This document shows, one piece after another, positions 1 to 64,000 of a stretch of DNA of 64,000 bases. How positions within the stretch are numbered: position 1 is the first letter of the stretch; each line of letters opens with the position of its first letter. The DNA lies in the NCBI GenBank assembly GCA_003194525.1, contig NBIV01000199.1:1-64000 (forward strand), written 5' to 3'. Both the position numbers and the translations under genes were made by a program. The DNA is from Gracilariopsis chorda. Lineage: Eukaryota; Rhodophyta; Florideophyceae; Gracilariales; Gracilariaceae. The notes beneath the pieces are model-generated. The model was given only the letters and a program-made list of their open reading frames with translations, was not told the origin of the DNA and ran no database searches.

Positions 1-1500
1 TTCCTGGGCGTCTTCGTTTCCATTCTCAGTCTTCCAACCAAAACTTCGTTCATCAAACTTCACATCACGAGAGATAACAAAACTTCCTGACTCGGGGTAA
101 AAGACTTTATAAGAATTACCCCTCTCAAAACCAACCAGGACCTCTTTTCTCGCTGTCGCCGCAAACTTACCACTCCTGAGCTTCTTAGGAATATGAACGT
201 ATGCCGTGCATCCGAATATCCTAATGTGGGACATCTTCGGTTTCATATTGCGAACTGCTTCGAAGGGGGTTTTGCCAGTCGTCACAGCACTAGAAAACGT
301 TCGGTTCCTCAAGAAGTTAGCGGTGGATACAGCTTCTGCCCACAATCGCTCTCTACGAATTCCTTCGGGCAGATTATACAACATTGCCCTGGCAGCGTTG
401 TTCAGGGTCCTGTTCAGCCGTTCAGCTTTCCCGTTCGACTCCGGGCTGTACGAAGCGGCTGGTTCAGAAAGTATGCCTCTTTGCTTCAGCCAATTCTGCA
501 ACTCGTGAGATAGATACTCCTTGGAATTGTCCATACGAATTGCCCTGACTGGCTTCTGGCATAGTGCTTCAAACTCTACAATCATTTCTCTAACAGAGGC
601 CTGTACTTCTGAGCGACGATTCATGAATCGAACAAGAGAGTATGCACTGAACTCATCGTACAAAGTAACATAATAGTTTGCTCCACCAAAAGATGTGCAT
701 TTCACTGGACCTACAACATCTGAGTGTACGAGTTCACCAGGTTTTTGCATCGATCACGATTCACTCTAGGTCTTACGTCACGAACTGATTTTGACATTTG
801 GCATGATTCACAAGTTTCCCAGTCACAAATCTTCGTAAGGCCAACACCATCAACCAAGGGAACAGTTGGTCTCAAATGGGCTGCGCAAATGTGACCAAGA
901 CGATTGTGCCATAGTGTCGTTCTCTCAGATACGGATGCCGTGATCAGTGCTTTGTTCGGATTGAGGCCAAGACTCGGACGCATAACCACTTCATAAAGTC
1001 CATGCTTATGATTTCCGATCGCTACAAGAACAGTCTCCTTAGATTTCGGATGGCACACCTTACAAAGTCTTCGGCCTCCTTCATCCGTCACAAAGAGAAC
1101 GTTGTAACCTTTTCTCTGTAGGGAACTGACTGACAGTAGATTAACATCTGAGGTTCGGCACAAGTTGTACCTCCGTAAGGTTTAGATGCATTGGTTTGCC
1201 AGTTAAAATTGCAATGCACGGAACAGTGCCTTTCCCCTTCACATCGAGCTTCGTTCCATCTCCGATTTCCACGTGAACTATCGAGGACGGGACCACACCA
1301 GAGATAAATGCATCTGATTTGTTACACATATGCTCGGTAGCACCAGAGTCAACGAACCACTTTCCGGAAGATCCAGTGATACCAGCAACAAGAGCCCTTG
1401 CAACATGTAAGGCACTATCAGCGCCCCCAGCGTCCTTGTTTTCTGAACTCTCATTAACACGATGTTTAGGACGGTACTTAGGGCTCTCTGGGTTGTCATA
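1..1500 (-). pseudogene. pol: Copia pol, unit 1: protease and integrase part (window-truncated)
   Basis: Continues in frame from the gag UGA. It encodes the aspartic protease motif (WFVDSGATEH, just above 1329), the HHCC integrase zinc finger and the start of the DDE integrase core. It is broken by an insertion near 1142 and by base changes near 745-755 that put the integrase core out of frame. RT and RNase H of this unit lie left of the window. Confidence 0.85.
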
Positions 1501-2212
1501 TCAGTCAGCCTTCTTGTGGTTAAACCTGCCGCAGTAGTGACACTTGATCTTCCTCTTCCTCGAAGAGCTACTTCTGACATTTAGTGCTCTCGCGCCGTCC
1601 CCTGCAGACACATTCTTCTGAACAAACGCTTCCTTGGAAATCAGGAGAGCCACAGCATCCGGTAAAGTCTTTTCCATGCCTCGAATTACTTCTGCAGTTA
1701 CCTGGAACTCCTCGCGTAGCCCTCTAAGCAACGCTCGAAGCTTTTCCGGATCATCAATAGAGTAACCAATTCCAATGAGGGTCGACTCAAGCTCTGCCAA
1801 ACGAGCACGGTACTGCAGGACAGACTCGTCGGCCAACATCTTCATACTCTGATACTTATCCAGAAGAGCATCTCGGCTGGCCTGACTAACACTCTGGTAC
1901 TGTGACTTCAAAGTCCTCCAAACCTCGGAGGGCTCCGTCATCTCCATGATAGGAGCAACACAAGAATCGTGTACCAAAAGAAGGATGGTAGACAAAGCTG
2001 TGTCTCTTCTACGGGCATACTTGTCGTATCCAGGATCCTGCAGTCCGGGCTCTTTCTCAGTACCATTGACGATAGCCCACAGCCCTTTGCTCTTCAAAAC
2101 AACTTCTAACTTCTTGGACCACATAAAAGTAGTTCGATGCAGTGAGCAAAGGTAGACGAACCTTCTGAACATCAATTCCTACGGAGGACTCAGAATCACC
2201 TAGGAGGTTCAT
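1501..2212 (-). pseudogene. gag: Copia gag, unit 1 (frameshifted)
   Basis: Same protein as the unit 2 and 3 Gag, starting at the Met-Asn-Leu-Leu start at 2212. An extra A in the run at about 2122-2128 shifts the frame shortly after the start, so the N-terminus is separated from the rest. The remaining part carries the Copia Gag helical core (UBN2-type) and a zinc knuckle whose last cysteine codon is UGA at 1501-1503, as in the other units. Confidence 0.85.
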
Positions 2213-2258
2213 GGTAGAAACTGAGCAGCACAAACAAGACGAATAAAAACTCACAACA

Positions 2259-2490
2259 GAACAGATTCTGGGCAATAACCTTTTACAGGTTGACGAATCA
2301 GCTTATCGCTTATCTTTACTCACAAGACAACCAGAATGGTTCTCATATAGTCCTCGAGGGCGAACAAAATATCTTCTATATCATCAGCGCACATGACAAT
2401 TCAATCTAACGAGATACCTGTAAACAATGTATAGAATGTAAATAAGCATGTAAACAATTCACTCATGCAAACAATTCACTATTAACATCA
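2259..2490 (-). repeat. Copia LTR shared by units 1 and 2
   Basis: Homologous to 6555-6800 but shorter by small deletions (for example in the stretch around 2258-2262 and 2386-2430). The polypurine tract of unit 2 lies just above it at 2491-2505. Confidence 0.75.
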
Positions 2491-2502
2491 CTTCCCCTCA
2501 TT

Positions 2503-5500
2503 CTAGACAGTCTCTTTCATGTCAAGACCTATACCACGGCAATGATTATTGTCAGTGGCAGCATCAACTGGTTTCGTTAATATATCTGCAGTCATGACAT
2601 GTGTCTCAACGTATTCCAAACAAACATCTCCTCGTTTCACATGGTCGCGAAGAAAATGGTACCGAATATCTATGTGCTTCGTACGTTCACTGCACACCGT
2701 GTCGTTGCTTAGACGCATTGCTCCTTGATTATCACAACCAATTACCATACCTTTCTCGGCCCAAAGTCCAAGTTCAATCATAAGTGAACGGAGCCAAAGA
2801 GCTTCTCGTTCTGCATTAGAGACGGAGACATATTCAGCTTCAACTGTAGACTGCGCCACAAGAGATTGCTTCTTCGACCGCCAGCTAACAGCTGCACCAG
2901 AGGTGATAAACACGAAACCTGCAGTTGACTTACGGTCGGTGGTATCGCCTGCAAAATCAGAAATCAGAAAACCCTTTCATACTGTCAACACGTTGGACAA
3001 ACATCAAGCCTACATCTTTGGTGCCCTTCAGATACCTCAAAACCCGTTTCGCAGCCCTCCAATGTTGTTCACGAAAGGTATCCATGAAGCGGCTTAGATA
3101 GCTGACAGAGAATGCAATATCTGGTCGACAAGTGTTCGAGAGGTTATATCAGAGCGCCAACAAGTTCCTTGTACGGAAGGCCTCTTACTTCTTCATCCCG
3201 CACTCCATCCAACGCATAGTGTAAGATCATGGGAGTCTTCACCGGTGCACAAAGATTGCATGCCAAACTGATGCAAAAGGTGAGCGATCATGCTCGCATT
3301 ATGAACCTTCAATGTGCCATCTGTGCTGCGAACTACACTCATCCCAAAGGAACGTAGCGTCATCGTTCTCGACACGAAGATCTACATATCTCTTTAAGAA
3401 CGATATGACCTCCGCCAAAACCTTTGAACTCTGAGAGGCAACGAGAATATCATCCACATAGATGATCAGTACTACCAAAGAGGAATTGGTTTCCAAAAAG
3501 TATAGAGCTGGATCTCCTTGAGAGCAATTGAAGCCAAACTTGAGTAGGATAGGGTGAATGAAGTTCCGAAACGCTCTTGATGCTGCTTCAAGCCGTATAT
3601 GGCGCGTTTGAGCTTCAGCACTTGACCTTCACTTCCTTGGACCTCAAAGCCTGGGAACTGTTTCATGTAGACCTCTTCATCTAACTTGCCATACAAAAAC
3701 GCAGCTTTGATGTCTAGACGAGTGAATTCCATCCCTTGGTCAACAATGATCGAAAGTAACAGCCTCACAGTAGCATAATTCACGACGGGAGAAAAGATTT
3801 CGCCGTAATCAATCCCAAATCTCTGCATGAACCCCTTCGCCACTATTCGGGCTCTGTTCCTCGTAACCACACCACAAGAGTTGTGCTTACGTCCGAAGAC
3901 CAGTCAATCGGAAAGACATGCGGCGGACAGGTGACCAATTCGATGACATCTCTCTCTCGTAGATTGTTCACTTCATGCGCCATTGCCAACCACCATTGCT
4001 CTCTCTTAGGTGACTGCATAGCTGCTCAAACGATTGTGGGAGATTGTTATCTGTAATTTCTAACAGGCAGTTTGCAATGAAACTCTCAGGTGAATAGCGC
4101 AAGGGTGCAGAACGCTGACGAGAAGATCTCCTAAGTGGGGGTTCAACAAGAACATCAGATTCAGTTGGATTGCTGTCTTCGCCTTCAGGTCCAGTAGATC
4201 CTTCTCCCAAATCTCCTTCAGTAAAAGGGACATCCATATCGATCTCTTCCGTTCCATATTCCAAATCATCAAAAAGGGAGTCCCAGTCCAAAGATTCCTG
4301 GGCGTCTTCGTTTCCATTCTCAGTCTTCCAACCAAAACTTCGTTCATCAAACTTCACATCACGAGAGATAACAAAACTTCCTGACTCGGGGTAAAAGACT
4401 TTATAAGAATTACCCCTCTCAAAAACCAACCAGGACCTCTTTTCTCGCTGTCGCCGCAAACTTACCACTCCTGAGCTTCTTAGGAATATGAACGTATGCC
4501 GTGCATCCGAATATCCTAATGTGGGACATCTTCGGTTTCATATTGCGAACTGCTTCGAAGGGGGTTTTGCCAGTCGTCACAGCACTAGAAAACGTTCGGT
4601 TCCTCAAGAAGTTAGCGGTGGATACAGCTTCTGCCCACAATCGCTCTCTACGAATTCCTTCGGGCAGATTATACAACATTGCCATGGCAGCGTTGTTCAG
4701 GGTCCTGTTCAGCCGTTCAGCTTTCCCGTTCGACTCCGGGCTGTACGAAGCGGCTGGTTCAGAAAGTATGCCTCTTTGCTTCAGCCAATTCTGCAACTCG
4801 TGAGATAGATACTCCTTGGAATTGTCCATACGAATTGCCCTGACTGGCTTCTGGCATAGTGCTTCAAACTCTACAATCATTTCTCTAACAGAGGCCTGTA
4901 CTTCTGAGCGACGATTAATGAATCGAACAAGAGAGTATGCACTGAACTCATCGTACAAAGTAACATAATAGTTTGCTCCACCAAAAGATGTGCATTTCAC
5001 TGGACCTACAACATCTGAGTGTACGAGTTCACCAGGTTCTTTGAATCGATCACGATTCACTCTAGGTCTTACGTCACGAACTGATTTTGACATTTGGCAT
5101 GATTCACAAGTTTCCCAGTCACAAATCTTCGTAAGGCCAACACCATCAACCAAGGGAACAGTTGGTCTCAAATGGGCTGCGCAAATGTGACCAAGACGAT
5201 TGTGCCATAGTGTCGTTCTCTCAGATACGGATGCCGTGATCAGTGCTTTGTTCGGATTGAGGCCAAGACTCGGACGCATAACCACTTCATAAAGTCCATG
5301 CTTATGATTTCCTATCGCTACAAGAACAGTCTCCTTAGATTTCGGATGGCACACCTTACAAAGTCTTCGGCCTCCTTCATCCGTCACAAAGAGAACGTTG
5401 TAACCTTTTCTCTGTAGGGAACTGACTGACAGTAGATTACATCTGAGGTTCGGCACAAGTTGTACCTCCGTAAGGTTTAGATGCATTGGTTTGCCAGTTA

Positions 5501-5795
5501 AAATTGCAATGCACGGAACAGTGCCTTTCCCCTTCACATCGAGCTTCGTTCCATCTCCGATTTCCACGTGAACTATCGAGGACGGGACCACACCAGAGAT
5601 AAATGCATCTGATTTGTTACACATATGCTCGGTAGCACCAGAGTCAACGAACCACTTTCCGGAAGATCCAGTGATACCAGCAACAAGAGCCCTTGCAACA
5701 TGTAAGGCACTATCAGCGCCCCCAGCGTCCTTGTTTTCTGAACTCTCATTAACACGATGTTTAGGACGGTACTTAGGGCTCTCTGGGTTGTCATA
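2503..5795 (-). pseudogene. pol: Copia pol, unit 2 (protease, integrase, RT, RNase H; frameshifted)
   Basis: Opens in frame with gag after the UGA. Order on the minus strand: protease DSGA, HHCC finger (HNRLGH...CESC), integrase core with the D, D and E motifs (LVHSD, IRMDNS, SPESNGKAE), a Ser/Glu-rich linker, RT with YVDD at about 3450, and RNase H ending at 2503 with TADILTKPV. The order PR-IN-RT-RH defines Ty1/Copia. An extra A near 4424, deletions near 4021 and 3583, and insertions near 2964, 3146 and 3248 break it in addition to the frame breaks shared by all units, so it cannot make a full polyprotein as read here. Confidence 0.9.
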
Positions 5796-6506
5796 TCAGT
5801 CAGCCTTCTTGTGGTTAAACCTGCCGCAGTAGTGACACCTGATCTTCCTCTTCCTCGAAGAGCTACTTCTGACATTTAGTGCTCTCGCGCCGTCCCCTGC
5901 AGACACATTCTTCTGAACGAACGCTTCCTTGGAAATCAGGAGAGCCACAGCATCCGGTAAAGTCTTTTCCATGCCTCGAATTACTTCTGCAGTTACCTGG
6001 AACTCCTCGCGTAGCCCTCTAAGCAACGCTCGAAGCTTTTCCGGATCATCAATAGAGTAACCAATTCCAATGAGGGTCGACTCAAGCTCTGCCAAACGAG
6101 CACGGTACTGCAGGACAGACTCGTCGGCCAACATCTTCATACTCTGATACTTATCCAGAAGAGCATCTCGGCTGGCCTGACTAACACTCTGGTACTGTGA
6201 CTTCAAAGTCCTCCAAACCTCGGAGGGCTCCGTCATCTCCATGATAGGAGCAACACAAGAATCGTGTACCAAAAGAAGGATGGTAGACAAAGCTGTGTCT
6301 CTTCTACGGGCATACTTGTCGTATCCAGGATCCTGCAGTCCGGGCTCTTTCTCAGTACCATTGACGATAGCCCACAGCCCTTTGCTCTTCAAAACAACTT
6401 CTAACTTCTTGGACCACATAAAGTAGTTCGATGCAGTGAGCAAAGGTAGACGAACCTTCTGAACATCAATTCCTACGGAGGACTCAGAATCACCTAGGAG
6501 GTTCAT
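5796..6506 (-). CDS. gag: Copia Gag, unit 2
   Basis: A 236-codon reading frame from ATG at 6506 to UGA at 5796. I prefer this Met over an upstream in-frame ATG at 6548 because it starts the part conserved in all units. The N-terminal segment (LPLLTASNYFMWSKKLEVVL) matches the DUF4219/UBN2 Gag architecture of Ty1/Copia elements; it forms the particle that packages element RNA. The C-terminus is basic (SSSRKRK) followed by a CX2CX4HX4C zinc knuckle in which the fourth ligand is replaced by the UGA stop. The frame stays open after the UGA into protease. The protein may be terminated there with a three-ligand knuckle, or the stop may be an inherited lesion. Confidence 0.85.
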   Translation of the reverse strand: MNLLGDSESSVGIDVQKVRLPLLTASNYFMWSKKLEVVLKSKGLWAIVNGTEKEPGLQDPGYDKYARRRDTALSTILLLVHDSCVAPIMEMTEPSEVWRTLKSQYQSVSQASRDALLDKYQSMKMLADESVLQYRARLAELESTLIGIGYSIDDPEKLRALLRGLREEFQVTAEVIRGMEKTLPDAVALLISKEAFVQKNVSAGDGARALNVRSSSSRKRKIRCHYCGRFNHKKAD

Positions 6507-6554
6507 GGTAGAAACTTGAGCAGCACAAACAAGACGAATAAAACTCACAACAGT

Positions 6555-6800
6555 TGAACAGATTCTGGGCCAATAACCTTTTACAGGTTGACGAATCAGC
6601 TTATCGCTTATCTTTACTCACAAGACAACCAGAATGGTTCTCATATAGTCCTCGAGGGACGTAGTGCGAACAAAATATCTTCTAGATATCATCAGCGCAC
6701 ATGACAATTCAATCTAACGAGATACCTGTAAACAGAATGTATAGAATGTAAATAAGCATGTAAACAATTCACTCATGCAAACAATTCACTATTAACATCA
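6555..6800 (-). repeat. Copia LTR shared by units 2 and 3
   Basis: Same block as at 10862-11107. At its upper end it abuts a purine-rich tract on the minus strand (complement of 6801-6815, GAATGAGGGGAAG), the polypurine tract of unit 3, immediately before TGATGTT. It therefore acts as the 3' LTR of unit 3 and the 5' LTR of unit 2. Confidence 0.8.
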
Positions 6801-6812
6801 CTTCCCCTCATT

Positions 6813-9800
6813 CTAGACAGTCTCTTTCATGTCAAGACCTATACCACGGCAATGATTATTGTCAGTGGCAGCATCAACTGGTTTCGTTAATATATCTGCA
6901 GTCATGACATGTGTCTCAACGTATTCCAAACAAACATCTCCTCGTTTCACATGGTCGCGAAGAAAATGGTACCGAATATCTATGTGCTTCGTACGTTCAC
7001 TGCACACCGTGTCGTTGCTTAGACGCATTGCTCCTTGATTATCACAACCAATTACCATACCTTTCTCGGCCCAAAGTCCAAGTTCAATCATAAGTGAACG
7101 GAGCCAAAGAGCTTCTCGTTCTGCATTAGAGACGGAGACATATTCAGCTTCAACTGTAGACTGCGCCACAAGAGATTGCTTCTTCGACCGCCAGCTAACA
7201 GCTGCACCAGAGGTGATAAACACGAAACCTGCAGTTGACTTACGGTCGGTGGTATCGCCTGCAAAATCAGAATCAGAAAACCCTTTCATACTGTCAACAC
7301 GTTGGACAAACATCAAGCCTACATCTTTGGTGCCCTTCAGATACCTCAAAACCCGTTTCGCAGCCCTCCAATGTTGTTCACGAAAGGTATCCATGAAGCG
7401 GCTTAGATAGCTGACAGAGAATGCAATATCTGGTCGACAAGTGTTCGAGAGGTATATCAGAGCGCCAACAAGTTCCTTGTACGGAAGGCCTCTTACTTCT
7501 TCATCCCGCACTCCATCCAACGCATAGTGTAAGATCATGGGAGTCTTTACCGGTGCACAAGATTGCATGCCAAACTGATGCAAAAGGTGAGCGATCATGC
7601 TCGCATTATGAACCTTCAATGTGCCATCTGTGCTGCGAACTACACTCATCCCAAAGGAACTTAGCGTCATCGTTCTCGACACGAAGATCTACATATCTCT
7701 TTAAGAACGATATGACCTCCGCCAAAACCTTTGAATTCTGAGAGGCAACGAGAATATCATCCACATAGATGATCAGTACTACCAAAGAGGAATTGGTTTC
7801 CAAAAAGTATAGAGCTGGATCTCCTTGAGAGCAATTGAAGCCAAACTTGAGTAGGATAGGGTGAATGAAGTTCCGAAACGCTCTTGATGCCTGCTTCAAG
7901 CCGTATATGGCGCGTTTGAGCTTCAGCACTTGACCTTCACTTCCTTGGACCTCAAAGCCTGGGAACTGTTTCATGTAGACCTCTTCATCTAACTTGCAAT
8001 ACAAAAACGCAGCTTTGATGTCTAGACGAGTGAATTCCATCCCTTGGTCAACAATGATCGAAAGTAACAGCCTCACAGTAGCATAATTCACGACGGGAGA
8101 AAAGATTTCGCCGTAATCAATCCCAAATCTCTGCATGAACCCCTTCGCCACTATTCGGGCTCTGTTCCTCGTAACCACACCACAAGAGTTGTGCTTACGT
8201 CCGAAGACCAGTCAATCGGAAAGACATGCGGCGGACAGGTGACCAATTCGATGACATCTCTCTCTCGTAGATTGTTCACTTCATGCGCCATTGCCAACCA
8301 CCATTGCTCTCTCTTAGGTGACTGCATAGCCTGCTCAAACGATTGTGGGAGATTGTTATCTGTAATTTCTAACAGGCAGTTTGCAATGAAACTCTCAGGT
8401 GAATAGCGCAAGGGTGCAGAACGCTGACGAGAAGATCTCCTAAGTGGGGGTTCAACAAGAACATCAGATTCAGTTGGATTGCTGTCTTCGCCTTCAGGTC
8501 CAGTAGATCCTTCTCCCAAATCTCCTTCAGTAAAAGGGACATCCATATCGATCTCTTCCGTTCCATATTCCAAATCATCAAAAAGGGAGTCCCAGTCCAA
8601 AGATTCCTGGGCGTCTTCGTTTCCATTCTCAGTCTTCCAACCAAAACTTCGTTCATCAAACTTCACATCACGAGAGATAACAAAACTTCCTGACTCGGGG
8701 TAAAAGACTTTATAAGAATTACCCCTCTCAAAACCAACCAGGACCTCTTTTCTCGCTGTCGCCGCAAACTTACCACTCCTGAGCTTCTTAGGAATATGAA
8801 CGTATGCCGTGCATCCGAATATCCTAATGTGGGACATCTTCGGTTTCATATTGCGAACTGCTTCGAAGGGGGTTTTGCCAGTCGTCACAGCACTAGAAAA
8901 CGTTCGGTTCCTCAAGAACTTAGCGGTGGATACAGCTTCTGCCCACATCGCTCTCTACGAATTCCTTCGGGCAGATTATACAACATTGCCCTGGCAGCGT
9001 TGTTCAGGGTCCTGTTCAGCCGTTCAGCTTTCCCGTTCGACTCCGGGCTGTACGAAGCGGCTGGTTCAGAAAGTATGCCTCTTTGCTTCAGCCAATTCTG
9101 CAACTCGTGAGATAGATACTCCTTGGAATTGTCCATACGAATTGCCCTGACTGGCTTCTGGCATAGTGCTTCAAACTCTACAATCATTTCTCTAACAGAG
9201 GCCTGTACTTCTGAGCGACGATTAATGAATCGAACAAGAGAGTATGCACTGAACTCATCGTACAAAGTAACATAATAGTTTGCTCCACCAAAAGATGTGC
9301 ATTTCACTGGACCTACAACATCTGAGTGTACGAGTTCACCAGGTTCTTTGAATCGATCACGATTCACTCTAGGTCTTACGTCACGAACTGATTTTGACAT
9401 TTGGCATGATTCACAAGTTTCCCAGTCACAAATCTTCGTAAGGCCAACACCATCAACCAAGGGAACAGTTGGTCTCAAATGGGCTGCGCAAATGTGACCA
9501 AGACGATTGTGCCATAGTGTCGTTCTCTCAGATACGGATGCCGTGATCAGTGCTTTGTTCGGATTGAGGCCAAGACTCGGACGCATAACCACTTCATAAA
9601 TTCCATGCTTATGATTTCCGATCGCTACAAGAACAGTCTCCTTAGATTTCGGATGGCACACCTTACAAAGTCTTCGGCCTCCTTCATCCGTCACAAAGAG
9701 AACGTTGTAACCTTTTCTCTGTAGGGAACTGACTGACAGTAGATTAAATCTGAGGTTCGGCACAAGTTGTACCTCCGTAAGGTTTAGATGCATTGGTTTG

Positions 9801-10102
9801 CCAGTTAAAATTGCAATGCACGGAACAGTGCCTTTCCCCTTCACATCGAGCTTCGTTCCATCTCCGATTTCCACGTGAACTATCGAGGACGGGACCACAC
9901 CAGAGATAAATGCATCTGATTTGTTACACATATGCTCGGTAGCACCAGAGTCAACGAACCACTTTCCGGAAGATCCAGTGATACCAGCAACAAGAGCCCT
10001 TGCAACATGTAAGGCACTATCAGCGCCCCCAGCGTCCTTGTTTTCTGAACTCTCATTAACACGATGTTTAGGACGGTACTTAGGGCTCTCTGGGTTGTCA
10101 TA
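6813..10102 (-). pseudogene. pol: Copia pol, unit 3 (most intact copy)
   Basis: Protease-integrase are open from the gag UGA to about 8950, where a missing base (relative to units 1 and 2) shifts the frame inside the integrase. The linker frame runs 8948-8151, RT 8178-7606 (YVDD intact, full palm region), and RNase H 7682-6813 (DSDFAGD, SVSNAERE, HIDIRYHFLRDH). Two joins, before RT near 8200 and between RT and RNase H near 7650, are out of frame by one base in all units that contain them. A -1 step at TGG-TCTTCGG restores WVFGRKH and a +1 step at CTTTGGG restores FLGMS, both Copia consensus words. I read these as inherited lesions, with programmed shifts as the less likely alternative. Confidence 0.9.
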
Positions 10103-10813
10103 TCAGTCAGCCTTCTTGTGGTTAAACCTGCCGCAGTAGTGACACTTGATCTTCCTCTTCCTCGAAGAGCTACTTCTGACATTTAGTGCTCTCGCGCCGT
10201 CCCCTGCAGACACATTCTTCTGAACGAACGCTTCCTTGGAAATCAGGAGAGCCACAGCATCCGGTAAAGTCTTTTCCATGCCTCGAATTACTTCTGCAGT
10301 TACCTGGAACTCCTCGCGTAGCCCTCTAAGCAACGCTCGAAGCTTTTCCGGATCATCAATAGAGTAACCAATTCCAATGAGGGTCGACTCAAGCTCTGCC
10401 AAACGAACACGGTACTGCAGGACAGACTCGTCGGCCAACATCTTCATACTCTGATACTTATCCAGAAGAGCATCTCGGCTGGCCTGACTAACACTCTGGT
10501 ACTGTGACTTCAAAGTCCTCCAAACCTCGGAGGGCTCCGTCATCTCCATGATAGGAGCAACACAAGAATCGTGTACCAAAAGAAGGATGGTAGACAAAGC
10601 TGTGTCTCTTCTACGGGCCCACTTGTCGTGTCCAGGATCCTGCAGTCCGGGCTCTTTCTCAGTACCATTGACGATAGCCCACAGCCCTTTGCTCTTCAAA
10701 ACAACTTCTAACTTCTTGGACCACATAAAGTAGTTCGATGCAGTGAGCAAAGGTAGACGAACCTTCTGAACATCAATTCCTACGGAGGACTCAGAATCAC
10801 CTAGGAGGTTCAT
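10103..10813 (-). CDS. gag: Copia Gag, unit 3
   Basis: A 236-codon frame, nearly identical to the unit 2 Gag, with a handful of substitutions (for example Tyr-Asp-Lys-Tyr to His-Asp-Lys-Trp near residue 55). It has the same architecture: Gag helical core, basic stretch, and zinc knuckle ended by UGA at 10103-10105 in place of the final Cys. This unit lies at the 5' end of the array and has a full upstream LTR, so it is the copy best placed for transcription. Confidence 0.85.
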   Translation of the reverse strand: MNLLGDSESSVGIDVQKVRLPLLTASNYFMWSKKLEVVLKSKGLWAIVNGTEKEPGLQDPGHDKWARRRDTALSTILLLVHDSCVAPIMEMTEPSEVWRTLKSQYQSVSQASRDALLDKYQSMKMLADESVLQYRVRLAELESTLIGIGYSIDDPEKLRALLRGLREEFQVTAEVIRGMEKTLPDAVALLISKEAFVQKNVSAGDGARALNVRSSSSRKRKIKCHYCGRFNHKKAD

Positions 10814-10861
10814 GGTAGAAACTTGAGCAGCACAAACAAGACGAATAAAACTCACAACAGT

Positions 10862-11107
10862 TGAACAGATTCTGGGCCAATAACCTTTTACAGGTTGACG
10901 AATCAGCTTATCGCTTATCTTTACTCACAAGACAACCAGAATGGTTCTCATATAGTCCTCGAGGGACGTAGTGCGAACAAAATATCTTCTAGATATCATC
11001 AGCGCACATGACAATTCAATCTAACGAGATACCTGTAAACAGAATGTATAGAATGTAAATAAGCATGTAAACAATTCACTCATGCAAAAAATTCACTATG
11101 AACATCA
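10862..11107 (-). repeat. Copia LTR, outer 5' copy of unit 3
   Basis: On the minus strand it begins TGATGTT at 11107, exactly where similarity with the other LTR copies ends. The lower boundary is placed at a TGTTCA at 10862, giving about 246 bp, but the 3' edge is uncertain because I see no clear tRNA-type PBS next to it. The flanking bases after 11107 (ATATG on the plus strand) would be the candidate target duplication; the matching copy lies left of the window. Confidence 0.7.
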
Positions 11108-13600
11108 ATATGCTTTGGATATTCTTAGTGCTCGCAAAGACAGTTCAGAGTACAATGTGCACATTCTTAATCAGATGCAGAAGTTTATATCTTCGGATGC
11201 TTTTCTACTATATGCGAAGCTTCCTAGCGCCGGTGGAGTGGATGGTGCTATGCAGCAGTTATGTGAAGATTGTAATTTTACGCGTATAGAATGGAACATG
11301 CAAATGGATGATAGCGGTCCACGCCTCTTTTGCTGGCTTATGGGAACATGCCAGTCTTATACTGGATACAAAAGAAGAAGTCTTTATTGCGAATGTTTGC
11401 ATTGCTAATCATTTGCGTGAGTACGTCCTCTTCATCTGTAGAGCGAAGCTTCAGCGCTCAGAAGCGGATATGAACGTCAATTCGAAACCGTCTCCACCTG
11501 GAAAAGGTAAAGAAGATGGTCTTCTGTGCATTAAAAAATGCCATTTTTAACTCACTTATCGCCCCTTGTCAGGGTACAAAAGAACCTCATCAACACAAAC
11601 CAGGAACGGCTCGGAGCTTCTGCGACAACAGGGGAATGGATGGGACTGATGAGTTTATTAGTCATGCAGGTGAGGAGCTATCAGATGGTGAAGAATTAGA
11701 AGGGTGTTGGATTGGGAAGTAATCAACGATGATTATTTGCCACTTTTGGATGTAGTGGAGATGGAAGCCATTCTCGAAGCATAGAAGCCGCAGTTTATTG
11801 TGGTGTCGTTTTTGGATAGATAATCTCTCTCTAGAGGTTTATTTCTTTTGTAGTTGGTCAATTCATCGCAAATCTATGCTCATCCCATGCCGTCTTGATT
11901 AAAACCATCACAAGGACATGTTCCGGATCTCCCAAAAGGTCAACCAACCCGTCTTATTGATTTATTCTATTCGCTGTTCTAATGTTAGTGCTTTATCGTC
12001 GTACATATCTACAACAGGGCAGTACGATTGGGTGTGGTGGGCGGGATGACATTGTGCTTTGGACGAGAGAGAGACGGTTGTGAGGTGAGAACGGGTTGAA
12101 CCTCGTCATCGGAAAGTTTGTCGATGCCCCAATCATCTTCCTCAGACAAGTCTCGGGTATCGCTTTGCGTGGGATGGTTATGTAGACGGTAAAGCTTTAA
12201 GAGTTAATTTGAAAGATGGGCAAGAACACTAATCGACTGGAAACGTAGTGCTTCCATTGAGGATGAAGAATGTAAGGGTGTGCGGAATGTGGTAGTTTGG
12301 CGGAGCATGGTTTGCGTTTCTTTTGCAGGAAGCTATTAACCATGTTGCGTTCCAGATCTACCAACGGTACGTATCTATAGTTTAACTCTACCAATGCTCT
12401 TTCATCTTCCGCAACACTCCAAAACTTACAAATGTCCCTCTCCTTTTGAAGCCAAAACAAAAGTTGAAAAAAAAATGATTCCCAGTTCCAAACATGCAGC
12501 GGATTGCACAATGTCTAAAGGAGGAGATTAAAGGCAAGATGGGGTAGCAAAGGCTGGAAGTTGATTGGAGGCAATTGAACTCCTTTCGGACGGGTTTCGA
12601 GAGAAACGGCGCTCATTAGGACGTGCCCAGCGCAGACGATCTTTGGCGCGTGGGAATTTGAAATGAAGTGGGCGCGTGGAAGAAGGATATGACTTTTACG
12701 TGTCGCCCTGTTTGTCCTTGTTGAAGAACCATCGCAAATGATGGTAGTGTTTCTATGGGGCGCAAGGGGGGGAGGTTGGGACGGTATCGTAAGTGACTGA
12801 ATCGGACTCCACGCATAGGGAATAAGTTGAGGAGAAGCAGGAGGGTAAGGAGAACGGGGAAGAGGCGAAGGATAGAACGGAGAGCAAATGCAAAGAAAGA
12901 GGCTGATGTGAGACGGCAGATTTGAAGTAGTGCAGCGAAGAGGAGAACTGAGATGGCCAGCGAGATGTAGAGGGCGATGATTGGGAAGGCGTCATGCCGA
13001 GGGCATCAAAGTGGAAGTGAAGACCTCATGATGAAGGTGAAGTTGACAACGACAAAACACGCCAGCGCTATACAATGGGTTGTGTCAATTAAATTTTGGT
13101 GCGTCAACTTGACACTGTGAAGCTGACGTAACAGAATTTTGGTTCTACCAAACAGTTTTAAGTACGTCGGTAATTCAAGCAACTGACAAGTAGCATTGTA
13201 TAAGACGAAGATGTCTTCTGACTATCCTGCGCAGCAGTACGTCAACGTGGTACATGCTGTACAGCGATTGGGTTTTCTCAAAGGTTGTAATACAACCTTT
13301 CAAAAGATTCAAAAGGGCCGGCCATGTAACGAAGTCATGGCAGAAACTCAAAAATTTCTTGCGCAACCCTATAAGTTTTGGAAGCGAAGAAACATGGCTT
13401 ATGAGGAGAAAGAAAATATGAAGCAAGACATTCTTAAACATAAACCAAGGAATTGTTCCTCACAACACCCTACCAGACGTGATAAAACTTCAAACAAAAG
13501 GTCCTAATCGTGGGCTTGAAGTGGTGGGAGAGGTAAACAATACTATTTAATGCAAACGTGCTCACCATCTACCTTTTTCATGTGATGTATCTGTTTCTGA
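11108..13600. other. Unassigned DNA between the Copia array and the old Gypsy relic
   Basis: Several short open frames on the plus strand (about 11108-11722 and 13196-13507) have gene-like composition in part but no motif I recognise. The first is cut by the Copia array, so it could be an interrupted host gene or older element. The plus frame at 13196-13507 lies just upstream of a Gypsy protease remnant and could be its gag, but nothing diagnostic supports that. I see no RNA gene. Confidence 0.4.
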
Positions 13601-16260
13601 TGGCACAAAATGCATTAAGGCTTTAGGTATTTGCGATGATGGTAGCGACAGCAGCATCGTTTCTCCGAAGCTCGCTAAGACAGCAGCTTTGCATTGGAAA
13701 AATCTCAGAAACAACGCCTTCGATGCTGACAGCAGCATTCGAAGTAGATGCGCAACCAACGAAGTTCGAATTTTGTAGATCGTGGACACTACCCCGAACA
13801 AAACTTCATTTATCATCAGGGCAACTGGCAGTGATTACTTGAACGTTTGTATTCGCTGATGATGATTTAGCTTGGGAAGATCCCGTTATCGGCCTTCCGA
13901 TTCTCGGACATCTCCTAGTTCATAGAAGAGCACTATTGGAGCAAACTCGTGCAGCGCTAGATGGTGCAGATTGTACCAACATCTTAGATCCAGTGTCGTG
14001 CACGAATGGTGAAGCGGTTAGTCCAATGATGATAGCCCGTCTAAACACCGAGAAGTCAGATCGATCTGCTGCCCGTTCTGGCAAATCTCGCGTATATTGC
14101 TATCAGACAAGAAAGCAAGAAAGTCCGTTCTCAGATGCTTTTCTTCTGGATATGGTCGACCTTGATCAGCACGAAGACGTTTGCTCTGCCGACAAGCACA
14201 TGGTGGACACTGCAATCTCAATGGTCTTCCAGATTACGCTAATCATACTTGCGGTGCAAATTACAAGCTCATGATATTTTCGCACCTCTTTCTTTTCTGG
14301 ATTACCAGCCTGCATACAGCAACTGGAAATACAGCTGACAGGGGATTAAAAATCAGTCAAAGTACCCTTGCAAAACCATTCTCAGGAATAGCAAAAGCTC
14401 TTATCATCGCTCGCCCAGAAACTGATTCAGCATGGTTTAGCATACACAAACCCAACTTCCCCCTGAGCATCTGCCCTGTCGCTTGTTTCAAAACCAGGAC
14501 CAGCCAGGTTCCATTTCACTGTTCACCTCCGCACGGTTAATAAGTATACTATACGCCACCAATATCCGATGCCCAACATGGAACATGAACTCACCAAACT
14601 CTCTGGTTCCCATTACTTTGTTTCTTACAATCTATCACATGGGTACTGGCAGCTTCCAATCGACGAGAAATCTCAAGTATTTCAATACTTTATTATACCA
14701 GAGGGCATATACTCTCCAACTCGTGTGTTAAACGGCACCACTAATGCTGATAATTACTTGCAGTCACCCATATCAGAAGTAGTCCCATCCTCTCTGCACG
14801 GTAGTACTTTGTACTGGCTAGACGACATAATACTCCGTATAGCAACAATCGAAAAACGGTTGGCCATTTTGTATACTATTTTCCAAATCTGTTCAGAATA
14901 CAATATCAAAACCCATCCTGCAAAGTGTATTTTGTTGCATCGACTACCATGTGGTGTGATCGTCTCATATCTGATGAAGGAGTTCGATTTGATCGACGTT
15001 GACTAGATGGTCTTCTGTCAATGGCCATCCCACAAACACGGCCATACCTTCAGCCATTCTTTTGCTTATTACAATGCGTGAAAAATTGCCATTCATGAGT
15101 TTAAGTCGTTAGTCTCTCCGCTCCATGAATTTATGGAACGATTCTACAAGCAGGGCGGTTAGAGGACAGAAACGGCTGTTGCTTGCATTTCTTTGATCTC
15201 CGCTGGATGGTACGCTGAGGAACTGCATGCTTTTCAAACTTGCAAATATGCACTAGCTGCACAAATAACTTTGAACCACAGCGAATACTCCAAGCGGTTT
15301 TGTATTTATACACACGGATCTGACTTCTTTTGGTCTCCAATTGTTGCTCAAGTTCCACCCCAACACCTGATCAAACAACATTCAGAACAGAGACACCAAC
15401 CGTTACATTCCTTTTTGGACCTTTCAACACCACACAGCTTGGTTTGTGGGTTTTAGAAAATGAAGCATCTGCCGTTCTTGCGATAGTAGAAAAGTTATAC
15501 TGGCTGGCAGCACCACCAGAAGGTTTTGAATTGTATACCGATCACAACAACCTAATTTTTCTTTTCGATCCGCTTTCAGAGGTTCCGGATTTATCGCAGA
15601 CGTCTTTTCGAAAGTTACTACGTTCTGCTGTGCATCTGAGCATTTAAAACTACACCTGTTTTCATGTCCGTAGCACGGAAAAACATTGGGCCGGTATGCT
15701 CGGGGGATGGTCTGCACCTTGCACCGTTCGTCACACCGTTCGTCGAATTGTCAATTTTCCGAAGCTTTCATTGTCCAGTGGACCGGAATTTCTTTGGCCA
15801 TTTAGCGAGTAAATTGCCGAAACACAAATGAAATATGCTGCTGTCCGTGTGACGCATTTTACTAAGGTTGGGGACCTATGGAAGAACCCTAACTCTGCCA
15901 CATAGATAACAGTTGATGCTTCTGACATTCAACGTCGCCTGTGTATCATTGCAAACGCCTGACCTAGCGGTCATCGTGGGCAAGTTGCAACGGAGCAAAC
16001 ACTGCGTCAATTGTACTCTTGGAAAACCATCCCCCCAGACATCCGCTCTTTTATTCGTGCTTGGATTCATTGCCTTTGAACAAGAGGTGGTACCAAGATT
16101 TCTCGCCCGTATAGACGCACTGGAACTGGTATGAAGCCAAAACATTTGTTACAGTGTGATTAAATCGAATTTGGTCCTCGTCACGCAGGCGAGAAGTATG
16201 TGTTGATGTTACAAGACGATCATTATGAAAACAACCAATTGGAAACGGCCTTCGGCCGTG
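13600..16260 (+). pseudogene. pol: Degenerate Ty3/Gypsy-type pol (protease, RT, RNase H, integrase relics)
   Basis: Pieces of one polyprotein follow in the expected order on the plus strand. A retropepsin-like motif (CDDGSDSSIVSPKLAK) lies at about 13633-13680. An RT fragment at 14569-15006 keeps SYNLSHGYWQLPIDEKSQ and WLDDI (the YxDD position reads WLDD). An RNase H fragment at 15190-15650 keeps a DHNNL motif. An integrase zinc-finger/core scrap ends with GEKYVLMLQDDH at about 16190-16230. Frameshifts and stops occur throughout. The family resembles divergent Gypsy lineages known from stramenopiles and algae, and differs clearly from the intact chromovirus downstream. Confidence 0.75.
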
Positions 16261-16410
16261 GGCGGCGCTGCGCGCCGCGTTGGTTTTGTAGCTTTGTGTA
16301 TTTAGTAACGTTCGGAGGCTCTCCGAGCACTTTGCTCGCTTGCGCTCGCAATAGCGCTCGTAGGACCACGGGGTGCCGCGGCGCCGAGAGTATGTGGAGC
16401 CGTTAGGGTT
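16240..16410. repeat. GC-rich patch of back-to-back short palindromes
   Basis: Perfect short inverted repeats follow each other: CGGCC-TTC-GGCCG, GCGGCGC-TGC-GCGCCGC, CGGAG-GCT-CTCCG, GAGCA-CTT-TGCTC and TTGCG-CT-CGCAA. It begins right where the integrase relic loses similarity. No coding signal is evident. Confidence 0.75.
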
Positions 16411-16567
16411 TTTGTTTAGGTGCCTAAATCTGCAGTGCTAGCCAATGATGAGAAAGCGCGACACGTTGCTTTGTGTAACTGGGTGGCACTGCAGTCATTA
16501 TGGGAGTGCCAGCCAGTAAGCAGGAAGCTTTGCTGCTGCTGCTGCTGAATTTTTTAAATGGTAGGGG

Positions 16568-16637
16568 GGCGTTGCGCCAAATGGGCATTTTGCACGCGTA
16601 AACGGGGGCGTGCAAAGCGAATTTTTGGCGCAACGCC
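16568..16637. repeat. Fold-back element (14-bp perfect arms)
   Basis: GGCGTTGCGCCAAA at 16568-16581 is perfectly complementary to 16624-16637, and inside it TTTGCACGC (16589-16597) pairs with GCGTGCAAA (16608-16616). The nested arms make one hairpin of about 70 nt. A related core (TTGCACGC/GCGTGCAA) recurs in the hairpin at 51230-51260. It is a candidate miniature fold-back transposon. Confidence 0.75.
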
Positions 16638-16639
16638 TC

Positions 16640-17611
16640 CATTCAATCAAGAACATCCCCCTCATAGAGGAACAAATACTTATAATGGAGAGATGGTTTT
16701 TTTAATTCCCCGATACGTCAGCAGAAAATGCTGTGCATGCGAGTATTGCTTGGTGTGCAACGATCAATATTTCAAATGTCGTGATGTAAGATGGCCCAAC
16801 CCATTTTTGGAATGAAACGTTAGGCTTTGTTTGCAACGGGCTTAAAGTTCCTCATCAATTTACCATTTCGTATTGCGCATGGAGTAAAAGTGCAGTCTAG
16901 CGATTAACAAAGAAGCTGCTTCGAGTACTCCGTGCTATTCTGTCCGGGTTGCAGTTCGATCTCACCGAATGGCCCAATCTACTCCCAATCATGCAAACAA
17001 TTCTCAACAATTCTGCTTCTCGCCACCATGGCAATGTAGCTTCCATAACCACTTTTGCTGGCATGATGCCTACAGCTCATATCAACATTTGCAAATACCA
17101 CTAAACTCCAAACAAACACCTAAACCTACACAATAGGACAAACATTCAAAGAGCTACAGCCGCACTAGCACCCTGACAGCAGTTAAAGATCTTGACTTTA
17201 GACATGTATCCAAGTCACGCCGTGGACGTCTCCGTAATATGCTACAAAAGTGGGAGAATCCAGGACTTGACAAACGGAGAGAGCGACACGCTTGCATACA
17301 ATAGGGCGTCGCAAAAAACTGCACTTGCTGCAAGTTGGTCATTCTGCAGCGGGGCTCTCGTACCCGCTGCAGAACGACAAACGCTGATATTCAGTCAGTT
17401 ACAAGTAACCAACTCTCCTTTTACGAATATCAGACCCAACCCACCTCTATCTAGCTAGCGTCTCCTCAGCTGTTCCACATTACTAACCCCAATAACATGC
17501 ACTGCGATATCTTACGGTATGAAACCTGACACAAAACTGTTTGTTATGCTCTTTGTTCTCGGTACTATGTGGTGGAATACAAATATGTTTCGTTTGAACA
17601 GTTTACGCTCT
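16640..17611. other. No recognisable gene
   Basis: Only short, overlapping, unconserved frames on both strands. I see no motif. This is the sequence into which the chromovirus inserted; the interrupted sequence resumes at 27572. Confidence 0.5.
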
Positions 17612-17616
17612 TTAAC
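17612..17616. repeat. Target-site duplication TTAAC (left)
   Basis: TTAAC directly precedes the 5' LTR and is repeated directly after the 3' LTR at 27567-27571. It fixes both element ends. Confidence 0.9.
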
Positions 17617-18445
17617 TGTAGTGCAACGCCTTCAGGGAGGGATTCTTGGTACTTGAACGCTTTCCCGATATTATCGGTTGTGTAGTGTGTATATGAACTA
17701 CGCCCCACTATGGTGGATATGGGCACGTGGGACACGGTTTTGGGTCAATTGGCGGTTGGCCACAGTAGTGGATGTTGCCACGAAATGTGGAGTATTTTAG
17801 TTAATATTATTTGTTATTTTCACACCCATTTCTGGGAAGCTAGTACTTAGTGCGACGGCGCACTGCCGTCGCACCAGTAAACCTTCCCCAACAAGGGACC
17901 CCAACCTCGGGAATTGGCTCTAGTTGTTACCGCTTGCGCGCGTGCTCTACTCCTCCTTGGAGGGAAACGCCGTGAACCACGAGACATCTAACCCCCTTGC
18001 ACATCTAAAGAAGCCCATCCTTGGGAGTATAGTTGTTCCAATCACATTGGTGTTTCGCCCTGTATAGGGATTCCTGTTCACCGGCATTGCCGTATCTGTT
18101 CGTCGCTTTCGCGACTCACTTCGTCCTGCCTTCCTCCTCTTCGCCCTTCCTTTTTCCCCTTCTTATAGGGTAGCACCTCCGGCTATCCGCGGCCCTCGTG
18201 TGCGCATCCGCTCACACACCCCCACTTACGTGGAAACATACCTCTACTGAGGATCACACCCCGCTCACGCGGATACCGATTCTTCGCCTTCACCTCCCTG
18301 CGCGAGTCGCGACAGGTGTCCCTGGTCTTACAAACCGGCTTCGCCCTGACACCTCTGGGAGGGCTCTACCCAACTGGGTTCACCTCGTGAGAGGAAGATC
18401 CCGAAAGTCTTTCGGTGTTTTTCCCCTTTGGGGCATTGCACCACA
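17617..18445 (+). repeat. Chromovirus 5' LTR (829 bp)
   Basis: Starts TGTAGTGC and ends CACCACA; aligned end to end with 26736-27566. It contains a strong stem (GCGACGGC and GCCGTCGC around 17851-17871) and many smaller stems such as CCGAAAG-T-CTTTCGG near its end. A non-ATG open frame crosses its 3' part in both LTRs, but I do not consider it a gene. Confidence 0.93.
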
Positions 18446-18448
18446 AAG

Positions 18449-18461
18449 TGGTCTCCCGACC
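18449..18461 (+). other. Primer-binding site
   Basis: TGGTCTCCCGACC begins three bases after the 5' LTR. The initial TGG is what pairs with the CCA end of a primer tRNA. I cannot name the tRNA without a search. Confidence 0.7.
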
Positions 18462-18550
18462 TAGAATCGGTTTTTGTTTTCCCTTTTACGAGGTTTGTTT
18501 TTATTTACCGGAAGTTCCGTGATCGTTTCCCGTCGTAACGGTATTTTCTC

Positions 18551-20723
18551 ATGTCGAGAAATCCCTCCGATGCGGAGCCAGTGGTTACGCGTAGTCGCTC
18601 CCGCGACAACGCAGACACTTCCGAAGTTCGGTTCGTACCCCGTATCTCTATACGGACAAGTTCCAGCCGTACTGGCGCCGCCTCATCGCGGAATGATACC
18701 CCCGACCAGGAACCCCGGAACCTCCTTTCGCCTTCGTTATCACCCCCGCAGGGGAATGCAGCATCGACTCCGGCTGTTGCCGCAGTGCCCCAGGCACCCC
18801 GGCCTGCTCCCGCTGTCGCGGCTTCAAGTCCCCGTGGAACGGGCGATAACAACCCCCAAGGGACTTCCCTGGAATCCCAGGTCCGCGCTCTGTGGACTGC
18901 CCATGACATCCTTGTAGGGGAACTAAATTCGCTCCAAGAGGTGGTCTCGGCAACCCCCGTAAAGGAGGTCGCCGAGGAACTCCGTATTTTACGGTCTGAC
19001 GTCAACTCCGTGTTGGAGAGTTTGGGAGAACCCGCCACCTTCATTGAAGGAGTTGAAGCCCGATTTGATCGGATTGGTGCCCACCTGGAGACGCTGGAGC
19101 AGTTCGTCCTCATGGACAAACCATCCCCAGATGATCCGGTAAACGAGGCATCGCATAACGACCAGCTTGCTGGGAAGAAGAAACGCCGTCATCGACGGAA
19201 ACACCACCGAAAATATTCGGACTCCGATTCTTCGACATCGTCGGACTCATCCCGAAACCATTCGGTTAGCTCGAGCTCCTCGGACTCCGACTCGGAGGAC
19301 GAGAAGCGAGGCTACTCCTCCCGCTCGAAGCGGTCATCGGCCACTGAAGGTGTGGTCCGAACCCGCCAGAAGGGGAGAACACACCCCGGTCTACGGAATT
19401 GAAACCGACAAACCCGGATTACCGGAAGCTTTTATCATACCGGTACTACCGGCTCGAAGATTCGTCACTTGGACGTACGCCCCGTGGTACGGGAAAGGTG
19501 CGAGAATTCATTAAGCGAATGCAGCTCTCGCTCCGCAACCAGTATTTTACTGGAGAGGATCCGGTCCTAGTACTGGATTTCTTATCCCGCTTTGTAGCGG
19601 AGGCCGATATCCTCGTTATGAATGAGGGACAAGCCTATTTGGCTTTACCGTATTTCCTACGGGGAGTGGCGGAGGACCAATACACCTCTGTCAGAGGATC
19701 TTCTCGCGCCTCCGAGGGAGGAGTTACTTCCTGGCTGGAGGCTGTGCAGTATCTTCTGCGCTCCTAAGCCACCAACACCGCTATTCAGAAGGCTATCCTC
19801 GCTTTGCGAGATACACGCCAGCGTGCTGGAGAGACCGAGACCGATTACTCGGTGCGCCTTAACAAGGCTTTCCACAGATGTGGTAACGTATACCCCGCTG
19901 GGGAGCGCAGTACCATGTTCATTGATGGTCTTGACCGGGCAATCCGGAGTTTAGTTATGCGCTATCGGGAGGACAAGCGGAGGATCACCTACCTCGAGCT
20001 GGTCCAACACGCCCGAGTGAAAGGGAATGCACTTCGTGCAAGAACTCCGAACAATCGGTCTAAATCCGCCAAGGCGTTGTTGTTAGAAAGCGAAGCTTCC
20101 TCACTCCCGCTCACTGCGCATGGGAACCCTGGACAGGGATTTGATACCGTGCATTTGGCGCAGGAGGATGGTGTGTCGATACCGACCAGTGATTTACCGT
20201 CAACGACGGAGATGACCCGTGATGCGGGAACGGAAGACCCCGTTTTGTACGGTGGTAACAGTCGGGTTCAACCCCAACGACTCCCGTTTTCAAACGGTCA
20301 ATCCCGTTATCAACGGCCTGGATGAACTGACACCCCCCTGCGGTTCGCTTCTCCGATACTCGGAATAATAATCCGCGTGTCGCGGTATTGGCTCTCATTT
20401 GCCACCTGTGCTATGCCCATGGCCATACCTCCCCTCAGTGTATTTGTTCACTGAAGGATATGGCCAAGTTAGTGGCAAATTATGAGGCCCTCACTCCAGA
20501 GGAGCAACGTTCCGTCCCGATGGCTTCCTACCTCCGTGCTAAAACGGACTTTTCCCATGGCCTGCCACAGACCCCGCGTGCGCGGCAAGCTTCATACACC
20601 CCGATTCGGGAGATCACGCAACCATCCGTTGCAACCCCCGCTTATGCGGATAGAAACCCCCGTAAACGGGATGAAGCACTCGTTGTCGAGGAAACCAACC
20701 CACCGCCGAAGGCGGAAAACTAA
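18551..20723 (+). pseudogene. gag: Chromovirus gag (two frame breaks, one stop)
   Basis: ATG at 18551 is the first after the PBS. Frame 1 (to 19402) has a Pro/Ala-rich N-terminus, a heptad-like helical stretch (about residues 115-190), and then a lysine/arginine block followed by a Ser/Asp-rich, RS-like run. Near 19400 the frame shifts into the capsid part (19399-20325), which contains an in-frame TAA at 19765-19767 and otherwise stays open. A second shift near 20325-20388 brings in a canonical CX2CX4HX4C zinc knuckle (CHLCYAHGHTSPQC) at about 20400-20441, and the frame ends at TAA 20721-20723. Gag would form the particle and bind element RNA. Confidence 0.85.
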
Positions 20724-20732
20724 CTGAGGGAG

Positions 20733-20748
20733 TCTCCCCTTTGGGAGA
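20733..20748 (+). promoter_or_regulatory. Hairpin just after gag stop, possible frameshift stimulator
   Basis: TCTCCC-CTTT-GGGAGA forms a perfect 6-bp stem 9 nt after the gag stop. The pol frame is -1 relative to the zinc-knuckle frame and is open upstream through the overlap, and the sequence GGAAAAC lies at the end of gag. The geometry fits -1 frameshifting, but hairpins are so common in this element that this could be coincidental. Confidence 0.35.
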
Positions 20749-23700
20749 GGCGTCCTCAAGAACGAAGCTGTTGGCGCCGGAGGCGTCCTCAAGAACGAAG
20801 CTGTTGGCGCCGGAGGCGTCCTCGCCTCGCTCCCCGGTGAAAGTCCTCTCGAGGAAAGACACCGCTGACGCGGACTCTGCGCACCTTGGTGTGTTGCGTC
20901 GCCCGTGGATACGGAGTAAAAATGCCTGGATTCCCGGTAGATTCTTGGTCTTGGCCAAGCGCAATTATAAGGTCTATGCCGACCTTGGCCTTGATCCCCA
21001 GTTTATGGTGAGGTTTCTCACCGTCCTGGATACAGGTGCAGGCCCCAACTTTGTTGTGGAATCATTGGTACCCCCGCTTGTGTGGTCTCGTATCCGCTCT
21101 GACGCGGTCCCCGACATTTCGGATGCGAACAACAATCTGTAACAAACGGTGGGCACAGTGGATCTCGTCGTGAGACTCGGTACCTCTGTGGTGAAGTTGG
21201 ACTTCATCGTTTGCCGTTCACTGGCAGCACCAGTCATACTGGGATGTGATTACTGCGACAGATTTGTCGACGCAATCAGGCCCCGCCTCAGGCGTGTAGA
21301 ACTTGACGACGGATCGTCGGTTCCGATTGTTCGCCGCCCGCTAAAGCGGTCCTCTTGGAAACAAGTTCCGCTCTCTGCTACGCAGGAACCACCGCCCGCG
21401 TCCCGCGAGTCCACCAAGCCCCGCGTCGCTGCCTCCGTTTCTATACCGGCTGAGTCCCAAGTCTGGGTGCCGGTAAATTCCCGTCAACACGGTCTTTGGG
21501 TTATACAACCCCTCGCCTCGCTGTACGAGAAATCCCAGCTTGCGCTGGCTAATGGAATTGTCTCCATTTCCCCGGATGTTCCTCTCCGGATATTGGTTGC
21601 CAACCTTGGCAAACACCCCCAGTATCTGGTCAAACACCAAGTAGTTGGGAGTGTAACCCCCCATCCTATGGGATTGCTGCCAACAAAGATGACAGCCGCC
21701 GATGTACTCGGAGTTACCACCTCTTTTGAGGAGTTCGCCCCGCCGTCCGAAGACGTCAAGTCTAAGGAGGGGGAGGAAACCGCTACTTCAGCGTCGAACA
21801 TACCGAGTAACTCGGAATTGCGAACCACACCTGTTCCACAGGACAATGCTCCATCGAGCAACGACCGGATTGATCCGGATAAAGCACTTGAAGCGCTGGA
21901 CTTCAGCCACGTGCCAGAGTCGCACCGCGACAAACTCCGTACTATGTTACGGGAATTCACCACAATATGGGATGGCTCGCTTAACGAGATTAATGCAACG
22001 GAACACCGGATCGATTTGATCCCCGGTGCGCGATCGGTTGCACAACCCCCTTACAGGGCAGGTCCGAAAGCTCGGGAAGAGGATCAGTCCCAAGTGGACA
22101 AGATGCTCCGCGCAGGTGTGATTGAGCCCGCTCAATCACCCTGGGCATCCCCAGTTGTACTGGCTTTAAAGGCCGACGGAACCTGGACGTTCTGTGTCGA
22201 CTACCGCCGGCTCAATGCCGTGAATGTTAGGAACACGTACCCTATCCCTCGCATGGACGAGTGCATTCACTCCCTTGGAGACGCCACCGTGTTCACGGCC
22301 CTTGATGCCAATTGGGGATATTGGCAAGTACCTGTCAGACAGGAGGATCGCGACAAAACCGCATTCATTTGCCAAGCAGGAACGTACCGCTTCAAGCGGA
22401 TGCCATTTGGGTTTACCAACGCTCCCGCCACCTTTCAGCGTGCAGTAGTTATTCTACTCAACCGCTTTAAGTGGCGGAGTTGTCTGGTCTACCTTGATGA
22501 TATTATCATCTTCTCCAACTCGTTGGACGACCATCTCACTCACATCCGAGACGTGCTGACCGTACTCCGCGATGCGGGAATTACCCTCAAGTTGAGGTAA
22601 TGCGAGTTTTTCACAGATACTGTGAAGTACCTGGGTCACATTATCCGTCCTGGACGGTTAGCGATCGAGAAAGCTCGAGTCAAATCCCTCGTTGAGGCGA
22701 AAGAACCCCGTACTCAAACGGAACTGCGCTTCTTTTTGGGGCTGGTCAACGTCTATCGACGGTTTATCCCAAACTTTTCGGATACTGCAGCGCCCCTAAA
22801 CGCGTTGTTGCGAAAGGGGAACCCCCCAAAACTGGGAACATTTACGCGCGAGCAATCGGAAGCTTTTAACTCCTTGAAGGAGGCTGTCACATCAGCACCA
22901 ATCCTACATCTCCCAAAACTTGGGTTGCCATACTCCGTAGATACGGACTCGAGCGACTACCAAGTCGGGTGTGCTCTTTTTCAAACCACCCCCGAGGGGG
23001 AACGACATCCAATTGGTTATTGGTCGCGATCAGTCAATGTTCATGAGCGGAACTACTCCGTATCGGAGAAAGAGTGCCTCGCCGTCGTATGAGCGATGAC
23101 CACTCTGCGCCCCTACCTTATGGGAGTTCACTTCACCGTGTACACGGATCATTCCTCATTGAGGTGGTTGATGAATGTCTCCGACCCGTCGGGACGCCTC
23201 ATGCGCTGGAGACTCCGCCTCGCGGAATATGACTTTCAAGTCATTTATAAAAAGGGTGCGCAGAACACCCAGGCCGACGCTTTGTCGCGGTTACCCACAA
23301 GTGGGAAAGCACTCCCAACAGAGGATGATGAAGTCCCATGTTTCATGGCTATAGACCCGGATGATCCGGAATATGCCGTCGAGGCTAGGCCAGAAAACTG
23401 GGACGAGGATGCTGATTTTGACGAACTACTCGCATCGCGAGATAAATCAGAGAACCCGTTACCGGGAAACTTTGTACCGGTATCACCAGAAGAAATGATC
23501 CGAGAAAAATTCGGCGACCCATTCTGTACGAGAATTCGTGCCCGTATCAACGGCGGTGAAGATCTCCCTTTCGGGGTAAACGACAAAGGCTACCTCGTAA
23601 GGAAGGTCGAAGCCCGCCCACAGATCGTGGTACCTCATTCCCTGCAGTCGCGGGTGTTACATCTATCACACTACGCCCCCATTGGAGGTCACCCAGCTCG

Positions 23701-26482
23701 GAGGAAACTCTACCTAACCCTGCGAAGGGATTTCTATTGGCCCCCCATGGCAGTGGATTGCTACGCAACTGTGCGGTTCTGTAGCAAATGCGCGAAGAAT
23801 CGCGTCAAGCTCCGCAAAAATGCGAAGAAGATGAAAGTATTCCCCGCAAGGGCGCCACTCGAGTTTATGGCAATTGATCTTCTCGGACCACTACTCACCA
23901 CAAAACGTGGAAACAAGTTTCTACTTGTCATCACCGACCGCTTTTCTAAGCTGGTACGGACTGTCCCTCTTCGGAGGATAACCGCTCTCACGGTGGCCCA
24001 GGCTCTGGTGACGCACTGGATTTTTGTCTACGGTCCCCCTGTGGAGGTGCTCTCCGATAACGGGAAACAGTTCGTGAGCAAGTTCTTCCAGGATGTTTGT
24101 CGCATCTTGGATGTCAAGAACTTGTTCACGACTACCTACCACCACCAGTGTAATGGGCAAATTGAACGGTTTAACCGGACGTTACTCGCGGCGTTACGTT
24201 CCTACGTCGCTGACCACCCAACTAATTGGGATCCCTACGCTGATGCGGTAACCTACGCGAACAATACGCAGGTACATCGGACTACCGGAGTTTCGCCATT
24301 CGAGTTGGTTCTATCTAAAACACCCCCGCCTGTGGCGCTGGAACCCCAAGCTACCTTGGACAATTTCCCATCTGTGGGTATCTACCAGCAGCAATGGAAG
24401 CAATGGCTTTCCAAGCTGGTCCCCGCTGCGCGGAAGTATATGGCACGGGCCCAAGCCGCTTACAAGCGGGATTTTGACGCTCGCTTGCGAGGAAAGATCC
24501 CCCCGACTCGGGCAAATAACTACGTCTTCATCAGGAAGGAGTACTACAACCCGGAACGGGAGAAGCTTCACAAACTCTCGCCTGTGGCGGATGGACCCTT
24601 CAAGGTCATCTCTGTTAACACCGACACTGTCGTGGTAGAGATGGGCGACACACACGAACGGATTTCCCGTAATCGTGTTGTCCTTGTCCCTCCTCCCTCG
24701 TCAGAGGTAGTCCTGGATCCAGGCAACCCCGTTTCTACGGACTCTGCAACACCGGAACCATCCGGGAGTACTAGGCCAACGGTACTACCACACCCCAGCC
24801 GGGGACTCTCAGACCTACCGCCTCTGTCGGACTCACCGGCTCAGCCGGGTAATTCGGGCCCCTCAGCGCCCGCCCCTACCACGTCTGCCCCACTGGCGCG
24901 CATGTATACCCGCCAGGCGGGGAATGTTATCCCTTATCCCGCCGCTCCGTCTAAGGAGGGGGAGGAGAACACTCATTTTCGAGGAACGATATCGCCGTCG
25001 CAACGGGAAATACACCGTAACATACGGAACACTGACCGTGGAGCACGGAGTATGTCACGCAACACTAATCCCTCGTTCCCGGGCAGTGCTGTACAACAGG
25101 AACCAGACGCGCAGGCCCCGCAAAAGCGGCAAATACACCGTTTGTCACGGGAAAACGAGAAGCCTCACTCCAATACCGCAGCGGCGGAAAGGCAATCGCC
25201 CGATCTATCCCCGGAGGCATCGCCACAAACGCGGAAAACATACCGTACTACACGGGAAGTTGAAGCGCAACTACCGCACACCCCTGTCAGGGAAGGATCC
25301 CCGATAAGGGAGTATGGTGACGATTGCCCCCAATCCCCTGAGCAGGGCGATGCCTTGAAGCCGCCGTTGGCGGAAGTCCCCGCGGAAGCGGTTCAATCAG
25401 GTCGATCAGACCCGCGACTTGCGGAGAAGGGGCGCCCAGATACGCTGGCCTCACAGGGAAATACCCACACCCCTCTTGGGGAAAAAGGCAGCCAAGCCGC
25501 AGTCGAAGCTTTAAGCCCTGGCTCGCAAGCACCGGAAACGCCTCCCGTCTTTGACGGAATCGAAGCCCCCGCTACGGGGAATAATTTGCGCCAACCCCCG
25601 CAACCCTGCGGGGAAGAACCGAGGAACTCGGAAAAAACGCACGCCATCGCACGCTCGAGACCGGTCATACCGGACGCTGCTCCTCCGCGTAGAGACGGTG
25701 CACCGCACTTAGCGGCCAAGCCCCTGAAAAGGGTGTCATCGGCACCTGCCCGGCACCCCCCAAAGGGGAATTTTGACCAAAATACCGGTGTATCGGAGTT
25801 AGCCTCAGGCAACCCGTCAGTAGCCGGGGACACCACGGCATCGCTGGAACGTATGGTGCAGAGCGCTCGTGCGCCTGGCAGGGAGGCGGTTTGCCACCCA
25901 ATCACCGTGTCGCACGGGACCCCCCAGGGGATTGTGGAAATGCCGATTCCGCAGAAGCGGTCATCTTCCCGCAAACCCGCGGTTCGTGAGCTCAACCGCA
26001 AAGGCGGAGCCCAAGTCCCCCGCCGACTGGCGGTTCGCCCGCAATACCGCGAAAGCGGAAATGAACCTGCCCCAATGGGGAATGACTTGCCGGTGAAAAC
26101 CGTGACGCCACACACCCTCTTGAGGGATATTTTCCAGCATGAGCAGCGGCCACTAGGAAAGCGCACGGCAACGTCGGAGTTATCGCCGAACACCCTGCTA
26201 AGGGACATTATACCGCACAGCGGGCAGCCCCCGCAAGGAAGTACAACCACCACCCGGCACGGCCGGCAGGTCTACGAACGAGAGTTCGTAGTAGACCGAC
26301 TTGTCGGACACACCTGGGACCAGGATGGTATTCTACAATACCGCGTCCGCTGGTACGGGTATGACCCCAGTGGGGATACGTGGGAGCCAATTGAACACCT
26401 CCCACGGTCGCAGGTCCTGCGATACCACCGTCAAACCGGAACCGCAGCCCCAGCCACGCTGGTTAATGCCCAAGTTGGGTAA
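20741..26482 (+). pseudogene. pol: Chromovirus pol polyprotein, single frame with three stops
   Basis: One reading frame over 5.7 kb without any indel break. The protease has DTGAGPN at about 21035. TAA at 21140. RT carries MPFGFTNAPATFQR and YLDDII (about 22480-22510). TAA at 22598 lies just before a CEFF motif and TGA at 23090 sits where Gypsy elements have Trp in CLAVVWA. RNase H (VDTDSSD, TDHSSL) follows, then the integrase HHCC finger (23665-23795), DDE core (AIDLLGP, LSDNGK, QIERFN), a GPY/F-like module near 24590, about 500 residues of Pro/Arg/Gly-rich tail, and a chromodomain (26265-26430). Stops without indels suggest point-mutational death, or readthrough, rather than long decay. 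Confidence 0.93.
20750..20820 (+). repeat. 33-bp tandem duplication in pol
   Basis: Two adjacent perfect copies of a 33-bp unit encode an 11-residue repeat (EASSRTKLLAP) before the protease, in frame. It is a recent local duplication. Confidence 0.85.
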
Positions 26483-26726
26483 CGTTGCCGCGCGAGCGGA
26501 GAGCGATAGGAAAGGATAACAAGGCAAGGTCCGTCGAAGACGGAGAACTCAAACGAGAATCACCGTTCAAAACGGGAAAGTTTATTCAAGGGAGCAGCTA
26601 GCTCCCGACAACACTATACTACAATAGCCGGCTATGCCAGGAAAGAAGAACCGGAGAGGGCGTACGGGCTTTTATCACCCATTTTCGTCTGGGAACCCTC
26701 CGCGTCCGCGGTCGTTTTCCCTTCTT

Positions 26727-26735
26727 AGGGGGGGA
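26727..26735 (+). other. Polypurine tract
   Basis: AGGGGGGGA lies immediately upstream of the TG that starts the 3' LTR. It primes plus-strand synthesis in LTR elements. Confidence 0.85.
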
Positions 26736-27566
26736 TGTGTATTGCAACGCCCTCAGGGAGAGATTCTTGGTACTTGAACGCTTTCCCGATATTATGGGTT
26801 GTGTAGTGTGTATATGAACTACGCCCCACTATGGTGGATATGGGCACGTGGGACACGGTTTTGGGTCAATTGGCGGTTGGCCACAGTAGTGGATGTTGCC
26901 ACGAAATGTGGAGTATTTTAGTTAATATTATTTGTTATTTTCACACCCATTTCTGGGAAGCTAGTACTTAGTGCGACGGCGCACTGCCGTCACACCAGTA
27001 AACCTTCCCCAACAAGGGACCCCAACGTGGGGAATTGGCTCTAGTTGTTACCGCTTGCGCGCGTGCTCTACTCCTCCTTGGAGGGAAACGCCGTGAACCA
27101 CGGGACATCTAACCCCCTTGCACATCTAAAGAAGACCGTCCTTGGGAGTATAGTTGTTCCAATCACATTGGTGTTTCGCCCTGTATAGGGAGTCCTGTTC
27201 ACCGGCATTGCCGTATCTGTTCGTCGCTTTCGCGACTCACTTCGTCCTGCCTTCCTCCTCTTCGCCCTTCCTTTTTCCCCTTCTTTTAGGGTAGCACCTC
27301 CCGCTATCCCCGGCCCTCGTGTGCGCATCCGCTCACACACCCCCACTTACGTGGAAACATACCTCTACTGAGGATCACACCCCGCTCACGCGGATACCGA
27401 TTCTTCGCCTTCACCTCCCTGCGCGAGTCGCGACAGGTGTCCCTGGTCTTACAAACCGGCTTCGCCCTGACACCTCTGGGAGGGCTCTACCCAACTGGGT
27501 TCACCTCGTGAGAGGAAGATCCCGAACGTCTTCCGGTGTTTTTCCTCTTTGGGGCATTGCACCACA
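26736..27566 (+). repeat. Chromovirus 3' LTR (831 bp)
   Basis: Matches 17617-18445 end to end with about 2% differences. Some of the differences fall in hairpin arms; for example CCCCAACGTGGGG is perfect here but not in the 5' LTR, while the large GCGACGGC stem is perfect only in the 5' LTR. Confidence 0.93.
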
Positions 27567-27599
27567 TTAACCACAACGACGAATCTCCAAAAAGAGAAA

Positions 27600-28660
27600 G
27601 TTGAAACGAGTCGGGTTAAAAAAAGGTATCCACGATCAAGGTGGCACGGACCGGTATGAATTCTTATCCGGTGGTAAAGATGACAATGTTATTGTTTATT
27701 TGATGGTCAAAAGATGGCAGTTCTTCCATGACCATTTTCCTCAAATTGAAAACGTGCGTCAAACTTGTGACTATCATGCCTCATACTCCAAGCATGCCAA
27801 TAAAAGAGGACGAAAAACAGGTTTGGGATCAGTGGACCTTCTTGGTACTGTGGTATGTGAGAATGGTGGATGTTGCGTACTCACTCTGCCTAATATTCGG
27901 CCTTGTGCCGTCTAACTTGAGTGCCTTGTTAAATCACGGATTAATGTTGATGTTAAGAGCTCTAGAAGCCAGAACCATATCGAAAACTCGTATTGAGTGG
28001 CCAACTATACTTCACATGCAGGATTCTGCAGGACGTCTGTTCCAGTTAAAACGAAAAGCAGCCCATGTATTTGAAGGGGGTGTTTTGCTTTGTTGATGGC
28101 TGGCGTTTCTGTTGTGCAAGTTACGATGATTTTAAGCTCCAGAACTCTTACTTCGAATAATATGCGCAGCATAAAGAGGTTACGAACCTGTTCTTGTGGA
28201 CTTTCTATGGGGAAATCATCCATGCAGCGATCAACTACCCAGGATCATGGCATGACTCCAGAATTGCAGGGGTTCCTGGTCTCTACTGGCCACAATTGTC
28301 CGACGAGGTCAGGCCACCGGGGTACGCAACAATTGGTGATAGTGCGTTCATAGGCAACCTACGTGTAACAAGCGGGAAGGTGTTGCGCTCTAGGAAGTAA
28401 AACGAAGCCAGACAGGTGCCCAGGTCTATAGAAATGGCGACAGTAGACTTTGCACTGGAGCAATTATATCCCACTTACCGCCAGTCTGCGGAGTAGGGTG
28501 TAAACGACTTAAAAATTCCTTTCCGAAGACTTCGTACGATACTTCCTGCTTATAGTGGAAGAAGGTTGGGTATAATTTTGATTTGCTGTCACTTAGTGAA
28601 TCACCGAACACGTACAGCTGGGCATAATGAGATACGGTCAGTGTTCGAGGTATGAACATG
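27600..28660 (+). pseudogene. Harbinger-like DDE transposase relic
   Basis: Read across frames, the plus strand gives a helical region (DEKQVWDQWTFLVLWYVRM) and then a DDE nuclease-type core. This has an FVDGWRF motif near 28090, and at 28195-28400 the words EIIHAAINYPGSWHDSRI and GYATIGDSAFI, typical of the DDE_4/Harbinger fold (G-S-x-H-D-S and a late GDSAF). The C-terminal part continues with GVNDLKIPFRRL after a stop. Several frameshifts and stops make it dead. The chromovirus sits directly upstream. Confidence 0.7.
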
Positions 28661-28749
28661 TTGCGGATGTGGTTGATTATTTCACTTACCTGCAATATAT
28701 AAATTCGTGAACCCCCTTTATCTAGTAGGCCGCAGCAGCAGAGTTTCGA

Positions 28750-29735
28750 ACTACGTAAATTGCAAAACGGCTGTTACCAAATCCATTGGACTCGAACAAT
28801 GCAATTGTGAATGGAAGCCGGGCACACAAAATCGGCGTCGTAGAACTTGACCTCCCTACCAGCGGCGAGGAACAGCGTATAGCCACAATGCGTGCATTGG
28901 TACACATGCACATCAGCCTTTGCTGGTTACCGCAAGCAGGCGACATAATCTAGATGTTCCTTATCTGACTTTTGATCATGTCTGCCTGTGCAATGGACTC
29001 CTTGGCAGCCTCTTGCTCATGCTGCTTAATGCGTTGTTGCACGACCCCATCAAACAGCAACTTTGCATGCGCCTAATCCAGACGTAAAGCTGCGGCGACT
29101 GCCAGGGGCGCTTGTTGCATGTCTTTATGCTCAATTTCATGCGTCACGTAATCATGGTAACATCGCTTCCACATATTCCGCTGCAAATCGGCTACGGTGG
29201 AGGCAGTATACGGAAGCAAAGAAACAAACTGCAGGGAGGCAACTTTTTGCCCATCAAGATTTCGTTCGTCAATGAACAGGAGTTTACCTAGAAGATTGTG
29301 TGAGTCGCTCATTGTAGCAGCCAATTTTTTTAAGGCCTTGACAGCTTTATCATCCCCGATGCGTGGCATTTTTTACGAGCGACACGTCCTGAATGGTGGA
29401 TGGAACAATAGCGCGTTCAGCGACGAGCGCGGAGAGATAGGAGGCGAACATGGCACCGCACAGGACACCTGGACCGAGCTTCCGTTTGTATTTGGAGGCG
29501 ATCTCTCGTTTCGCGTCCGTGCTGATACCGTAGAGCACAATGACGTGACCAAACGCGTCCAAAAGCGAGGCCTGAAGGGCTGTGAATCGTTTCTTGGGAG
29601 GCCAGGCGGAGGCAGCCATGTACTGCAGGAACGACTAGAAGACAATGGTCTTTGGGTCCATGAGATCTGTGCCACGCTGCAACGGCAGTGGTTGCATCTC
29701 GATGAAGCGATTTGTGTCAGCCGGATGGTGCATGG
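28750..29735 (-). pseudogene. Decayed host gene with rubredoxin-like C-terminus
   Basis: On the minus strand a protein-like frame runs from about 29731 (MHHPADTNRF) through a helical segment (CGAMFASYLSALVAERA) and a glutamine-rich coiled coil. It ends at about 28910-28825 in YQCTHCGYTLFLAAGRE...DFVCPA, the iron-binding knuckle pattern of plant/algal rubredoxin-like plastid proteins. The last Cys of the second CxxC is Ser. A TAG near 29639, a one-base shift in an A-run near 29373 and a TAG near 29073 break it. Introns could explain one gap, since GT...AG lies around 28975-28915 in phase. The family is an inference from the knuckle; the N-terminal domain is not recognised. Confidence 0.55.
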
Positions 29736-30129
29736 GTATTAAGGCACGCGCTGTAGCGACGCGAATGGTGAATGAAGGAAGGTTGGAGGCGTAGAATTTT
29801 CTGTTGGGGGCTGATGTTGAACTCGTTTATGGTGCAGTTGGTGCTCTTGGTGCTGTTGGGAAAGGGAGCAGTCAAAGTGGACGAGGCATGGGGCACTGGT
29901 GAGCGTTACATGGCGAGGGCGGATGGAAAAGTTGAAGAAAGTGGACAGGGCGGCAATGGTGGTGGATGACAAGAGCGGGAAAGACGGGGTGAAGGCGGGT
30001 ACACCCAACCGAGACATGGCGGCAACGAAAAAGAAGCAGGAGAGGGAGGGTGTGTGCGGTGGGCGACGGACAGAGGCGCAATAGATAAGAATGCATGTCT
30101 ACGCTTGGCGCACACAGCGGCAAAATTGG

Positions 30130-30753
30130 TGTTAGAATTATTTATTATTTACCATTGTTTGAGTTTAGTTGGCTCTAGCATCAGTTCTAACGTGCAAAAA
30201 TCTGCTAGTTGTTTCTACTCGATCTGCTGAAAAAATTGGTTACCCAATTGCCATACCAAACTGGCCTCAAAGCCATGTTGATATCTTCGTGACACCCTGC
30301 CAGTATGCCATGACCACATGTTCATTTCAAAGAAGTCTTGGTTGACCACATGGACATATTGGCTCTAAAGTACACGTTTTATACCACTCATAACGTTGAC
30401 AGACACTTCACACGGTACAGCAGAGATCAAACGGTCATGGAAGATTCCCGAGGGAGTCGTGCCAAGTCATCACTGGCACCCTGGGTTCATGCCAGATCAT
30501 CAAGACGTTGTATGATGACAAGTCATCAAATCACTAGATCTGGCACTGAACCCGGTAAACCAGTGGCGTACGGAGGCCAGCATGAACACCAAGCATCATA
30601 CCGTTTACCCTGGACGAATTCTCATGGACTAGTGGCACTGATAGAACTAGATCAAAAACTATATATAAACCCCGATGGATATTTCGAACTTCTAACTCGG
30701 ATCATCTCCATCGATTTCCAACCAATTCAGCCACTGCATCTCTGTTCCTAACA
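30130..30753 (+). repeat. Probable solo or orphan LTR (624 bp)
   Basis: Begins TGTTAG and ends CTAACA, a perfect 6-bp terminal inverted repeat of LTR type. It has a TATA motif (CTATATATAAACCC) about 95 bp before its end. The sequence just after the end contains TGGCAGCGATCTGAC, which could be a PBS, suggesting an orphan 5' LTR. I find no partner LTR in the window. Confidence 0.55.
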
Positions 30754-31830
30754 GTTGGCAGCGATCTGACACGCGCGAGATGCAGGGTAGTGCCAGCGTG
30801 GTGACCGCTGCATGGCCATGTGGGGGGGCCACCATTCTTCTGCTCAAAGATTAGAGCACTGGCACGAAGCGCAACACGCCAATATGACAACTACTTAATG
30901 CATTGCGATGGGCGAGCCGCTGTCGAAAATGGTGATCGCCCGCCACACCCATGCCACCGCGCGCGTGCGAGGACGGCGCTGCCACCGAAGACGAAGCCCA
31001 CGACCACCATGACGCCGAATCGCAGCCCTAGCCCATGGTGCTGCAACAAGCATGGACAGCGCGCTCGACCAAGCTCTCATGGCGCGCAACATAGTGGCTG
31101 CCGCCAGCACCACGCAGCTCAGCACATTTCCTTTACAATTCGCTCCCCCTTTGGCCATCGCGCTGGCCAAATAGAACGCCCTACCGCGCTGTTCAATTCG
31201 GGTCGTTGCCGTGGCACCAGACGCCACTGTGCTGACGCTGCTCATTGCCGATCACTCTCCCGCCGCGCTCACGCTGCTGTGCCAGCGGTCGCTGCGTCAA
31301 TTGCTACGTCTCGCCCTGAACGCTGCGCCCTGGCTCTCCGTCTCGGCCGCCTTTTTTTCCGCCCCGGCCGTTCGCCCGCCCGATCACCCCACGTTTTGCG
31401 CACAAATGATGCCCCCGAATCTACGTGCTGCCTTCCAGTCCATCTTCAAATAACCCCACCACCCCCGTCGTCAACACCACACCTCTTCAGGCGCCTGCGC
31501 GCCCAATTTGCTCGTGCTCACCCTCAACTTCTTGCTCATCTACTTCTTCTCCCCTGATTACTCCGGTCTCCACTCCTTTTCCACCCACAAACTGCCGCAC
31601 ACATCCGCCATGCTTGTATCGCTGCCCACCTTGCCACACCACCACCACGCCCCGATGCTATGCGCTAACTCCTTTCTGCAAACCATTCCCGCTCCTTTAC
31701 TCTCCCGGCTAGATCTGCACATACTCATGCCGCTCGCCCTCACTACCCTCCCTCCTGCTCTGCTGGCCCTTGTCAATTTACCCTTCGAAGCTCTTGCAGC
31801 TGCCGTCTTTCAACAACAATCCATTAATCT
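30754..31830. other. C-rich, low-complexity stretch without a recognised gene
   Basis: Pyrimidine-rich plus strand with long but compositionally biased frames in several phases (for example 30820-31557, Arg/Pro/His-rich). No family motif is visible, so I do not call a gene. Confidence 0.4.
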
Positions 31831-31838
31831 CACTCCAC

Positions 31839-32110
31839 TCACGCTTCGCACCCCAGCTCGTAATCTTGTCTACCTTCCACGTCAACAGGGCGCTTTTCTT
31901 CTTTGAAAGCGTTAGCACAACCTGTGTGCAGTCGCAAAACGTGCCTACCACTCCCAACTTGGCAGTGAAAACTTCTCAAGGGCTGTCCGAGCTGCCTTGC
32001 GAAGATGAATTGCATGAGATCATGCGACTGGTGCATCCTATCGCTGCTGCGGTCCATGTTCGGGCTCGGCTCGTTTGCAGAAATGAAATGCCTGATACGC
32101 GCTGATTTAC
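31839..32110 (-). pseudogene. Possible second Harbinger transposase scrap
   Basis: In one minus-strand frame the word GVVGTFCDCTQV resembles the VVGTIDxTHV start of the Harbinger DDE core. The remaining sequence is too decayed to confirm. Confidence is low. Confidence 0.25.
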
Positions 32111-33920
32111 AGCAGCAGAAGAATGTATGAACGCTGCTGAGCCGCGGCTGTCAAAGATTTCTGAATGCATAAGAATAATTCTTGTTGCAAATTGTGGTAG
32201 AGCAACCGTACAAACTACTACATACGGGCATACGGTGGTGGATGTCGGGAAGGTGCCGTGGTAGAGGGAGAAAGGAAAGGTCGACAGGTGGCGAGACTGC
32301 ACCTGATGCGCGGAGAGACCGGGAATCTGGAGTAGGTCACACGTGTCCGAACGGGAGAAATGACAAGCGACACGTGGGCGAATATTAGGCAGAATAGGGA
32401 TGTACTGTTGCTGGCTGAGGTGCCGACTGTCTAGAGCGGCACCTAGTATTTTTATTATTTTAGAGTAGACAGAGTGGTGTATGGCACACGTCGTGGTTCC
32501 ACTTGGTCTGCGGAGAAAGCGCCTTCACCTTCAGTAAATCTAGAAGTCATCCGAACAAACGGACTATGTAGTATCTTGTTCTAGCTGGCGATACAGACTA
32601 CCCAATAGCCTGTGCTACTAACCTGCACGGTAAACCCATAGCGGTACACGACTACCAACGCTCTACGCTTGTTACCTGACCACGCCTAACGCTGTTGCTC
32701 GTCCAGTTCCGCAGCCCTCGACCGGTGTCTCCTGACCTCGACAGTTTGGATCATCGAGGCCATCTTTCGCCCGGGTTTTCTAGGAAAATCCTCCACTGAT
32801 CACTGAGGTACGTCTGACTGGTCAGCACCTTACTCAAATCATTGCAATTCCCCACACAAATACTGGATGGGCTTTCGTTATGCTGCAATGGTTGTTGGTT
32901 GGTACGTGACGTTCGGGAAGGTGCTTTTAGAACGCGGAGAAGTGGCGTTGAAGGTGTGGTCATCGTAGAAGGCACCGGTGAGGGGTGGCAAAAGAGACGG
33001 CCATACGGGCGCAGAGTTATTCGCGCCAGTGGTGGAAACAGGACAAAACATCGGGAAGCGGCTGGGGAGCAGACATGACAGAAGTTTGGATTCACGGGGA
33101 AGGGGTAAGAAGGGGTGGGAAGACGAGTAGGAGCGGCAGCGTGGTGCGATACTTGAAGAGCGTGTGAAGATGGGTGGAAGGTGGGGGGACGACAGAACGG
33201 CAGAGCTGAATGTGCGCACCACGTGGCATCGCGGTTGGTGCTATGGTACGTGTGCGCGTTTGAGCATTCTCGCAAATTGGGGAGTCCAGGCGTGAAACCA
33301 TGGCGCTGCCACAAAGTTATCTGCGCCACCATTACAGAGCCCGTTCGAATCGCTGCGCTAAGCCACTGCATTGTTGCTTCGGGTCACTTCTGTTATCTCC
33401 CGCATCCATCAGTCGTTCGAGCCTCCGAAAAAGCAGCTTAGAGCGCGCTACTATGCTAGTCTGCGGGTTCTGAACGTGTAACATCCTTTCCGATTACCCT
33501 ACGTCACCAAAGTACATCCGTTCTTGCTGCACCAATCTACTGGTCGGCACTCCCTCCACACGGCTGCAAGCATTGGAGAACGCCCATTAAAGGTGCCGCA
33601 CGCTGCCGGCTAGGTAAAAGTGCGACGCTTTCCACGGACACTCGTCTACTTACATGTCAAAATGGCGCGCAAGCTTATAGGCCCCGCCAAATCGCCAATA
33701 CTGCTGCCGCTGTCATCTTAGAATGCTCTGAACACTCTCCACCAGCGTGTTAACCAAGATCTCACCAATGTCACCGACTGCTTTGTTCGCTTACCTAAAG
33801 TCCTGTTTTACTCGTCTGGTCATATCGGATACCAGTAGAATAATCATGACGAGGATCCCGTACGTATTTTCGTACTTTCTTACCCATCCATAGTCATATA
33901 CTGCTCTTTACCAACTCCAA
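32110..33920. other. No recognisable gene
   Basis: Overlapping biased frames on both strands (for example 32751-33371 minus) lack any motif and are most likely spurious. I see only short inverted repeats such as GGTGCCGAC-TGTCTAGAGC-GGCACC near 32420-32445. Confidence 0.4.
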
Positions 33921-33926
33921 TAAAAC

Positions 33927-34698
33927 TCATCGCATCCACATCTCATTCTCAGATTCTTCTAAACACTGTAATGGTTCAGAAAAGGATTCAAATATCTTTC
34001 CTATACTCAGCAGCACTGCTGGTGCACTTGCTGGACCAGGAAAATTATTCAGTCGAGTTACATGTTCTTGAAGAACTTTATGCATTAAAGCTTCCGTTTC
34101 TTTCCGAGCCAATGAAAAGCAGATATAGATACAAGACCTCCTTCCTTTTTTACAGAGCTCTTGATACATTCAGCAATATCAAGCATGGTCGCCGTCATAG
34201 TTTCCATTTGTTTTGCCATATTTACCTGCATTCGTTTCGCCAATGATAGCCTGGGAATATCTGCTAATCTTCTTTTTCTACTTTCACCGACAAAATCAGA
34301 CGTGTTTCTCGCATTTTCCATTTCCTTCGCGGACGGTGCAGGATTCTTATCGTGTTTTGGCAGCACAGTCGTCTGTGCTTTGGCTTTAATATCACGATAT
34401 AGAATATTATTCGTTTTCCACGGCGCATTTTGCGTGGAATATGTAGATCTCCGGTTGGTTTCCTCCGGTAAGCCGGATGATCAAACTTATTCTTCAAACT
34501 GTCTGCAGTTCTTCGCAGTCGGTCGTTCCCTTCAGCCCACTGCCTGAACGTTTCTGCAAATCTGGTCCAATGTTTTCTACAAAGCGGTTTAATATCCGCT
34601 ACCAAATCAAGGAGCTTCCGCATATCATCTGCATTGTAGTTGAGACTACTGCGATGCGAGTAAGAACATTTCTGAAACTGTTGGTGTATCTGGCTCAT
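33927..34698 (-). pseudogene. Myb/SANT-like DNA-binding domain protein, frameshifted
   Basis: From ATG 34698, residues about 20-85 read NYNADDMRKLLDLVADIKPL...WTRFAETFRQWA...RRTADSLKNKFDH...TGD. This is the tri-helix Myb/SANT-like pattern (spaced Trp, Leu-Lys-x-Lys-Phe and a TG word). It is followed by a basic, Ser/Lys-rich region and a Met/Thr helical C-terminus. Two frameshifts, near 34440-34370 and near 34165, break it. Harbinger elements usually encode such a protein beside their DDE transposase, and Harbinger relics lie on both sides here, so it is probably transposon-derived; a host regulator is the alternative. Confidence 0.6.
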
Positions 34699-35069
34699 CG
34701 TGTTAAGTAGACAACTGTACTTGTATTTGTAACGGAATAGATCAGAGAAGGAAGGAAACCAAAGAAACAAGCTGTATGCTTCACAAGAAGTTAAGCTGGA
34801 CAGTACGCGCGAGCGAAACTCCATGCTGGAGCTTTTTACAGACGGCCATGCATCTTTGTTGAAGCATGGCCATTTGCAGGTTTCGTTAACTGCGTAACCG
34901 TTTTCTTCTGACGGTGATAAGTGGCAAAAAGCTGGCAATGTCATATCATCTCCAGAGTTTGTCATTCTGTCAATTCCTAGATCCTCCCAGTTTGCCATAA
35001 CGTAAGATGGCTCTTTTGGAAAAATCATTGCTACGAAACACCAGACAGATCTCTTTTCGAACACGCGTG

Positions 35070-35330
35070 TGGTTGCACAAGCCCCCTTACAGGGCAGAAC
35101 CAAAAGTCAGGAAGAGGCCCATTCGAAATCAGATATATGGCTCCGCGCATGTGTGATTGAACCCTGTTAGTCACCCCTGGAATCCCGAGCTGTACTGGCT
35201 TTGAAGGGGGACACGACTTGGAGGTTTTGTCTAAACTATTGCTGGCTTAATGCCGTGACGAGTAAGGATACATAACTTATCCGTTGCATGGACAAGTGCG
35301 TCGATTCACCGCTCTGCGTCTTCTTCGATG
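35070..35330 (+). pseudogene. pol: Old fragment of chromovirus RT
   Basis: Collinear with 22040-22330 of the intact element: the same run of words (CCCCCTTACAGGGCAG, TGTGATTGA, TGTACTGGCTTT, TTAATGCCGTGA, GCATGGACAAGTGC) is present with many substitutions. It is an older insertion of the same or a sister family. Confidence 0.75.
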
Positions 35331-36770
35331 GCCAATGCAGCGACATCTTTGCCATCAAACGATTGATTCTTTATTTCGCATAGCAACATGGCTTTAGACG
35401 GGAAGCCAGAGCCAATTGAGACGAAGCATACTGTGCTTTCTCTGCCGCTTTGCCACGACAGCAGTCATCTCTAGTTCTACATAGGCAGCAGTTCACTTCG
35501 TAATTCGAGAATTCTCCGATTACCGTCAATGTAGTTGCTACCTCAATTCCACTCCAGGCAATCGGAAGCAGTGCAAAGTTTTGTAGCTACCACACCGTGC
35601 TCTCAATCAGAGTTTGTTTTACCACGACAAGCCGCACCACCGACACAGCTGCTTTGCGTGCGTACTATGGATCGATGTGATTCATCAGGCATGCGTTCCC
35701 TGGAACAGCGCGAGGCCAATGCAGACTCCTCACAGACACAAATGTGCCCCAATCAGGTAATGACAAAATCTGTGGCTATGAAACTGACACCTCGACGTCC
35801 CGCTCAACCCTACATTAAGAAAAAGAAGCGACTACAAGAGATATTAATCCTGTAAAATCAGTGGAAAGAAGCTTGCAATTGCTCGTGTGAAACGTAGAGG
35901 CCAGAAATTGATGGATATGCTAAAGATGAATATGAATTCAGGATCAGGCGCATCGCACATCGCAACGTTAAATGGAACACTCTTTGTTGCCAGTGCAAAT
36001 CTTGCTGCTCTCTTGTTCGATGAAGTTGGTGGCGACCGTTGTCGACATTCCGTACTTAAAAATTGTGCCATTATCGGGATATATGTGTTTAGTACTCGGT
36101 TTCAACTGTATCAAAGAGGGACTCTCATTCTATCGAACTGGAGGCATTGGTAGCATCAATGCTTAACACCACGAAGTCCTTCTCGAAGCTTGTCGACAAC
36201 GGTGCGCAGCGTTTGAACCTGTGATTCACTACCACAGGCCGGTAAACAAGCTCGGGTTCGGTGTTGCCTAAACAACACCAACTCGAAGATGATTTGGGTG
36301 TAGGTAGGACTGTAATGCCTGGTCACGAGATGCTACTGCTGCTAGAATGAGGGCAATGAGCCGCCTCTACATCAGCCTCATGGCTATCGGGCGGTGTTTG
36401 AGTGAACGTGGTTTTCGTGGCGCCGTAAATAGCATTTGTTTTGATATAGTTTATGGATTGTGTATCGTAGAGCTTATCATATAAAGTGACAAGCAATGTA
36501 TAACCGTCTTCGTCGTAGAGAGTTTCCAGTTAGATAATTTCATTTTCACATGCTCTCGACTTTTGAAAGTGTTGAGGGAACAACGTACGCATGTTAAAAT
36601 CAAGGGCTCTGCTGAACATGTTTGGAGTTTGATTCAGTCCCACCATTCGTGTTCTGTAGTTTAAAAGAGAAAATAAGAAGTAGTCGGCCACTTAAGTTAT
36701 CCACTCTTCTTTAACCGAATTCGATCCCCGAGCCTCGAAATGCAGGCTCTTCACGCTTTTATGCCCCACT
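35331..36770. other. Decayed DNA, no confident gene
   Basis: Plus frames at 35535-35855 and 35887-36153 are open but unrecognised. The minus strand around 36540-36300 weakly resembles the linker of a Copia polyprotein; I do not call it. Confidence 0.35.
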
Positions 36771-36915
36771 CCGCACTTTGGTGCAAAGAAGTTGCGTTTT
36801 CGTTGCAGATGAGAATTTGTGCGTATTCTTACTCAATCAAAGTGATCTGAGAACTTTTGATTTGGAACGGATGTTGCGTGTCTGCAAACGCAGATTAAAT
36901 GACAATTCTACCCTG

Positions 36916-37175
36916 TTAGTTGCCGTAAAGCATTTCCAGCCTCTCATAGAGACCATTACTTTCTGGAAATTTGGAGTCATGCATTGAACTAGGCTCATTC
37001 AAACCACACGCAGTAATTGTTCCCATTGGAAAAAACTTTAGCAAATTGCCCACGTAGAGATCATGCTCCCAACCGTTATAAAATATTCTTCGAACCAAAA
37101 CATCCCCACTGCATTGCAATCTCAACTTAACGCCATCCACGAATCCATACACACATATCAAGGGCGGGTAAACAG
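36916..37175 (-). pseudogene. Harbinger-like transposase fragment
   Basis: The minus frame keeps the DDE core words YGFVDGVKLRL, FYNGWEHDLYVGN, FFPMGTI and SSMHDSKF...GLYERL, the order and spacing of the central Harbinger DDE_4 domain. Both ends are missing. Confidence 0.72.
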
Positions 37176-37241
37176 ACTCAATCGGAGCACATCAGGTTTT
37201 GAATTCATTTGCCGTTAGCATTCGACTAATTTCCTTTATTG

Positions 37242-37316
37242 ACAGAGGCGATCTTCGTGGTTGTTCTGTTGATCAACCCTTGTTCGTATCGTGTTCGATA
37301 TTGGAGATCTTGTAGC
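37242..37316 (+). repeat. Left copy of 76-bp direct repeat flanking the recombinase retroelement
   Basis: Nearly identical to 43154-43229 in the same orientation. The core ATCTTCGTGGTTGTTCTGTT and the following bases are conserved with about five substitutions. It is followed by a 25-bp tandem duplication (37305-37354, ...GTAGCTCTTCAACTTA... twice). Confidence 0.85.
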
Positions 37317-37446
37317 TCTTCAACTTATCAGATCCTGTAGCTCTTCAACTTAGCTCGTAGCTCAGCATTCTGACCCGCAAACTACTAGCTTAAGTCTCAA
37401 CCCCTCTGCACTACCCCACGCCTTTCCTACTGCTTTCCACCCGCGT

Positions 37447-38400
37447 TTGTCCAGACGGAGCCTTGCGCATCACTCTCTCGCCAACGCGCCATTTATTGAC
37501 GCGTATTCTGACTGTAGTTTTATCGTTTCCCGTAGCACATTCTTTGAGGAGAATCCTCTTGTTGCCGCGTGCGTGAACCAATCAACCAGGAACAAGTATA
37601 CACCTTTGCTAATCTCTTTCTTCGGCTCCAACGCCTTTCGCACCCCCCAGCGTTTGACGTTAGAACAGCGACTCGCAATCTATATACAGGAACAATACAT
37701 GGCAAACTCGAAACCTGGACGAAGGCAGCAAATATCCAACCTTTTGTATATGATTTTTGCTGATGCTACCATCACTCAAGCATTCTCTTGGGCTATCCAG
37801 GAAGATTGCTGGTTGGAATCATATCAAACCGTCTTGCTCTGCAGCTCCACTTACCCGTCAGATTGTATTTACGTTTGCCTATTCGTTGTTGGGAAAAGGT
37901 TCTGTCAAATTTGCTGCTGTTCTTTTGCTCTCCTTCGGTGCGTCCCTACGAGACTCGGAAGCTAGGCAGCTCTGCTGAGAGCACATTGCGCTGCCTGGCG
38001 ACATCCGTTTATCCAGTTACGGATCAAGCAGCGCAGGTGTTAATATCGTCGACGCAAAAACCTCTCTCCAGACAGGACGCTTGCAATTTGTGCCGACTAC
38101 GGATCCAGAAATCATCACGTTCTTGGTCATGTATCGCGAAGCAAACCCCGAAGAGTCCGTAATTGCACCCAGTTTAACGTACAAGGCCTATCAGAACAGT
38201 TGTAGATTGGGCTTCTTTCAAATGAGTGAAGCTCATCATAGCGCAGTGTAGGGGGCCTCTGTCACGAGCAAATACAATCGGCACAGGAATCTGCCGGGAG
38301 TCCGTCTTGGTATCCAGGGGGATCTGGGTTTACTTAAATAGGGATATTACGCGACCTTTGGGATACTGAGGTCTGTGAGCGGAGGTCTTTGTCAGCTTAT
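37447..38400 (+). pseudogene. Tyrosine recombinase of a DIRS-type retroelement
   Basis: The N-terminal part reads like a SAM-like DNA-binding domain (NQSTRNKYTPLLISFFGSNA). At about 37905-37975 a catalytic-arginine motif is visible (LLLSFGASLRDSEARQL). Further on, in another frame, are TSLQTGRLQFVP and an HSA-type motif (SEAHHSAV) where HxxR is expected. The Arg of HxxR and the terminal Tyr are not preserved in frame, and there are frameshifts near 37960 and stops after 38230. Such recombinases integrate circular DNA copies of DIRS-like elements. Position 5' of Gag is unusual. Confidence 0.65.
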
Positions 38401-38923
38401 TGTAGTGCATGTATCCTCCGTTTCTCGTGACAAACTTGTACGTGTTCTCACAACAGTATCGAATCCGCCGCTGATTTCTTCAAGATAACCAACGCCAGGC
38501 TTACAACACACGCCGCCCGCATAGGCAAGGCCACTGAAGATTACATCAAAGGTATCTCAGTCGAGCAAATCGCTATCAACGGTCGCTGGAAATCTCTTAC
38601 GTCGCCTAGATATTATCTGGACAATGGCAAGTCTTGGATACTCAATATGAAAATACCCGCAGATGGGCAAGCCTGCATCAAGTCCAGTGCTCTCCATCTC
38701 CAAAACGTTTTGCGACGGTGATCATAGGCCCACGGCGCACCAAGGTTTCTGGACGCGAGTTTCGTTCTTCGCTGCCTCCAAGTAGATACTCTGTGTAAAC
38801 GTCCAGCCCTCCGCCGTCCGCCCATCTCTCGACCTCACTTCTCATTTTCTTCTCGCTATATATCATCTCCTACCGCACACCTCTCTCCACTTTCTTATAC
38901 TTCTCCCTACTCTTAGATCTGAA

Positions 38924-40489
38924 ATGGATTCCTCCATTCCGCAGATTCCACACCCACCAACGTCACAGCACCCTCCTATTCCCTCCACTATCGCACCTCT
39001 CAACCCTTCGGAGTCCCCTCTCCTTCCCTCCCAGATCGCTCCCCTGGCCATTCCAATTATTGAAGACCCTCCGTCTGCAACAAACCATGCCATCCTCCTC
39101 TATGGAAACCTCAGACCCAAACCCCATGATTTCTATCTCTCCAACCTCTCTGTCATGCAACTCAAGACTATCTCTCAAAGCGCTCCGCCGGAACTCAGGA
39201 CAAGTTTGGGCCCCTTTCCCCCTCGTGACAGCCTTCTAGGAGACGTTTTCCGTCTGCGAGACCTAGAACTGGCAGCGGCATCAAGCGCTAGCGCAAGCGA
39301 TCACCACAATCACACCAAGCTCATGAAGACGACCCCAGCGCAAATCATGTCATTGGCTCGAGACTATCTGGAGCAACTGAAAACTCTAATGAAATCCTCT
39401 ACCAAGGCAGATCCGTCCCTTAAACACCGTATCGTTCCGGAGAGCAATCAGTTCGAAGCTGCATCAATAGCCATTTCGTGACTATTGCCCGCTGCTCAGC
39501 AGATACATTCGGCTCCAGCCCAACCATCGCAACCTCCTTACCATCCAGCGGCACGCGTCTTGCCACCCCAACCCGCGGCGGCGAATGTCTTTGCCATTCC
39601 CCAGTCATCGAACCAGATGAACCCCGGAAATGATGATTCGGACAACTTGGACGACGATGGAGAACTTCCTCCTGCGAAGAAGTGAAAGCCGGTCATCAAC
39701 CCAAAAGGCTTCTCCGTGGGAATAAGCAACTCGTACAAGTCTGCCTTATCACAATACCCAGGAAAGGGAGCGATGACTACCAGTCTGAATGTAGACGAGT
39801 TAATGAGGATGGCGATCCTCTCTCTTCTTATATCCCACGGTACCGATTTCATGAACTTTCTCCAACACCACTTTAAACAGTGGAAGAGGCCACCAAGCAA
39901 AGTTCCCACGGCACAGGAAATGGAAGCTCTAAGCATCGGAAGGATGATCTACCTCGAAATGCTCGTCCGCGACAATCCGAAGCAAGCCTTGGAGCAAAGT
40001 CCGTCTCTCGAAGTTGATCTAAGGCGTCTGTACACCATACTGAGGGTCCAAGAAGATCTTGCGACAGGACTGCACACCGACTGAAGGGATGCATGAGAAG
40101 AAGTCCATCATCTCTTGGAGACAGTAACGCAAGAAACTGTTCGATCCCAGGAGCTCGACGAAGCGGTCACAGGAAAGTTTCGCTTGGAAAACGGCGCCTG
40201 TCCGCCATCAAGGCAATCCAAGAGTCTCGCGCAAGGAACCGACAGCCTCGCTCCCAGCGCATCGACCGGGCGAAGCAAAGCGAATTCAAAGGTCCGTCTT
40301 ACTAGCACAGAGCCAGTAAGCGGAGTCCCAGAGACACTATCAAAGGGATTGACTCTAAGGAGGGCGCATACAGCCCTGTCGCAGATATTTGTAGCTCACG
40401 TTCCGACGTTACATCCAGTCTCCACTTTCTCATCAACAGGAAATGTTTCTGCCCGCTCGGATGTGGGCTCAACATACTTAATAGTGTAG
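38924..40489 (+). pseudogene. Gag-like protein of the recombinase retroelement, four in-frame UGA
   Basis: A single frame of about 520 codons, beginning with a Pro/Ser/Thr-rich N-terminus (MDSSIPQIPHPPTS), runs through a helical region (MSLARDYLEQLKTLMKSSTK), a second Pro/Gln-rich linker and an acidic run (NDDSDNLDDDGE). A basic PAKK-UGA-K sequence, a helical domain (about 39740-40080) and a Ser/Lys-rich end follow. It is interrupted by UGA at 39479, 39683, 40082 and 40091 and by nothing else. Replacing the second UGA by Arg would make a classical basic nuclear-localisation-like stretch. Position between recombinase and RT supports a Gag role; no named family is recognised. Confidence 0.55.
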
Positions 40490-41049
40490 ACCATTTCGTC
40501 CTTAGATGTCGCCGAAGAGCGGCATCCCGGCGTCGAGAGCTCCCGCCTCTCCGAGAGAGGCAGGGCTCTGACGCCGATTCAATAGTAGAACATGGCCAGA
40601 AAAGCTGTTGGTGCATCTAGAGAGAGAGGGGTTCTTCTCAATGTAACCCCTACCGTAGTCTTGGAATTAGAGACGCGAGCTCATAAAAACACAAACACAC
40701 ACAACCGCTCCCGAAACTGAAGCGGTTTCGAACCTCTGTCACCCCACTCTTTCCCCTTCCCGAACTATCTTCTCACAACACCTTGGCCTTGCAACGCAAC
40801 TCGATCATAGATGCTCTCAACCACCTCTACGAAGGCCGCGATCATCAGCAACAGATTCTGATGCGGTCAACACTCTTTCAGCATCACAGCTTTCAGCACA
40901 TACCATGCTTCTGGAGTCTGCTACACGAAATCACGCTAAACCCGATATCAACCTCCACGACAACCTTCCCCGTATGCAGTTCAAATTAATCAACCAACGT
41001 CGGCTACCGAAGACGTACGAGTTATGTTCGGAGACCCATCCGACGTCCT

Positions 41050-42874
41050 TCAGTCGCGGCGTATTCAAGTCAATCATTTCGTCAAGAATTGCTCTTCCTC
41101 CAAACAGAAAAGCCCCGGATCGCTCTCAATCCCATTGCTGGATTGCAAAACTTCCGCAGGAATCTCGGAAGTTCTTCTCTGAGAGCATACCGTCCCTATT
41201 CGAACTCGAACTCTATCAGTCTCTCTTTGAAAACCCGAATACCGTGGCTTGCAGGTCGTCCTGCCCCCAAACCTGTTACGTACGCAACTTGGCGAGACTA
41301 TCTCACACTCTTGGAGTGATTGCATGCTTCTGGCATGCTCTCGTGGTCCGTTGTATCTCAGGGGCAGGCCCGCTACTCGAAACTAGCGGATTTCATACAG
41401 ATAACACTGTTCGCCGTCACAAAGTCACCTGAAGAGGACCGCTTGATCTCATGGCCTAGGATACAGAACCATCTGCTGTCTGATCCACCGCACACACATC
41501 TACCAAGCCCCGATTTATTTCAATCCATTATGGTCAAGTCCCCCTCTCTCTCGGCCTTCAACTTCGACGTCGCCAACATGTTCCACAACATCGCACTACT
41601 GCAATGTATCTCCATGCTCTTCCCGCTGCCCAAAGTCAAACTCTCCGATCTGCCCCCACCGCTTGTTACCTTTCTTCACAACTTATACCCAGGAAAACTT
41701 CGACCGAAAACAATCCTTCGGCCATGTCAGGCGTTTATGCCGATCGAGTTCAAGTGGTCTGTCTTTGTCAGTCACACCTTTGCGAGCAAGTTACTACAAG
41801 AAAGTTTCCATATGCTAGAGCCGCTTAGCCCCGCCCGGCCAGCTTCGGATGGTCTCCTTTCTATCTCAGAACGCCCCTTTTCTCTTGTTCCAAACAGACG
41901 TTCTGCTCCAGCATATCATAGCCAACATTGCCGTTGTGGTTAGCAATTGGCCAGCGGAGTCCGTGCTGCTGCTCTGAAGGGCTATGAGGATGGTTTTCGC
42001 TGCAAGTAAGCTACCCGTCAAACTTTCTAAGTCTTGTGCATTCGGCCAAGTCATTTGGAAGACGTTGCCGTTCATTTGATGCGTATGGAACCTAGAAGAA
42101 GGCACAATATATCCACACCCGTCTAAAATCGAGACCATCTCCCCTATTCTCAGCTCGCTCGCAGCGTCAGTCGAAAAGGAGGAGCAACCTTTCAAGTCAA
42201 TAATTGGAAAGCTGATCTGGCCTGCTGTCCTTCAACGTCCCATCCTATCATGTCTAAATTCTGTGTTTCGGCTCGAAGCCGAAGCGTCAACTTCCAGGTT
42301 AACATTAGGATCCTTGGCAAAGCGGGGGATACTACTAGTCTCAAAACTACTCCCAATGGCACAAGTTATCCCATCAATTACTGTATCTCATATTGAGATT
42401 ACCTTGGACGCCTCACAGCTGGTAGGTGCGGTCATGTTTGCTGAGTTCCCCAGCGAAACCTGCGAAAGGCTTTGGCTTCTCTCGGAGAAGCGTCGACACA
42501 CCTGCCCATGCAATTCATCGACGTCTAATCCATTTTCGTCCTCAGTCGAATCAATCTTCTCTTTATGCAACTGGAAGCTTGCAGTCGTGCGCAAGTGGAT
42601 GAAACACGAGAACATCAATGGCCTCGAGGCAGCCACCTGCGTCATGGCTCTCAACTGGCTCATCAACAGAGGCATTCGTTCTTGTCGAGTAGTTTTCTTT
42701 ACCGACTCTATGGTCGCACTCGGAGCTTTTATAAAGGGTAGATCGTCATCTATTCCTATTCTTCTACGGTGTAGAAGAATGGCTGGATTGGAAATTTCAG
42801 CCCAGATTCGGCCCGCTTTTCTGCATATTTTTTCAGAACTAAACGCCGATGACAAGCCTTCTAGGCTTATGTAA
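41050..42874 (+). pseudogene. DIRS-type reverse transcriptase and RNase H
   Basis: RT frame 41089-41943 (with one UGA at 41317) keeps LFAVTKSPEEDRLISWPRIQN and FNFDVANMFHNIAL. These are the fingers and the first catalytic Asp (in FDVANMFHN) of DIRS/YR-retroelement RT. Around 41905-41945, after a frameshift, the second catalytic box appears as HIIANIAVVV, with the Asp of xDN lost. RNase H (42263-42874) keeps ITLDASQLVGAVMF, INGLEAATCVMAL, VFFTDSMVALG, KGRSSS and a final NADDKPSR. RNase H itself is open, RT is broken. Confidence 0.78.
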
Positions 42875-43153
42875 TCTATTGTGAAGATCGGCGATACGTT
42901 GGCATTCTATTGCATACTGGACTGGGAACACGATTGATCCTCTGGATCATCCTGTAGAATCTCAGTTTAGTGCTGAGATCTTGGTGATGGTTTGTTAACC
43001 TACACCTTTTCCTTTCCAGATGTAAAAGATCTGTCGCTTGGCAACAGCCTAGAGGTGAACAATAATAGTTTTTCAATGGTACAGCAGAAGTGGACTTATT
43101 TGAGCCAATTCATGGCCGTGAAGAGCTACAGGACGTCCGGCCGATGCCACTTT

Positions 43154-43229
43154 GGCAGAGGCAATCTTCGTGGTTGTTCTGTTGATTAACCCTTGTTCTT
43201 ATCGTGTTCGATATTGGAGATCCGGTAGC
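43154..43229 (+). repeat. Right copy of 76-bp direct repeat
   Basis: Matches 37242-37316. Together the copies bracket recombinase, Gag and RT/RNase H, so they are probably the terminal or split repeats of the element. Confidence 0.85.
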
Positions 43230-43784
43230 ACTGCATGCCTTTTTAAATAGCAGTCATTATTGCTGTAGTAGAGGAATAGAAATGGATTTTGTTGGTGCGG
43301 TTGGTCCGGGAATAGATGAATGAACTTAGTCGGAGCCATGCAGGGCATCGGAGAATAGGATAGGAGTTCAAATAATAACTATCGTTACAAAACCCATATG
43401 ACATACGAACCAGTATTTTTACCAAATCAATCGTAAAAACCAACGCAAATTCCAGAAGCTACACCAACGTTTCTTAGAGCACTTAATGAGTGATGTTCCC
43501 GGTGAATCTTTTAATACTGTGGGGGTCTTGCGTCTGGGATTGCTAAAAATTGGAGATTCAGAAGTCGCGGCAAAACGCCAAAACCGAAATGCGCATATAG
43601 TGCAGTGGCCATTCTGTGTTTTCAGGGGATGCCCAGAACATCACTATTCTCAGGAATTTCGATAACGCACTCTCGATGCGCATTTGAATGAAAAGGCCAT
43701 TGTTGAGTTTGAGCTACTGTTGCTGCGTCGCGCACATATCAATATGATGCACATGTATTTCGAGCTGTATCTAGGCTTTTCCTT

Positions 43785-44015
43785 TCCTTGAATCGCCAAA
43801 GAACAATCCTGGACCTCCTTTTGATTTTGTGAAACCTAATTCTTTCAGCACCTGAGCATGCATCTTTTTCCAAGCCCTTAACGCCTGTTTAAGACCGTAG
43901 ACCGCCTTTAAGAGAAAATAGACATGGTTTTCCTTCTCTTTTTGCACAAAATTTTCAGTTTGAGACGTCTGGATTGTCCCTTCGAGCTTTGATTTTGATA
44001 ACTCTTCATCAAGTC
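43785..44015 (-). pseudogene. pol: Copia RT scrap
   Basis: The minus strand reads LKAVYGLKQALRAWKKMHAQ and then LGFTKSKGGPGLFF, the conserved region before YVDD of Copia RTs, preceded by a decayed LDEEL word. It belongs to a different Copia family from the array at 1-11107. Confidence 0.75.
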
Positions 44016-46650
44016 TTTTTTGAAGTCAAAGTGCTATGAGTTGACTTGTGGTTGGTGCATGTTGTATTCGGGATATATAGCGTTTTCTACACTCTTTATC
44101 GAGGTCAAAGTGAAAGATTCTATCTTTATATCCTTGGTGGTTGTCAACCGTCCTACGCGTTCTTTATTCACCTTGAAACCTTTTGAAATTTCAACCTTCT
44201 TAAGGTATACTTCTTTATATGAAAATAGTAAAACGAGTACAAGGTAGCTTCAACAGTGGATGCGTGTGTAGACTGACTGGGTCGATGGCCTCTTTACTAG
44301 GTATCTTCTGCCCAAACAAGAGCGCTTAAATAAGCATTCAATCTACAGTTTCGCGCCCTTTGGATATCTTACTGACACAATCCGAATTACTTGACCGATT
44401 TGAGTTCCATTCCGACGACCATTTGCAACACTAGAATATTTCTGTTGCAGTAGCAGCCGCAATATATCTAGGATGCTGATTTTTTCCATATGAAACCTGC
44501 AACAAAGACGTACCTGTAAGAACACTAAGACAGTCTGCAAGCTTTCCTACAGGCTTGTGTCTCCGGTAGAATGGAGTAAGCACCTTCGAGATGTGTCGAT
44601 CGTAGCAATACATCTCATGAAAAGGTGGTCAAGTCTGGTGTTCTCTACAAAGAACTAGCTAGACCTCTTGTCGTATCGCGTTCTCAGCTATGGGTTACAA
44701 AAGATTCTTATACGTGGTCACCTTAGTGCAGTGGAACACACAAATACTTAGAATCGTGCTTGGACAGACTTCCAAGGTCTTCGTGCTTGCCAATTCTTTG
44801 CCTTTACTGTCGCTTTTGCGCAGGAGAGTTACATGCTATACGCTGGCGGATACAGATTCAGTGATCGGGCTCTCCACGCTTCCACCAATAATTATCGTCT
44901 GAAGGTTTCTTCCTTTCGTATTCCTTCATAAAAACAAGATGAAATCATTTTTCTGGGTATAATACCATAAAAATAAGAACCATCCTACCATTGTGGCGTC
45001 CTCAGCAGTACTCAGAACTCTTGAGGGGGTATTATACACCATCACCTCTATATCTGGCAATTTGAGGAGGTAGTAGAGGGGCCATTGCTTAATATTTCAA
45101 GAGCAGAAAGTAACAATTGCAAACAAAGCAAACCCTACTCAATATGGCGAATGCTGAACAAATCAATCCTTGAAAATGGTACATGTCGTTGTCTTGAGAT
45201 TTTGAGTACTCATCTTTATTTGGAATAAATCTAGAGCCAACTCGTGTTGCACGATTCTTCTTGGCTCAGAGCTCCGTCCGAGTTTCCATCATCCAAAATC
45301 GGGTGAGTCTTCTAGGCCCGCCTCTATTTCTGGTTTCGCCGTGTAGCGCATGTGTTCTTGACATTTCCTTTCCTTTTCTCTGAGGATTCACTCCGCACAC
45401 CAAAACAGAGATGATGAAAAACCAACCACAATCTCAGACACTGAAGTACAGGCAGGTGTTCTCCAAGAACAGCTCCTACACTCTTGCATTGGAGAGCGCT
45501 CTCTCACCTCTGCAATATTGCCGGAAAGAAAAGTATAGGCATTGTAACACTGATCACGGAAGTAATGGAGAGCTGGTGAATGAAGTGGTGGGGTGCCTTC
45601 TCTCTCGAAGGGCTCCATCATCTTCACGTCTTCATAGCAAACTACAGACTGTCTTTGAGTCACAACATCTGTAGAATGAAAAACTCTTAACGGCTAGAAG
45701 AGACACTAAACGTTACTACACGAGCTTATAGTGCTACGAACTTAATTCTACTGTCGACAACTAGCTTGAAGTCTAGACTACATGTGACTGGACTGGCTTG
45801 AAGTGCTACATGCGTGATTGTACTGTCCTCGAATAGATTGTAGTGTTACACGCATAAAGACAAGAATACTGTCAAAGAGGAAGAAGCGTATGCACGAAAA
45901 AAAGAGCCACAGCAATGCTTGCAGTTCTCGTACTAAAAACGGAAAATGACATGTGTTGAGGAGGAGGCCAGAATACGGTTCTTGTAACAGGTACCTTGTC
46001 TGTGGCTGACAATAGGTGTCTGGTCTGTGTGGAACTGACATAGATACTCTGGCTGGGACTGAAAATAGGAAAGAGATGTCTCAAAAGAGGCGCTGTGTGA
46101 AGGAACGGTCGCAATTATGGAATTCAAAGTAGGGGAAAGATCGCAAATATGGAATCCAGTAGCGTATATAATGCGGGAGTTTGCTTGCCTCGGTTCAGAA
46201 TAGGACGGTCATCGACCACTCAGAAGAACAGTTTTGTAAAGGAATATCCCAGTTGCAGTTCTCCAAGGATAGTTGATTTCCCATGATACCACAAGAGTGA
46301 GCGTGCAAGAACAATGCCATAGTTTTTTTAATGAACTGTTTCAACTACGAACAAAGAATTGAGCTAATGCAAAGGGAAATCATTGTCCGAATAGAGATGA
46401 GCAACAAACCGCGCTTTCCGTTTGAAGCTGGACGTACTTTTGTGATGATAATGCCTAACTTGAACTAAAATAATGTCATGACGAATGTCTGTGAATCATT
46501 TCTCTTTGCTTTTTGTACATATAGATTCATAACAAAAAAAAAACACACACTACTAATTAAGCGGAACCGGTTGCAGAGATTCATAGTGTGGCCCACGATA
46601 TGATTGTCGATAAGCATATGTTTTCCAAGCCGCAGTGCTCCTAGCTAGGA
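44016..46650. other. No recognisable gene; a TATA-like motif near 46155
   Basis: Short frames only. A TATA-like word (GTATATAATGCGGG) lies at about 46157-46170 without an obvious gene after it. An A-run and an AT-rich tract lie near 46530-46560, downstream of the minus-strand secreted-protein gene. Confidence 0.4.
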
Positions 46651-46656
46651 GGCAAC

Positions 46657-47280
46657 CTAGTACTGTGGGTAGCGAGTAGTTCTCGAATTGCGATTACCCT
46701 TTCCGCGAATTATCTTGATCCCGTATTCCGCCACTTTCTTGCAAACTTTCGGGTTTCGTTTGCAGAACTTTGTCACCTTGCGAACAGTACGCTTGAAACC
46801 TTTCGCGATCTTCTTCCCAGCTCGGTTAACTCCTTTGGCAACTTTCTTTGCGCCTTTACTGATCTTCTTGCCAATTTTTTTCAGCCCACGCTTAATCTTC
46901 TTAAAGATACGGGTCGTGTGCACCTCCGTTTCAGCCTCATTCCCAGTCTCGGGCACATCGTCGTCCTCATCATCTTCGTCTTCGTACTCAGCCAGAACTT
47001 GCATACATTCGTCGGCGGATAGTTTGCCCACCCAATCTCCCCATGCACACATGCCGATCGGCACCTCATCCACATCGTGCTGTAGTTCTGCACTCTCCTG
47101 TGAACCATCCGAGTTGTAGTTACTTCCCAGATGCATCATATCGAGGCAGTACGCTACCGCCGGCGGTACATCACACTCTGCCTCAATAAGAGCTTTCTCA
47201 TCCGGCTGCGGTACGGCCGATACTGAAGCTGCACAAATACATAGGACGACAGATGCGAGATAGAGGATAAAACGTTTCAT
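46657..47280 (-). CDS. Secreted acidic-cationic precursor, putative antimicrobial-type peptide (paralogue 1)
   Basis: A 207-residue intact frame. I take the ATG at 47280 because a signal peptide starts there (MKRFILYLASVVLC..., cleavage after SVSA, residue 22). Residues 23-98 form an acidic domain with four Cys (36, 45, 78, 92). Residues 98-119 are almost all Asp/Glu. Residues 124-203 carry 33 Lys/Arg against one acidic residue by my count, with repeats of the type GKKI-KG and two Cys (173, 180) in CKRNPKVC. Net charges of the two halves nearly cancel. This layout (signal, acidic propiece, cationic amphipathic end) is that of antimicrobial-peptide precursors; activity is inference. A structural cell-wall or DNA-binding secreted protein is the alternative. 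No family recognised. TATA box at 47406-47412. Confidence 0.85.
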   Translation of the reverse strand: MKRFILYLASVVLCICAASVSAVPQPDEKALIEAECDVPPAVAYCLDMMHLGSNYNSDGSQESAELQHDVDEVPIGMCAWGDWVGKLSADECMQVLAEYEDEDDEDDDVPETGNEAETEVHTTRIFKKIKRGLKKIGKKISKGAKKVAKGVNRAGKKIAKGFKRTVRKVTKFCKRNPKVCKKVAEYGIKIIRGKGNRNSRTTRYPQY

Positions 47281-47405
47281 GCTGAAAGTGACCTGTGGTA
47301 GAAGACGAGCTGTGTATAGTAGAGAAGATAATCCGAGCAAGATTCACTGCTTGTGTTGTGGCCGAAGCTTGACTGCAATTTCCGACTTGGGAAGTGGTCA
47401 CTGCC

Positions 47406-47412
47406 TTTTATA
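47406..47412 (-). promoter_or_regulatory. TATA box of paralogue 1
   Basis: GGCTATAAAAGGCAG on the minus strand, about 130 bp upstream of the ATG, leaving room for a leader of about 100 nt. Confidence 0.7.
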
Positions 47413-49403
47413 GCCGTTTTTCGATGATCTGGAGCGAGGTCTGCGATCCTCCTTTGGCCACTTGCGATGAACGGTTGCATTCAACAGTGTCGCATCGGAT
47501 GGGCAATGGGTTGGATTTCACTCATCGTCGTTCTCAGATCGGGTGCCTTCAGAACTACAGGAGGTCGCAGGTCTTCAACCCAAGACTGTGAACATTGCTT
47601 CTGTTCTCGATGTACTGCAACGGAGCCAACATTGTTTCTTGTGCTACGCATTGCTACGCTGTAACGCCTCAAAAACATCTGGCAGAGAGAGACGTGGCGT
47701 AAGCAGGAAAGATTGATCAGATAGAGCTGCTTTGCTGATGTTGTTGTGCATGAAGAAGAGCACAGAGTTTGAACGTGATGCGTTACTTCGTATTGATGGA
47801 AAAGTGAGAGGTAGACGATGGATGGCTTTTGAATGACAACTGCGTTCGCAATGGTTGTTCTTGCGCTCTGCAGCAGAGGATAGCTGGAGGAGCTGACGGT
47901 GTCGACAAAAATCAGCGCTTCTTGTCATTGCTGGCAGAGCTTTGGCGAGGTCTGCATCAGTCCTAACTTCGGATTCCTAAGGTACCAGTGCTCACTATGC
48001 GTAACATTTGGCTTTGCTGTGCGCTCTTCCCTCGGGTTTACAGCAAAGCTAGTGCTGTTGGCAGAGCCCTCCTATTGTTGTGTTAATTTTATCGTGGAGG
48101 TATAGGAATGAAGAGCTCACCCTTAATCGAAGGACAGAATTGTACCATGCGATGGTGAAAATAATGATAGATTCAAATCAAGCACCAAAGATAGCTGTCC
48201 ATCGCGTGTCTCCTTGTACCCTTGGTACCAAAGGTATTCCTTGATCATATTACAGGGAGTACCTTTGGTGCCAAGCGTAGGTTTTGGCGAAAACTCTTCT
48301 ATAACCTTTATACCGAGGACTACGGGCTCTGCGCCCCCTTGGCACTATGAACGTCTCCTGCACTTTAGGCAGCCTAAAGGTATTATAATAAGCCATTTAG
48401 TTCTATTCAAAACCGTTCTTCATTGAAGAGGATTTCTTTTGTTGTCGTATTTGGCAGGCTGTCTTGCGCTGTCATGCCGTTCCAAATTCACTTTCCATTC
48501 ATTGCTCATAACAGCCATGCTGGCGATATGCATTTCAGTCAACATGATTGAAATGCATACCGAGCCATGATTACTCAGCGCTTCGCATCTTAAAAGATTT
48601 AAGATGACGCAATTCTGGGGCTAGCAATGCTAGCAACCCTACTATGCACCAAAGTCGTTCTTTGTGCAGCAGGCCTCTCACGCATATTTTCAAATGAGTT
48701 CATTCTTGCATCCCAGCTGTTACAACAAACGGGAGAAGGTTTCACACACTCTCCCTTTAAAGCCTGCACAGGTACATACATAATGCAATTCTCGATGTAA
48801 CTTTGGTTTGGAAGCAACAAGAAAACTCCCAGTGAAACGTATCATGCAAGAAGTTCTTGCTAACGTCTTCTCTTTCCAAAAGTGGAAAATAACAGAAATC
48901 GCGATGACGTAACAACAGCTACAAAATTACGGCCGTGCAAAACAAGAGATAGCATGTATTAGCATATGGCAGACATCTGCTGGACCCAAGAACATTCAGT
49001 TTCTTTAACTGCGATTGTGCTTATCGTCATTTCCAAAACATTGCACAATGTCAAAGGCATGTAGTTTTCAACGAATGCAGTCAATCGTAGCGTTGGAAAC
49101 GCCAGAGAGACATGCAAGAGAGGAACAACGAGATACGTGTTAGTAACATCCATCTGAGCATGGAAAGAGGGCCTCTATAGCGCTTGCAATGGCACTATCC
49201 GCGCTTTCTTAATATCTAACTGAACGGAATCGGCAAACTACACGTTTTGCAACCAATTTGGTTGAAGAGAGGTAGCGAGGTAAACGGTCCACAGTGCTGT
49301 GGCATGATGTGCCTATGGGAACCATCAGCGATGTAAATGGCGCTGATGTTGAACCCTTTTGCAGAAAGAAGCTTTTGTCGAGAGGTTGTTGTATAATGTT
49401 GGA
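47413..49403. other. Divergent intergenic region with three hairpins
   Basis: About 2 kb between the two TATA boxes with no gene I can support. It holds a 16-bp inverted repeat with one mismatch (48221-48236 and 48260-48275, arms around TACCAAAGG), a perfect 11-bp stem (48527-48537 and 48549-48559) and a perfect 9-bp stem with a 3-nt loop (48586-48606). These may be regulatory or remnants of fold-back elements. Confidence 0.6.
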
Positions 49404-49410
49404 TATAAAA
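49404..49410 (+). promoter_or_regulatory. TATA box of paralogue 2
   Basis: GGATATAAAAGGACATG, 118 bp upstream of the ATG. Context (TATAAAAGG) and distance match those of paralogue 1. Confidence 0.7.
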
Positions 49411-49521
49411 GGACATGCCTTCAAGGTTATATGATCTATCTGTATCACATTGACAACCCACAAGAAAGCATTCTTCCACCCACGTCACCAATAACTATTC
49501 AGCTGCTGGTTTGTACTGAAG

Positions 49522-50232
49522 ATGAAGCCCTTCACCTTTTATCTGATATCTCTCGCGCTCTGCATCTTCTCAGCATCAGTGTCGGCCGTGCCGCAACCAG
49601 ATGAGAAAGCCCTTATAGACGCGGAGTGCGATGTGCCACCTGTGGTGGCGTATTGTCTCGATATGATACACCTGGGAAGTAACTACAACTCGGACGGCTC
49701 ACATGATAGCGAAGAACTAAAGCTCGATGTGGATGAAGTACCAATCGGTATGTGCGCATGGGGAGATTGGGTTGGCAAATTATCGGCGGACGAATGTATG
49801 CAAGTGCTGGCTGAGTACGAAGACGAAGCTGATGATGAGGAGGATGTGCCCGAGACTGAAAGTGACGCTCAAACAGAGGTGCACACGACGCGTTTCATCA
49901 AGAACATTAGAGATAAGGTAAAAAGAGCTGGTGAGGCAATCCGCAAGGGTGCAAAGGGAGCTGTTAAGGGTGTTAAACGAACCGGAAACAAGATCGTCAA
50001 TGGTGTCAAACATACGGTTCGCAGGGTTTCCGAGGTCTGCAAACGCAACCCTTCGATGTGCAGAAAGGTTGCGCAGTATGGGATCCACATTATTCGCGGA
50101 AAGCATCCTTACCCTCCCTATCCTCCATATCCCCGGTATCCCCCGCATCGTCCATATCCTCCTTTCATTCCGCGTCCTATTGGTTGGCCGCACATACGGC
50201 GCAACTCCGTTTACGGATATCGTCACAATTAG
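49522..50232 (+). CDS. Secreted acidic-cationic precursor with Pro/Tyr-rich tail (paralogue 2)
   Basis: A 236-residue intact frame aligned without a gap to paralogue 1 from residue 1 to 194. Signal peptide 1-22, Cys 36/45/78/92 and the acidic run at 98-119 are conserved; EVHTTR at 119-124 precedes the cationic part in both and is a plausible processing site. The cationic segment 125-194 is less basic than in paralogue 1 and keeps the Cys pair of CKRNPSMC. From 195 it has a unique 42-residue tail built of PY and PP words (YPPYPPYPRYPPHRPYPPF) ending in a basic Tyr-rich stretch. A Pro/Arg tail is reminiscent of proline-rich antimicrobial peptides, or of cell-wall cross-linking proteins. Poly(A) signal at 50326. 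Confidence 0.87.
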   Translation: MKPFTFYLISLALCIFSASVSAVPQPDEKALIDAECDVPPVVAYCLDMIHLGSNYNSDGSHDSEELKLDVDEVPIGMCAWGDWVGKLSADECMQVLAEYEDEADDEEDVPETESDAQTEVHTTRFIKNIRDKVKRAGEAIRKGAKGAVKGVKRTGNKIVNGVKHTVRRVSEVCKRNPSMCRKVAQYGIHIIRGKHPYPPYPPYPRYPPHRPYPPFIPRPIGWPHIRRNSVYGYRHN

Positions 50233-50237
50233 TAAGC

Positions 50238-50250
50238 CACAACGTGGCTT
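50238..50250 (+). other. Small hairpin in the 3' UTR of paralogue 2
   Basis: GCCAC-AAC-GTGGC followed by TTTTATTG, just after the stop codon. Confidence 0.4.
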
Positions 50251-50325
50251 TTATTGTTATGTAGGTTCACATAATATGTTATTACGAGCTATGTTTTCAG
50301 TTGTTGCTTCACACTTCTGCTAACT

Positions 50326-50331
50326 AATAAA
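50326..50331 (+). promoter_or_regulatory. Poly(A) signal of paralogue 2
   Basis: AATAAA about 95 nt after the stop codon. Confidence 0.6.
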
Positions 50332-50800
50332 TCTCTCACGGTTTTTAACATAATAAGGGTTAACTCAGGATAAACTGTTGATGGATCAAGAAACCTGCTG
50401 TCAGCCATATATGTCATTCATTAACACGCATATTGCCTTGGAAGAGACGGAGTACATAGGCGTAGCGCCATATGTCAGTGCTGTCTTGGAATTGAGCAAC
50501 AGTGTTATTATTGATAGCAAACACCGAATCAATTCGATCTTGAGAACAACTACTTGGTTCTTTGTTCGTAGTCACACAGAACGAGCTAGGGAGTCAAGAC
50601 CATCAGTAAACCGTTTTGTGCGACTCCACTGTTTGCACTCGTGCGCCATTCTTCGTTTACTTGGCAGTAATCTACCGTTCCGACTGAGATTACAAAACAC
50701 TAAAAATGACTTGTCGAAGATGATGTTTTCCTCTCCTCTCCTCTCCCCCCACTTATCCTCTCTACTCTCCTCTCCCGCGCACTATACTAAAAGACAATGT

Positions 50801-50977
50801 TTGTGTGTCTGTGTGTCTGTGTGTCTGTGTGTCTGTGTGTCTGTGTGTCTGTGTGTCTGTGTGTCTGTGTGTCTGTGTGTCTGTGTGTCTGTGTGTCTGT
50901 GTGTCTGTGTGTCTGTGTGTCTGTGTGTCTGTGTGTCTGTGTGTCTGTGTGTCTGTGTGTCTGTGTGTCTGTGTGTC
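50801..50977. repeat. Octamer satellite (TGTGTCTG)n, about 22 copies
   Basis: An uninterrupted 8-bp unit repeated over about 176 bp. It is open in all three frames on both strands, which creates artificial frames reading Cys/Val/Leu/Ser or His/Thr/Asp/Gln repeats. Confidence 0.97.
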
Positions 50978-51229
50978 AGCAAACGGCCACTCATTGGCTG
51001 GAAAATCGGCAAGGATGCTGCCAAGTGGATACGTGTAACTGTATGCGCTCCAAGATGCATCTTGCGCCGCATAATGCAACACGTTTCCACCTGGTGCCCT
51101 TTGCACGCCACAGTAGCCTACCCGTTTGACTAAAGTAGCCCAACAGTTCCACTACAATAACCGAGCCGTTGCAATGCAGTGCACATTACCGTGTTAACTA
51201 CCATTTTTTAGCGGTCATGTGCACCAATG

Positions 51230-51260
51230 GCATTGCACGCTATACAAAAGCGTGCAATGC
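51230..51260. repeat. Fold-back hairpin (12-bp perfect arms)
   Basis: GCATTGCACGCT at 51230-51241 pairs perfectly with 51249-51260 across a 7-nt loop. Its core TTGCACGC/GCGTGCAA is shared with the fold-back at 16568-16637. Confidence 0.75.
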
Positions 51261-51261
51261 A

Positions 51262-52230
51262 CTCCCCAACTGAGCTGAGCGCTTGCGTTCTCCTTTGCTG
51301 TGGTTAACCTACGGAGGTGGGTTCTAGCGTCCTAGGGGACTGAGGACGTCTGAAAAAGGTATGCTGGTGGTACTAGAAACATCTGTTAGGTGTAACTTTC
51401 TTTCTCAATAGCGCGCTCGCCATTCAGGTGACTATTTCTGGATGGAAAACCAAAGACCAGCTAAACAATCTGCGGTAAAGTCTGATAAAAATCGGAATTG
51501 TTATCAATCAGCGACAGGTTTCGCAGAGGTTACACAGGCTGTTGTTGATCTTACAAATTTTCATGTAAATGATGGCTATGCGCGGCGTTCTTATAGACAA
51601 AAGGATAAATTTGCTGCGGAACCTTGCTTAAACTCCGAAAAAAGGTCTATAGAGGCATAAAGTGAGCTGTAGAGCCCATCTGATATACAACAGCATTTTG
51701 ACGCTCAGCGAAAGAGTAAAAAGGTTGCATGAAGATTGTATGATTCAGATAATGTTGATGAGAGTGGCTATATCAACCTTTCTTTCATGCCTGCATAGTG
51801 CTTTTATGCAATGCAATGCACTTGAAAGAGGAAAGGGTTTTGAGCAGCTTTCCTTCGCAACCTTCTTTCTTGCAGTGCTGCGCAAAACCGTATATCAGCT
51901 TTTCGGTGTGTGACCAGCCTCTACCAAATTTTCGTTAACGTTTGAATGTGGCTGGGCCCTTAGAGAACCACGTTTGTGCTGGGAGTTGTGCCTTAAACAC
52001 TGGTTTGTCTATGGATTCTGTCAAGGCAAACTGGGCAAACGGTGGTTGAGGAGAATTTCCCTTTAATCCTACTGGGAGCATGCAGTAACAGATCTATCAC
52101 TATATGGGTCTACTCATTTCAGTTCGTGGTGTACAGCTCGCATTCTTGTATTTGTACATCCAAGAAACCAATTATGAAACGCAGTCTGCGCGGAGTGCGG
52201 GGATAATTCCCCGTTTCCAACGGCAACTGC
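51262..52230. other. No recognisable gene
   Basis: Short frames at 51442-51660 and 51662-51913 have no motif. This is probably the upstream part of the Helitron. Confidence 0.35.
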
Positions 52231-52239
52231 TGTCTGAGT

Positions 52240-55200
52240 TAGCAGCCATATTAAAAAAGTTGAACTCATAGGTGCAAACATTACACAGCTTGCGTGAGTG
52301 GGCTTTGACCGATACACCAGCGATTTCGTATCAGATGGTGATTCACGCTAATAGATGGCCCCGTGGCAAGCATGTTCGTCGCTACAACGGGTCTGAGGCG
52401 TCACAAACTGCGGCCATCATTCCAAAGAATGAGGACGGCAAGACTGTGACGCACGATATTACTTTGCATAGGCGTGGAGAAGTGATGGTGAATGGTGGGG
52501 AGGTGCAATAAAATATCCTTGTCACTCACAGATCGTAAGATTCCATGAGCTACGTTCTTCTGTTTTCAGTTGGCCAGGACGGATGGCATCCAGAGATGAG
52601 GTATTGCCCAAAAAATGCCTCGCGAGAGAATACGGTGACTTCGCTGATGTACTATTCGTGGGAGCTTTTCGAGAGACTTATAGAGCATAGTACTATTCTA
52701 CGGGATAAACTGCTTTTCCAGTAATACATTGTCGACCAAGTCTGTCCGGTTGAGTCGGAGGGTTTGTTTTACTTACGACACATAGGGGAGACACTTTGAG
52801 CTGCAGAATATACATCCCTCCGGAAGAGCCTAGTCGACTCCCTTCTGGGCGTGGATGAGGCTAATGCTGTTCGCGCTGGACGACTGTTTGTGTTGCTCTC
52901 CACATTTTTTGGAGGTGAACGATACTTGAGACAGCAAATACACGAAATCATCGCAATATACAACACAAATAGGAACCCCGATATCTTTCTCACAATGACT
53001 TGCAGTCCGAACTGGCTCGAGATCACCAGGGCGCAGTTTGATGGTCAGCAAACTCCCGATCGACCTGATCTTTGTGCTAGAGTGTTTTGTCTCAAGGTGA
53101 AAGCCTTGATGTCGTTCGTCATTGATAAAAGGTTTCCTGGAGCATTTGTTGCTCACGTGCGGGTGGCTGGGTTTCAAAAATTAGGCCTACCGCACGGACA
53201 AATAATAATTCTCTTAAATAAAGATGCAAAGCAGCAGCTCCGAGACCCAGCACACAATGAAGAGCTCATCTTGGCTGAGATTCCTCCTTCCTCTGACGCC
53301 ATCTTACAAAAGTTGGTGCTCAAGCACATGATTCCCACTCCGTGCGGTGCAGGCAACCGTTCAGCGCTGTGCATGCGTGAGCTGACCTGCTTGAAGCACT
53401 TTCCCGAGCCGTTTCACTCCGAAACCGCACGGCTTGAGATTGAGTACTACATCAGCTACAGACGACGCACTCCTTGCGAGGGCAGGGTATCTGTAGAGTG
53501 AAGCTGCAGGGTCGAGCTTTCACAGCGCATAGAGACGTTGGACAATTCTTGGATGCTTCCACACTTTCCAGAGCTTCTCCGCCGATTTGCATGCCACATC
53601 AACGTTGACCTATGCGCATCGCGACTTGGCGGTATCAAGTAGTTCTTCACGTATGTGTGCAAGGGTTCCGACAGAGTCACTATGCAAATTGTAGATGAGA
53701 ACAGACGCCATGAAGAGATCCAGAACTTCCAGGACGCAGGGTATATGGCAATTTCCGAGGCAGTGTGGCGGATGCTTGCTTTTGACATTGTTGAGCGCAA
53801 CTCACCCATCGTACGGCTCAAAGTACACTTGGAACATCACCATACGGTGTTCTTCCGGGATAGCAAAGAGCACTCTGCTGTTAACAGAGATCTGGCTGGA
53901 ACCAGACTGGCTGGGTGATTTGTGGCCAACCGAAAATACCCGGGCGCACAACGTATCCCTTATTAACGGTTCCCGAGGTAATTTACTTGAAATAAATCAA
54001 ACAGATGCTGGAACCCGCGTGAGTGTCTCTCACGTCCATCAGTATCTGGCTACCTCCTCTTCAGCGGCCGCTGCAATCTATCTATATCACTTCACTGGGA
54101 GTGTTGTGCATGTACTTGGGCGAATTCATACTGCCAGTATACGACATTGTGAGCGGTACTACTTCCACTTACTCTTGACCAAAACCGCACAGTGGATGCT
54201 ACTTCCTTTTAGCATCTCTGCACCGTCGATTGTCAGCAGTGCAGTAGCTTCAAGGAGGCCTGCCTACAGAAGTTTTTTCTTCCAACGACAGTGATTGGGG
54301 ATGCGCACTTCGCTAGTTCTTTAAATCCTCATTTGTTCCGCTCTCTCATTTGTTTCCCACCATCTTGCTCTACTGCGAGCTGTCGGACCCATGTACTCTG
54401 TGGAAGCAGCATCGATCGATATTCCTGCAGGATATATGGGCTCGACATCGCGGCATGATGCAGGCACTGCCCGACGACGACAAAGCCAACTCCTACGCTT
54501 TATTAGAATTGCAAAAGGTACTGCACGAAATGGGTGGCACATTGGCGACTGTGTCCATATACAGTCTTCCGACACCTATAAAACACCTCCCGGAACTGCG
54601 AGCTCCCCCTCGGTCTTCACAGAAAATCCATTCAGAGCTGCAAGATTCTATGCAAGCTGCCCTCCCTCTTTGCAATGAGCATGAGGGTCTGGCGTTCAAT
54701 ACCATCGTGGGGGCCATCCTTCCTGGCCTGTCCACAGAGAGCTTGCAGGATCTTGGTGGTAGTTCTACGCAGCTCGCCACTCGCTTCTTCTTACTGGATG
54801 CTCCGGATGGAACCGGGAAGACTTTCACTCCTACCTAATCAAGGCCACGCTACGGCTTCATAGCAAGTCCGTCTTTACGGTAGTCATGTCAACTATAGCA
54901 GCCGTACTGCTTAAGTGCCGTCAAAGTGCCCACTCCGTTTTCAAGATTCACATCCCAGCGACCACTGAGAGCACGTGCAACATCACAATCAAATGGAACT
55001 TGGCCAATCGGATGAACAGCGTCGACCTTATTATATGAGACGAGATCATAATGTGTCATCGCTTCTGCATCGAACCCGTGGATCACACTTTCCGTGATAT
55101 AATGCGCTTAGAGCTTCCGTTTTGAGCCAAATTCCTATCGTTCTCTCGCGACTTTCGAAAGATTCTTCTCGTTTTTTTTGGTTGCTTTCGATCCTTGAGT

Positions 55201-56117
55201 GTCAAAGCATGCATCAAAAGCTCACATCTTCTCCCACTTTTGCACCATGAGACTCGCTAAGAGCATGCGACTCTCCGTGCTCCGCCGAGACCCTACAGCG
55301 ACACAGCAGCCATTGCAGTTCCCAGACACTCTCTTGCAAACTGGACAGGGACGCTTGCCATGGACTGTCCCCCATGCATCTCTTTACCCTGCCACAGTCC
55401 CTACAATGTGTCGAGTCGTTTCACACCATGGTTTATAAGGTCTTTGATGGTATAGCTCCAAGGGACGTAGATGCGGAAAGGCTAATGTCAAACGTGATTA
55501 TAACCACACCAAACTATCGAATGCCAAAGCTCAACAACTATGTAGGACACATGATACCTGGAGCGTATTGCACGAACCTCAGTGTAGACAAGGTGGGTGA
55601 CAAGGGCGTTGCCGTACTGCAGTAGCCTTTCTAGATGCTCAACACTCTTACTGCTGGGTCAGCGCTGCCAGACCACTGCCTCAAACTCAAAAATGGCTTT
55701 GTGATTATGCTCCTTCGCAACTCAGATCCTTCAAACAGCCCCGTCAATGCTGCCATCTACACCGTAAAGGACATGCAAAGCAACGTACTGTTCCTTTGAA
55801 TCGCTTTTGGAGTAAACTGTGGCAGTGCACTAGGCCTGCCACGCATACTATGTGGACCTGAAAGCGACAAAGTTCCAGCTCCCAAATTCATTCGCACCCA
55901 GTTCCCAGTACGTGTCTGTTTTGCTATCACTACCAATAAGGCACAGGGTGAGTCGTATAGTTGTCGCATCGGACTAGATTTGCATGATGGCTTACTCACG
56001 CCTGGCCAGCTGTACGTCGCTTTTTCTCGGGCGACCAACCCGTTCAACATCGAGGCGTGTCTCCCTGCCGGTAGCACTTCCACTAATAGTGTAGTGTACC
56101 CCGAAGTTATTTCGTAG
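52240..56117 (+). pseudogene. Helitron Rep/helicase (RepHel), degenerate
   Basis: Read across frames: an N-terminal block (GKHVRRYN...AAIIPKNE) at about 52350-52440, VLLFSVGQDGWHPEMRY near 52560-52600, and the Helitron-like Rep domain in the open frame 52851-53501 (GGERYLRQQIHEI, PDIFLTMTCSPNW, RVFCLKVKAL, FQKLGLPHGQI). Next come INVDLCASRLGG and FTYVCKGSDR near 53610-53670 and a Pif1-type helicase with a Walker A relic (LLDAPDGTGKTF) near 54800-54830. The last piece is ITTNKAQGES...LTPGQLYVAFSRAT at about 55920-56030. The HUH-type His-x-His of Rep reads HGQ, and stops and frameshifts are frequent, so it is inactive. I could not place the TC and CTRR termini. Confidence 0.85.
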
Positions 56118-56952
56118 AGGAACTTGATAGGTTTAAGTAAACGTCTTCCTTTATTATTTTTATCGTCTGTTTTTCTCCTTTTTTTGCTACTATCCCAAAA
56201 TAATTGCATTCTACAAACCCATTACCCAAACACTCCTTCCACACAAAGGCTTGTTTTGTAGTGCAATACCCCGAGATGGGAGCAGACACACAAGGGTGTT
56301 CGACGTCCTCCTCTGTGAGGGTAGCGCAGCGACAAAAACACCTGTGGTGAGCACACGAAGCCGTGTGTAAGACCGGGACTCACCGTCACGACTAGCGTAC
56401 CGGTGTAGAAACCAAGACAGACCACGAAGTGGGAAAGCGGAAAATGCAGCGACACACGAGTGGTGGGCGACGCGTAAGAGCGGTGCGGTGTCCACACGAG
56501 TGGGGCGGTGGTAGCGGAGCAATGGTAGTCACCGGTAGTCGCAGAAACAACGACACCTGTCTACGGGACAAAAGAACAATGACCGCTGTAAAAGCGCGCA
56601 CAGAAACAAACACAGTAGTGGTAAGAATGTGCTGAAGCTCCACGAAGTGGGTAACTAGGCCTTCACAGGATGGCGTCTCTCCAGATGGAGGTGGACACTG
56701 ACCAGGGAACCTGAGTTAGAGCCAGACACTCGCTTGTTGCGTCTACTTTGACCCGGGCAGCCGGAGCTCACATACATAAGTAGTGGTGGCCCGCGCCCTG
56801 AAAGTACAGTAGTAATTAACTAATAATATCCCTAAGGGGGTGCGAAACTCTACACACGTGTGGCACAAGCCAGCAATGCTGTGCACTACACTTGTCAACC
56901 AAATTGGGGCCCTTCAAACGGAAACAACATACCGGTGTAACACTCATACTCC
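56118..56952. other. Upstream region of gene A, no gene called
   Basis: Short overlapping frames without motifs. A motif shared with the promoter region of gene B lies at 56775-56813. Confidence 0.4.
56775..56813 (+). promoter_or_regulatory. Shared upstream motif pair, gene A
   Basis: CATAAGTAGTGG at 56775-56786 and TACAGTAGT at 56805-56813, about 140 bp before the ATG. The same two words precede gene B at 59666-59730. They are probably core-promoter or transcript-start elements kept since the duplication. Confidence 0.5.
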
Positions 56953-58962
56953 ATGGTAGAGAGGTTAGCATCGCCACCGCGGAATATGACTGCCCCACGT
57001 GCTGATACCGCTATTAGCGTTGCAATTCATCTCCCCCTTCTTAAGGAGCCAGAAACACCTCTGAGGAAGGTTCGTGGCGACATCGCGCTGTGCGTAAATA
57101 TGTCCACGTCGAGCGATGGCACGTTATCCGACTCGGGGTTCTTCATCACGCAAGTGGACATACACCGAGAGCAACTCGACAACTGTACTTTTCCGCCTAT
57201 TCCGCGACGACCTTCCTTGTCTTCCGCTCCTACTGCGATGAATCCGCACGACACCAATCCGCATGGCGGGAACGATCTTCAGCCATCGGGTTGCTTCTCC
57301 GGCTTTCCGACTGCACCACTCCTGTCTTCTGCATGTCCTCCAACCAACGCCTCAGGCTGTATACCTGCCACACCGAACATGTCGGTTCCATCGCCAGCGG
57401 CGAGAGCATTACCATCATATGATGAGCTCGTTTCCGTTGATCAGGCCGAACATCCGTCTCGCTACAGCGGTGCGCCCTGGTTTCACCCAACATTGGTGCA
57501 GCATGACGACCTCATCGAACAGTACGCTGATGGTATTGGGCTCCTGCCGGGTGATCTTCATGTTTGGATGACACTCAGCTTCGACTGGCGTAACCGGGTT
57601 GCCGTGCCAACACACGTTCTGGTCCACCGTCGTGGTGAGAATGGGGCGCAAGCGCGTATCGCGATGATTCAACTCGCGTATCAGCGGCTGTATCGGACTC
57701 CTTCGGAATTCCCGGTCCCGGAAGAATATCACTTTGATATCGCATTCTACCGCACCCAAGGCAAGATGGGTTGTGGTGACCGCTTAGCCGCGTTGGCTCC
57801 GTCCATCCCGGAACGGGGTCCGGCAACAACAGTCCACCAGAACTATCTGTGTTGGGCGAGACCGATCCTTTGTGCTGAGTTCCGTTATCTTCGACATCAT
57901 CCGCGGTCTAACTTTCTCCAGATGATCCGTTTCGAACGTCGCTCGCGATCCCGCTTCGGGTATATGATACCGTATCAGAACGTTGAAGCTGAGCGCATCC
58001 GACCGCAGTACATGCGAGGCCGTTACGTTCCCCTACCCAGGATGTGGGCTGCCTACAAGGCTTGCAGAGGTTGCTATATCGAGCTTTCGCCGTGCATCAC
58101 CTACATCAGTAGTCGACTGTGCAGCAATCCATTCTCCGGATGGTGGTCCGTTGTACTCACTGAGTGGGTCGCCCGCGCAGCGGCGTATCTTCTCTTTGAG
58201 GTCTACGACCAGTTCAGACTGTAGTATCTCCCTCCGCGAGTTCGTAGCGCCATCCGTGAAGTGGATCTCTCCCTCGTTCTCGGCGGTGCCGGCAACTATA
58301 ATGAGGCGCTCTCCCTGTTGGACGAGATGGGCCAGGTTGAATGGAACAGTGTGCCCATTCAATGGAGTCGCCGTCATCAAGGTACCAACCCAGCCGACCG
58401 GTCTTCGGGGCGCCGTACTCCGTTAGCGGGTGATTACGTCTACTACGATTCTGTAGAGCGTCGTTTCATCTCTGAACCAGAAGCATTGGCACTCCGCAAT
58501 CGCGAGCGAGTTGTTCCACCGGGTCATCCGACGGGCTACATCGTCACTGACGGATACTTCCAACCCTACGAGGAGGCCGATCCAATGATGGACAATGATC
58601 CTCCCACGACTGGGGTGGGCGCGAGCGGTGGCGATGGCCTTTCCTCAGCTGAGGGCTCCGGGATTCCGGCGTATACCACTTCTGGTGCGTCCGTGGCTCC
58701 TCCGGCTGGGCCGAGTCACGTTCCATCATGGGAAATTCCCCACGTCGGTGGTGGTCCCTTCCATACCACTCCGGTTGGAAGTAGCGCACCATCGGCGGAT
58801 GTGTCCGGTCAATACCGTGCAGCCATTATTGCCCACTTCCTTGGCGAACTAGGAATGGATACCTCGGGATCTTCCGGTGACATCTCGCAAATGCGGGCGG
58901 TCATGCTAGAGCGGCTGGCGCAGCCAGGCCATCCTCATCAGAGTGGTGGTCCATCCTCTTGA
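56953..58962 (+). pseudogene. Gene A: unknown Trp/Tyr-rich protein, single in-frame stop
   Basis: One frame of about 669 codons from ATG 56953 to TGA 58962, interrupted only by TAG at 58222-58224. Residues 1-155 are Pro/Ser/Thr-rich with PSYDEL at about 157. The central part is rich in aromatic and basic residues (GYMIPYQNVEAERI, NPFSGWWSVVLTEW). After the stop come LLDEMGQVEWNSVP and YVYYDSVERRF, then a Gly/Pro/Ser-rich region and a short helical end (HFLGELGMDTS). Gene B has the same order of words, so the two are distant paralogues. No named domain is recognised and no transmembrane segment stands out. A Gag-like or transposon-accessory protein is possible, but so is a host family. Confidence 0.6.
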
Positions 58963-59054
58963 GGGAGCAAAGCGATGTTCCCAACGGTTGGCGTCCACCG
59001 TCCCTGATATTGGGGGTCGTGGTAGTAGTAAGCGGGGGGAATTACGTGTTATCG

Positions 59055-59060
59055 AATAAA
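59055..59060 (+). promoter_or_regulatory. Poly(A) signal of gene A
   Basis: AATAAA 93 nt after the stop codon. Confidence 0.5.
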
Positions 59061-59129
59061 CGCTAAACTTCCCTCGTGGGGCTTGTGTCTGTTTCTTCTT
59101 TTTCTTCTTACTTCTTCCTATCCAAGGTC

Positions 59130-59177
59130 TTCATCTTCTCTTCATGAGGCATCTTCATCTTCTCTTCATGAGGTTTC
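59130..59177. repeat. 24-bp tandem duplication
   Basis: TTCATCTTCTCTTCATGAGG and four further bases are repeated twice in a pyrimidine-rich stretch between genes A and B. Confidence 0.8.
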
Positions 59178-60110
59178 CAATCTTCTCGTCTTCTCGAGGC
59201 CTCCATCTTCACACCGGGAAACCGGGCTCGCGATTCACCTGATCGATTCAGTGGCTTACCCAACGAGCGCGCGGTCAATCGTGCCCGGTATTCCCGTTCT
59301 GGTACGGTGGTGATACTGCACGATTTTCGATCGGGGCAAGTTCTCTACCGGTTCGTCCGTGTCATGGGACGGCGGGTACCCATACCAGCGTACCTGGTAT
59401 AGGATAGCGAGCCAAGTGGGCAAACTCGTAATGGTCTCGTGGTAGCGTGGCAGAGCTGGGGGTGGCTAAGGTCAATGGAACGGCGGCGACACCTCTGGTA
59501 ATTTTGGCGCAATGGAATGGCGCTAACTACGCAGTCCTGCAGGTCGGAGGTGCGGTAGCGATACCTTGAAGGCCAGTTGGGAGCGTGAATACCAAGTACG
59601 GGGGTACTCAGGACTCACGAGGGTGTCTGGGCTTACCGTCCCTAGGGGAGGCGCAGCTCGAGGTGCATAAGTAGTGGAACCGAGGCGCCTGGACCCTGTG
59701 GCACTGTAAAGTGCCCTACTCTACAGTAGTTATCTCTAGTCCTATGGTTAAGAAAATAATAAAATTAAATGAATTATATAAAATACAGTTAGCCCTTCTT
59801 AGGTCCGATACACAACGTGTATCGTCCACACGGGTCTCCAGAATTGTAGAATCCACTGTACTTCGCTCTCTCACATCGCCCTCTCCTTAGGCTTGGCCAT
59901 TTCGGTCGAGCTGCTTGTCCTCCAGAGGTATCTCTAGTCCATTGGCCGATTACCAAATTTTTCCTTTGGTCTCACCGTTTTCACGACGCACCCTTCCGAT
60001 CTTGGTTGTCAGCGTCGCCCCGTTCCCCTTTCGTCGAGCGCATGAGGACGTTCGGCCCCTGGAGGGATCTAGTCTGTATCTTTTCTGGCCATCGCTGGTC
60101 CTAAGGTCGG
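59178..60110. other. Long leader or intergenic region of gene B
   Basis: No supported gene. It holds the promoter-type motifs at 59666-59730 and an AT-rich tract at 59750-59790. If transcription starts near the motifs, the leader of gene B would be about 880 nt and might contain an intron. Confidence 0.4.
59666..59730 (+). promoter_or_regulatory. Shared upstream motif pair, gene B
   Basis: CATAAGTAGTGG at 59666-59677 and TACAGTAGT at 59722-59730, as before gene A. The spacing is longer by about 26 bp because a perfect hairpin (GGCACT-GTAA-AGTGCC) sits between them. Confidence 0.5.
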
Positions 60111-60603
60111 CACGGTGCGGGAGACCGGCTGTCCGGTCTCCGGAAAAGCCGGTGGTAGTGCCACGGCGCTGTTTCCATCGGGTGAGGATGACCTGAGGAG
60201 TCCTAATGGAGCTCATACAGCGGTGGAGGCGCCCGAAGCGCCTCGCGACGTCCCATTGGTCGGCGCCGTTGATCGGGCGGCACGCGGCATCAGTTGTCCA
60301 AGTGGGTTCTTCAGTGCTCGCGTCCATCGGTCACGTAGGCGGTCGCGCGCGTCATCCCCTTCCGTATCTTCTCCTGACATCGTCCTTGAGGTCCCCTTTC
60401 CGACGGCCATTGGAAATAGCGAGCGCGATTGCAGTTGCCACCCGGGGCTCCTGCACATACGGACTCCGGCGGTCTTTCACGCAGCACGGTGCTCACGCGA
60501 CGAGCCTTTCCATCGATCACCGCTCCTTTGCGCGCGCCACCGCTTTATCTATCGGTCACGGCTCCTCTCGACGTCACAGTATAAGTGGCGCTCAGATACC
60601 CCA

Positions 60604-62571
60604 ATGGGCGATGCGTTCAACCTTGAGGTCTCGGACATCACGCCTGTGCGTCTGCCGCCCTCCATTGACCAAATGGCTAGTTCCTCCGGCGCCGGCCGTG
60701 GCTCCAACTGGACTCCTGGCACACTGTACGACTACACCCGTGGCCGGCCGTGCACCAACCGCGAGGTTTCTGTCCCCTGGTCCGTCGAGGAATACGTGGG
60801 GTCCATGAGGGAGCGCTACTTCGATGCGCGTCGTTTCGAGGCCGTTCCGGACTTTCCGCGACAGCGCAAGAATGCCCGTCCCGTCTCGTGGAGGAACCGT
60901 TGGTTGCATCAGCCTATGGACGTTCGCACTGGGAAGAGGACGCGCGAGCTTGTTCCAGTGGACATACCGTTTCTCCGTTGCTCAGAGGAGGTGGACTACC
61001 AATGGCGTCTCAATTTCCTTGTGGACGAGCTCTTTCGCTTCTGTCCAGCGGACACTTGGGACCAGTTTCCTCCGAAGGGGCATAATCCATTGGGTCTGTT
61101 GTGCTTTCTCCCTACGTATGACGGAATCTACTGGATGACCAATAGGGACTTTTGGGGCGACATCGTGGAGCCGGATTCCCGTATCCGTAGGTCCCTTGGA
61201 TACTTATTCGGCTGGCATAACATCGAGTTCCATGATATGCCAGCACGTAGCCGTGAAGGTCTGTATGCGCCGGTGTACGAGTTTCCCGCTGGGTCAGGTT
61301 TCCAGTCCTTCTGGCAGGTATCGCCACTCCTCTTGGTTCCGACTCCATCTGTCTTTGCGTACCACACCAGGCAGCTTCTTGATCCCGAGAGCCGCCTGTG
61401 GCAGGTCGTCTTCGCGGAGTGGGGCATTTTCGTCCTTATGGCCTTCCTGCACACTGCGCGTTATGGAGTCCGAGGGAACGTCCGTAGTAAGGACTGGCGT
61501 GTTTGGTCCGATGGAATTGGAATGAGCTGTCCAAAAGGTGGAGTGTGTCCGCTCCCGGTTTCGGTAATCAAGTACTTTCGCAACTTCCTTGGGCTTCAGA
61601 ACATGGTCCGTGGGACGGAGTTCACCGTAGGGGACACCAAAGGCCTTTTGGATCATGTCCTGCAGGTCGATTGGGTAAACACTCCCGGTTTCCTTTGGTA
61701 TGACTATGAGACTGACATTTTCAGGAGTATTCCTCGCCATCCGCAGGGTCATGACGACGGAAAGGTCTACCTGGCGAAGCCGTTGAAGGCAAATCCACCG
61801 GTCGTCCTGTGAGAAAACGTGGAGGACTACTGGCCTAAGGGCGAGGGCTTCTCGTCGAAGAATTTCCTGGAGAACGAGGCGTTGCCAGCGTCTGGGGGCA
61901 GTGCAGTTCCTCTGGCAATTCCGTTGGGCCCTTCGGTGGTCACCGATGGGGACGATGGCGACGCATTTGTGGATCCTGAGGTCACGCCAGTGACTACTCC
62001 TGTGCCTGCTGGTTCTCTTGTGATCGCGCCTAGTCCGCCTATTGCTCCGGTGGAGCAGCCAGTCCCTGTGGTCAACCCTTACACGCTTGTCGGTGGGACG
62101 CTTTTCGTATCGGTCATTTCGCTGCCACTGGTCCCGGCCGTCCCTGTGGGCGTAACGAATGCGGCCAAAGCTCTCCGTGCGGTCGCAGGTGCCGCGAGCC
62201 TGAACGTAAGCGGTAGCCTCGAGGACTTGTTGCGCCGCGCTCGGTCTTGGGCGCGGCGAGCATAGCGCTATGGGGCCCTGCTGGAGCAGAATGAAGCCCT
62301 AAAAGACTCGGTTGAGCAAATCCTACAGGAGAATGGTCATATGTTATCCAACAAGGTCGTAGAGGATATCAATGCCCGCTATGGCCTGAACGTAAGTGAC
62401 AGAAGCGATGGGGAAGGCTTCGCGTCCAGTGGTCCGCGCAGTCTTCTGCACAAGTGCCCGCGCGTGGCGGGTCCCAGTGGGCTAAGTTCCAGTAGTCAGG
62501 CGCCCACCAACAGTGGCGGTTCCCCCCATGGTCAGGGCGACGACGCGATTGCGCCTGTTCCATCGGCTTGA
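60604..62571 (+). pseudogene. Gene B: paralogue of gene A, two in-frame stops
   Basis: Frame from the first ATG at 60604 to TGA 62571 (about 656 codons), interrupted by TGA at 61810-61812 and TAG at 62263-62265 and by no indel. The frame is also open upstream to about 60115 but without ATG. Words shared in order with gene A: FGWHNIEF, DPESRLWQVVFAEW, LLDHVLQVDWVNTP and WYDYETDIFRSIP. The C-terminal part is Val/Pro-rich, then has a short coiled coil (LLEQNEALKDSVEQILQEN) and a Ser/Gly tail. Overall similarity to A is low, so the duplication is old. Function unknown. Confidence 0.6.
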
Positions 62572-62601
62572 GGGCGCTGGTATGTTAGCCTGTTACGTCT
62601 C

Positions 62602-62607
62602 AATAAA
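62602..62607 (+). promoter_or_regulatory. Poly(A) signal of gene B
   Basis: AATAAA 31 nt after the last stop codon. Confidence 0.55.
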
Positions 62608-63382
62608 GTCAAGTTTTCCATTGGTTGTTATCTTCTTTTCCCTTTGGTCGGCTTGACCGTCCTTCAGGTGAGCTAGTGCGGTGGTTTGCCCTCGAGGAGC
62701 ACCGCGACGGTTTGCCTTCCAATGGACATGCATTACCTTGCAGTGACAAATTGGGAAGCGGCAATCTCGCTCCGTGTGGCCGGTCCTTCAGGGCGGCGGT
62801 TGGCCATTGGGCATGTGTGCGTGCACACGTGGCGTACTGACGCTCGTGTCCATCCGGATGAGGCCCGTGGCACTCCAAAAAATTGGGCTGAGAAATTGGC
62901 CATCGGGAATTGTCAATTTTTTGACGTGCCAGCGGTCGGCCTGCGCGCCGGCTGCGCGCAAGCTGCGCAATGCGCCCATATGGTACCGTTTAGGCCGCAA
63001 TGAGGCGTGTCCGTTGGTCTGTGCGCGGCCTAGAAGCCGATATATCGGCCATTCTATGTTTTGGCCGATTTCGGGGCGTCCAACACCGCTCCAAAAAATT
63101 GTCCATTTGGCCGACGGAGTTTTTGATCAAGCGCGCGCGCCTTGGCAGGCGCCGGCCGCGCTGTACGTCCATTGGATGTTCCATTGGGCTGATAGTTAGT
63201 GCCAAAATTAGCGTGCGCCAGGGGTAGGCCGCACTATAGTTAGGCCAAGGGATGGTTAGCGCTCCGCCCCGTGGCCCATGGAGAGCCAGACCGGCTTAGC
63301 GCTCGTAGTGCGCGTGCTCAGTGCTCCTGTCCTTGTGGTCAGCTCAACGGCTTAACCACGGGAGTTAGCGACGTCCATCGGA
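62608..63382. other. Possible 3' LTR region of the minus-strand chromovirus
   Basis: Lies directly downstream (minus strand) of a chromovirus C-terminus, so an LTR is expected here, but I cannot fix its ends. It contains two related CTCCAAAAAATTG words (62875 and 63090), GC-rich palindromes (GCCTGCGCGCCGGCTGCGCGC region near 62940) and several CCAWTGG words. Confidence 0.35.
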
Positions 63383-64000
63383 CTACCTCGAACCTTGACC
63401 ATTGGATTTTAGTATGTATGCCCCCTCCTTAAGGTCGCGCTCCGTGCGGCCCATGCGGCGCCAAAACCTAAGGACAAAGTTCTCCGGGATGTTCTCCCGG
63501 GGTTCCCATGTGTCCTCAGAGGGTTTGTAGCCATACCGGCGGACACGATACTTGACGACGCCGTCGTCGTCAATGCCGGCATTGACCACCCGGTCTATAG
63601 CGCTTTCCTTAGGAAGTGAAGCAGCGTCTTTCGGAACATCCACACGCCACTCTTCGGGTAGATCCATCTCTTCCAAAGGGGCGTAACCATCATAGACCGA
63701 CTGGGACGGTACTCCGACGTTGCGTTCCTCTTGGGGTGAAGGGGCCAATGGATCAGCAGAGACGACCTTTAGAGGTGATTTAGCGGTCGGGGTGACCAAT
63801 GGGTCTGCCATAAGTTCCTTAGGACGGGACGAAGGCTGCTCGTCCGTGGGTGACGAGTCCTGTGGGGCGGAATTCGGAGCATCCGGAGAGGCGTCCTCAA
63901 GGTTGTCCAAAGGGGAACCAGTGGGCTTCGGCGGCTCTGGCGCCACCGTAATGCGGTCAATCACGACGGTGTCCTGTAGGCCATCGATTTCAATAGTGAC
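63383..64000 (-). CDS. pol: C-terminus of a second chromovirus polyprotein with chromodomain (window-truncated)
   Basis: An open minus-strand frame that enters from the right edge of the window and ends at TAG 63383. Its last about 80 residues are a chromodomain: AIDRVVNAGIDDDGVVKYRV, then RRYGYKPSEDTWEPRENI and FVLRFWRR, with the aromatic and WEP positions kept. Before it comes a Pro/Ser/Asp-rich tail, as in the first chromovirus, but the sequences are clearly different families. In chromoviruses the chromodomain directs integration to modified chromatin. Confidence 0.82.
   Translation of the reverse strand, partial: VTIEIDGLQDTVVIDRITVAPEPPKPTGSPLDNLEDASPDAPNSAPQDSSPTDEQPSSRPKELMADPLVTPTAKSPLKVVSADPLAPSPQEERNVGVPSQSVYDGYAPLEEMDLPEEWRVDVPKDAASLPKESAIDRVVNAGIDDDGVVKYRVRRYGYKPSEDTWEPRENIPENFVLRFWRRMGRTERDLKEGAYILKSNGQGSR

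Follow-up and report, generated by a model that had tools for sequence, protein, structure and literature searches.

Why should a retroelement of a red alga be filled with minute perfect inverted repeats whose outer pairs are CC and GG, and what keeps them there? The question is raised by positions 17617–27566 of a 64 000-nt stretch of the Gracilariopsis chorda genome (hereafter the window), which a preliminary description had read as a chromovirus saturated with such micro-hairpins. Judged from its sequence, the element is a Ty3/Gypsy chromovirus, apparently a red-algal one. Its 5′ LTR (17617–18445) and 3′ LTR (26738–27566) are 98% identical, and it shows both the TG...CA ends and the target-site duplication expected of chromovirus LTRs, the unstranded TTAAC at 17612–17616 being repeated right after the 3′ LTR at 27567–27571. 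All other features lie on the + strand. The gag region comprises an N-terminal open frame of 283 aa (18551–19402) that includes a stretch both basic and rich in Ser and Asp and in which a Pfam search found no domain above the cut-off, middle pieces split by a stop in the window copy (19348–20325) and a C-terminal piece (20331–20723) with the CCHC knuckle CHLCYAHGHTSPQC, which is also present in the related locus L063 and matched Pfam zf-CCHC_2 only at E 0.19. An open frame with the reverse transcriptase (RT; 21149–22600; PF00078, E 8.5e-25), the RNase H and integrase (23096–24700; PF17917, PF17921 and PF00665), a linker region (24701–26248) and a chromodomain (26249–26482; PF00385, E 6.7e-12, matched in 26249–26479) follow, and the Pfam order RT, RNase H, integrase is that required of a Ty3/Gypsy chromovirus. 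A purine run at 26727–26735, seen directly before the 3′ LTR, is by its position a putative polypurine tract.

We counted hairpins under two definitions. With arms of at least 5 bp, loops of 1–6 nt, CC/GG at the base and 20 dinucleotide shuffles as the control, 90 were found in 17617–26740 against 8.6 ± 2.5, that is, 9.86 per kb observed and 0.94 shuffled, so that the previously offered equal-base estimate of 0.3 per kb was too low. The 3′ LTR, counted as 26741–27566, held 4 against 1.0, while the six other regions of the window gave 1 against 2.3, 1 against 1.2, 0 against 2.6, 3 against 2.8, 4 against 2.5 and 8 against 5.0. With CC..GG, at least 4 pairs, a span of 11–14 nt and 200 shuffles, 197 were found in 17617–27566 against 18.6 ± 4.3 (shuffle maximum 32), and 168 non-overlapping ones form an array over 17617–26740 (+ strand). 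Under the same definition, 2-kb stretches within the element held 39.3 on average and never fewer than 31 (n = 16), whereas those outside it held 2.3 on average and at most 14 (n = 101). The window's family carries about 20 hairpins per kb and some other families carry fewer. The Copia array, already described as free of the feature, was not enriched (5 against 6.2 in 1–12000).

The element is richer in GC (0.556) than most of the window, which might suggest that the hairpins follow from nucleotide content, codon usage or repeats in the proteins. This reading has practically no probability left, as dinucleotide, codon-order and synonymous-codon shuffles all fell far below the observed counts, the last giving 2.1 ± 1.6 against 17 for the gag N-terminal frame, 3.4 ± 1.7 against 23 for protease-RT, 12.5 ± 3.3 against 74 for RNase H-integrase-linker-chromodomain and 7.5 ± 2.6 against 44 for the linker (24701–26248). 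Hairpin-poor families of the same genome have equal GC (L037 0.564, L039 0.562), and the LTRs too are hairpin-dense, the 5′ LTR having 20 distinct hairpins (22 placements, two of them nested) that are shared by half or more of 30 aligned LTR rows. The earlier statement that LTRs and coding sequence are affected alike and in every codon phase was borne out, the phases being occupied 64/45/59, and the claim of saturation passes the shuffle controls proposed along with it. Hairpins fill the LTRs, gag and pol, and also an antisense gene found in other copies.

Four hairpins had been quoted individually and all exist: CCGTAT-ctct-ATACGG (18640–18655), CTCCGA-c-TCGGAG (19285–19297), CCCGCC-a-GGCGGG (24909–24921) and one given at 25597, which is in fact a 7-bp stem starting at 25596 (CCCCGCA-accc-TGCGGGG, 25596–25613). 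In 18400–19500, where about 16 stems with arms of at least 5 bp had been counted, 27 are present with any outer pair, against 6.5 ± 2.5. A further hairpin, ACCACAAAGTGGT (18440–18452), spans the junction of the 5′ LTR end and the leader, and another, CCGCTTCAAGCGG (22387–22399), lies in RT at a site where other families pair with different letters (CCGTTTCAAACGG in L062 and CCGATTCAATCGG in L056).

The hairpins share a strict shape: a span of 11–14 nt, 4–5 Watson-Crick pairs, a 3–4-nt loop, a CC/GG base and flanks that avoid pairing. Spans of 12 and 13 were observed 70 and 56 times (expected 4.0 and 4.1), and stems fade beyond 5 bp, where spans of 15 and 16 gave 8 against 4.4 and 9 against 5.2. 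Because pairing ends at 3–4-nt loops, the fold is that of a single strand; a double-stranded dyad site for a dimeric protein was ruled out by this halt at the limits of a hairpin loop and by the variable span. CC/GG ends numbered 181 against 18.2 expected and GG/CC ends only 21 against 15.9. Since exchanging CC/GG for GG/CC would leave 98% of 350 hairpins as stable or more stable, the polarity is not thermodynamic, and it suggests a reader of the hairpins. Outward extension of the stem is avoided, with outer flank pairs at 9/167 sites in the window (31.4 expected) and at 3/76, 5/73 and 2/46 in three further sets (22.2, 14.7 and 7.7 expected), compared with 33/233 at stemless CC..GG sites (42.7 expected). 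Read in the sense of the element, the flanks hold more A than T (pooled p = 2e-10) and more C than G (p = 7e-6); the first of these biases is weak in both the L054 family (0.53) and the antisense gene (18 against 15 in L008). We sought a loop consensus and found none; the CC/GG stem end with open flanks is a candidate for a shared recognition feature. A stability threshold, under which 4-bp stems should be richer in GC than 5-bp stems, was not apparent (0.63 against 0.59, no clear trend). Spacing near 21 nt exceeded random placement in the window (p = 0.001) and the L054 family (p = 0.002) and not in L062/L066 (p = 0.195); regular 21-nt phasing was rejected, as it is absent in L062/L066 and the pooled data did not go beyond the gap distribution (p = 0.25).

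Among stems with one mismatch, plus-strand wobbles numbered 49 (31.5 expected), the minus-strand type 80 (31.6 expected) and other mismatches 192 (126 expected), showing no preference for plus-strand wobble and lending no support to plus-strand RNA as the acting strand. The acting fold could accordingly be sought in single-stranded cDNA during reverse transcription, where it might serve strand transfer, compaction or protection, and the greater number of minus-strand wobbles points in this direction, as does the fact that every part of an LTR element, including U3, is at some stage minus-strand cDNA. A mutation asymmetry would nevertheless give the same wobble difference, and we know of no reader of CC/GG-closed mini-hairpins on cDNA; we hold this explanation to be improbable.

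In this genome, the feature marks a clade of chromoviruses. All 13 loci with an RT at least 70% identical were enriched (3.6–16.5-fold), whereas all 24 loci at 66% or less stood at 0.4–2.5-fold. A search of viral_contigs for relatives found none, and one of genome_contigs found a single locus with 36% identity, which belongs to a MAG labelled Aquifex and lacks hairpins (0 against 2.35). Protein P0001 of Agarophyton chilense is 87% identical to L062 and P0025, from another genome, 89% to L067; these matches, at the level of proteins, suggest that the clade is wider than this genome. The knuckle CHxCYxxxHxxxxC occurs in all five hairpin-bearing families with a readable gag and is degenerate in L037, L039 and L064; a CCHC knuckle is also found in L031, which lacks hairpins. 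The antisense open frame carried by many copies of the hairpin-bearing family contained 26–33 hairpins in four copies (3.2–3.8 expected). Its homologue at 56953–58962 of the window, considered as a hairpin-free control, was dropped because it is itself enriched (13 against 3.0 ± 1.7).

This frequent antisense frame lends some plausibility to the proposal that the hairpins protect the transcript against host RNA silencing or antisense pairing: short stems placed at intervals of a few tens of bases would leave few open 21-nt targets while being too short to pass as dsRNA and, forming on both strands, would slow sense-antisense annealing. The fading of stems above 5 bp, the avoided outward extension and strictly Watson-Crick pairing, which a fold acting on both strands would require, fit such a role. 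It leaves the CC/GG polarity unexplained, however, and long gaps remain between hairpins (mean 41.8, sd 39.9); moreover, an L064-type neighbour also has antisense open frames, yet its family is hairpin-poor in pol (2 against 5.7). We judge shielding to be unlikely, though not negligible.

Are the hairpins then maintained? In LTR copies, private and shared changes numbered 47/7 in arms and 129/61 elsewhere (p = 0.006; p = 0.001 with further pieces added, p = 0.07 for the 1.5-kb pieces alone), that is, arms mutate freely after insertion and are conserved in the replicating lineage. Between the window element and L063, changes fell at 14/431 arm, 22/186 loop and 288/2839 linker positions, and the slower change of arms relative to stemless CC..GG sites was significant in some comparisons only. 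Because arms decay after insertion yet stay conserved in the lineage, we conclude that purifying selection on the replicating element maintains micro-hairpins of fixed shape and free sequence; the element thus carries many dispersed stem-loops under selection, with RNA or cDNA as the acting strand. Of the causes suggested at the outset, selection on a folded nucleic acid is the one that fits best.

From family to family, the hairpins turn over. Paired-site double changes were compensated above control sites in 11/14 comparisons and below them in 3, a mixed answer to the earlier question of whether arms mutate without conservation of pairing, and within the lineage arms are conserved instead of compensated. 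Another suggested cause, template switching by RT that perfects quasi-palindromes without any function, would account for hairpins coming and going at high density, and 11 of the 23 sites with a hairpin in only one of the window element and L063 show three to eight differences across the whole span. The remaining 12 differ at one or two, though, and the two loci show at most one compensated double change. Arms keep their sequence in the lineage and are not converted to each other. Span and closing pair are fixed, whereas quasi-palindromes made in this way would have neither fixed, and the process does not predict the flanks either. Families with related RT in the same genome lack hairpins. We hold a mutational generator to be very improbable.

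We consider it a real possibility, if one short of even, that the hairpins are dispersed Gag docking sites on the genomic RNA, with binding as the prediction. The element's RNA-binding protein, most likely Gag via its CCHC knuckle, would read the CC/GG end of a 4–5-bp helix with open flanks, and not the loop. By occupying sites along the whole RNA, it would mark the element's own transcript, condense it and package it; any one site would contribute slightly and none would be essential. Docking of this kind would account for free loops, for site turnover at a kept density and for hairpins in LTRs, coding sequence and the antisense gene alike. In its favour we count the fixed shape, polarity, bounded helix, selection, clade restriction, independence of content, flank composition, shared knuckle and the role of the zinc finger in Ty3 packaging. 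We count against it the knuckle of L031, the missing plus-strand wobble preference, as an RNA fold should tolerate G-U, the lack of a loop consensus or of 21-nt spacing beyond the gap distribution, the uneven A-over-T flanks and the partial significance of two arm tests (the 1.5-kb pieces and the stemless sites). More tentatively still, the array may be a genome-wide structural code that arose once within chromoviruses. Its micro-hairpins, well over 100 per copy and free in sequence but constant in geometry and polarity, would be superimposed on all carried sequence and renewed as old ones decay. Gag would read them as a mark of self and wrap the RNA one site after another, so that the whole genome, and not a single signal, would encode packaging.

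How LTR retroelements choose their own RNA is poorly defined; in the available parts of the Ty3 literature, packaging depends critically on the zinc finger, and the cis-acting packaging sequences are not precisely known (PMC4974528, PMC11381356). A text search of the literature found no retroelement with such hairpins, and likewise no description of a silencing-escape or cDNA-folding version. The element resembles Ty3/Gypsy chromoviruses in its LTRs, gag, RT-RNase H-integrase order, C-terminal chromodomain and CCHC knuckle, and differs from Ty3, whose RNA is described without mention of such an array in the portions available (PMC11381356, PMC4974528), and from related families of its own genome, which lack the array. 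Having hairpin-bearing and hairpin-poor sister families, this one genome allows a direct comparison on RNA selection. Genome-scale ordered RNA structure (GORS; PMC7642675, PMC3950689, PMC3695492) likewise runs along a whole RNA genome; the algal element, however, repeats one small fixed shape and shows no increase in bulk folding. Over 300-nt pieces, mean z was −1.73 in the window and −2.03 in L054, compared with −1.84 and −2.93 in hairpin-poor L037 and L039 (15, 8, 8 and 8 pieces). As z is not lowered relative to the hairpin-poor families, bulk RNA structure was rejected. A further parallel is offered by the multiple dispersed packaging signals of MS2-type ssRNA viruses (PMC6281560, PMC4751978, PMC7793301), which, as far as the accessible sections of these papers describe them, are also many short stem-loops throughout a genome, with free sequence around a shared feature and a proposed joint role in assembly. 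Unlike them, the algal element shares a stem end with its flanks and no loop motif, places 168 non-overlapping sites in 9.1 kb, extends them into LTRs and an antisense gene, and has its contact with a capsid protein as a prediction. The array hints at an unrecognised way of packing, marking or protecting genetic material and, if its many signals are individually dispensable while under measurable selection, would clearly exemplify a structural code written over protein-coding sequence.

The stretch at 17617–27566 of the window is a single inserted copy of a Ty3/Gypsy chromovirus. Direct inspection shows a TTAAC target duplication on either side of it and LTRs that end in TG...CA; its two LTRs (17617–18445 and 26738–27566) are 98% identical, its gag pieces bear a CCHC knuckle, and it encodes reverse transcriptase (RT), RNase H, integrase and then a C-terminal chromodomain. 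Several of its reading frames are interrupted by stops and open copies are found elsewhere in the genome. By eye, a stretch of ∼33 bases (ggaggcgtcctcaagaacgaagctgttggcgcc) is repeated in tandem at ∼20745–20825 in the gag-pol region. In the genome compared (91 333 945 bases in 1081 contigs), all of the 150 RT matches scored, out of 3448 first-look candidates, were 93–100% identical, and the family is thus large. Among the 120 of 1248 protein matches listed, most of the named relatives of the RT belonged to the red alga Agarophyton chilense, which suggests a red-algal host. The contig QNXQ01000086.1, assigned to an Aquifex MAG but probably a eukaryotic contaminant, encodes an RT with 36% identity to that of the element; CC..GG hairpins are absent from this locus.

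The preliminary description of this chromovirus as dense in CC..GG micro-hairpins was borne out. With arms of at least 5 bp, 90 hairpins were counted against 8.6 ± 2.5 expected, and with at least four pairs and a span of 11–14 nt, 197 against 18.6 ± 4.3, where the highest of 200 shuffles reached 32. The excess is confined to the element, its boundaries coinciding with both element ends. Codon content, for which shuffled controls had been proposed, falls short as an explanation: three coding pieces held 17, 23 and 74 hairpins against 2.1, 3.4 and 12.5 in synonymous-codon shuffles. No CC..GG excess was found in the Copia region at 1–12000 of the window. On the minus strand of that region Copia-type ORFs recur, for example as near-identical frames at 1501–2175, 5796–6548 and 10103–10855, a layout suggestive of tandem or nested copies.

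The hairpins form a single-strand fold with strict shape and polarity. The excess of four-pair hairpins was maximal at spans of 12 (70 against 4.0) and 13 (56 against 4.1) and weak at 15 (8 against 4.4) and 16 (9 against 5.2). A fifth pair was present in 42 of the 56 hairpins of span 13, where a loop of 3 nt remains, and in 21 of the 70 of span 12, where the loop would be 2 nt, so that fifth-pair formation obeys the steric limit of a hairpin loop, as expected of a single-strand fold. The pair immediately outside the stem was avoided in the window (9 of 167 against 31.4) and likewise in three other loci (L054, L063 and L062). Stem bases were CC/GG in 181 cases (18.2 expected) and GG/CC in 21 (15.9 expected), and further pyrimidine-first ends (CG, TC, CT) were also in excess in L062 and L058. 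Stability does not explain this polarity, since swapping CC/GG to GG/CC gave equal or greater stability in 98% of 350 hairpins from six sets (mean −5.71 kcal/mol swapped versus −4.98 natural). On the element-sense strand, flanks favored A over T (pooled p = 2e-10), at 0.66–0.72 in five of six sets but at 0.53 for the L054 family, and a search for a loop consensus found none.

The LTR, ∼830 bp long, carries 20 distinct hairpins common to at least half of 30 aligned rows. In many copies of the family a long antisense ORF, absent from the window copy, sits between pol and the 3′ LTR. It lies ahead of the 3′ LTR and is unrelated to gag-pol in four copies (2–1486, minus strand, in L008; likewise in L021, L023 and L028), in one of which locus L071 links it to the end of pol. 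Its protein lacked an internal stop in 72 of 86 scored genomic matches (1930 candidates), gave no Pfam domain above cut-off, and has as closest named relative the G. chorda hypothetical protein BWQ96_03215 (55% identical). The four antisense-ORF regions held 31, 33, 26 and 31 hairpins, respectively, against 3.2–3.8, and synonymous shuffles of the ORF gave 6.2 ± 2.4 against 33. The hairpins therefore overlie any carried content, on either coding strand. Homologues of the antisense ORF at the right end of the window (56953–58962, plus strand) and beyond it on the same contig (65738–66865, minus strand) are 53% and 43% identical; they probably belong to the 3′ region of a different element, because an RT 95% identical to that of locus L064 lies directly past them on the minus strand. 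This antisense gene showed a moderate hairpin excess (13 against 3.0) and the L064-type pol was not enriched. Elsewhere in the window, two proteins similar by eye, each with a signal-like N-terminus, an acidic middle and a lysine-rich tail, are encoded at 46657–47340 (minus) and 49522–50232 (plus), apparently as an inverted gene pair.

Among loci sampled by protein search with two relatives, which do not represent every family in the genome, all 13 from other families with an RT at least 70% identical to the window's (L054–L063, L067–L069) were enriched 3.6–16.5-fold, and all 24 at 66% or less (L031–L053, L064) stood at 0.4–2.5-fold, with L049 and L050 highest. A 16-row RT tree, built without L067–L069, placed the eight hairpin-bearing rows in one fork, whose support of 93/88 is below the level starred by the tool. 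The hairpins are a trait restricted to one clade. Within it, density was 3.6–5-fold in L061, L069 and L058/L060, which are partly early-branching, and 10–16-fold in the L054 types, L063 and L068, as if the trait had been built up stepwise.

Selection on the hairpins acts during replication. In aligned LTR rows, private changes per column were more frequent in arms (0.270) than in linkers (0.205) or loops (0.155), so the arms are unprotected after insertion; shared changes were fewer in arms (0.040) than in linkers (0.090) or loops (0.127; p = 0.006), so the arms were protected in the replicating lineage, the shared class being blurred by the inclusion of both LTRs of single insertions. Two 1.5-kb pieces (9 and 6 rows) gave p = 0.07 alone and p = 0.001 pooled with the LTR. 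When the window copy was compared with L063, to which it is 90.6% identical, changed sites at the window's hairpins numbered 14 of 431 in arms, 22 of 186 in loops and 288 of 2839 in linkers (p = 4e-7), and at the hairpins of L063 34 of 526, 20 of 221 and 270 of 2709, respectively. Slower change of arms than of stemless CC..GG sites was significant in some comparisons only. The hairpins turn over between families: the window's pol has 53, of which L054 shares 9 unchanged and 2 altered yet fully paired, and the corresponding pol of L054 has 51 of its own. In 14 comparisons, the compensated share of double changes was above control 11 times and below it 3 times. Selection appears to target the presence and density of a shape rather than particular sites.

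We infer that the hairpins have a reader, for which Gag would be the best candidate through putative binding, because Gag has to recognize the RNA of its own element. All five hairpin-bearing families with a readable gag share one form of CCHC knuckle; the knuckle was degenerate in L037, L039 and L064 and not seen in L049, and L031, with a knuckle and no hairpins, is an exception. As to the acting strand, one-mismatch stems showed no plus-strand preference (49 of plus-strand wobble versus 80 of minus-strand type), which speaks for a fold in DNA, a fold on both strands or stems too short for wobble; folding of the cDNA or escape from silencing may alternatively be the role of the hairpins. Searches across the full text of open-access papers turned up no such retroelement, and we therefore rate the hairpin feature, not the chromovirus carrying it, as new.

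Among known systems, the hairpin-bearing element falls short of the bulk folding that marks GORS. Packaging in Ty3 depends critically on the zinc finger, and the cis signals involved are defined only imprecisely (PMC4974528, PMC11381356). Dispersed packaging signals (PMC6281560) are the closest working model, to which the array, its binding being putative, is likened rather than assigned.
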